This document shows positions 1 to 37,647 of a stretch of 37,647 nt of DNA, one piece after another (the stretch's first letter is position 1; each line of letters opens with the position of its first letter). The notes beneath the pieces were generated by a model. The model had not been told where the DNA came from. It saw nothing but the letters and a program-made list of their open reading frames with translations, and ran no database searches. Source of the stretch: an uncultured bacterium. Its GTDB lineage: Bacteria; Bacillota_I; Bacilli_A; Izemoplasmatales; Hujiaoplasmataceae. Location of the stretch: positions 1 to 37,647 of the forward strand of contig CAIMSF010000117.1 in assembly GCA_903844055.1 (NCBI GenBank), in the 5' to 3' direction. The position numbers were made by a program, and so were the translations under genes.

Positions 1-1
1 C

Positions 2-682
2 GTCTCGACCGGGGTTTCTTCGGAAAACCTGCTCAAGGAACGATCCGCCGACGGCGCGATCGTCGCCGACATCCACATCGCCGACGAGACGCTCGTCAAG
101 GTCGCGAAGAACTTCAAGCCGGTGATCGTGCTCGACCGCCGTCTCGCCGATCCCGACATCGTCGACATGACGATCGACAACCAGAACGCGATGGCCGAAC
201 TCACGCGCGCCGTCATCGCGAAGGGATATCGCCGGATCGCATATGTCCACGGCGTCCGCGAAACCTATGACGACACCGACCGTTTCGAAGGTTTCATGAG
301 GACGATGGACGCGACGGGCAGGAAGGTGTTCGCCGAATACTGGGGTCTGTTCACGAAGGCGTCCGGCCTCTCGATCATCCGCGAGGCGATCGCCTCCGGA
401 AAACCGCTCCCCGACATGTTCGTCTGCGCCAACGACGAGATGGCGATCGGCATCATGGACGGGCTCGCCGAGAAGGGAATCCGCGTCCCCGATGACATCG
501 GCGTTTCGGGGTTCGACGACATCGAGCTGTCCTCCTACTATCGCCCCGGGCTGTCGACGATCCGGATCGACCACTTCGAATGGGGCCGCGCGATCGCCGC
601 GACCGCCATCTCGCTCTTGCAGAACAAGCACGCCGACGTCCATAAGCAAGTCGGCGCGTTGATCCTGCGCGACTCCTTTTGA
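2..682 (+). CDS. LacI/GalR-family transcriptional regulator, C-terminal sugar-binding domain (5' truncated by window)
   Basis: Frame open from base 2 (VSTGVSSENLLKERSADGAIVADI...). ORF contains the LacI effector-domain motifs 'FVCANDEMAIGIMDGLAEKGIRVPDDIGVSGFDDIELSSYYRPGLSTIRIDHFEWGR'. Confidence 0.93.
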   Translation, partial: VSTGVSSENLLKERSADGAIVADIHIADETLVKVAKNFKPVIVLDRRLADPDIVDMTIDNQNAMAELTRAVIAKGYRRIAYVHGVRETYDDTDRFEGFMRTMDATGRKVFAEYWGLFTKASGLSIIREAIASGKPLPDMFVCANDEMAIGIMDGLAEKGIRVPDDIGVSGFDDIELSSYYRPGLSTIRIDHFEWGRAIAATAISLLQNKHADVHKQVGALILRDSF

Positions 683-708
683 CCGGCACAATTGCCGGTT
701 CTTTTTTT
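682..708 (+). terminator. Rho-independent terminator after lacI-type gene
   Basis: Stem ACCGGCA-caat-TGCCGGT followed by TCTTTTTTT. Confidence 0.85.
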
Positions 709-718
709 AAAAAGCGGC

Positions 719-732
719 TGAAAGCGCTTGTA
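719..732 (+). promoter_or_regulatory. CRE-like catabolite control site (CcpA-type)
   Basis: TGAAAGCGCTTGTA matches the CRE consensus TGWAARCGYTWNCW with one mismatch; overlaps the -35 element. Confidence 0.6.
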
Positions 733-756
733 AATCGTCCCGTCGTATGCTATAAT
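728..756 (+). promoter_or_regulatory. Sigma-A type promoter of the GH94 operon
   Basis: TTGTAA - 17 bp - TATAAT. Confidence 0.75.
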
Positions 757-770
757 AAAATCGAAATGTC

Positions 771-786
771 ATCGAAACGTTTCGAT
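771..786. promoter_or_regulatory. Probable LacI-family operator
   Basis: Perfect 16-bp palindrome ATCGAAACGTTTCGAT with central CG, just downstream of the -10 and upstream of the RBS. Confidence 0.75.
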
Positions 787-802
787 AAAGGGGGAACCGC
801 AC

Positions 803-3190
803 TTGTTCGCAAACAAATACGGCCATTTCAGCGCCGATGGAAAAGAATACGTCATCACCAACCCGAGGACCCCGAGGCCCTGGGTCAACGTCGTCTCCAA
901 CGGGGACTACGGCTTCGTCGTCTCGCAGACCGGCGGCGGCTTCTCGTGGCGCGGCAACGCCGAGCAGAACCGGCTCACCCGCCTCTACCAGGACCTGATC
1001 AAGGATAATTACGGCAAGTACTTCTATCTCAGGGACCGTCGCACCGGCCGTTATTGGTCGTTGTCCTGGATGCCCACGCAGACGCCCTATGAAGCGTTCG
1101 CGGTCCGCCAGGGTGTCGGCTACTCGGTTTTCGAGTACCAGGTCGAACAGGTGCACACGACGATGAAGATGTTCGTCGTCCCGCACCAGCCGCTCGAAAT
1201 CATCGAGATCGCCGTCCTCAACAAATCGGCCGAAACCAAGGACCTCGACCTCACGAGCTATTTCGAGTGGGAGGCGGCGATCCATCCCGACGCCCACCGC
1301 GAATTCCACAAACTCTTCATGGACACCTCGTTCGACCCGAAACTGAACGCCCTCAAACTGCTCAAGTACATGTGGGGATTCGGCGACAAGAAGGGTCTCC
1401 ACAACAACGTCGACTGGGACTATACCGGCTTCCACGCCGTGTCCGAGCCCGTCGCGTCCTTCGACACCGACAAGGAATCGTTCCTCGGCATGTACGGCCG
1501 CGAGGATTCCCCAAAGGGGATGAAGGAGGCGCATCTGGCGAAGAACCAGGGCCGCTTCGGCGATCCGGTCGCCTCGCTGAGAAACGAAATCAGGCTTCAG
1601 CCGGGGGAATCCAAGACCCTCGTCTACACGATCGGCTGCACCACCCTCGGCAAAAACGAGATTCCGGGCATCGATTCGGCGTATGAGGACCCCGATCCGC
1701 TCATCAAGAAATATACGTGCGCCGAGGGTGCCCGCGAGGCGTTCGCCGAACTCCAGACCTTCTGGGCGGAACTGCTCGGCGGCGACGAGGCGAAGACCCC
1801 CGACCCGGCGTTCGACCTCATGACCAACACGTTCTCCAAGTACCAGGCCATTTCCGGACGGCTCTGGGCGAAGACGGGGTATTACCAAACCTCCGGCGGC
1901 TACGGCTTCCGCGACCAACTCCAGGACTGCCAGATCTTCTTGGAAGGGAAACCGGAACTTGCGAAGAAGCAATTGCGGATGCACGCGGCCAAGCAGTTCC
2001 AGGCCGGCGACGTCTACCACTGGTTCGTCACCTTCCAGGGCTGGGGTCCGCGCGGCAACTGCTCCGACGACCTCCTGTGGCTGCCGTTCATCCTCGACGC
2101 CTACCTCGAGGAGACGCTCGATTTCGCCTTCCTCGACGAGTCCGCCCCGTTCCTCGACGGCGGCGCGGCGACGATCTACGAGCATGCCAAACGGGCGATC
2201 CAGAAGTCGCTCACCCGCTTCTCGGCCCGCAACGTGCCCCTGATGGGATCGCACGACTGGAACGACGGCCTCTCCGCCGTCGGTCCCGAGATGAAGGGCG
2301 AGTCGTTCTGGATGTCCTGCTTCCTCTACATCATCCTGAAGAAATTCGCCCGCCACGCTTCCGCGCGCCACGACGACGCGTTCGTCGCCGAGATGCTCGC
2401 GAAGGCCGCCGTGATCAAGCAGACCTTCAACGAGTTCGCGTGGGACGGCGAGTGGTACCGCATGGCGACCACCGACGCCGGCCTGGTCCTCGGCTCGAAG
2501 GACAACGACGAAGGCAAGATCTTCCTGATGCCGAACGCCTGGGCGATCATCGGCGAACTGATCCCCGCCGAGCGCCTGAAGACGGTTGTCAAGTCGATGG
2601 AACAGTGGCTCCTCCGCGACTACGGGACCGTGCTCAACTTCCCGGCCTTCACGAAACCGCGCACCGACGTCGGCTATGTCACGCGGTATGCGCCGGGCCT
2701 TCGCGAAAACGGCGGCGTCTACACGCACGCCGCGACTTGGGCGGTCACCGCGTTCGCCAAGGCCGGCCGCACCGACCTCGCCTACCGCGCCTACCGCGGG
2801 ATCTGCCCGCCGAACCGCACCGCCGATCCGGACCGCTACGTCGCCGAACCCTACGTCACCTGCGGCAACTCCGACGGTCCGATCTCTCCCAACTACGGCC
2901 GCGGCGGATGGACCTGGTACACCGGATCCGCGCAATGGCTCCACCGCGTCGCCGTCTGCGACATCCTCGGGGTCAAGGCGACCTATGAAGGCCTCCTCGT
3001 CGAACCGCACGCCCCCGCCGCATGGAACGAATACGGCTACCGCCGCAACTTCCGCGGCGCGACCTACGCCTTCACGTTCGTCCGCGGCGTGAAACCGTCG
3101 ATCGTCGTCGACGGCGCCCCCGTGAAGGGCAACATCCTCCCCGATTTCCGCGACGGCAAGACCCACAAGGTCAGCGTCGTCTTCCAATGA
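803..3190 (+). CDS. GH94 glycoside phosphorylase (cellobiose/oligoglucan phosphorylase-like)
   Basis: 795 aa; N-terminus 'YVITNPRTPRPWVNVVSNGDYGFVVSQTGGGFSW...GKYFYLRDRRTGRYWSLSW' and catalytic-region 'GSHDWNDGL' typical of GH94. TTG start with upstream GGGGGA RBS. Confidence 0.9.
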   Translation: MFANKYGHFSADGKEYVITNPRTPRPWVNVVSNGDYGFVVSQTGGGFSWRGNAEQNRLTRLYQDLIKDNYGKYFYLRDRRTGRYWSLSWMPTQTPYEAFAVRQGVGYSVFEYQVEQVHTTMKMFVVPHQPLEIIEIAVLNKSAETKDLDLTSYFEWEAAIHPDAHREFHKLFMDTSFDPKLNALKLLKYMWGFGDKKGLHNNVDWDYTGFHAVSEPVASFDTDKESFLGMYGREDSPKGMKEAHLAKNQGRFGDPVASLRNEIRLQPGESKTLVYTIGCTTLGKNEIPGIDSAYEDPDPLIKKYTCAEGAREAFAELQTFWAELLGGDEAKTPDPAFDLMTNTFSKYQAISGRLWAKTGYYQTSGGYGFRDQLQDCQIFLEGKPELAKKQLRMHAAKQFQAGDVYHWFVTFQGWGPRGNCSDDLLWLPFILDAYLEETLDFAFLDESAPFLDGGAATIYEHAKRAIQKSLTRFSARNVPLMGSHDWNDGLSAVGPEMKGESFWMSCFLYIILKKFARHASARHDDAFVAEMLAKAAVIKQTFNEFAWDGEWYRMATTDAGLVLGSKDNDEGKIFLMPNAWAIIGELIPAERLKTVVKSMEQWLLRDYGTVLNFPAFTKPRTDVGYVTRYAPGLRENGGVYTHAATWAVTAFAKAGRTDLAYRAYRGICPPNRTADPDRYVAEPYVTCGNSDGPISPNYGRGGWTWYTGSAQWLHRVAVCDILGVKATYEGLLVEPHAPAAWNEYGYRRNFRGATYAFTFVRGVKPSIVVDGAPVKGNILPDFRDGKTHKVSVVFQ

Positions 3191-3224
3191 TCGCACGGCG
3201 ATCGAGAAAGCCACATAAAGGAGA

Positions 3225-4742
3225 ATGAAGATGAAAAAATTCGTCAGCTTCGCCCTCATCATGTTGTTCGCCCTGGTCGGTGTCGCCTGCGAGACGGCCA
3301 CGACGACCGCCGCCGCGACCACGACCACGACGTCGGGTTCCGGCCTCACCACGACCGGGACGGGCGTCACCACGACCCAGTCGACCGCCGCCGCGACCAC
3401 GACCACGACGGAATATCACGATCCCGTCACGCTCACCTACGCGGCCTGGAACCTCGGCGCCGTCGACTCGACGACCAACCTCGAACGGCTCATGCTCGAC
3501 GCCTTCGAAGTCCAGTACCCGTGGATCACCGTCGACATCCTCGAGCGTCCGCGCGTCCCCGATTCGACCGGAACGGGCGAGATCGACCAGAACTGGAACG
3601 AATTCCTCGGCGCGAACGCCGCCCTCGGCACCTTGCCTGACGTCTACTTCACCGACTCCGTCGAGACCACGATCATGAACAACTGGTCGCTGGACGTCGC
3701 CGAACTGGCCGAAGCCGATCCCGAATTCATGAACGTCTCCGCCGACCTCCGCAACGCCGCGAACTTCGGCGGCCACATCATGGCCGTCCCGTATGCGGTC
3801 TACTACTTCGGCTACTTCATCAACAAGACGCTCTTCGAAGACCAGAACGGCGACCAGCCGCTGTTCGAGGACACCTGGGACGAATTCGCGGCCAAGGTCG
3901 CCGACGTCGCAAGCCAGAACGTCACCACCGGCAACGGCATCGCCGGCATCTGCGGCATCGACCGTTTGCCCGAGTGGTTCCCCGCGCAGCTCAATCCCGA
4001 TCTCGGCTGGTACACCTACGACGGTTCGCTCCTCCATCTCGACGGACCCGAGTTCTCCGCGACGCTCGACATGTACAACGCGCTGATGCAGAACAAGGCC
4101 TACGTCTACGACGCCCTCTCGGCCGACGAGAAGATGGCCGCCTTCGGGACCACCGGGACGTGGGAGACCTCGAAACTGCTCGCGTACTGGGAATACACCC
4201 CGATCATCGGTTCGATGCTCGACCTCGGCTTCGACGTCGACTTCATCGGCACCCCCGGCACCGCGGCCTCGCACAAGATTCCGGTCGTCCTCGACCTGAT
4301 GTGCGTCTCCTCGCAGACCGACCATCCGGAGGAAGCCTACCTGCTCGCCAAGTGGATGAGTTACGGCAAGGACGGCTACCTCAAGCGGATCGAGATCTCC
4401 AACACCGTCGAAGGCGTCGTCGCCCTCAACATGACGCCGCTCCAGCCGGACGAGGAGATGCTCGACGCCTTCTTCGGGATCTATACGACGTTCACCGAAT
4501 TCCGCAAGGTCGTCGAGTACGACGATTACATCATCGAGCCCAACAAGTACGTCCCCGGCTACATCAAGGCCCGCTGGACCGGCGTGTACAACGCGACGAC
4601 GTCGCTCGGCGACGTCTTCAACGGCGTGATGAGCGGCGCGATCAACTACGCCGACGTCAAGACGATCTGGAACCAGAAGGCCAACAACGCCCTGACCGCG
4701 GCCCGCGAGGCCGTCTTCGAGCAACTCGGAATCATCGGATAA
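3225..4742 (+). CDS. ABC sugar transporter extracellular solute-binding lipoprotein with Thr-rich linker
   Basis: Signal peptide with lipobox (ALVGVAC), Thr/Ala low-complexity linker, then a family-1-type solute-binding protein sequence; RBS AAAGGAG. Confidence 0.88.
   Translation: MKMKKFVSFALIMLFALVGVACETATTTAAATTTTTSGSGLTTTGTGVTTTQSTAAATTTTTEYHDPVTLTYAAWNLGAVDSTTNLERLMLDAFEVQYPWITVDILERPRVPDSTGTGEIDQNWNEFLGANAALGTLPDVYFTDSVETTIMNNWSLDVAELAEADPEFMNVSADLRNAANFGGHIMAVPYAVYYFGYFINKTLFEDQNGDQPLFEDTWDEFAAKVADVASQNVTTGNGIAGICGIDRLPEWFPAQLNPDLGWYTYDGSLLHLDGPEFSATLDMYNALMQNKAYVYDALSADEKMAAFGTTGTWETSKLLAYWEYTPIIGSMLDLGFDVDFIGTPGTAASHKIPVVLDLMCVSSQTDHPEEAYLLAKWMSYGKDGYLKRIEISNTVEGVVALNMTPLQPDEEMLDAFFGIYTTFTEFRKVVEYDDYIIEPNKYVPGYIKARWTGVYNATTSLGDVFNGVMSGAINYADVKTIWNQKANNALTAAREAVFEQLGIIG
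3305..3410 (+). repeat. 28-bp exact direct repeat in the Thr-rich linker
   Basis: GACCGCCGCCGCGACCACGACCACGACG at 3305-3332 and 3383-3410; offset 78 bp (26 codons). Confidence 0.9.
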
Positions 4743-4782
4743 CGGAACCGTTCGCCAAGCCATTCTTCCCGCGGGGTGCCTC

Positions 4783-7725
4783 GTGATCAAGAAAAGCCTG
4801 TCCCTTCTCGTACTCCTGCTGTTGACGCTCATCGGCGCCGGCTTCCATGCCGGCGTCGTTTCGGCGTCTTCGCCGGATGCGGGACGGACCGACCGGATGG
4901 TTGGCGAGGCCTACAAGGACGTGTTGCCGGACTGGATCGCGGAGGATTACGCCGACAACTCCGGATTCCTTGCGGTCGTGACGCCATCCTCTTTCAGCGG
5001 GACCATCCCGGCGGCCGACACGCGCGGCTATCACGGCCCGGCGGCCAGCTTCGACGCCGGGGGCGTCCTGACGTTCCATGCGAACGTGCCGACGACCGGC
5101 CTTTACCGCTTCGCCCTCGACTTTTTCCCGCTCGACGACGGCTATCTCGATCCCGAGCTGGCGATGCGGGTGAACGGCGCGTCGCCTTACGCCGAAGCCG
5201 GGCAGATCATCCTCTACAAGAACTGGGACGGCGGGGACGCCTTCTCCACCGATCGTTTCGGCAACGACTTCTACGCTTCGCAGTCCGTCATCGCGTCCTG
5301 GACGCACCAGGCGTTCCAGGACCCGATGGGTTTTCATACCGAACCACTGTCTTTCCTCCTGGAAGCCGGCGACAACGTGGTGGAGTTCCGGCTTCTGAAG
5401 GGGGAGGTGCTGCTCGGCGACGTGACGGTCACCGGCCAGTCCGAACTTCCCGACTACCAAAGCTACCTGGGCGGCGGAACCGCCCTGACCGACGACTTCC
5501 TGCTCACCGTCGAGGCCGAGACCCCGGACGCGAAGAACTCCTCGTCGATCCAGGCGGGCGTCGACCGCGACCTCGGGGTGACGCCGTTCTCGGTGACGGC
5601 GCTAAGGCTCAACGTGCTTTCGGGATCCAGTTTCAACTCCGAACGCGAAACCGTCTCTTACGACGTCGTCGTGCCCGCCCCCGGATTCTATCATCTCTCC
5701 TTCAAGGTCCGGCAGGCCGCCCATGCGAACGCGACCGTCTTCCGCACCCTCCGGATCAACGGCGAAATCCCGTTCGCCGAGGCGGCGTCGCTATCGATCG
5801 GCTATTCCTCCGCATGGCGCAACTTCACCCCCGCGGACGCGTCGGGGACGCCCTTCCTCTTCTGGCTCGAAGCGGGGTCCAACGTCGTCTCGCTTTCCGT
5901 CGACCTGTCGGTCTACCGCTCCACCTACGAGACCGCGCAAACGGTCTTGAAGGCGGTCAACCAGCTGTCGCTCGACATCAAGAAGCTGACCGGCAACCAG
6001 GTCGACGAGGACCGCGACTGGTCGATCGTCGACTACCTGCCCACGGTCGAAGCGGATTTGCGGGCGATGGCGGCGGAGCTCCAGGCCGAGATGGACTATG
6101 TCGACGCCCTGAACGGCACGGCACGGCGCTCCGAAATCGAGTCGAGCCTCCGCCTCTGCATCCGCAATCTGACCATCCTCGCCGACAAGCCCGACGAGAT
6201 CCCGCAGAACATCACGATGCTTTCGACCTCGAGTTCCTCGGTCGCCTCGCTGCTCGGCACCGTCGTGTCGCTGCTCGTGGACAGCCCGCTCGACATCGAC
6301 CGTTTCTACGTGTACGGGAACGCCGAACTGCCCGCCGCCAACGCCGGCTTCTTCGCCCGGGCGTGGCTGGCGATCCGGCGGTTCTTCCTCTCGTTCTTCG
6401 AGGACCGCTATTCCGACGTCGCCGCCGAAGGCGAACTCGAAGTCTGGGTCAACCGCTCGAAACAGTACGTCGACCTGATCCAGAAGATGGCGGACGACAC
6501 CTTCACGGCCGCGACGGGAATCCCCGTCAAGGTCTCCGTGATGTCCTCCGAAAGCAAGCTGATCCTCGCCAACTCCGCCGGACAGAATCCCGACGTCGCC
6601 CTCGGCATCGCCTCCTGGATGCCTTACGACATGGGGATCCGCGGCGCCGTCTATGACCTTTCGGCGTTCCGATCCGATCCGGCATTCGCCGAGACGCTCG
6701 CGCTCTTCAATCCCGAATCGCTGATCCCGATGGTCTACGACGAAGGCCTTTACGGCCTTCCCGACACCGAGAACTTCTACGTCCTGTTCTACCGGACCGA
6801 CATCCTCGAAACGCTCGACCTCGACGTTCCCTCGACCTGGGTGGAGGTCACCGAGATGATGCCGGTGCTCAAGCGCTACGGCCTGGATTTCTACATCCCG
6901 CTGTCCAGCCCTGCCTCGCTCAAGGCGTTCGACGCGACCCTTCCCTTCCTCTTCCAATACGGCTCCACCGTCTATTCCGACGACGCCTTCCATGCGGCGA
7001 TCGACGATTCCGCCTCGATCGACGCCCTCACGATGATGACCGAACTCTATACGATCTATTCGATGGACGTCACGGTTTCCTCGTTCTACAACGATTTCCG
7101 GCTCGGCACCTGCCCGATCGGCGTGGGCGATTTCGGCATGTACGTCACCCTCTTGAACGCCGCGCCCGACATCCAGGGACTCTGGTCGATCGCCCTCCTT
7201 CCGGGCGTCGAGAAGGACGGCGGCACGATCGACCGCAGCGCTCCCGGCGCGGCGACGGCCAACATCGTCTTCGCCAACACGGAATCCCCCGATGAAAGCT
7301 GGGAGTTCCTCCGGTGGTGGGCCTCGACCCCGACGCAGGTGACGTTTGAGAACCTGCTTCTGTCGACCCTCGGCAAGTCCTACATGTGGAACTCCGCGAA
7401 CGTCGCGGCGTTCCTCGCGGCGGGATACACGGCATCCGACGTCGACGTCATCGTCGAGCAGTGGAGCTGGCTGCGCGAACTGCCCAAGGTGCCCGGATCG
7501 TATCAGGTCGAGCTCGAGATCTCGAACCTGTGGAACAGCGTCGTCCTCGAGCGCGCCAACCTGCGCGTCGAACTGAACGACGCGGTGATCCGCGCGAACA
7601 AGGAGATCCGCAAGAAGATGAGCGAGTTCGGGTACGCCGACAAGGCGGGGAACATCCTGAAACCCTACCTGTTGGCCAACCGTTCGCTGATCGACGGGTG
7701 GCTGGACGGAGGTGACGGCGCATGA
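4783..7725 (+). CDS. Large secreted protein: two N-terminal carbohydrate-binding-like beta domains, helical linker, C-terminal ABC solute-binding domain
   Basis: 980 aa, GTG start, signal peptide. C-terminal ~430 aa reads as a solute-binding protein ('[39 protein letters not shown]...[11 protein letters not shown]...[19 protein letters not shown]'). Stop overlaps the downstream permease start (ATGA). Confidence 0.82.
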
Positions 7726-8687
7726 CCGACCCGACCGTCCTCATGAAGCCCGCGTCCTTCGCCGACCGCCTCAAGCGCCTCTTCGCGCCGCGCCGCCGGG
7801 TGCGTGACAGCCATCCCGTCGCCTACGCCTTCGTCGCCCCCTACCTGACGATGTTCGCGATCTTCATCATCGTCCCCGTGGCCGCGGCGATCCTGCTTTC
7901 GTTCACCTACTTCGACACCGTCCGGTTCCCGCAGTGGATCGGCTTCGAGAACTACATCAACATCCTCACGAACGACGCCGAATTCATGCAGTACGTGATC
8001 CCGAACACGCTGAAATACGCCGTGATCGTCGGTCCCGGCGGCTACACCCTGTCCTTCCTGATCGCATGGATGCTCGCGCAGCTCACGCCGAAGGTGCGGA
8101 CCATCCTCGCACTCGTCATCTACTCGCCGTCGCTGACCGCCGGCGTCACGATGTCGGTGCTCTGGAAGGTCATCTTCGCCGGCGACGAGACCGGCTACCT
8201 CAACATGTTTTTGATGAACCTCGGCGCGATCAACGAACCCGTCGCGTGGCTCACCTCGGCGGAGACGCTGATGCCGATCATGATCGGCGTCACGCTGTGG
8301 AGCTCGATGGGCGTGGGCTTCCTCGCGATGCTCGCCGGCATCCTCAACGTCAACCAGGACCTCTATGAGGCAGGCTACATCGACGGCATCAAGAACAAGT
8401 TCCAGGAGATGGTCTACATCACGATCCCCACGATCAAGCCGCAGATGCTGTTCGGCGCGGTCATGGCGATCGTCGGCACGTTCGGCTCCTCGGGCATCGG
8501 CGTGGCGCTGTCGGGGTCCAACCCGACGCCGCAGTACGCCGGCCAGCTGATCGTCAACCACATCGAGTACTTCGGCTTCAACAAATACGAAATGGGCTAT
8601 GCGGCGGCGCTCTCGGTCATCCTGCTTCTGGTCATCTATGCGGTCTCGCGGTTCGCGTTCCGCCTCTTCGGGAGCAAAGACGAATGA
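7722..8687 (+). CDS. Carbohydrate ABC transporter permease (MalF/LplB type)
   Basis: 321 aa with multiple TM segments and EAA-like loop '[29 protein letters not shown]'. Confidence 0.9.
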
Positions 8688-9568
8688 AGAAGACCAAGTC
8701 GCGCTTCCAGGCCACCAAGATCAATCCGAAACGCTTCCACCCCGCCCAATTCCGCTACCTCGCCGTGCTCCTGCCGATCGCGGCGTTCATGATCCTGCCT
8801 TTGATCTTCATCTTCAACCACGCCTTCAAGCCGTTCGAGGAGCTGTTCGCGTATCCGCCCCGGTTCTTCGTCAACCGGCCGACGCTGTCCAACTTCACGA
8901 ACCTGTTCGCGGTGACGGGGTCTTCCGGGATCCCGATGTCGCGCTACCTCTTCAACTCGATCGTCGTCACGATCCTCGTCATCGCCGTCAGCGTGCTGAT
9001 TTCGACGATGGCCGGATACGCCCTCTCGAAGCTGCACTTCAAGGGCAAGAAGGCGATCAACGAGATCAACACGATCGCCCTCATGTTCGTCGGCGTCGCC
9101 GTCACGATCCCGCGCTACCTCGTGATCGAGAAGCTCGGCCTGATCGACAACTTCCTCATCCACGTCCTGCCCTATCTCGCGGTCCCGGTCGGCCTCTTCC
9201 TCGTGAAGCAGTTCATCGACCAGATCCCCGGCGAGTTGATCGACGCCGCCCGCGTCGACGGCGCGAACGACTGGCAGATCTACCAAAAGATCGTCGTCCC
9301 GCTCGTCAAGCCGGCGATCGCGACGATCATGATCCTGTCGTTCCAGTCGGTATGGAACTCCGCCGACACCTCGGCGACCTACATCAACGCCGACGTGAAG
9401 AAGACCTTCGCCTTCTACATGGGCACGCTCACGACGAACACGAGCGCCGTCGAAAGCCAGGGCATGGCCGCCGCCGCGTCGCTCATCATGTTCATTCCGA
9501 ACCTCGTCATCTTCATCATCATGCAGAGCAAGGTCATGGACACCATGGCCCACTCCGGGATCAAGTGA
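8684..9568 (+). CDS. Carbohydrate ABC transporter permease (MalG/LplC type)
   Basis: 294 aa; EAA loop '[32 protein letters not shown]'; 4-bp overlap with upstream gene. Confidence 0.92.
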
Positions 9569-9578
9569 GGCGGCCGAC

Positions 9579-11612
9579 ATGAAAAAACTCCTCTGCCTCG
9601 CGCTCCTCACCCTGATCCTGTGTTCCTTCTGCCCCGTCGTCAAGGTGTCCGCGGACACCGACTTCTGGCACGACCACTATCCTTACGACACCTACACCGT
9701 CGACTACCGCGGCCGGCTCACCTACACGCAGACCGCCTACGTCCCGATCGGCACCCTGAACGCTCCCGGGACCCTTCTGATGCCCGAGGACCTCTATATC
9801 CGCGACGGCTTGTTCTACGTCGCCGACACCGGTCACTCCCGCATCGCCGTCTTCGATTCCGACGGAGCGCTCGCTTCCGAGATCGGCACGGGCATCCTCG
9901 ACCGGCCGACCGGCGTCTTCGTGTCCTCCGACGGTTTCGTCTACGTCGCCGACAAGGGCACCGCGCTGGTCCACAAGTTCACCCTGGACGGCGCCTTCGT
10001 CCGCGACTACGGGCGTCCCGTCGAACCGCTCTTCGGCGCCTCCTCGCTGTACGTTCCGACCAAGGTCGTCGTCGGCGCCGGCGAGAACATCTACGTGATC
10101 GGCGAAGGCTCCACCTCCGGCGTGATCCAGCTCAACTACGACGGGTCGTTCCTCGGCTACTTCGGCGTGAACCTCTCGAACAAGTCGCTGATCCAGAAGA
10201 TCGCCGACGTGTTCGTCGTGGGCGACGAGTACGCCGCGAGCACCCCGCCGTCGCCGACGAACATCGCGATCAACGAGAAATCGCTCGTCTACACCTCGAC
10301 CCCCAATACCGAATCCGCCTTGAAGAAGCTCGACGTGAACGGCAACAACATCCTGACGATGGAAAACTACGACGTCGAAAGTGACGTCGTCGACCTCGCC
10401 GTCGACGACCTCGGCTACCTCTACGCGGTCTACGACGACGGCTTCCTCGTCGAATACGATCCGGCCGGCAACCTCCTGTTCGCCTTCGACGTGACCGCCT
10501 CGACGGGCAGCGTCCTCGGCCAGGTCAAGAGCGCGGCGGCGGTCGCGATCGACGCGAGCGGCCTCTTGTTCTGCCTCGACGGGACCGCCAACGCGATCGT
10601 GGCGTACGCCCCGACCGACTTCGCCGACCTCGTGCACCAGGCGATCGGCCGCTACAACGCGGGCGAATACGCGGAGAGCACGGGCTTGTTCGAAGCGATC
10701 CTGCGGCAGAACGCCAACTTCGCGCTCGCCCACGCCGCCCTCGGCAAAGCCTACTACCAGCAAGGCGACTATGAGGCCGCGCTCGCCGAATACCGCCTCG
10801 CCAGCGACGTCGCCGGCTATTCCGAAACCTACTGGAAGATCCGCGACGGATGGCTCAAGGCCAACCTCTCCTGGATCTTCGTCGCCCTCATCGCGCTGGC
10901 GGCCGCATCCGCCATCCTCAAACGGGTCGACCGCAAGACGGCCGTCTTCGCCGGCCTCCGGCGGGCCGTCCGGTCGGTCGCCGGGCGGACCGACGTCCGC
11001 CGCTACACGCTCGCCTTCCACATCCTCAAGGATCCCGCCGACGCCTTCTTCCAGATCAAGCGGCTCCATCGCGGGACGCCGGCCTCGGCGACGGTGCTGA
11101 TCGTCCTGTTGTTCATCGAATACTTGGTCATGCTCCGGTACACCGGCTTCGTGTTCGACACCGGCGCCGATTCGGTGAACCTGTTCGGCGCGGCCGCCGG
11201 CTTCTTCGGGATCTTCTTCCTGTTCGTGTTCTCCAACTACCTGATCTCCACCCTCTCGGACGGCGAGGGCTGGCTCAAGGACGTGTACGTCGGAACCGCC
11301 TACGCGCTGTCGCCGATCCTCGTCGGCTGGCTGCCGCTCACGCTCCTGAGCAACGTCCTCACCTTGAACGAGTCGGTCCTGTACCAGCTCGGCACCGCCG
11401 TGCTCTACGGCTGGACGGCGGTCCTGGTTTTCCTGTCCGCCAAGGAGATCCACAACTACGAGATCGGCGAGACGGTCAAGAACCTGCTCATGACCCTCTT
11501 CGCGATGGTCATCATCGTCCTGATCGGCTTCATCGTCTACGTCTTCGGTTCCGAACTTTGGGACTTCCTCGTTTCCTGGGGAAAGGAGCTGATCAACCGT
11601 GTGGCATCGTAG
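9579..11612 (+). CDS. Secreted NHL-repeat beta-propeller / TPR protein with C-terminal YIP1-like membrane domain
   Basis: 677 aa: signal peptide; NHL-like repeats ('PEDLYIRDGLFYVADTGHSRIAVFDSDG', 'RPTGVFVSSDGFVYVADKGTALVHKF'); TPR-like 'ALAHAALGKAYYQQGDYEAALAEYRLA'; C-terminal multi-TM segment. Confidence 0.8.
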   Translation: MKKLLCLALLTLILCSFCPVVKVSADTDFWHDHYPYDTYTVDYRGRLTYTQTAYVPIGTLNAPGTLLMPEDLYIRDGLFYVADTGHSRIAVFDSDGALASEIGTGILDRPTGVFVSSDGFVYVADKGTALVHKFTLDGAFVRDYGRPVEPLFGASSLYVPTKVVVGAGENIYVIGEGSTSGVIQLNYDGSFLGYFGVNLSNKSLIQKIADVFVVGDEYAASTPPSPTNIAINEKSLVYTSTPNTESALKKLDVNGNNILTMENYDVESDVVDLAVDDLGYLYAVYDDGFLVEYDPAGNLLFAFDVTASTGSVLGQVKSAAAVAIDASGLLFCLDGTANAIVAYAPTDFADLVHQAIGRYNAGEYAESTGLFEAILRQNANFALAHAALGKAYYQQGDYEAALAEYRLASDVAGYSETYWKIRDGWLKANLSWIFVALIALAAASAILKRVDRKTAVFAGLRRAVRSVAGRTDVRRYTLAFHILKDPADAFFQIKRLHRGTPASATVLIVLLFIEYLVMLRYTGFVFDTGADSVNLFGAAAGFFGIFFLFVFSNYLISTLSDGEGWLKDVYVGTAYALSPILVGWLPLTLLSNVLTLNESVLYQLGTAVLYGWTAVLVFLSAKEIHNYEIGETVKNLLMTLFAMVIIVLIGFIVYVFGSELWDFLVSWGKELINRVAS

Positions 11613-13884
11613 CTTGACGAAGAAACTATCGCTTGCGGCGATCCTCCTGTCCGCCGCGTTCGTCTCCGGCGCGATCCTCGCCGCCGACCGCCGCGTCCCG
11701 GCGGACACGCTCGACGGCGGCTCCGCGGTCCTCGAGGCGACCCGCTTCACCTCCAACCAGTATACCCAGACCGATGACGAGTCCGTCGTCGACAGTTCCC
11801 TGACGATTCCCGGCACCTTCGCGCTCGTCGGCGAGACCGACGCCCTCCAGCTCTATGCGGAAAGCCCGAACGGGGCGATCCGCGTCGTGAACAAGGCGGA
11901 CGGCTACGTCTACGGCTCGAGCTTCGATGCGGCGCTCGTCCCGATCCCCTACTTCAACACGACCTGGGAGGGCATCGTCAACTCGGCCGCCGTGATCGAG
12001 TACTACTCCTACAACGACACGAACGGCGCCTACATCGTGAACGAGGAATCGTTCTACACGAGTCCGCTCACGACGATGGACTACCATCCCGTCGACGGCG
12101 GCTACGAACTTTCCGTCGTCTACGGCGAATCCTCGATCGGCCTTACGATCCGGGTCTATGTCGAAGGGAACTACCTCCATGTCGAAGTCCCCGCCGAATC
12201 GATCACCGAAGGCGACGCCTTCAAGCTCCGGAGCGTCAAATGCTTCCCGTTCCTCGGCTCCGTCTTCGGCGATTCGATCCCCGGCTACGTCTTCGTCCCG
12301 GACGGTTCCGGCGCCCTGATCCGCTACAAGCCGATCGACGCCGTCACCGACATCTACGAGTTCAACTACTACGGGTCGGACACCGGGATCCTCCGCGCCG
12401 CCGTCGAGGAACCCTCCATCAACTTCCCGGTCACGGGGATGGTCCACGGCATCCGCCAGCACGGCTTCGTGCAGATCATCGAAGACGGCGACGCCTTCGC
12501 GACGCTCGTCGTCTCCCCCGCGAAGAACAACCTGAAATACTACTACTCCTACAACAAGTTCGTCTACCGCGGCACCTACCGCTCGCCCTCCTCGAAGGCC
12601 GACGCCGCCTCCGGCGCCGGGCAGCAGGTGATCGAAGCCGGCCGCAACTCGTGCGACGTGTCGGTCGTCTACGCCTTCCTTTCCGGCGAGGACGCCGACT
12701 ATGTCGGGATGGCGAACGCCTATCAGGACTATCTCGTGGATGTTTCCGGCGTCGCGCGCAACACCCCGACGCCCGGGCTCGTGCCCGCTCTGATCGAACT
12801 CGTCGGCGCCGAGAAAAGCCCCGGCTTCCTCTTCGACGAGACGGTCGTCATGACCTCGTACGCCGCGGCCGGCGCGATCCTCTCCGACCTCGCGGCCGCG
12901 ATCCCCGCCCTCACCGTCGTCTACAAGGGCTGGAGCGAGGGCGGATACTCCGCCGGCGGCGCGCGTTACGACCGCCGCGAAGCCGCCCTCGGCACCCAGG
13001 CTGAATTGCTCGACCTGATCGAAACCTACAACCGGGGGAACAACGCGCTCATGCTCTACGCCGACTTCGTGCGCGTCTCCGACGCCGGCTCCTACAACGT
13101 CTACCGTGACGTCGCGCAGCGGATCGACACCTCGCTTCACACGGCGCAGGGTCTCTTGCGGACCTGGAACTACCTCAGTCCCGCCCGTTCCGCCACCTAC
13201 CTCGGCGGCGCTTCCGAACGACTCGCCGGGTGGGGCGCTTCCGAACTCGCGCTCGGTTCGATCGGCTATCTCCTCTATTCCGATTTCCGCGACGCCGCCG
13301 TTCCGGTGGACCGCGCGGAAGCCCTCGCGATCTACCGGGAGGCGCTCGCGGAAGGCGCCATGAAGCATTCCGTCTATCGCGCCAACGCCTACCTGCTCGC
13401 CTACGCGAACCGCTACCTGGCGGTGCCGACGACTACCTCCGGCTTTACGATCTACACCGACACGGTCCCGTTCGTCGCGATCCTGCTCGCCGGACTGATG
13501 GAAGCCTACGGTCCGTACGCGAACTTCTTCGCCAACCGCACCGAGGAGACCCTGCGGTCGATCGATTATGGCCTGTTGCCGTCGTTCATTCTCACCGAGG
13601 CCTCGGCGTACCGTCTGAACGAGACCGAACTCGCCAGCCTCTATTCCTCCTCCTACGACACCTGGGGCGACACCGTCCGGGACATCTACGCGGAGGTTTC
13701 GGACGTCCTCTCGGCCTTCTACGGAAGCCGGGTGGCATCGCGCCGCGTCCCCGCCCCCGGCGTCGTCGCGACGCTGTACGCAAACGGCGTCACGGTCTAC
13801 GTGAACTACACAGGGTCCGACTATGTCGAAGGCCCCCTCACGGTCCCGGCGCAGTCCAGCGAGGCGGTGATCCCCGATGAATGA
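11599..13884 (+). CDS. DUF5696-like secreted/membrane-anchored protein; possible glycoside-hydrolase-like fold
   Basis: 761 aa, GTG start overlapping the upstream gene by 14 bp, N-terminal TM/signal segment. General resemblance to DUF5696 proteins found beside carbohydrate ABC transporters. Confidence 0.65.
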   Translation: MWHRSLTKKLSLAAILLSAAFVSGAILAADRRVPADTLDGGSAVLEATRFTSNQYTQTDDESVVDSSLTIPGTFALVGETDALQLYAESPNGAIRVVNKADGYVYGSSFDAALVPIPYFNTTWEGIVNSAAVIEYYSYNDTNGAYIVNEESFYTSPLTTMDYHPVDGGYELSVVYGESSIGLTIRVYVEGNYLHVEVPAESITEGDAFKLRSVKCFPFLGSVFGDSIPGYVFVPDGSGALIRYKPIDAVTDIYEFNYYGSDTGILRAAVEEPSINFPVTGMVHGIRQHGFVQIIEDGDAFATLVVSPAKNNLKYYYSYNKFVYRGTYRSPSSKADAASGAGQQVIEAGRNSCDVSVVYAFLSGEDADYVGMANAYQDYLVDVSGVARNTPTPGLVPALIELVGAEKSPGFLFDETVVMTSYAAAGAILSDLAAAIPALTVVYKGWSEGGYSAGGARYDRREAALGTQAELLDLIETYNRGNNALMLYADFVRVSDAGSYNVYRDVAQRIDTSLHTAQGLLRTWNYLSPARSATYLGGASERLAGWGASELALGSIGYLLYSDFRDAAVPVDRAEALAIYREALAEGAMKHSVYRANAYLLAYANRYLAVPTTTSGFTIYTDTVPFVAILLAGLMEAYGPYANFFANRTEETLRSIDYGLLPSFILTEASAYRLNETELASLYSSSYDTWGDTVRDIYAEVSDVLSAFYGSRVASRRVPAPGVVATLYANGVTVYVNYTGSDYVEGPLTVPAQSSEAVIPDE

Positions 13885-14773
13885 GTCCGGCAGGATCCGC
13901 AGGCCGCTCAAGCGCGAGAAGCGGATGAACCTCGTCGGCTGGTCGATGCTCCTGCCGTGGGCGTTCGGCTTCCTCGTCTTCACCCTCTACCCGATCCTCT
14001 CCTCCTTCCGCTACAGCCTCTCCGAGGTCATCCTCGACGGCGCGGGGATCCGGGTGACCTTTGTCGGCCTCGAAAACTACCGCGCCGCGTTCTCCTCGGC
14101 GGCCGGCTTCGCCTTCCTCCAGTCGGTCCTCGACTTCGCCCTCGAGGTGCTCTTCAAGGTCCCGATCATCACCGTCTTCGCGATCATCATCGCCGTCCTC
14201 CTGAACCAGAAGATCAAGCTGCGCGGCTTCTTCCGCGCGATCTACTTCCTCCCCGTCATCATCGCCTCGGGACCGGTCATCAACCAGCTCGCCAGCCAGG
14301 GCGCGGCGACGATCCCGCTCGTCGAGCAGATGGGCATCCTCGACTTCATCAACCGCACCTTCGCCCCCGCCCTCGCCCGGCCGATCGCCGGCGTGTTCGA
14401 TGAATTGATCGTGATCCTGTGGTTCTCCGGGGTGCAGATCCTCCTGTTCATCGCGGCGCTCCAGAAGATCGACCGAAGCGTCTACGAGGCCGCGATGATC
14501 GACGGAGCGGGTCCGTGGGAATCGTTTTGGAAGATCACCATGCCGGCGCTTGCGATGATGGTCCGGGTGTCGGTCGTCTTCACGATCATCAACCTCGCGA
14601 CCTTCTCGGAGAATCCGGCGATCCAGCACATCAGGAGCAACATGTTCGCCCTCGAGACCGGCTTCGGCTTCTCCTCGGCGATCGCCTGGATCTACTTCGT
14701 GGCGCTCGCCCTCATCCTCGGCATCGCCGTCGGCGCCCTGAGCGCCTTCGGCCGGAAGAAGGCGAGAACATGA
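13877..14773 (+). CDS. Carbohydrate ABC transporter permease (LplB/MalF type), second pair
   Basis: 298 aa multi-TM; 'SVYEAAMIDGAGPWESFWKITMPALAMM' EAA loop; 8-bp overlap with upstream gene. Confidence 0.9.
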   Translation: MNESGRIRRPLKREKRMNLVGWSMLLPWAFGFLVFTLYPILSSFRYSLSEVILDGAGIRVTFVGLENYRAAFSSAAGFAFLQSVLDFALEVLFKVPIITVFAIIIAVLLNQKIKLRGFFRAIYFLPVIIASGPVINQLASQGAATIPLVEQMGILDFINRTFAPALARPIAGVFDELIVILWFSGVQILLFIAALQKIDRSVYEAAMIDGAGPWESFWKITMPALAMMVRVSVVFTIINLATFSENPAIQHIRSNMFALETGFGFSSAIAWIYFVALALILGIAVGALSAFGRKKART

Positions 14774-15681
14774 TGGACCTGAACCGCCGGATGAAGATCC
14801 GCCGCTTCTTCCTCGGCAAGGACGGCATCGTCGGCAAAATCGTCCTCTACGGCCTGCTCCTCACGATCGGCTTCGTCTACCTCTTCCCGCTCATCAAGAT
14901 GTTCACGACCTCGATCATGGACCTCTCCGACCTCGTCAACCCGGTCGTCGAGTGGATCCCCACGAAGCTCTACCTCGAGAACTACCGGACCGGCCTGATC
15001 GTCCTCAAGTACGGCTCGACGCTCCTCTTCAGCCTCGCCGTCACGCTCGTCCCGGCGCTCCTCCAGACCGCCGTCACGTCCCTCACCGGCTACGCCCTCG
15101 CGAAGTTCAAGGTGCGCGGCCGACGCATCGTGTTCGCCCTCATCCTGCTCACCTACCTGCTTCCCCAGCAGGTGTACATGATCCCGAAGTTCGTCCTCTT
15201 CGACCAGTTCGGGATCCTCAAGACGGCGTGGTCGATCATCTTCCCGGCCACCTTCGGACAGGGCCTGTCCTCGGCCATCTTCATCCTCATCTTCTACCAG
15301 TTCTTCCGGATCCAGCCGCCCGCGCTCGACGAATCGGCCGAGATCGACGGGGCGAACCCGTATCAGATCTTCTTCCGGATCGGCGTGCCGCTCGCGGCGC
15401 CGGCGTATCTGAGCGCGTTCCTCTTCTCGTTCGTCTGGTACTGGAACGAAACGTACATCTCCTCCCTGTTCCTCGGGACGGACCTGTACACGCTGCAGCT
15501 GAAGCTCTTCAATTTCCAATCGCAGTTCAATCTCGCCACCGGCATCGCCCAGACGGCGACCAACGAAGCGATCCGCTATGCGGCGACGATCCTGATCATC
15601 CTGCCGGTCCTCGTCGTGTATGCGGTCATGCAGAAATGGTTCGTCGAGGGCATCGACAAGACCGGCGTCACCGGCGAGTAA
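14770..15681 (+). CDS. Carbohydrate ABC transporter permease (MalG/LplC type), second pair
   Basis: Frame ends at 15681. ATG at 14770 (MMDLNRRMKIRRFFLGKDG...) overlaps the previous stop (ATGA); 'DESAEIDGANPYQIFFRIGVPLAAPAYLS' EAA loop. The listed 14419 start is an artefactual upstream extension. Confidence 0.92.
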   Translation: MMDLNRRMKIRRFFLGKDGIVGKIVLYGLLLTIGFVYLFPLIKMFTTSIMDLSDLVNPVVEWIPTKLYLENYRTGLIVLKYGSTLLFSLAVTLVPALLQTAVTSLTGYALAKFKVRGRRIVFALILLTYLLPQQVYMIPKFVLFDQFGILKTAWSIIFPATFGQGLSSAIFILIFYQFFRIQPPALDESAEIDGANPYQIFFRIGVPLAAPAYLSAFLFSFVWYWNETYISSLFLGTDLYTLQLKLFNFQSQFNLATGIAQTATNEAIRYAATILIILPVLVVYAVMQKWFVEGIDKTGVTGE

Positions 15682-15696
15682 AGGGAGGGACCCAAA

Positions 15697-17157
15697 ATCG
15701 GCAAGATCAAACTCATCCTATCGCTTCTCCTGGCAAGTCTCCTGACCGGCTGCGTCGCCGCCACGACGGCGACTTCGACCACCGCCGCGACCACCGCGCA
15801 AACGACCCTGACCACGACCTCCGGCGCCGCCACGACGACCGAACCCACCACCCAGACGACGACCCAGACGACCGCCACGCCGTACGTCTACGACCCGATC
15901 GACGTCCCCGCCGAGGTCCTGCTCGAGGAACGGCTCTCCTTCAAGTTCTTCTGGGAGGTCGTCAACGGCGATCCCCAGAGCGCCGGTTACGGGATGATCT
16001 CCGACCGCTACAACTACCAGACCGGCGCCGTCGGCGTCGCCTCGATCGCCTCGATCGGTTTCGGCCTCGCGGCCCTGCCGGCCGGCGTCGAAAACGACTG
16101 GATCAACGACGACGAAGGCTATGAGCGCGCCCTCGGCACGCTCGAGACGATGGCCGGACTGCAGCGCACGCACGGCTTCTACTACCACTTCCTCAACATG
16201 TCCAACGGCGGCCGCGCCGGCTATACGGAAGTCTCGATCATCGACACCGCCCTCTTCATCTGCGGGGCCATCACCGCCGGCGAATACTTCGGCGGCGACG
16301 TCAAGCTCCTCGCCGACGAGATCGCCGCCGGGGTCGAGTGGGACTGGTACTACAACGACGCCCAGCAGGTCTTCTACATGGGCTACTCCCCCGAAAGCGG
16401 CTTCTCCGGCGCCTGGAACATGTACGCCGAGCAGCTGATGGTCTACATCCTCGCCGCCGGTTCCATCGACCACAAGGTCGGCAAGGAGGCCTACGACCGG
16501 ATGAAGTCGCTTGCGACGCGCAAGTCGTACGGCACCTCCGGCGTCTTCTACAACACCCCCGCCGGCACGCTCTTCACCTACCAGTTCGCCCACGCCTGGT
16601 TCGATTCGGGCTCGATGCTCGACGCCGACGGCTACGACTGGTTCGACAACTCGCGCCGGGCGTCGATCGCCGCGTACGAGTACGCGGTCGCGGCCTCGCA
16701 GGCCTACAAGACGCTCTCCAGCGTATCGTGGGGCCTCACCGCCTCCGACGGGCCCGACGGCTACAAGGGCAACTACGGCAACCTGCCCTCCAACGGCGGG
16801 AACTACATCGACGGCACGCTCGCCCCGTGCGGGGCGATCGGCTCGATCGTCTTCACGCCCGAGCTGGTGATCCCGGCGATCCAGCACTACGCCTCGATCC
16901 CCGCCCTCCAGGGCCGATACGGCTTCCGCGACGCCTACAACCTCGGCGTCACCGAAACCGCGCTGCCGGCCGTCCGCCGGCCGGTCGCGCCAATCCCCGA
17001 AACCGGCTGGTTCAACACCGACGTGATCGGCATCGACAAGGGCATCACCGTCCTGATGATCGAGAACTACCGCTCCGGCCTCATCTGGCATTACTTCATG
17101 CAAAACGAAGCCGTCCGGCGCGGCCTCGCCGAACTCGGCTTCACCGTCAAACCCTAG
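15697..17157 (+). CDS. GH144-like endo-beta-1,2-glucanase / 'glucoamylase-family' lipoprotein with Thr-rich linker; apparent ATC start codon
   Basis: Open frame from 15682 gives (M/I)GKIKLILSLLLASLLTGC-VAATTATSTTAATTAQTTLTTTSGAATTTEPTTQTTTQTTATPYVYDPIDVPAEVLLEERLSFKFFWEVVNGDPQSAGYGMISDRYN..., i.e. signal peptide, lipobox LTGC and linker before the listed ORF (15994). RBS AGGGAGGG at 15682-15689. Body resembles the GH144/PF10091-type family ('GFYYHFLNMSNGGRAGYTEVSIIDTALFICGAI'). Confidence 0.8.
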   Translation: MGKIKLILSLLLASLLTGCVAATTATSTTAATTAQTTLTTTSGAATTTEPTTQTTTQTTATPYVYDPIDVPAEVLLEERLSFKFFWEVVNGDPQSAGYGMISDRYNYQTGAVGVASIASIGFGLAALPAGVENDWINDDEGYERALGTLETMAGLQRTHGFYYHFLNMSNGGRAGYTEVSIIDTALFICGAITAGEYFGGDVKLLADEIAAGVEWDWYYNDAQQVFYMGYSPESGFSGAWNMYAEQLMVYILAAGSIDHKVGKEAYDRMKSLATRKSYGTSGVFYNTPAGTLFTYQFAHAWFDSGSMLDADGYDWFDNSRRASIAAYEYAVAASQAYKTLSSVSWGLTASDGPDGYKGNYGNLPSNGGNYIDGTLAPCGAIGSIVFTPELVIPAIQHYASIPALQGRYGFRDAYNLGVTETALPAVRRPVAPIPETGWFNTDVIGIDKGITVLMIENYRSGLIWHYFMQNEAVRRGLAELGFTVKP

Positions 17158-17226
17158 GCTTCACCATGCCTCCGCGGGCATGCGCTCCCATAGTGACTCA
17201 AAAATAGAAAGAAATAGGAGGAAACA

Positions 17227-19881
17227 ATGAAAAGAAATCTGATTCTGGCTTTTCTGACCCTGTGCGTGACGGCGATCCTGATCGCCTGCGACGGGATCAC
17301 GACCACCGTCCCGGTGACGACGGCCACGACCGCCGCCGTCACGACCACGACGCAGCCGGGAACGACCGCCACCACGACGACCACGCAGGCGACGACCACC
17401 ACCCAGGCCACGACCACGCAGACCACCACGACCACGACGACGACCACCCTGCCGCCGACGATGCCCTTGGTCGCCGACATCAACCCGACGCCCGAAGGCC
17501 TCTACGGCATCTATGACCTCGCCGTCGCCGAAAACGTCGCGACGATCGTCTACGACAAGCACGGCCATGCCTGGCCGGTCATGGAAATCGCGATCGAAGA
17601 GGATGTCGAGCGCTTCAACAAGCTCGTCGTCACCGCCAGCGGCGACGGCGTCCTGCTCGTCCGCTTCGTCGGCGCGACCGTCTATGAGGTACGCCTCAAC
17701 CTCGTCTCCGGCGGCTCGACCTTCCAGATCGACCTCCGCGACTTCGACGACTTCCTCGCCGGCCTCACCGCGATCGAACTCGTCGCCGACCCCGGCGTCG
17801 CCGCCTCCCGTGGCACGATCGTCCTCTCGGCCTTCCAGTTCGAAACCGGCACCGCCTTCGGCAGCGTCATCGAACTCAAGGCCCCGGGCTACAACGCGAC
17901 GTACGAATGGGTCTCCAACGATCCCGGCGTCTACACCTTCACGACCGAGATGGACGACTCCGTCACGATCGGCTTCACCAAGCTCGCCGGTCAGGAATGG
18001 TCCTGGGCGGGCCGCCTCTTCTCGACGGATGAGACCCAGGGCTACAACATGATGACCGTCGTGATCCAGGGAACCGCCGGAACGCAGTTCCTCGTCAAGC
18101 CGAACGACCAGGGCTCGATGGAAAAATGGATCAACCTCGACGGCACCGTCCAGACGGTCCAGATCCCGCTCACCGCGGACCTCTTCCGCCTCGTCTGCTT
18201 CGCCCATCCCGGCAGCGCCCCGGCGTCCGGAACGGTCTCGCTCAAGAGCATGATCCTCTCCTACGTCACCCCCGCCGCCGCGGACGTGAGCGCCTATGAG
18301 ACGTTCGACTTCGAAGACGGCTGGGTCGCCGGCGACGCCGGCGTCTACACGATCGGCTACGCCGACGGCAAGACGACGATCGCCTGGACCGACCGCGCCA
18401 ACGCCTGGTCCTACCTCAAGAACGAATTCGCCCCGAACCTCTCCGCCCACAACACGGTCACGATGGTCGTCAAGGGCACGATCGGCCAGCAGCTCATCAT
18501 CAAGCCCAACGACAACGGCGCCTATGAACGGACCATCACCTTCGACGGCACCGAACAGACCTTCACCTTCACGCTCGCCACGAAACCGACGAAGGTCATC
18601 GTCTTCGCCGACCCGCTCCTCGGCGGCGCGTCCGGCTCCTTCGAAATCATCTCCGCCACGACCTCCTTCGTCCCCGCGGGCGAGAACCTGAACGTCGGCT
18701 GGGCCGAGAACGACGCGGACACCTATGACATCACCTTCGAAGCCAGCGGCCTCGTCTCCGTCGACTACACCAAGCTCGCCGGCCAGGAATGGGTCTTCAT
18801 GAAGACGACCTTCGACCCGCTCGACGTCGTCGGCATGAACGTCCTCGCCCTCACCCTGCAGGGCGTCGCCGGCAAGCAGGTCCTCGTCAAGCCGAACGAT
18901 TACTGGAAGACCGAAACCTGGGTCACCTTCGAAGACGAGAACCCCGTCACGCTCTACTTCAACCTGTTTGACTTCGAACAGGATTCCTTCCTCAACATCA
19001 TCCTCTTCGCCGAACCCGGAACCGCTCCCGCCACTGGCAGCTTCTCGATCCTCAAGCTCGAACTCTCCTACGCGCAGCCCGATGCCGTCGAACGCGACGT
19101 CGTCGTCGACTTCGAAGAAGGCTGGATCGACAACGACGGCGGCATCTTCACCTTCACCCGCGTCGACGGCGTGACCAACGTCGCCTGGAACAAGCCCGTC
19201 CAGAACGACTGGCAGTATTTCAAGAACACCTTCGAAGGCAACCTCGCCAACCACAACACGATCACGATGGTCGTCCAGGGCACGATCGGCCAGCAGATCC
19301 TGATCAAGCCGAACGACAAGTGGTATCTCGAACAGACCGTCACGTTCGACGGCACCGAACAGACCGTGACCTTCTCGCTCGAGGAAGCCCCGCTGTTCGT
19401 GATCATCTTCGCCGATCCGTTCAACCACGGCCTCACCGGCGACTTCGACATCATCTCCGCGACCGTCACGTTCGAACCGGTTCCCTATGAAGTGACCGGC
19501 GGCTGGGCGGAAAACGATCCCGGCACGTACACGATCGACCAGGACAACCTCGATGGTTCCGTCGTCGTCAACTACGCCACGACCGATACCTACCAGTTCA
19601 TGATCAACCACTTCGACGCCGACCTCGCGCTGGGCAACAACACCCTCACGATCGTCGTCCAGGGCACCCTCGGGAACACCCTGCTCGTCAAGCCCAACGA
19701 CTCCGGCGCGCTCGAAACCGTCATCACCTTCGACGGCACCGAGCAGACCCTCGTCATCACCGCCGCCGCGTTCTCGAAGATCCTGCTCTTCGCCGCCCCC
19801 GGCACCGCCGGCGGACAGACCGGCACCTTCACGATCGTCAGCCTGACGCTCACCTACGTCGAACCGCTCCCGGCCGAATGA
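17227..19881 (+). CDS. Lipoprotein with Thr-rich linker and about five tandem ~130-aa beta-rich domains (putative carbohydrate-binding adhesin)
   Basis: 884 aa; lipobox LIAC; T-rich linker; recurrent motif '[LI][VI]KPND......E..[IV]TFDGTEQT'; RBS AGGAGG. Confidence 0.78.
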   Translation: MKRNLILAFLTLCVTAILIACDGITTTVPVTTATTAAVTTTTQPGTTATTTTTQATTTTQATTTQTTTTTTTTTLPPTMPLVADINPTPEGLYGIYDLAVAENVATIVYDKHGHAWPVMEIAIEEDVERFNKLVVTASGDGVLLVRFVGATVYEVRLNLVSGGSTFQIDLRDFDDFLAGLTAIELVADPGVAASRGTIVLSAFQFETGTAFGSVIELKAPGYNATYEWVSNDPGVYTFTTEMDDSVTIGFTKLAGQEWSWAGRLFSTDETQGYNMMTVVIQGTAGTQFLVKPNDQGSMEKWINLDGTVQTVQIPLTADLFRLVCFAHPGSAPASGTVSLKSMILSYVTPAAADVSAYETFDFEDGWVAGDAGVYTIGYADGKTTIAWTDRANAWSYLKNEFAPNLSAHNTVTMVVKGTIGQQLIIKPNDNGAYERTITFDGTEQTFTFTLATKPTKVIVFADPLLGGASGSFEIISATTSFVPAGENLNVGWAENDADTYDITFEASGLVSVDYTKLAGQEWVFMKTTFDPLDVVGMNVLALTLQGVAGKQVLVKPNDYWKTETWVTFEDENPVTLYFNLFDFEQDSFLNIILFAEPGTAPATGSFSILKLELSYAQPDAVERDVVVDFEEGWIDNDGGIFTFTRVDGVTNVAWNKPVQNDWQYFKNTFEGNLANHNTITMVVQGTIGQQILIKPNDKWYLEQTVTFDGTEQTVTFSLEEAPLFVIIFADPFNHGLTGDFDIISATVTFEPVPYEVTGGWAENDPGTYTIDQDNLDGSVVVNYATTDTYQFMINHFDADLALGNNTLTIVVQGTLGNTLLVKPNDSGALETVITFDGTEQTLVITAAAFSKILLFAAPGTAGGQTGTFTIVSLTLTYVEPLPAE
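17899..19866 (+). repeat. Five diverged in-gene domain repeats in apparent A-B-A-B-A order
   Basis: 'KPND' motif recurs five times. A-type units share 'KLAGQEW' and 'GWAEND'; B-type units share 'DFE[DE]GW', 'GTIGQQ', 'FADP' and '[ED]F[ED]IISAT'. Approximate units: 17899-18276, 18298-18672, 18694-19080, 19105-19482, 19498-19866. Confidence 0.8.
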
Positions 19882-19901
19882 TCTGAGTCCCATGCAACAA
19901 A

Positions 19902-19934
19902 AAACGGTACGCATCGCTGCGTGCCGTTTTTTTT
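19902..19934. terminator. Bidirectional Rho-independent terminator between convergent genes
   Basis: AAACGGTACGCA-tcgc-TGCGTGCCGTTTTTTTT; A-tract on one side and T-tract on the other. Confidence 0.9.
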
Positions 19935-19944
19935 GTGATCCGAA

Positions 19945-22086
19945 TCATCGTTTCAAGACGAAGTCGGCGGCTTTCAGATGGGCAGAGTCCGGGCCGACGG
20001 ACACCGTGAAGACGCCCGGATCCCAGACGACGGAACCGTCCGGAAGACGGTAGGACAGGTCCGAAAGGCCAAGTTCGAACCGGACCGTTTGCGTTTCGAA
20101 GGCCGAAAGCCGGATTTTTCGGAACGCCTTCAGTTCGAGGACGGGACGGCTGATCCGCGCGGCCTTGTCGCGCAGGTACAGCTGGACCGTCTCGACGCCC
20201 GCGCGGGCGGTTTCGTTGTGGAGCTCGACGGTGACGGCGAGGGACTCGGAAGGCGTGATCGCGGACGCGGAGAGCACCGGCGCGCCGTAGGAGAAGGCGG
20301 CGTAGGAGAGGCCGAAGCCGAACGGGAAGCGCGGCGAATTGAGCTCGTCGATGTACTTCGTGACGTATTCGCGGGGATGGAGCTCGTGGTGGTTCGGACG
20401 ACCCGTCGGCAGGCCGTCGTAGTGGACGGGGATCTGCCCGACGCTGCGCGGGAAGGACATCGTGAGCTTGCCGGAGGGATCGGCGATGCCGTAGAGCAGG
20501 TCGCAGACGGCCTCCGCTCCCTTCGTGCCGAGGAACCAGGTTTCCAGGATCGCGTCGGCTTCGAGGATGTTCTCGAGGACGAGCGGACGGCCGTTCTGGA
20601 GGACGGCGACCGCCGTTCCGTGCAGCGACTTGACGAACCCGACGAGTTCCGCCTGTTTCCCCGGAAGCGTGATGTCCGCGCGCGAATGGGCTTCGCCGGA
20701 CTGGTGGGCGTTCTCGCCGAGCAAAAGCAGGACGACGTCCGCCTGTCTGAGCTTCTCGATGTCCGAAGCGTCGTACGACGCGATGGAATCTCCGTCCTTG
20801 ACGATCGTCAGGTCGATCCCGCGGCGCCGCAGGACTTCCGCGATCGATTCGTTTTTGGCGTTGTTGCCATGCCAGGACCAGGGACCGTTGGTCTCGTGCG
20901 AGGTGGCGTACGGGCCGATCAGGGCGATCCGCAGCGCCGGGTGAAGCGGAAGCGCCATCCGATCGTTTTTGAGGAGGACGGCGCTTTCGAGGGCGACCCG
21001 CTTCGACAGCGCGAGATGGGCTTCGGAGAGCATCGTCAATTGTTCCTTGACGGGATCGGCGTTATGGAAGGGGTCGGCGAACAGGCCGAGTTCCTCCTTC
21101 AGGTCGAGGATGCGGAGGACCGCCTCGTCGATCAGGGAAAGATCCACGACACCGTCGGTCACCAGCTTCTCGAGGTGGTTGACGTAGTCGGTCGAGGCCA
21201 TCTCGATGTCGAGTCCGGCGAGGACGCCCAGCCGGGCGGCGTCGCGTTCGTCCTCGGCGGCGCCGTGGGCGAGGACCTCGTGGAGCGAATCGTAGTCGGT
21301 GATCGTCACGCCGGAAAACTTCCAGCGGTCGCGCAGGATCGTCCTGAGCAGATATCTGTTGATCGTGCAGGGGACGCCCTCGATCGTGTTGAAGGCGGTC
21401 ATCACGCCGCGGGCGCCGGCTTCGATCGCTTTCCGGTATCCTTCCAAATAACCGCCCTCAAGGGCCTGGCGGGAGAGGTCGACGGCGGCGTACTCGCGGC
21501 CGCCCTCCGGGGCGCCGTAGCCCGCGAAATGCTTGACGCACGACGCGACGGTCCCCTCGCCGGCCAGATCGTCCCCCTGGAAGCCCGCGACTGAGGCGGC
21601 CGCGAACAGCCCGAGCAGGTAAGGGTCTTCGCCGAAGCTTTCGACGACGCGTCCCCAGCGGGGGTCGCGCACGAGGTCGGCCATCGGTGCGTAGGTCATG
21701 TGGACGCCGGCCGTCGCGGCTTCCAGGGCGGCGACGCGGGCGGCAATCCTGGCGTTCTCCGGGTCCCACGAGCAGGACAGCGCGAGCGGGACCGGGAAGA
21801 TGGTCCGGTAGCCGTGGATCACGTCGGCGCCGAAGAGCAGCGGAATCCCGAGCCGGTTCTTCGCGAGGTATTTCTTCTGGACTTCGATCATCTCCCGGGC
21901 GTCGCCGATGCCGAGCGCGGTGCCGGCGGAGAAGATCTTCGCCTCGTCGAGCTTGAGGTCGCGGATCGGACCGGCGGCTTCCTTCTCGAGGTCGGCGACG
22001 AAAAACCACGGCGAGAGTTGCATCATCTGGCCGATTTTTTCGGGGATGGTCATCTGTTTCAACAAGTCTTTCGTGTTCAAGGGCAT
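19945..22086 (-). CDS. GH3 family beta-glucosidase
   Basis: MPLNTKDLLKQMTIPEKIGQMMQLSPWF...; GH3 motifs 'DPRWGRVVESFGEDPYL', 'VKHFAGYGAPEGGREY' and nucleophile region 'GVTITDYDS'; C-terminal FnIII-like domain. The longer ORF to 23454 is an antisense extension. Confidence 0.95.
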   Translation of the reverse strand: MPLNTKDLLKQMTIPEKIGQMMQLSPWFFVADLEKEAAGPIRDLKLDEAKIFSAGTALGIGDAREMIEVQKKYLAKNRLGIPLLFGADVIHGYRTIFPVPLALSCSWDPENARIAARVAALEAATAGVHMTYAPMADLVRDPRWGRVVESFGEDPYLLGLFAAASVAGFQGDDLAGEGTVASCVKHFAGYGAPEGGREYAAVDLSRQALEGGYLEGYRKAIEAGARGVMTAFNTIEGVPCTINRYLLRTILRDRWKFSGVTITDYDSLHEVLAHGAAEDERDAARLGVLAGLDIEMASTDYVNHLEKLVTDGVVDLSLIDEAVLRILDLKEELGLFADPFHNADPVKEQLTMLSEAHLALSKRVALESAVLLKNDRMALPLHPALRIALIGPYATSHETNGPWSWHGNNAKNESIAEVLRRRGIDLTIVKDGDSIASYDASDIEKLRQADVVLLLLGENAHQSGEAHSRADITLPGKQAELVGFVKSLHGTAVAVLQNGRPLVLENILEADAILETWFLGTKGAEAVCDLLYGIADPSGKLTMSFPRSVGQIPVHYDGLPTGRPNHHELHPREYVTKYIDELNSPRFPFGFGLSYAAFSYGAPVLSASAITPSESLAVTVELHNETARAGVETVQLYLRDKAARISRPVLELKAFRKIRLSAFETQTVRFELGLSDLSYRLPDGSVVWDPGVFTVSVGPDSAHLKAADFVLKR

Positions 22087-22134
22087 CGTTCCTTCCGAGC
22101 CCGCGCCGGCGGATGGACGGCGTGGGGCGACTGT

Positions 22135-22170
22135 CCCTATTGTATCATAAAATGATACAAATGAATAGGG
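22135..22170. promoter_or_regulatory. Inverted-repeat operator / promoter region upstream of GH3 gene
   Basis: TTGTATCAT-AAA-ATGATACAA (22140-22160), flanked by outer arms CCCTAT...ATAGGG; minus-strand -10-like TACAAT lies inside. Confidence 0.7.
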
Positions 22171-22171
22171 A

Positions 22172-22208
22172 AAGCGAAAAGAAGGGCGTCCGGTCGTTCC
22201 GGACGCCC
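22172..22208 (-). terminator. Rho-independent terminator of deacylase gene
   Basis: Perfect 10-bp stem GGGCGTCCGG-tcgtt-CCGGACGCCC; on the minus strand followed by TTCTTTTCG. Confidence 0.75.
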
Positions 22209-22238
22209 AGGAGGACGCAATGGGGTGGAGCGCTCCGA

Positions 22239-23834
22239 TCAGACGGGGAGGAAGCGGCCGACGGTCGCGACCGCGGCTTGGTCGACGACGCCGTTTCGGA
22301 CGACGACGCGGCCGTTGTTCACGACGAGGTCGATGCCCGACGGCGAGGCGTCCTTCCCTTCGCCATAGGATAGACGGGTCGGGTCGATCACGACGAGGTC
22401 GGCGAAGTGGCCGGCGGCGATCGCGCCGCGGTCCGTCAACCCGAACCGGGCGGCGGTGGCGCCGGTCATCTTGCGGACGGCCTCTTCGACCGGCGTCTGG
22501 TGTTTTTGCGCAAGCGACAGGAACTTCGGGAAGGCATGGAGGGCCGCGAAGTTCTGCACGCCGGACTCCGGTTCGATCCACGCGTCGGTCATGTAGAGCG
22601 ACAGCGGATGGCGTCTGAGCTTTTCGATGATCGCCGGGTTCTGATACTGGTACATCAGCACGTTGATGTGTCCATGACTCTTGTCGACGAGCTCGAGATA
22701 GGTTTGGAACGCGCTCTTCTTCCAGCGTTTCGCGATGTCCGTGACGCGCAGCCCCTCGATGTCCTTCATGAGGCCGTAGGTGTTCGTGACGAGGATGTCG
22801 GAAAACCCGAAACCGAGCGCCTTGGTGGCGATGAACACTTCGACCCAGAGGCGGATCCGCGTCAGCGGGCGCTTGCGGAGCGCGGGATCCATCGCGAGAT
22901 ACCAGACCGGCAGGACGACCGTGATGATCGAGGCGCCGAACTCCATCGGATAGAGGTCGAAGGCGACGTCGACGCCGGCGGCCTTCGTCTCCTCGAGCAG
23001 GCGGAGCGACTCGTCGACGGTGTCCCAGGAGTTTTTCCCGACGAAGATGAGATGCGAGTACTGGGTCTTCGCGCCGGTCGCCCTGGCGATCGCGAGGACT
23101 TCGTCCATCGCCCGCAGGTTGTGGGCGCGGCCGCCGACCGGCGGGTGGTAGGACGTCGACACCTTCGAATAGGCGCGGGCGTGGAACGCGGCGATCTTGT
23201 CGTGCTTCTTCGCGATCCTTGCGATGGCTTCGATCTCGGAAAGGGGAGCGAACTGCCCGGGTTCGTACATGAGCCCGAACGAGACGCCGGCGGCACCTTC
23301 CGACAGGGCTTGTTCGACCGCCTGGGTCATCGCCGCAAACGCCTCGGGCGAAAGCGGCGCGCTCGCCTTGCTGGCGACGCCGATGCGGGCGGTGCCGTGT
23401 CCGACGAGGGCGACCAGGTTCACCGGAATCTTGCGGTCGATGCGGCGGGCCCAACCGGCGAAGGAACCGAAGTTCTGGCCGTCGTTAGAGAACAGGCCGC
23501 CGCCGACCTGGTCGTTGTACGGCGTCGCTTCTGGATATCCGGCCGCCGAGAAGCCGCAGTTTCCGACCACCATCGTCGTCACGCCCTGGCGGACGAACGG
23601 TTCGAAATAGGGAAGCCGGTCGGGCTTCGCGGCGTAGAAATCGTTGTGCGAATGGGCGTCGATGAACCCCGGGGTGATCCATTTCCCGGTGCAGTCGAGG
23701 GTTCCTGCGACGTCTGCCGGAAGCGCTTCGTCGGCGTGGAAGACGCGGACGATGCGGTCGTCCTTGACGAGGATGTGGCCGGTGAAGGCGGGACGGCCGG
23801 TGCCGTCGATGATCGTGGCGTTCTGATAGAGCAT
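22239..23834 (-). CDS. N-acyl-D-amino-acid deacylase / D-aminoacylase-like amidohydrolase
   Basis: 531 aa; amidohydrolase motifs 'GKWITPGFIDAHSHNDF', 'VRQGVTTMVVGNCGFS', 'RFGLTDRGAIAAGHFADLVVIDP'. Confidence 0.9.
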   Translation of the reverse strand: MLYQNATIIDGTGRPAFTGHILVKDDRIVRVFHADEALPADVAGTLDCTGKWITPGFIDAHSHNDFYAAKPDRLPYFEPFVRQGVTTMVVGNCGFSAAGYPEATPYNDQVGGGLFSNDGQNFGSFAGWARRIDRKIPVNLVALVGHGTARIGVASKASAPLSPEAFAAMTQAVEQALSEGAAGVSFGLMYEPGQFAPLSEIEAIARIAKKHDKIAAFHARAYSKVSTSYHPPVGGRAHNLRAMDEVLAIARATGAKTQYSHLIFVGKNSWDTVDESLRLLEETKAAGVDVAFDLYPMEFGASIITVVLPVWYLAMDPALRKRPLTRIRLWVEVFIATKALGFGFSDILVTNTYGLMKDIEGLRVTDIAKRWKKSAFQTYLELVDKSHGHINVLMYQYQNPAIIEKLRRHPLSLYMTDAWIEPESGVQNFAALHAFPKFLSLAQKHQTPVEEAVRKMTGATAARFGLTDRGAIAAGHFADLVVIDPTRLSYGEGKDASPSGIDLVVNNGRVVVRNGVVDQAAVATVGRFLPV

Positions 23835-23893
23835 GGGGGTCCTCCTGTGCGGGCGTGGCGCCGGGCGCGAACCGAGCGGATTTCAAACGCCAA

Positions 23894-23899
23894 TATTAT
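23894..23899 (-). promoter_or_regulatory. -10 element (TATAAT) of deacylase promoter
   Basis: ATTATA on plus strand; divergent from the VOC-gene promoter. Confidence 0.5.
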
Positions 23900-23967
23900 A
23901 TCATGGGGATGATGCCGGTTTGAACTATTATGGCGCAAATCGTCAATAAAGCACGGGTCCGCACGGC

Positions 23968-23998
23968 TTGTTCGATGTTCCGCGGGACGTGGTATAAT
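23968..23998 (+). promoter_or_regulatory. Promoter of VOC gene
   Basis: TTGTTC upstream with extended -10 TGGTATAAT. Confidence 0.6.
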
Positions 23999-24026
23999 GG
24001 AGAGAGCCAACATATCGGAGGTCATC

Positions 24027-24428
24027 ATGGTCAAAGGCATCGCCCATCTCGCATTCCAGGTCACGGACATGGAACGCGCCGTCCGCTTCTATGACACCGC
24101 GCTCGGGTTCCGCCGCAAGTTCACCCTCGAAGACGACCAAAAGAATCCCTGGATCGTCTACCTGCAGGTGAACGAACGCCAGTTCATCGAGCTGTTCTAC
24201 GCGAAGGCGCCGCTGTTGCGGTCGGCCGGATCGGTCTCCTATCAGCATCTCTGCATCGAGGTCGAGGACATCCGCGGCGTCGCCGCCAAGCTCGAAGCGA
24301 GCGGCATCCGCCTCGTCCACCCCGTCATCCGCGGCCTCGACCACAACTGGCAGTGCTGGATCGCCGATCCCGACGGCAACCCGATCGAACTGATGGAATA
24401 CGGCGAAAGCGCGCTGCAACTGGCCTGA
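24027..24428 (+). CDS. VOC family (glyoxalase/bleomycin-resistance-like) protein
   Basis: MVKGIAHLAFQVTDMERAVRFYDTALGF...; RBS GGAGG upstream of ATG 24027; C-terminal 'WIADPDGNPIELMEY'. Confidence 0.9.
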   Translation: MVKGIAHLAFQVTDMERAVRFYDTALGFRRKFTLEDDQKNPWIVYLQVNERQFIELFYAKAPLLRSAGSVSYQHLCIEVEDIRGVAAKLEASGIRLVHPVIRGLDHNWQCWIADPDGNPIELMEYGESALQLA

Positions 24429-24445
24429 ACTGCGCCTTATTTCGA

Positions 24446-24462
24446 TGAAAACGTCGTTTTCA
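24446..24462. repeat. Perfect palindrome TGAAAACGTCGTTTTCA
   Basis: 8-bp arms around one central base, in the VOC / small-ORF intergenic region. Confidence 0.7.
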
Positions 24463-24613
24463 CCGACGATTTTCGACCATGGCCTATCGCCATCCGCCGA
24501 AATCGGATACAATCGAAGCCAGCAACCCGAATCAAGGCACGCGGAACCGTCGGTCCATCGGACGAAGGCGGGCGGCGCATCCGGCCTGGATGGATTCGGG
24601 AGAAAGGAATGCC

Positions 24614-24760
24614 ATGGACAAGAACGACAAGCACCATAACAAGAAGAGCGAAGCCAAACGTCAAGACTCCCAGAAACCGAAGCCGAACGCCGCACAGGCC
24701 GTCACTTCGGAGAGCGGCGCGACCCTGAAGAAGGGCGGGAAAGTCAAGAAGACCTACTGA
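24614..24760 (+). CDS. Small basic hypothetical protein (48 aa)
   Basis: MDKNDKHHNKKSEAKRQDSQKPKPNAAQAVTSESGATLKKGGKVKKTY; upstream GAAAGGA RBS. Confidence 0.55.
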   Translation: MDKNDKHHNKKSEAKRQDSQKPKPNAAQAVTSESGATLKKGGKVKKTY

Positions 24761-24902
24761 TCCCGGACGCAACGCTTGCACGCCGGCCGCACCTTGCAAG
24801 GGGAACATTTCCACCGATCATCTTCGCCGTCTCGCGGATGCGATGGATCGCTTCGCGGGACCGCCGCGGTCGTGCGGTGTACAAGAACGGCGAATCATCA
24901 TC

Positions 24903-24938
24903 AAAACGGCGGCCTCCCGAAACGAGGCCGCCGTTTTT
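24903..24938. terminator. Strong bidirectional Rho-independent terminator
   Basis: AAAACGGCGGCCTC-ccgaaac-GAGGCCGCCGTTTTT. Confidence 0.9.
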
Positions 24939-24977
24939 GTCGCCTTGGATGGGTAGACCGCCGACGGACGGCCGTGG

Positions 24978-25445
24978 TCAACGGTCCCAGCGATAGGTCT
25001 TTTTTGCTTTCAGCGTTTCCAGCTGACAATGGAGGCAGAGCCCGGAATGACAGGTGATCAGCCCGCCGCAGGACGGACAACGCCAGGCTTCCGTCTGGGC
25101 CGCGAGGAAGGCTTCCATGCCTGTATCCCGGATGAAACGAAGATTGTCGACCATGCTCAGATGGTAGTTCGTCCTGTACCGCTTGTCGAGGCGGACGAGC
25201 CGTTCGCACGGAAAAGAAGCGCATTCAAAACAAAACGTTACTTGCCCTTCGCCGATCAAGGCGCAGCGTTTCTTCATGAAGGCGCAGTTCTTTCCGCGGG
25301 GACGGCACCCAGGACAGTAGCTTTTGTGAAAGCCCTGTCGGTTGATGTCGTTCTCCTTCGCCTGATAGCTGACGCACAAGGCGCAGTTCATCCCGCAGGG
25401 CGCGATCAGTTCCGCCCTCATTTTATTCTGCGTGGTCGAATCCAT
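24978..25445 (-). CDS. DUF3795 domain-containing Cys-rich protein
   Basis: MDSTTQNKMRAELIAPCGMNCALCVSYQAKEN...YCPGCRPRGKNCAFMKKRCALI...FCFECASFPCERL; typical DUF3795 Cys pattern plus C-terminal CxxC-(x)n-CxxC. Confidence 0.85.
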   Translation of the reverse strand: MDSTTQNKMRAELIAPCGMNCALCVSYQAKENDINRQGFHKSYCPGCRPRGKNCAFMKKRCALIGEGQVTFCFECASFPCERLVRLDKRYRTNYHLSMVDNLRFIRDTGMEAFLAAQTEAWRCPSCGGLITCHSGLCLHCQLETLKAKKTYRWDR

Positions 25446-25626
25446 CGGATCCCTCCTGCCCCGGACCGTCGCAAGGACGATCCGTCGTTTCCTATTATAC
25501 GCCGGATCGGCGCCGGCGTCACGACGGTCGGCGCGTTTGGATGCGATTTCGCGATGGGGGCGATTTACCCGCGACCCGAAAAGTGATATAGTGGTAACGG
25601 GTGGAAAAAGAATTCTGGTGATTGGC

Positions 25627-27084
25627 ATGACGGTATTCATCGTGATCGCGGTCCTGCTTCTGTTTTCCGTGGTCTCCGGCAAATTCCTCTATAAATTTGG
25701 GGTTCCCGTCCTCATCATCTTCCTCGGCATCGGCATGCTTCTGGGGGAAGGGGGTATCGGCCGCGTGTCGTTCGCCGATCCCGAACTCGCGAAGCAGATC
25801 GTCGGTTTGTGTCTGGCCTACATCACCTTCTCGGGCGGTTTCGGGACCAACTGGAAAGCGGCGAAGGGCACGTCGAAGCTCGCCTTGACGCTCGCTTCCG
25901 GCGGCGTCCTTTTGACGGCGCTGTTCATCGCCCTCTTTGCGGTCGTCCTCATCCCCGGCTTCACGTTCCTGGAGGGTTTGCTGGTCGGTTCGATCATCGC
26001 GTCGACCGACGTGGCGTCCGTCTTCAGCATCCTGCGCTCCCGCCGCCTCAACTTGAAGCACTCGCTCGGCAGCCTGCTCGAACTCGAGAGCGGGTCGAAC
26101 GACCCGACCGCCTACATCCTGATGATCGTGATCCTGAGCATCATGACCGGCGAGACGGTGACGCTGTGGTATATGATCCCGCTGCAGATCTTCGGATCGC
26201 TCGTCCTCGGGTTTGTGTTTTCGAAAGGCGCCGTCTGGCTCGTCAACAAGATCGACCTCGAACTCGACGGGATGTACTCGATCCTCCTGATCGCGATCAT
26301 CCTCTTTACCTACGCCTCCGCCGAACTGGTCCTCGCGAACGGGTTCCTCGCCGTCTATGTCCTCGGCATCGTCCTCGGCAACACGAGACTCGCCCACAAG
26401 GTGTCGCTCGTCCGCTATTTCGATGGATTCGGCTGGCTCATGCAGATCATCCTCTTCTTCACGCTCGGACTCCTGGTCGTCCCCGCCGAACTGCCGGCGG
26501 CGGCCATCGACGGCATCGCCATCTCGCTTTTCCTGATCTTCGTCGCGCGTCCGCTCGCGGTGATCCTCCTGATGAGCCTGTTCAGGCGGCCGATCAAGGA
26601 ACAGCTGTTCGTCGCGTGGGTCGGCTTCCGCGGCGCCTCGTCGATCGTCTTCGCCAGCTTCCCGCTGGCGCTCGGACTGCCGCTGTCGGAATTGATCTTC
26701 AACGTCGTCTTCTTCGTGGCGACCCTCACGGTCGTGATCCAGGGAACGCTCTTGGTCCCGATCGCCCACTGGCTGAAGGTCGTTTCCCCCGACGAGAACA
26801 TCCTGCTCACGTTCACCGACTATTCGGGCGACTATCACACCGAAGTGATGGAGATCGTGATCCCCGAAAGCAGCGTCATCGCCAACAAGTCGATCATGGA
26901 CATCGCGGTTCCCGAGCACGTCCTGTTCGTGCTGATCAAGCGCGGGAACCAGATCATCACGCCGCGCGGGTCGACGAAACTGAAGACCGGCGACACCGTC
27001 CTGATCGCCGGCGACAACATCGAGCAGCTCAAGCAGATGCAGGAATGGGCCGACCGGAAGCTGCGGTTGCCTTCGATCATCTGA
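25627..27084 (+). CDS. Potassium/proton antiporter (CPA1 family, NhaP2/CvrA-like) with C-terminal TrkA-C domain
   Basis: MTVFIVIAVLLLFSVVSGKFLYKFGVPVLIIFLGIGMLLGEGGIG...; C-terminus 'ESSVIANKSIMDIAVPEHVLFVLIKRGNQIITPRGSTKLKTGDTVLIAGD'. Promoter-like TTTACC-17-TATAGT just upstream. Confidence 0.9.
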   Translation: MTVFIVIAVLLLFSVVSGKFLYKFGVPVLIIFLGIGMLLGEGGIGRVSFADPELAKQIVGLCLAYITFSGGFGTNWKAAKGTSKLALTLASGGVLLTALFIALFAVVLIPGFTFLEGLLVGSIIASTDVASVFSILRSRRLNLKHSLGSLLELESGSNDPTAYILMIVILSIMTGETVTLWYMIPLQIFGSLVLGFVFSKGAVWLVNKIDLELDGMYSILLIAIILFTYASAELVLANGFLAVYVLGIVLGNTRLAHKVSLVRYFDGFGWLMQIILFFTLGLLVVPAELPAAAIDGIAISLFLIFVARPLAVILLMSLFRRPIKEQLFVAWVGFRGASSIVFASFPLALGLPLSELIFNVVFFVATLTVVIQGTLLVPIAHWLKVVSPDENILLTFTDYSGDYHTEVMEIVIPESSVIANKSIMDIAVPEHVLFVLIKRGNQIITPRGSTKLKTGDTVLIAGDNIEQLKQMQEWADRKLRLPSII

Positions 27085-27095
27085 CATAATGCGAA

Positions 27096-27136
27096 GCGCC
27101 GTCGGGGAACGAAGGTTCCCGGCGGCGCTTTTCCAT
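27096..27136 (+). terminator. Rho-independent terminator after antiporter
   Basis: GCGCCGTCGGGGAAC-gaag-GTTCCCGGCGGCGCTTTTCC. Confidence 0.8.
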
Positions 27137-27147
27137 TCAAACGGGGG

Positions 27148-28164
27148 TCAGGGGCGATGCGTTGCGAGAAACGCGATGAGGTCGGCTCCGGTCGATTCCG
27201 GATCCTCTTCCATCGGCACGTGCCCGAGGCCGTCGTACACGATGACGGCATCATCCGATAACGACAGCGCGGTTTGGAAGCGGACGGCGTAGTCTTTGCC
27301 GATCCATCCGTCCTCGTCGCCCCAAAGGACGAGGACGGGGACCGCGGCGTCGCGGATCCGGGTCAGCCGGTCGAGTCCGTCGTCCTCGGACGTCTCGCGC
27401 AAGGCGAGCACGATCGCTTCGCGGTTGCCTTCCTTGCGGAGCAGGTCGTAGTAGCGGTCGACGGTCGCTTCGCTCAAGACCGACGCGGATCCGTAAACAT
27501 CCTTCAGGATGCCCTTCAAAAGAAAACGCGGCGTCATCTTCGACAGGAACCGGCCGAGACGCGGACGCGAAAGCAGCGCCGAAAGTCCCGCCGGTCCGCC
27601 GTCGACCAGATCCGGATAGACGGCGTCGATCAAGACGAGGCCTTCGACGGAAAAGCCATCGACGGCGTGATACTCGCTCACGAAATACCACGCGACGCCC
27701 CCGCCCATCGAGTTCCCGCTGATCGTACAGGACGTCACGCCGAGATCGTCGAGCAGGTATTTGACGAGGGCGGCGGACCGCCGCGTCGACAGGGTATTGT
27801 CGGAGAAGTTGCCGGTAAGGCCGTGGTTGGGCAGGTCGACCGCGATCACGCGGTAGCCGGCCTCGACCAAGGACGCGGTCCAGGGGGCGAACGTGTGCAG
27901 GGAGGCGAACATCCCGTGCAGGAGGACGACGACGGGGTCGCCGACCGTTCCGGCATCCGTATAATGGACGCTGATCGTGACGGGATTGCCATCCAGGTCA
28001 TCGATCGCCGCGTTCAGGTAATGGGAATCGTCCGTGAAGTAGTCCGCTTCCAGATCGTCACGCGACAGGTCGCCCCGGTACATGACGGCGATGGAAGCCA
28101 GAAGAAGGCCGAAGATGGCGATCATCAGTCCGAATAGAATTCGTAGAACCCTATGTCTTTTCAT
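27148..28164 (-). CDS. Alpha/beta hydrolase, N-terminal membrane anchor
   Basis: MKRHRVLRILFGLMIAIFGLLLASIAVMYRG...; 'VVLLHGMFASLHTFAPW', nucleophile elbow 'GNSMGG', 'LVLWGDEDGWI'. Confidence 0.9.
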   Translation of the reverse strand: MKRHRVLRILFGLMIAIFGLLLASIAVMYRGDLSRDDLEADYFTDDSHYLNAAIDDLDGNPVTISVHYTDAGTVGDPVVVLLHGMFASLHTFAPWTASLVEAGYRVIAVDLPNHGLTGNFSDNTLSTRRSAALVKYLLDDLGVTSCTISGNSMGGGVAWYFVSEYHAVDGFSVEGLVLIDAVYPDLVDGGPAGLSALLSRPRLGRFLSKMTPRFLLKGILKDVYGSASVLSEATVDRYYDLLRKEGNREAIVLALRETSEDDGLDRLTRIRDAAVPVLVLWGDEDGWIGKDYAVRFQTALSLSDDAVIVYDGLGHVPMEEDPESTGADLIAFLATHRP

Positions 28165-28168
28165 GCTT

Positions 28169-28885
28169 TCATCCCTTTCGATTCGGTGTAGTCGAAGGCA
28201 TCCGGTCGAGCAAGACTTCGGCGTTGGTCCCGGCGAAGACGTCGTCGCGATCCGCCAGAAGACGGCAGATCGTCTCGAAGCGGTCCCAGTTGCCATCGCC
28301 GTCGAACTCATAGCTGTGGCCCCAGATCGAGAGGATCCGCGGCTCGTCCGCCTCCTCGTCGAGAAAAGCGCGGATCAGGTCGAAGATCGCCGGATCGTTG
28401 TGGTGGGCGGTCGGTCGGAAGCGGAGCAGGTCCGACGGAAGGCGGAAGGAATGATCGGTCGCGACGGTTCGCGCATAGGCGACGCCCAATTCCTTCAGGA
28501 CGGCGATGACGGCCTCGTCATAATCGCCGAACGGATAGGCCAACCCGACCGGGACCGCGCCGAAGACGGCTTCGATCGCAGTGCGGTCCCGTTCGATCTC
28601 GGAAACGATTTCGGACCTGGATAGACCCGTGAGGGATGGATGCGAGAATGTGTGCATGGCCACTTCGTGACCCGGATAGATCGGCTTCAATTCCGCCAGA
28701 TCGAAGCGGCTGACGGAATAACGGTCATACGTGAACGTCCCGTCCTTGCGGCCGAGACCCGCGTTCACGTTGAAGGTCGCTTTCAACCGATACCGGTTCA
28801 AGATCGCGACGAGCCGCCGATCCTGCAGGACGCCGTCGTCGTAGCTGAAGGTGACGGCTTTTCGATACTGGTCGGTCCATCTCAT
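28169..28885 (-). CDS. Polysaccharide deacetylase (NodB-homology) family protein
   Basis: 'AVTFSYDDGVLQDRRLVAILNRYRLKATFNVNAGL', 'HEVAMHTFSHPSL', 'GLAYPFGDYDEAV'. Confidence 0.9.
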   Translation of the reverse strand: MRWTDQYRKAVTFSYDDGVLQDRRLVAILNRYRLKATFNVNAGLGRKDGTFTYDRYSVSRFDLAELKPIYPGHEVAMHTFSHPSLTGLSRSEIVSEIERDRTAIEAVFGAVPVGLAYPFGDYDEAVIAVLKELGVAYARTVATDHSFRLPSDLLRFRPTAHHNDPAIFDLIRAFLDEEADEPRILSIWGHSYEFDGDGNWDRFETICRLLADRDDVFAGTNAEVLLDRMPSTTPNRKG

Positions 28886-28904
28886 CGCTTCGTCTCCCCT
28901 TTCG

Positions 28905-29888
28905 TCACGCGTCTTCGCGATTCCGTGTCATGATCTCGATCCCGGCATGACGCCCGACATCGTCGATTAGCAGTGTCTTTCCTCGATACAGGCGAATCCG
29001 GATCGTTCCGGACAGGCCTTCCTTGATCTGCTCGACCATCCGGCCGTCGCGGGGCGAAGCGAGGCCGATCTGCCGATCGGACGATGCCTCCACCTCGAGC
29101 AGGTACCGGCCTTTCCGGAGTCGATAGGAGACGGCGCCGTCCCGGACGGCTTCCCGGAGCACACGCGAGAAATTGTAGGTGGCGAAACGGTACTCCTTGC
29201 CGGCGAGGAGCAGGTTGGCGATGAGGCCTTTGAAGTGCATCCCGAGGAACGGGATGTCCGCGTAGGAGAACATGAGCGAGGTCCCGGGGTCGGCGAAATG
29301 ATTGCTTTGCATCCAGACGTAAGCGCGCGGAAACGATCGTCCCCAGTCTTTCTCGATGTATCCCTTACCGCCTTCGAAGTCGATGCATTCGCCATTGAGC
29401 TCGAGGCTGCCGTGCAATCGGTGCGTCATCGAGATGACGCCGTGGTAGCATTCCATGAACGTGAAGTAGCCGAAGAATCCCATGATGTTGGGCATCCAGA
29501 GCGTTTTCCGGATCGGCACCATGTCGGAGAACGCGACGGTCCCGCGAAGCATGAACGACGCATCCGAGAGGTCGAGGGTGACCGCTTCCTTCGTAAATGC
29601 GGAGGTTCCGATCGCGATCGCGAACCCTTGCGGTTCGTAGGTGAACCGATCCATCGGAAACCGGAGATATCGGGTGGATAGGGACGTCCCGTCCGGTTCC
29701 CTGCGCGACAGGAAAACCTGGAGGAACGCGTGCGGATCGTCGCGGTTCACGCTGACCCCGGGGATCAGCGCGACCGTGTGGCGTTCGTCGCGGCTCACCA
29801 TCTTGAAATACCAACCTTCGAAATACCGGTCGGTCTTCTTCGCGCCCTGGAATCGTTCGGGATGGAGGATGTTACCGAGTTTGGACAT
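28905..29888 (-). CDS. Tocopherol cyclase-like family protein
   Basis: 'MSKLGNILHPERFQGAKKTDRYFEGWYFKMVS...GKGYIEKDWGRSFPRAYVWMQSNHF', typical of bacterial tocopherol-cyclase-like proteins. Confidence 0.85.
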   Translation of the reverse strand: MSKLGNILHPERFQGAKKTDRYFEGWYFKMVSRDERHTVALIPGVSVNRDDPHAFLQVFLSRREPDGTSLSTRYLRFPMDRFTYEPQGFAIAIGTSAFTKEAVTLDLSDASFMLRGTVAFSDMVPIRKTLWMPNIMGFFGYFTFMECYHGVISMTHRLHGSLELNGECIDFEGGKGYIEKDWGRSFPRAYVWMQSNHFADPGTSLMFSYADIPFLGMHFKGLIANLLLAGKEYRFATYNFSRVLREAVRDGAVSYRLRKGRYLLEVEASSDRQIGLASPRDGRMVEQIKEGLSGTIRIRLYRGKTLLIDDVGRHAGIEIMTRNREDA

Positions 29889-30079
29889 GGCGGCTCCCTC
29901 TGGATCGGTCTGACGCATCGGCGTTTGTTTGCGATCTCGTCCTTCGTCTGTCCTTATTATAACATCGTCGAGCAAATCATCGGAATTTTGTGCAACAATA
30001 TGCATATTTCCCGGAAGCGTGATACGATAGAGATAAAGAAGCAACATTCAGTTCAGACTGAAGAGGGAGGATCATCATC

Positions 30080-30409
30080 ATGTTATGGAAATGTCCCGTC
30101 TGCGGCCTCGTCCACGAAGGACCGGAAGCCCCGGAGAAATGCCCGAAATGCGGCGCACCGAAAGAGAAGTTCGCCGCCCTGTCCGAAGATGACGCGAAAA
30201 AGATCTATGCGTCCGACCGTACCAACGACATCCATATGGAAATCATCCGCTTGTCGATGAAGATCGCCGAACTCGCGGACGAAGGCGTCAAACTCAATCT
30301 CGATCCCGCCTGCGTCAGCACCTTCCGCCAGGCGAAGAACGAGGTCTGGGTCATCAAGCAGCGCAGCAAGGCGGAACTCGCCGGCCATGTGGCCAAGGGC
30401 AAATGGTGA
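30080..30409 (+). CDS. Rubredoxin-like domain protein
   Basis: 109 aa: 'MLWKCPVCGLVHEGPEAPEKCPKCGAPKEKF' plus C-terminal helical extension. Confidence 0.82.
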   Translation: MLWKCPVCGLVHEGPEAPEKCPKCGAPKEKFAALSEDDAKKIYASDRTNDIHMEIIRLSMKIAELADEGVKLNLDPACVSTFRQAKNEVWVIKQRSKAELAGHVAKGKW

Positions 30410-30430
30410 CGGAACCGAACCGGTGAAGAC

Positions 30431-30468
30431 ACGGAGTCTGACGGCGAACGACGTCAGACTCCGTTTTG
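30431..30468 (+). terminator. Rho-independent terminator
   Basis: ACGGAGTCTGACG-gcgaacga-CGTCAGACTCCGTTTTG. Confidence 0.85.
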
Positions 30469-30501
30469 ATCGGGTCAGGTTGGGGAGACGTATCGTTTCC
30501 A

Positions 30502-30530
30502 TTGGCAAAACCGCCCGACTCGGTTATAAT
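30502..30530 (+). promoter_or_regulatory. Promoter of PCC-domain gene
   Basis: TTGGCA - 17 bp - TATAAT. Confidence 0.75.
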
Positions 30531-30569
30531 GATACTGTTCGTTCCATCCAATCCGGCGGAGGTTTCCCC

Positions 30570-30992
30570 ATGAAATACCATCGCATCTCAAACCATTACG
30601 TCGTCAAGCTCGACATCGGCGACGAAGTCATCGGCTGCCTGACGAGGGTGTGCGCATCGGAAGGCATCGGTGCGGGTACGGTTTCCGGCATCGGCGCCAC
30701 CGACCGCGTGAAAATCGGTCTATATGACACTTCCAAAAAGCGATATGACACGGCCGTTCTGACGGGTCCGATGGAGATCACGTCGCTTCTCGGCAATGTC
30801 ACGACGAAGGACGGTCAGCCCTATCTGCATCTGCACATCAACGTCGGAAACGAGAAGATGGAGATCTCCGGCGGCCATCTTTACGAATGCTTCATCTCGG
30901 TCGCGGGCGAGATTTTCATCACCGCACTGGACGGTACCATCGACCGGAAGACCGATCCCGTCCTCGGCTTGAACATGATCGCACTGGACTGA
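30570..30992 (+). CDS. PCC/DUF296-domain (AT-hook-associated) putative DNA-binding protein
   Basis: MKYHRISNHYVVKLDIGDEVIGCLTRVCASEGIGAGTVSGIGATDRVKIGLYD...LHLHINVGNEKMEISGGHLYECFISVAGEIFI. Confidence 0.88.
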   Translation: MKYHRISNHYVVKLDIGDEVIGCLTRVCASEGIGAGTVSGIGATDRVKIGLYDTSKKRYDTAVLTGPMEITSLLGNVTTKDGQPYLHLHINVGNEKMEISGGHLYECFISVAGEIFITALDGTIDRKTDPVLGLNMIALD

Positions 30993-31024
30993 CGGAGCGT
31001 AGCGAATCCATATGGAAGACCGGA

Positions 31025-31057
31025 GAACGGCCGTTATGACGTTCGCCGTTTTTTTAT
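31025..31057 (+). terminator. Possible Rho-independent terminator after PCC gene
   Basis: AACGGC...GCCGTT stem followed by TTTTTT. Confidence 0.55.
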
Positions 31058-31131
31058 GGACGGGAACGATATATCCATCGATCATGATTCATGGGGCTCA
31101 TCGTACCGGTTCGATTCTCGAGTAATATTCG

Positions 31132-31187
31132 TTGATTTTTACGACGGACGGAGTATAATGGTAACAGATTGTTAAGTAGATTAAGTA
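31132..31187 (+). promoter_or_regulatory. Promoter and candidate MarR operator of ABC-exporter operon
   Basis: TTGATT-16-TATAAT; then inverted repeat TAACA-gat-TGTTA (31162-31174) and direct repeat TTAAGTA-ga-TTAAGTA. Confidence 0.65.
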
Positions 31188-31203
31188 TATGGAGGTCTCA
31201 CGG

Positions 31204-31656
31204 GTGAACGCCACGAATATCGATCTATCAAATAAACTCATGCAACTGCGCGTGATGATGCGACGTCAATACGTCACCAACCACGGCAAGGGATTCGGGA
31301 TGCTATTGTACGGGATATACAAGAAGAGCGCCGGCGATGCGATGACGATCACCGCGATCAGCCAGGAATTCTCGGTCTCCGTCGCCGCGGCGACCCAGAT
31401 GGTCAAGATGCTGAAACGCGAAGGCCTCGTCGACATCGCGAAGGATTGCGCCGACGGACGCGTCACCCGCGTCAAGGTGAACGCGGCCGGCGAAGCCGTG
31501 TTCCGGCGCGTCGAAGCCTCCATGTCGCGGTTCCTCGACGGTCTGACCAACCACCTCGGCGCCGACGACACGGCGCATCTGGACGCCATCCTCGGTAAAG
31601 TCCTCTCGTATCTGGAAAACAACGACATCCATCCCCAAGGAGACAAGAACCTATGA
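31204..31656 (+). CDS. MarR-family transcriptional regulator
   Basis: wHTH 'MTITAISQEFSVSVAAATQMVKMLKREGLVDIAKDCADGRVTRVKVNAAGE'. GTG 31204 has a well-spaced GGAGG; the in-frame ATG at 31189 overlaps that RBS. Confidence 0.85.
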   Translation: MNATNIDLSNKLMQLRVMMRRQYVTNHGKGFGMLLYGIYKKSAGDAMTITAISQEFSVSVAAATQMVKMLKREGLVDIAKDCADGRVTRVKVNAAGEAVFRRVEASMSRFLDGLTNHLGADDTAHLDAILGKVLSYLENNDIHPQGDKNL

Positions 31657-33881
31657 TCAAGCTGTTGAAATACCTGAAACCCTTCCTGCTCAGCCTGCTC
31701 CTCGCGATCGGACTGCTCTACGTCCAGGCGCAGGCCGAACTGGCTCTCCCCACCTACCTGTCCGACATCGTCAACGTCGGGATCCAGTCCGGCGGCGTCG
31801 AACACGCCAGTCCCGAGGCGCTGAGCGCGGCCGGATACGACTTCGTCCTGTCGCTTGCGAACGATGCGGATGACGCGTTGATCGCCTCGCACTATGTCCC
31901 GGTCGCGGCCGGCGAGACGCTCGTCGTCGCGGGTGAGGCCGCCGACACTTCGGCGGGAATCTTCTATCGTCTGAATTCCGATGTCTCCGACGAGGTCCGG
32001 GCGTCCCTCGACACGGCGTTCGGCGAAACCGTCTGGGTCCTCATCAACGTCGGAAGACAGTTGGGCGAGGCCGGATCCGGAACGGGCTTCGACGTCACCT
32101 CCGACTTCGCCGTCGCGCAGCTCTACGCCGCCGTCGCGCAGATGCAGACGATGCCGACCTGGCCGCTTCTGCTCGCTTCCGCGCAGACGTCGGCCGCATC
32201 CGTCGACGCGATGCTCAAGCTCCAGACGGGCGTGGTCCTGGTCTCCAAATACTACGCAGAACTCGGCATCGACATGGGCGCCGTCCAAACCAACTACATC
32301 ATCGCGACGGGCCTCGACATGCTCGCGATCGCCCTCGTCTCCGCCGTCGCGATGATCCTCGTCGCGTTCATCTCGTCCCGAATCGGCGCCGGCTTCGCCC
32401 GCAACCTGCGCTCCACCGTGTTCCAGAAGGTGGAATCCTTCTCCAGCCAGGAGTTCAACGAGTTCTCGACGGCCTCCCTCATCACCCGCACGACCAACGA
32501 CATCAACCAGATCCAGCAGCTCGTGGTGATGTCGATCCGGATGCTCTTCTACTCGCCGATCATCGCCGTCGGCGGCATCCTGATGATCCTCAGGACCAAC
32601 GTTTCGATGACCTGGATCATCGCCGCCGCCGTCCTCGCCCTCTTCGTGCTGATCGGCGTCATCTTCGGGCTCGCCATCCCCAAGTTCAAGCTGACGCAGA
32701 AGCTGATCGACCGCCTCAACCTCGTCACGCGGCAGGAACTCACCGGCCTCATGGTGATCCGCGCCTTCGGAAACCAGGAATCCGAGTCGCAGAAGTTCGA
32801 AGGCGCCAACCACGACCTTTCCAAGACGCTGCTCTTCGTCAACCGCGTGATCGCCGTGATGTTCCCGATGATGATGTTCATCATGAATGTCACGATGGTC
32901 GCGATCATCTGGTTCGGGTCGAACCAGGTCGCGGCCTCGACGCTTCAGGTCGGCGACATGCTCGCCTTCATGAACTACGCGATGCAGGTCATCATGTCCT
33001 TCCTGATGATCGCGATGATGTTCATCTTCTTCCCCCGCGCGGAGGTCTCCGCCGTCCGCGTCGCCGAGATCCTCGACAAGAAACCGCAGATCGTCGATCC
33101 CGACCATCCCGTGAAACAGAGCGGTCCGATCCGCGGCCTGGTCCGCTTCGACCACGTCGCCTTCCGGTTCGGAAAGGCCAACGAAAAGGTCCTCGAGGAC
33201 ATCACCTTCGAGGCGCGTCCGGGCGAGACGACCGCCATCATCGGGTCGACCGGATCCGGCAAGAGCACGCTCATCAACCTGATTCCCCGCTTCTACGACG
33301 TCACCGAAGGGTCGATCACGATCGATGACGTCGACATCCGCTCGATGTCGCAGCACGACCTTCACGAAGCCATCGGCTACGTCCCGCAGAAGGGCATGAT
33401 CCTTTCCGGCACGGTCGCCTCCAACCTCCGGTACGGCAAGCCCTCCGCCACCGACGCGGAGATCCGCGAAGCCGCTTCCGTCGCCCAGGCGACCGAGTTC
33501 ATCGAAGCGCTCCCGGAACGCTACGACGCCCCGATCGCGCAAGGCGGGTCGAATGTCTCGGGAGGACAGAAACAGCGCCTGTCGATCGCCCGCGCGCTCG
33601 CCAAGAAGGCGCCGATCCTGATCTTCGACGACAGCTTCTCGGCGCTCGACTTCCGCACCGACCAGAAACTGCGGCAGGCGATGAAGACGCACGCCGCCGA
33701 GGCGACGAAAATCATCGTCGCCCAGCGCGTCGGCACGATCATGACCGCCGACCAGATCATCGTGCTCGAGAAGGGCCGGATCGTCGGCCGCGGCACGCAT
33801 CGGGAATTGCTGGAAAACTGCCCCATCTACTACGAAATCGCCTCATCCCAGCTGGCGAAGGAGGAACTCGTCAATGGCTGA
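31653..33881 (+). CDS. ABC exporter half-transporter (TMD-NBD), degenerate-site subunit
   Basis: Walker A 'GSTGSGKST', signature 'NVSGGQKQR', Walker B 'ILIFDDSFSALD' (Asp for catalytic Glu) and H-loop Gln ('IIVAQRVGTI'). About 165-aa insert between TM1 and TM2. Confidence 0.92.
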   Translation: MIKLLKYLKPFLLSLLLAIGLLYVQAQAELALPTYLSDIVNVGIQSGGVEHASPEALSAAGYDFVLSLANDADDALIASHYVPVAAGETLVVAGEAADTSAGIFYRLNSDVSDEVRASLDTAFGETVWVLINVGRQLGEAGSGTGFDVTSDFAVAQLYAAVAQMQTMPTWPLLLASAQTSAASVDAMLKLQTGVVLVSKYYAELGIDMGAVQTNYIIATGLDMLAIALVSAVAMILVAFISSRIGAGFARNLRSTVFQKVESFSSQEFNEFSTASLITRTTNDINQIQQLVVMSIRMLFYSPIIAVGGILMILRTNVSMTWIIAAAVLALFVLIGVIFGLAIPKFKLTQKLIDRLNLVTRQELTGLMVIRAFGNQESESQKFEGANHDLSKTLLFVNRVIAVMFPMMMFIMNVTMVAIIWFGSNQVAASTLQVGDMLAFMNYAMQVIMSFLMIAMMFIFFPRAEVSAVRVAEILDKKPQIVDPDHPVKQSGPIRGLVRFDHVAFRFGKANEKVLEDITFEARPGETTAIIGSTGSGKSTLINLIPRFYDVTEGSITIDDVDIRSMSQHDLHEAIGYVPQKGMILSGTVASNLRYGKPSATDAEIREAASVAQATEFIEALPERYDAPIAQGGSNVSGGQKQRLSIARALAKKAPILIFDDSFSALDFRTDQKLRQAMKTHAAEATKIIVAQRVGTIMTADQIIVLEKGRIVGRGTHRELLENCPIYYEIASSQLAKEELVNG

Positions 33882-35769
33882 TCATACGACGCAACAAAAC
33901 ACGGCGCCCGCACCGCGTCCGATGCTCGGCGGCGGCCGTCCCGGCATGACCGGCGGACCGGTCGCGAAGGCCAAGGACTTCAAGGGAACCGTCAAAAAAC
34001 TGCTCAAGCGCCTGAAACCCTATCGCATCAAGATCGCGTTCGTGCTCGTCTTCGCGCTCGCTTCCACCGTCTTCACGATCGTCGGACCGAAGATCCTCGG
34101 CAACGCCACGTCCTTGCTCGTCGAAGGATTGATGATGCGGATCGGCGGCACCGGCGACATCGACTTCGAGGCGATCGGCTGGATCATCGTCGAGATGCTC
34201 ATCCTGTACGGGATGAGCGCGCTCTTCAACTACACGCAGGGCTTCATCATGACCAAGGTGTCCAACGACGTCACCTACGAGATGCGCAAGGACATCCAGG
34301 CGAAGGTCGACCGGCTGCCGATCAAGTACTTCGACACCCACAACTACGGCGAGGTCCTCTCCCACGTCACCAACGACGTCGACACGATCAACCAGAGCCT
34401 CACCCAGGGCATCACCCAGCTCATCACTTCCACCGTCATGATCGTCGGCGTCGGCTACATGATGTTCTCGATCAGCTGGCAGATGGCGCTCGTGGCGATG
34501 CTGATCCTGCCCTTGTCGTTCGGCATCATCGGGATGATTCTCAAGAAATCGCAGCGCCACTTCAAGACCCAGCAGGCCGCGATCGGCGCGATCAACGGCC
34601 AGGTCGAGGAGATGTACGGCAACCACCTGATCGTCAAGGCGTTCAACGGCGAACAGGCCGCGATCGATAAGTTCGACACGCAGAACAAGAAACTGTACGG
34701 ATCCGCCTGGAAGAGCCAGTTCTACAGCGGCATCATGCAGCCGATCATGAACTTCGTGGGCAACCTCGGCTACGTCCTCGTCGCCGTCCTCGGCGGCTAC
34801 TACGCCGCAACCGGCGCGATCAAGATCGGCGAACTCCAGTCGTTCATCCAGTACATGCGCTCGTTCACGATGCCGATCGGCCAGATCGCCGCGCAGTCGA
34901 ACGTGCTGCAGTCCGCGATCGCCGCGAGCGAACGCGTCTTCAAGCTCCTCGAAGAAAAAGAAGAAACCGCCGATCCCTCGGACGCCGCGGATGCGGCCGT
35001 CCTCGCTTCGCGCGTCTGTTTCCAGGACGTCCACTTCGGCTACGAAGAGGGCAAGACGGTCATCAACGACTTCAACTTCGAGGCCAAGCCCGGACAGAAG
35101 ATCGCGATCGTCGGCCCGACCGGCGCCGGCAAGACGACGATGGTCAAGCTCCTGATGCGCTTCTACGACGTCAACGAAGGCGCCATCCTGATCGACGGCA
35201 AGGACATCCGTTCCTTCAAGCGCAACGACCTGCGCTCGCTCTTCGGGATGGTCCTGCAGGATACCTGGCTGTTCAACGGGACGATCCGCGAGAACATCCG
35301 CTACGGGAAGCTCGACGCCACCGACGCCGAAGTCGAGGAAGCCGCCGCGATCGCCCAGATCGACCACTATGTCCGAACCCTGCCGGACGGTTACGAAACG
35401 ATCCTGAACGAGGAGAGCACCAACATCTCCTCGGGTCAGAAGCAGCTGCTCACGATCGCCCGCGCGATCCTCGCCAACCCGAAGATGCTGATCCTCGACG
35501 AGGCGACGAGTTCCGTCGACACACGCATGGAGATCCTGATCCAGAAGGCGATGGACCATCTCATGCAGAACCGGACCAGCTTCATCATCGCGCACCGGCT
35601 CTCGACGATCAAGAACGCCGACAAGATCCTCGTCATGAACCACGGCGACATCGTCGAGATCGGCACGCACCAGGAACTGCTCGACAAGAACGGCTTCTAC
35701 GCCTCGCTCTACGACAGCCAGTTCGACCGCGTCTCGGCGGCTCCCGCCGCCCTCGCGGAAGCGCTCTGA
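33874..35769 (+). CDS. ABC exporter half-transporter (TMD-NBD), canonical Walker B/H-loop subunit
   Basis: Walker A 'GPTGAGKTT', signature 'NISSGQKQL', Walker B 'MLILDEATSSVD', H-loop 'FIIAHRLSTI'; 8-bp overlap with the partner gene. Confidence 0.93.
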   Translation: MADHTTQQNTAPAPRPMLGGGRPGMTGGPVAKAKDFKGTVKKLLKRLKPYRIKIAFVLVFALASTVFTIVGPKILGNATSLLVEGLMMRIGGTGDIDFEAIGWIIVEMLILYGMSALFNYTQGFIMTKVSNDVTYEMRKDIQAKVDRLPIKYFDTHNYGEVLSHVTNDVDTINQSLTQGITQLITSTVMIVGVGYMMFSISWQMALVAMLILPLSFGIIGMILKKSQRHFKTQQAAIGAINGQVEEMYGNHLIVKAFNGEQAAIDKFDTQNKKLYGSAWKSQFYSGIMQPIMNFVGNLGYVLVAVLGGYYAATGAIKIGELQSFIQYMRSFTMPIGQIAAQSNVLQSAIAASERVFKLLEEKEETADPSDAADAAVLASRVCFQDVHFGYEEGKTVINDFNFEAKPGQKIAIVGPTGAGKTTMVKLLMRFYDVNEGAILIDGKDIRSFKRNDLRSLFGMVLQDTWLFNGTIRENIRYGKLDATDAEVEEAAAIAQIDHYVRTLPDGYETILNEESTNISSGQKQLLTIARAILANPKMLILDEATSSVDTRMEILIQKAMDHLMQNRTSFIIAHRLSTIKNADKILVMNHGDIVEIGTHQELLDKNGFYASLYDSQFDRVSAAPAALAEAL

Positions 35770-35786
35770 GATCCGTCATGCCTTTC

Positions 35787-35824
35787 AAAAAAGCCTGATT
35801 CCGTTGCCGGAACCAGGCTTTTTC
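35787..35824. terminator. Bidirectional Rho-independent terminator
   Basis: AAAAAAGCCTGATTCCG-ttgc-CGGAACCAGGCTTTTTC between convergent genes. Confidence 0.85.
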
Positions 35825-35837
35825 GATGGGGTATGGA

Positions 35838-36677
35838 TCAGTCGAGGGAAGCGAAGATCGCGATCACGACGGGGATGTCGGTGCCGGCATGGAAGAGGAC
35901 CGATCCCCAGATGCTTTTCGTCTTGAGCGTGATGAATCCCCAGGCAAGCGACAGCGGCAATAGAAACGCGAGGAAGAGGAGGGCGTCCGTCGTGTAGGTC
36001 ACGCCGGTATGGTGGAGGACGAAGGGAATCGCGATGATGACGTTGGCGAGCCATTTGGACGTCAGCGATCCGATCGGTTTCAGGAACAGGCCGCGGAACA
36101 GCAGTTCCTCATTGAAGGCGTTGCCGGCGATGAAGAGGGCGATATAGGGAATCCAGGGGACGACTCGCGCGACGGTGACGTTCTGGGCGCCGAAGAGCGT
36201 GGCGACGAAGAGGGAGCCGCTCACGCAGACGGCGAAGGCGACGATCCCGATCGTCAGGGATTTCTTCACGTTCCCGCCCTTGAGAAACAGGTCGGCCTTC
36301 GTCAGATGCGAAGTCACGAGGATGCCGGCGACGATGATGGCGCTGCTGTCGAGCTTGTCGAGGGCGATGCCGAGCGGCGTATCGATCGGAACCTGCAGGA
36401 GTTCCCCGAGGATCCGGCTGGTCGGGAGGTAATAGTCGAGGGCCATCACGATCGCGGCGACCCCGAATGCAAGGAAGACGTCGGTATAGGAACTCGGACC
36501 GAGTTTCTTCCGCGTCAAGGCGGCCGCGAGGACCAAAGCGGCGATCAAGATTATGCGGCCGACCTTGTCCCAGGGTTCCGCCAACATGGGCCGGATGTGG
36601 CTGAAGACGACGAAAATCAGTAATCCCAGTGACAACAAGAGAATCGAATTCAAGATGATTGACCAAGTCTTTTTCAT
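35838..36677 (-). CDS. CPBP family intramembrane glutamic endopeptidase
   Basis: Multi-TM, motif 'NAFNEELLFRGLFLKPIG' and later 'FVLHHTG', 'SVLFHAGTD'. Confidence 0.88.
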   Translation of the reverse strand: MKKTWSIILNSILLLSLGLLIFVVFSHIRPMLAEPWDKVGRIILIAALVLAAALTRKKLGPSSYTDVFLAFGVAAIVMALDYYLPTSRILGELLQVPIDTPLGIALDKLDSSAIIVAGILVTSHLTKADLFLKGGNVKKSLTIGIVAFAVCVSGSLFVATLFGAQNVTVARVVPWIPYIALFIAGNAFNEELLFRGLFLKPIGSLTSKWLANVIIAIPFVLHHTGVTYTTDALLFLAFLLPLSLAWGFITLKTKSIWGSVLFHAGTDIPVVIAIFASLD

Positions 36678-36826
36678 CCTATCTGCCTTCCCGTCCCATC
36701 CCGTCGGATGCGACCGCGTCCATTCCTATCGTACCACCATTCGGACGATTATTCCACCGCACCGGCGAACTCTTTTCGAATTGATGCGGTCCGAACGCTT
36801 CGCGGCGATCGCCTTCGCGGGTCGCG

Positions 36827-36855
36827 TTGACACCGACCGTCGATGCCATTATAAT
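36827..36855 (+). promoter_or_regulatory. Consensus sigma-70/sigma-A promoter
   Basis: TTGACA - 17 bp - TATAAT, exact consensus hexamers. Confidence 0.88.
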
Positions 36856-36882
36856 GGTACTGACGATTCAGGGAGGATACCG

Positions 36883-37647
36883 ATGAAGATCATCGACTGG
36901 TTGAAACACGGCGATCCGGTAATCGCCGACATGACCGACCGCGACCTCCTCGACCGGGTGGTTCCCGCCCGCGAGGAAGGTCTGCTGCGCCGTTATCTTG
37001 ACCTGTACGATCCGGCGGTTACAGGCTGGGGCGCCGGTCTTTACTCGCCGAAGTGGATCTCCGACCACTATACGCTCCTCGAACTCAAGGACATGGGGAT
37101 CCGGCGGGACCATCCGGCCTATCGCGCTTCGGTGGAAAACCTGCTTCACCGCATGTGGTACAAGGGACGGCAGAAAAACGGACGCAAGCGCGAGTACGAC
37201 ATGTGCATGGCGGCGATGCTGCTCGATCTGTGCGTCTACGGCGGGATCGTCGATCCGCGCCTGGAGGAGATCGTCGACTACATCCTCGCCCATCCGATGG
37301 CCGATGGCGGCTGGAACTGCGGTTGGGACTCGCCGAAACGTCCCAAAAGCAGCTCGCTCCATACGACGATCTCCGTCCTCGAGGCATTCCGCGACTACCA
37401 TCGGTACGGGTATTCCTATCGGATCGAAGACATCGCCGCGGCGATTGCGCCGGCGCAGGAATTCATCCTCCGCAAGCGGTTCTTCCGCTCCGTCCGGAAC
37501 GGAGAAATCATCCATCCCGAGATGATGGAATTCCATTACCCGCCGCGCTGGAAATACGACGCGTTCCGGGGACTCGACTATTTCCGTTCCGTTGATCATC
37601 CGTACGATCCGCGGATGGACGAGACGTTGGAACTGGTCCGCATCAAG
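36883..37647 (+). CDS. Alpha/alpha-toroid (prenyltransferase/squalene-cyclase-like) protein, 3' truncated by window
   Basis: Open frame to window end (255 codons): MKIIDWLKHGDPVIADMTDRDLL...ADGGWNCGWDSPKRPKSSSLHTTISVLEAFRDY; RBS GGGAGGA. Absent from the ORF track because no stop lies in the window. Confidence 0.75.
   Translation, partial: MKIIDWLKHGDPVIADMTDRDLLDRVVPAREEGLLRRYLDLYDPAVTGWGAGLYSPKWISDHYTLLELKDMGIRRDHPAYRASVENLLHRMWYKGRQKNGRKREYDMCMAAMLLDLCVYGGIVDPRLEEIVDYILAHPMADGGWNCGWDSPKRPKSSSLHTTISVLEAFRDYHRYGYSYRIEDIAAAIAPAQEFILRKRFFRSVRNGEIIHPEMMEFHYPPRWKYDAFRGLDYFRSVDHPYDPRMDETLELVRIK

What the first reader, a model, noticed from the sequence alone, without database searches (positions are those of the whole stretch)
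15682..15996. GH144-like lipoprotein gene apparently starts at ATC; ORF callers lose its signal peptide
The frame upstream of the listed start (15994) encodes a complete lipoprotein leader (GKIKLILSLLLASLLTGC) and a Thr-rich linker like its neighbours'. Between the previous stop (TAA 15679-15681) and the leader there is no in-frame ATG, GTG or TTG. A strong SD (AGGGAGGG) sits 7 nt before ATC at 15697. Either this is a rare ATC initiation (as with infC-type AUU starts), which would limit expression, or a single-base ATG>ATC assembly error or mutation.
Basis: partly seen in the sequence, partly recalled or inferred. Interest (0 to 1): 0.7.

Follow-up and report, generated by a model that had tools for sequence, protein, structure and literature searches.

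The report
Sugar-enzyme gene starting at AUC, conserved
A bacterial gene for a surface sugar-cutting enzyme really seems to begin at the rare start codon AUC, because independently assembled relatives share the unusual start; such starts are known from a handful of genes and normally keep protein output low.

Summary
Confirmed. At 15697 a complete lipoprotein leader opens with ATC, 7 nt after AGGGAGGG. No ATG/GTG/TTG lies in any frame between 15639 and 15993. It is not an assembly error. The same-genus relative (87% nt identity over about 20 kb) also has ATC, while eight other genes of the locus have identical canonical starts in both assemblies. A third relative has ATT, and a fourth has ATC after an SD (with a competing SD-less ATG). 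These four form one supported clade (99/99); the ten other orthologues in the family use ATG. The catalytic part is under purifying selection (dN/dS about 0.15), the initiator tRNA is an ordinary CAU, and the 16S tail carries the standard anti-SD. In about 388 kb of this genome (306 genes) no other convincing case was found apart from infC. Best reading: near-cognate AUC/AUU initiation with fMet, carried by a strong SD beside the permease stop, giving low, IF3-sensitive output. That is inferred; nothing was measured. Following the lead, I found a NusG_II-domain protein starting at AUC/AUU/AUA in 20 of 34 genomes of the same family but ATG in all 15 sister-family genomes. New member of a known kind (infC, pcnB, ccpN, sigR).

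The parts
14770..15681 (+). Upstream gene: ABC sugar-transporter permease (BPD_transp_1), ATG start, stop TAA 15679-15681
   Evidence: Pfam PF00528; start codon identical in the same-genus relative
15682..15689 (+). Shine-Dalgarno AGGGAGGG (GGAGG core 15684-15688), directly after the permease stop
   Evidence: sequence; duplex with the anti-SD -12.0 kcal/mol; GGATCACCTCCTTT 16S tail present in this genome
15697..15699 (+). Start codon ATC
   Evidence: no canonical start triplet in any frame 15639-15993; ATC/ATT at this site in the clade
15697..15753 (+). Lipoprotein signal peptide (f)M/I-GKIKLILSLLLASLLTG|C, lipobox Cys 15751-15753
   Evidence: translation; leader conserved in relatives
15754..15879 (+). 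Thr-rich linker
   Evidence: translation; present with variable length in all orthologues
15697..17157 (+). Whole coding sequence, 486 aa, stop TAG
16411..17106 (+). PF10091 (Glycoamylase / GH144-type) match
   Evidence: E 1.4e-60
15994..15996 (+). First in-frame ATG, the start an ORF caller picks; internal, deletes leader, linker and the conserved SFKFFWE segment
   Evidence: SFKFFWE lies upstream of it and is present in 13 of the 14 family orthologues

Best explanation
The gene is a secreted GH144-type lipoprotein whose true start is the near-cognate codon AUC at 15697. A 30S subunit, arriving either directly or by re-initiation from the permease stop 15 nt upstream, is held by the strong SD AGGGAGGG and decodes AUC with the ordinary CAU initiator tRNA, so the protein begins with fMet. 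Output is lower than from AUG and sensitive to IF3, which sets the enzyme low relative to the transporter. The AUG was lost once in the ancestor of this clade; the start codon now used aligns with Ile2 of the MIKK leader of many ATG orthologues. Shown: sequence, conservation, clade, purifying selection, absence of any local canonical start, normal initiator tRNA. Inferred: fMet decoding, coupling, low and IF3-dependent expression.
For: Leader with no canonical start in any frame. Same-genus species has ATC at the aligned codon while eight other genes of the locus have identical canonical starts in both. Third relative ATT (GGGAGGTATCATT-ATT-AAAAAA), fourth ATC after AAGGAG. The four are one clade, 99/99; ten others ATG. 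SD-anti-SD energy -11.6 to -12.8 kcal/mol in the three unambiguous ATH genes versus -5.5 to -10.5 in the ten ATG genes. dN 0.047, dS 0.317 in the catalytic part against the same-genus copy. CAU initiator tRNA. Anti-SD present. infC starts at AUU in seven family genomes, so a near-cognate start is used by this family. Independent second case: NusG_II protein with ATH start in 20 of 34 family genomes, two of them single-contig. Precedent: S. aureus AUU/AUA genes with extended SD give about 10% of AUG (PMC13009471).
Against: No protein or ribosome data. In the fourth relative (G021) an in-frame ATG overlaps the permease stop and could be its start, though it has no SD. The same-genus copy has an in-frame ATG some 27 codons upstream, inside the permease gene. 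The mRNA shows no special fold (z = 0.87), so no structural element is indicated. The SD strength comparison rests on few genes and one origin.
Confidence: 0.82

Rival explanations
1. Assembly or sequencing error, or strain-specific mutation, of ATG to ATC.
For: The window is a draft metagenome assembly of 206 contigs; the same-genus assembly does contain indel/N errors, in this gene near residue 446 and in recA.
Against: Same codon ATC in a separate assembly of another species at 87% identity; ATT in a third; other starts of the locus agree perfectly.
Confidence: 0.03
2. The real start is ATG 15994; the upstream frame is not translated and the protein is a leaderless, cytosolic enzyme.
For: First canonical in-frame start.
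Against: It deletes leader, linker and the SFKFFWE segment present in 13 of 14 family orthologues, most of which have ATG plus SD and a lipoprotein leader at the upstream site; the upstream segment scores as coding.
Confidence: 0.03
3. No independent initiation: ribosomes enter from the permease frame (stop readthrough or frameshift), making a membrane-anchored fusion.
For: The permease stop TAA is in the same frame as the lipoprotein in this genome.
Against: In relatives the permease and lipoprotein frames differ, so no single mechanism would serve all; a strong SD at proper spacing would be pointless; no notable structure.
Confidence: 0.03
4. The AUC start is real but is neutral drift, not a tuned or regulated start.
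For: Single origin on the gene tree; 20 of 34 family genomes show no close orthologue of the gene.
Against: Catalytic part under purifying selection, dN/dS about 0.15; kept over divergence to about 73% identity; strong SD retained in the three unambiguous cases although spacer and stop have changed.
Confidence: 0.25

Closest known systems
infC (IF3 gene) with AUU/AUC/AUA start
   Same: Near-cognate AUH start behind a strong SD; also found as AUU in this family
   Different: infC is a translation factor gene autoregulated by its own product; here it is a secreted enzyme with no obvious feedback
cvfC1 (AUU) and ccpN (AUA) of Staphylococcus aureus (PMC13009471)
   Same: Conserved near-cognate starts with strong, extended SD in a low-GC Gram-positive; ccpN start is conserved to Bacillus subtilis
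   Different: A small protein and a repressor, not a downstream gene in a transporter operon; those starts were measured, this one was not
pcnB (AUU) of E. coli (Binns and Masters 2002, cited in PMC13009471)
   Same: Enzyme whose output is limited by a near-cognate start
   Different: Cytosolic RNA enzyme (own knowledge); the original paper was not read here
sigR (GTC) of Streptomyces (PMC5472188)
   Same: Non-canonical start that ORF callers miss, shown to be repressed by IF3
   Different: Codon GTC and a sigma factor; function shown experimentally
GH144 beta-1,2-glucanases such as XcSGL (XCC2207, PDB 8XUL) and CpSGL (5GZH)
   Same: Sequence match over 407 residues, 220.7 bits to XcSGL
   Different: Activity of this protein untested; lipoprotein leader with Thr-rich linker

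Membership tests
Genes with a near-cognate (AUH) start codon | No usable canonical start near the N terminus | tested here: met
   No ATG/GTG/TTG in any frame 15639-15993
Genes with a near-cognate (AUH) start codon | Strong SD at proper spacing | tested here: met
   AGGGAGGG, 7 nt; -12.0 kcal/mol; anti-SD present
Genes with a near-cognate (AUH) start codon | Conserved in related species | tested here: met
   ATC, ATC, ATC (ambiguous), ATT in one clade, 99/99
Genes with a near-cognate (AUH) start codon | Initiation at that codon demonstrated (ribosome profiling, N-terminal peptide, or fusion) | not testable with these tools
   No expression data available
IF3-regulated non-canonical starts (infC, sigR type) | Expression changes with IF3 level or infC mutations | not testable with these tools
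   Experiment needed
GH144 (clan GH-S) | Sequence similarity to characterised GH144 members over the catalytic domain | tested here: met
   PF10091 205 bits; 8xul_A E 2.5e-64, family stated in PMC12102758
GH144 (clan GH-S) | Clan-defining Glu/Phe/Tyr (E239, F286, Y367 in XcSGL) present | not tested
   Alignment printed but residue numbering of the chain was not mapped
GH144 (clan GH-S) | Beta-1,2-glucanase activity | not testable with these tools
   Enzyme assay needed
Bacterial lipoprotein | n-region with Lys, hydrophobic core, lipobox [LVI][ASTVI][GAS]C | tested here: met
   IGKIKLILSLLLASLLTGC (LTGC), pattern scan

The most novel reading that the evidence does not exclude
This bacterial family (an Izemoplasmatales-like group, by the record titles of relatives) has a small set of genes - infC, a NusG_II-domain membrane protein and, in one clade, the GH144 lipoprotein - held under common control of IF3 through AUC/AUU starts, so that IF3 level or growth state sets their output together.
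Probability: 0.2. Interest if true: 0.7.

Novelty: new member of a known kind. Interest (0 to 1): 0.52.

Why it matters
Conserved near-cognate starts are rarely documented: one reconstruction found 1 AUG-to-AUU switch among 61,358 ancestral AUG starts (PMC5622118). This case is an operon enzyme rather than a regulator, is traceable to one loss of AUG within a bacterial family, and sits beside a second, much wider case (NusG_II, 20 of 34 genomes) in the same family. It shows that ORF callers limited to ATG/GTG/TTG cut off the signal peptide here, which changes the predicted location from lipoprotein to cytosol, and it gives natural ATG/ATC/ATT orthologue pairs for testing what such starts do.

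Tried and rejected
Assembly error: rejected by conservation. Altered initiator tRNA able to read AUC: only CAU found at the GGG/CCC initiator stem in this genome; a first pattern with an extra closing pair found nothing in any genome and was too strict. Genome-wide use of AUH starts: the SD-ATH-AAR-AAR pattern gives no excess over its reversed control, and gene-calling scans of 388 kb of this genome and 660 kb of a complete relative find only this gene in the first, and infC and the NusG_II gene in the second (infC of this genome was read directly). RNA structure at the start: none (z 0.87). A lipoprotein in G008 with apparent ATC (L047): not conserved, orthologues appear to use ATG, so left as possible error or single-species case. 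A recA species tree failed to include G000, G001 and G021 through my motif filter and was not used.

Full report
CHECK OF THE OBSERVATION. The sequence is as described: permease stop TAA (15679-15681), AGGGAGGG (15682-15689), seven bases, ATC (15697-15699), then GGC AAG ATC AAA CTC ATC ... CTG ACC GGC TGC, a complete lipoprotein leader with the lipobox Cys at 15751-15753, a Thr-rich linker and a 486-residue protein ending at 17157. The first in-frame canonical start is ATG 15994. I extended the check to all frames: after ATG 15636 there is no ATG, GTG or TTG in any frame until 15994.

NOT AN ARTEFACT. The window is contig C117 of a 1.87-Mb, 206-contig draft genome. Orthologues were found in 13 other genomes of the same family, and their 5' ends were read. 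The ten others have ATG soon after the permease stop. A control over the same locus: eight other genes shared with the same-genus genome have the identical canonical start in both, and only this gene has ATC in both; the stretch is colinear at about 87% nucleotide identity. The same-genus copy has a frame break around an N near residue 446, and its recA is also split, so that break is most likely an assembly fault; it does not touch the start.

EVOLUTION. On a tree of the catalytic part the four ATH genes form one clade with 99/99 support, so the AUG was probably lost once. In the leader alignment the ATH codon lines up with the Ile2 codon of the MIKK leader of several ATG orthologues, suggesting that AUG was lost and initiation moved to the next, near-cognate codon; this step is inferred. 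The catalytic part is under purifying selection (dN 0.047, dS 0.317 against the same genus).

CONTEXT IN THE CELL. The only initiator-type anticodon stem found in this genome carries CAU, and the 16S tail GGATCACCTCCTTT is present. infC starts with ATT behind a GGAGG- or GAGGTG-type SD in the seven family genomes examined (read by eye), so the family uses a near-cognate start on the IF3 gene. SD-anti-SD energies are -11.6 to -12.8 kcal/mol in the three unambiguous ATH genes and -5.5 to -10.5 in the ATG ones. No notable RNA structure was found. Across 388 kb (306 left-bounded genes) this is the only gene with a convincing ATH start lying in coding sequence above every canonical start; the one other ORF flagged, at 25368, does not show an ATH start.

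WHAT THE PROTEIN IS. PF10091; best solved relative XcSGL/XCC2207 (8XUL, E 2.5e-64), which PMC12102758 classes as GH144. It lies after an ABC sugar transporter gene and before another Thr-rich lipoprotein gene. A beta-1,2-glucan substrate is likely but untested.

HOW IT MOST LIKELY WORKS. By established knowledge, AUC and AUU pair with the CAU anticodon at the first two positions; IF3 tolerates only Watson-Crick pairs there and selects against weak third-base pairs (PMC10158994), and represses non-canonical starts in vivo (PMC5472188). In S. aureus, AUU/AUA starts with extended SD gave about 10% of AUG, up to 30% for one gene in rich medium (PMC13009471). Re-initiation next to a stop codon is helped by an SD (PMC2268962). 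I infer low, SD-carried, IF3-sensitive initiation at AUC, possibly coupled to the permease.

A SECOND, WIDER CASE. One hit of the pattern search led to a 166-168-residue membrane-anchored protein with a NusG_II match, present in all 34 genomes of the family. At its aligned start, 15 genomes have ATC, 4 ATT, 1 ATA, 10 ATG, 3 TTG and 1 GTG. In most ATH cases an in-frame stop lies a few codons upstream with no canonical start between. Two single-contig genomes are among them (G018 ATT, G025 ATC). All 15 orthologues recognised in the sister family start at ATG. The tree needs about six switches. In G018, 660 kb scanned, the convincing ATH starts are infC and this gene. In the window's own genome this gene starts with ATG. 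I found no description of this in the papers searched, which is a limited library.

VERDICT. It is a new member of a known kind: a conserved near-cognate start. The regulatory meaning is open.

Noticed in passing
L170-L205 (all 34 family genomes), e.g. L205 (G025), L200 (G018), L179, L194: NusG_II-domain membrane protein starts at ATC/ATT/ATA in 20 of 34 genomes, often behind AGGTGAT-type SDs, ATG/TTG/GTG in the rest, ATG in all 15 sister-family orthologues recognised.
   Followed up: yes
L049-L055: infC of this family starts at ATT behind GGAGG/GAGGTG-type SDs.
   Followed up: partly
L047:1514 (G008:C202): Another lipoprotein with a strong SD followed by ATC AAG AAA; orthologues appear to use ATG, so a single-species case or an error.
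   Followed up: partly
L004 (G001 contig C28) and L089/L092 (recA): The same-genus assembly has frame breaks in this gene (at an N) and in recA, pointing to assembly faults in that record.
   Followed up: partly
4783-4788: The solute-binding-protein gene upstream starts GTG ATC AAG AAA with only a weak SD; the GTG is conserved in the same-genus species.
   Followed up: no
L002 (G000:C128): A paralogue of the GH144-type enzyme (41% identity) with an ATG start and no leader, apparently cytosolic; also present in many relatives.
   Followed up: no

Follow-up and report, generated by a model that had tools for sequence, protein, structure and literature searches.

The SusE, SusF and SGBP proteins of Bacteroidota (PDB entries 7kwc and 7kwb, found by Foldseek) are among the closest described analogs of the protein studied here. 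Like it, they are non-enzymatic multi-domain surface lipoproteins, and each is encoded beside its own glycoside hydrolase and importer. For β-1,2-glucan itself, a close described system is the Listeria innocua cluster lin1839-1841 (PMC3960220, PMC12369401). Lin1841 binds sophoro-oligosaccharides (PMC12369401). A literature search for β-1,2-glucan-binding modules returned few papers, the relevant one being the report on CBM92, which binds sophorose with a KD of 882 μM (PMC11039641). CBM92 is a β-trefoil with three sites per domain and prefers β-1,6-glucan. A search for glucan-binding lipoproteins of Acholeplasma found no paper.

We analyzed a 37,647-nt stretch of DNA from an uncultured bacterium of the Izemoplasmatales (the window). 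Its locus shares GH94, GH3 and an ABC transporter with the Listeria cluster, and the binding protein of that cluster is a PDB relative of the large solute-binding protein in the window; the available text of the two reports describes neither a GH144 nor a module-array lipoprotein there. The modules of the window protein are unrelated in fold to CBM92. Compared with SusE, SusF and SGBP, the organism has a single membrane, an ABC importer takes the place of SusCD, and the lipoprotein repeats one module family six times with unrelated sequence. The simplest account is that the array lipoprotein would be a single-membrane counterpart of SusE/SusF-type proteins.

Operon around the array gene

The genes run in the order GH94, lipoprotein resembling a solute-binding protein, large solute-binding protein, two permeases, NHL-TPR-Yip1 protein, DUF5696 protein, two permeases, GH144, array and convergent GH3.

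803..3190, + strand: GH94 phosphorylase (PF17167, 4e-103; 8rf0, 4e-137)
3225..4742, + strand: lipoprotein, candidate second solute-binding protein, judged by eye from the translation
4783..7725, + strand: large solute-binding protein, Lin1841-like over residues 567-854 (PF01547; 5ysb, 5e-17)
7722..9568, + strand: two ABC permease genes (first, BPD_transp_1, 3e-8; both conserved in orthologous operons)
9579..11612, + strand: NHL repeat-TPR-Yip1 membrane protein
11599..13884, + strand: DUF5696 protein (PF18952, 5e-143)
13877..15681, + strand: two ABC permease genes, the second at about 14775-15681 (orthologue matches)
15682..17157, + strand: GH144-type endo-β-1,2-glucanase, Thr-rich lipoprotein (LLTGC; PF10091, 8.6e-61)
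17227..19881, + strand: array gene and final gene of the operon, encoding an 884-aa modular surface lipoprotein
19900..19933, no strand assigned: probable bidirectional intrinsic terminator between the array gene and convergent GH3, CGGTACGCATCGCTGCGTGCCGTTTTTTTT (from sequence)
19945..22101, - strand: GH3 β-glucosidase, convergent, start approximate (GH3-like sequence)

The GH144 neighbor carries PF10091 and is homologous over the whole barrel to tested endo-β-1,2-glucanases, which places it in that family. Its best PDB match is XcSGL (8xul, 2e-61), a tested β-1,2-glucanase of GH144, for which the clan residues E239, F286 and Y367 have been named (PMC12102758). The GH94 phosphorylase is closest to the GH94 domain of CGS (8rf0). 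With Lin1841 as the closest match of the large solute-binding protein, three genes point independently to β-1,2-glucan. The lipoprotein at 3225..4742 has a weak Pfam match over an N-terminal stretch only, and the second permease of the second pair has no Pfam match. The NHL-TPR-Yip1 membrane protein (9579-11612) is a constant member of the operon, and DUF5696 constantly sits between both permease pairs. We found no paper on DUF5696; both proteins gain a testable context here. The minus-strand part of the 19900..19933 terminator was also recovered by a terminator scan.

The start of the GH144 gene is unusual. Between the preceding stop codon and the lipoprotein signal (window 15682-15710) there is no ATG, GTG or TTG. 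GGGAGG lies a few bases 5' of an in-frame ATC, and the resulting start IGKIKLI is shared with the sister species, so translation possibly begins at ATC, a rare start codon.

Architecture of the array lipoprotein

The array gene begins 69 nt past the GH144 stop codon, with the motif AGGAGG about 6 nt 5' of its ATG. The first-pass annotation of this DNA likewise put it straight after a GH144-like gene. The protein consists of a lipoprotein signal, a stalk and six β modules of about 130 aa in the order 0-A-B-A-B-A.

17227..17289, + strand: lipoprotein signal peptide, lipobox ILIAC, Cys at residue 21 (from sequence)
17290..17475, + strand: Thr-rich disordered stalk, about residues 22-83 (composition and model)
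17476..17862, + strand: module 0, N-terminal type without KPND, residues 84-212 (profiles and tree)
17863..18285, + strand: module A1, residues 213-353, KPND at 18097
18286..18687, + strand: module B1, residues 354-487, KPND at 18502 (evidence includes an AlphaFold model)
18688..19092, + strand: module A2, residues 488-622, KPND at 18889
19093..19491, + strand: module B2, residues 623-755, KPND at 19306
19492..19878, + strand: module A3, residues 756-884, KPND at 19690

In the full-length predicted model, the signal region forms a helix (residues 2-19) and pLDDT is below 50 across residues 18-73. Thr makes up 59% of stalk residues 22-80.

KPND occurs five times, at residues 291, 426, 555, 694 and 822, against an expectation of 0.0015 per shuffled sequence. 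All five KPND-bearing units claimed at first pass are present, with pairwise scores 22-67 SD above shuffles. B1 and B2 are 52% identical, A1 and A2 37%, and the remaining pairs among the five lie within 29-43%. The reported motifs are found as described: KLAGQEW in units 1 and 3, GWAEND in units 3 and 5, and GTIGQQ, FADP and F.IISAT in units 2 and 4, with like motifs spaced by 792 bp (A1-A2) and 804 bp (B1-B2). TFDGTEQT, assigned to all five, is exact in units 2, 4 and 5 but not in 1 and 3. The degenerate leading unit that had been suspected is a real sixth unit, module 0, so that the total is six and not five. The five-unit profile scores module 0 at 0.09 in the window, yet reaches 1e-11 on its orthologues. 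An enlarged profile, itself including module-0-type units, scores module 0 of the window at 3e-23.

Fold and conserved residues of the modules

Searched by sequence, the whole protein gave nothing meaningful in Pfam, NCBIfam or PDB. With a profile of 65 units, PDB yielded no chain even at an E-value limit of 5. The 65 units gave no convincing match in Pfam (best E 0.002), and PF02018 (CBM_4_9) matched one of them (E 0.003) without reaching its gathering cut-off. No phage relatives were found. When the modules were aligned by hhalign with CBM_4_9 domains from related loci, the probability was 83% and the score 37.4; none of 60 column shuffles exceeded 16.2, and the reversed control scored 15.6. 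This profile match argues for remote homology of the modules to CBM_4_9.

The AlphaFold model of B1 is all β, with pLDDT 93.3 and pTM 0.87. Its best Foldseek matches in PDB are mostly carbohydrate-binding modules at TM of about 0.5-0.63, including CBM4 (1gui, 3e-6), CBM29, CBM86, CBM11, CBM22, CBM6, CBM35 and a porphyran CBM, together with the glycan-binding lipoprotein 7kwc. The matches likewise include Eph ligand-binding and Cry domains. Because these jelly rolls match too, the fold by itself is no proof of sugar binding. The proposal of a carbohydrate-binding module thus withstood the structural comparison, which covers one unit, and the modules are predicted to be discrete non-catalytic domains of CBM-type fold. 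A Foldseek search with the six-domain model (pTM 0.38) was set aside; it returned mostly multi-jelly-roll proteins (reelin, Cry, Vip3).

The jelly-roll fold is shared with the CBM4/9 superfamily and with CBM4, 29, 86, 11 and 22 structures, but the window modules carry their own KPND..E signature. Near-invariant polar and aromatic alignment positions across A and B modules are Lys34, Trp39, Lys71-Pro-Asn-Asp and Glu79 (B1 residue numbering is alignment position + 2). As expected for a putative binding site, these Lys, Trp, KPND and Glu residues are retained, judging from the alignment. The suggestion of a new family stands in so far as Pfam, NCBIfam and PDB gave no sequence match, and the modules form a probable new CBM-like family relative to these three databases.

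Module types and evolution of the array

We built a maximum-likelihood tree with 106 modules of 20 loci; its alignment is short, and it leaves many forks open. In it, units 1, 3 and 5 of the window fall within an A clade (support 100/98) and units 2 and 4 within a B clade (98/97), while module 0 forms a separate clade (100/99). Four other B-type rows fall outside the B clade. The grouping of 1/3/5 versus 2/4, on which the A/B scheme had been staked, is thus recovered, and the alternation of A and B units along the array holds. Pairing of B1 with B2 inside the genus of the window is weakly supported (92/65).

A duplication of a two-domain A-B cassette had also been proposed; a recent one is not supported. 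Each of A1, A2 and A3 has its own orthologous partner in G013, and the array therefore predates the split from this genome; in addition, B1-B2 are closer to each other than A1-A2. This points to an old array whose B modules may have been homogenized or may evolve more slowly.

Modules were assigned by type-specific profiles to define the grammar of each array. The window shares the grammar 0-A-B-A-B-A with its sister species and with G013. Several other members of the family of the window have 0-1-A-B-A-A-B-A and longer, and family f2 and other families of the class have 0-1-2-A-A-A and longer. Complete arrays hold six to ten modules. In G065 and UBA12080 the tree places the expansion of the array tail inside their own lineages.

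Conservation of context and co-occurrence with GH144

Of the arrays in the family of the window, 13 have their upstream flank on the contig, and every one of these lies directly downstream of GH144; G009 and G019 are left out of this count, as contig ends cut them. In family f2, the same transporter operon is preceded by an array or a module protein. The operon link is also seen in other families of the class (L079-L081, L086, L089, L090, L096, L101), while L082-L085 and L087 showed no operon match within the stretches fetched. GH3 homologues adjoin module arrays in L044, L056, L080, L086, L089, L090, L096 and L101.

PF10091 is present in 21 of 90 genomes of the order. Strong modules occur in 19 of these 21 GH144 genomes (in G011 as a fragment at the end of a contig) and in 0 of the 69 genomes without GH144. 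The Fisher value for this association is 1.5e-17, computed ignoring relatedness of the genomes. Presence is patchy inside genera (1 of 5 genomes of g3, 1 of 8 of g18), so joint gain or loss of modules and GH144 looks likely. A few genomes that lack GH144 carry weaker, distant modules, and distant modules are also found in non-glucan settings (LRR, DUF4886).

Modules are linked to carbohydrate-active loci, and enzyme fusion is seen only in part, as half-length, distant relatives that follow GH16 domains (L106, L107). These two were considered as proof of enzyme fusion, and the argument is downgraded because only half of the module aligns and KPND is missing.

Proposed function and alternatives

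We consider the protein to be a surface glycan-binding lipoprotein that concentrates β-1,2-glucan for GH144 and the transporter, with a probability of about 0.7. Of the glucan-binding role suggested at first pass, the conserved β-1,2-glucan operon and the co-occurrence with GH144 are observed, whereas sugar binding itself, β-1,2-glucan as the ligand and an avidity role of the array are inferred. Acholeplasmatales, among which we count this bacterium, are known to lack a cell wall. The acylated cysteine would anchor the lipoprotein in the outer leaflet of the single membrane, and the Thr-rich stalk would raise the array off the membrane. The six CBM-type jelly-roll modules may then hold β-1,2-glucan via many weak contacts, while the GH144 lipoprotein next door would cleave the glucan so held. 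Uptake of the oligosaccharides would fall to the Lin1841-like binding protein and the permeases, and their breakdown inside the cell to GH94 and GH3.

The ligand may be a different one: another β-glucan, an α-glucan, or a glucan on the cell of a neighbor. The CBM matches cover xylan, β-glucan, mannan and porphyran binders, one strong module is found alongside a pullulanase-associated domain, and partial, distant relatives follow GH16 domains. However, the enzymes and the transporter around full arrays indicate β-1,2-linkages and module presence tracks GH144, so we regard another ligand as unlikely. Somewhat less likely again is a spacer, scaffold or adhesin, whose modules would not bind the substrate but would project neighboring surface proteins, glue them together (GH144 to the transporter, for instance) or fix the cell to a surface. 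Arrays of six to ten modules whose tails expand within lineages are stalk-like, and jelly rolls are able to bind proteins. A pure spacer would not need near-invariant polar and aromatic positions in modules that are about 60% different elsewhere, though, and the protein already has a Thr-rich stalk.

These bacteria have no wall and carry surface glycolipids, which would suit an envelope protein for the cell's own glycolipids or capsule whose place in the operon is merely historical. In two families of the order, however, the modules and GH144 are present together and absent together, which argues against this idea, and we consider it very improbable.

The preferred reading, capture of β-1,2-glucan, can be extended, tentatively and at slightly less than even odds: the modules would found a new β-1,2-glucan-specific CBM family, and the array would provide surface capture for a 'Sus-like' system of wall-less bacteria. 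Its N-terminal modules (0, 1, 2) would be fixed, and the number of modules in its A/B tail would evolve fast to tune avidity and reach.

If true, small wall-less bacteria carry a full capture-cut-import system for β-1,2-glucan. A protein dedicated to binding this polymer, which symbionts and pathogens make, would serve as a probe for it, and the module array would be a natural series for multivalent-binding studies.

Variant arrays and related proteins

Several loci depart from the common pattern. L057 (7831-12303) encodes a 1491-aa surface protein with a single strong A module, pullulanase-associated and lamin-tail domains; no catalytic domain was found in it, and it lies upstream of a transporter operon of the same type. 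In L100 (5082-7535) and L103 (5795-8203), a distant module is fused to DUF4886 and a weak CBM20-like region. The array of G031 (L048, 14889-17435) is split over three ORFs, by a frameshift or an assembly error. A second GH144 is present on another contig of genome G000 (G000:C128:24016-24678), and G003 and G025 have both copies on one contig, with the second about 17 kb upstream of the first. In L054 (16886-19678) and L055, another tail module (WTAYGATV...WWDVNIQSP...FKIEGGG) replaces A/B after modules 0 and 1. These tail modules are near-identical tandem copies, and similar units end the CBM_4_9 protein of L093.
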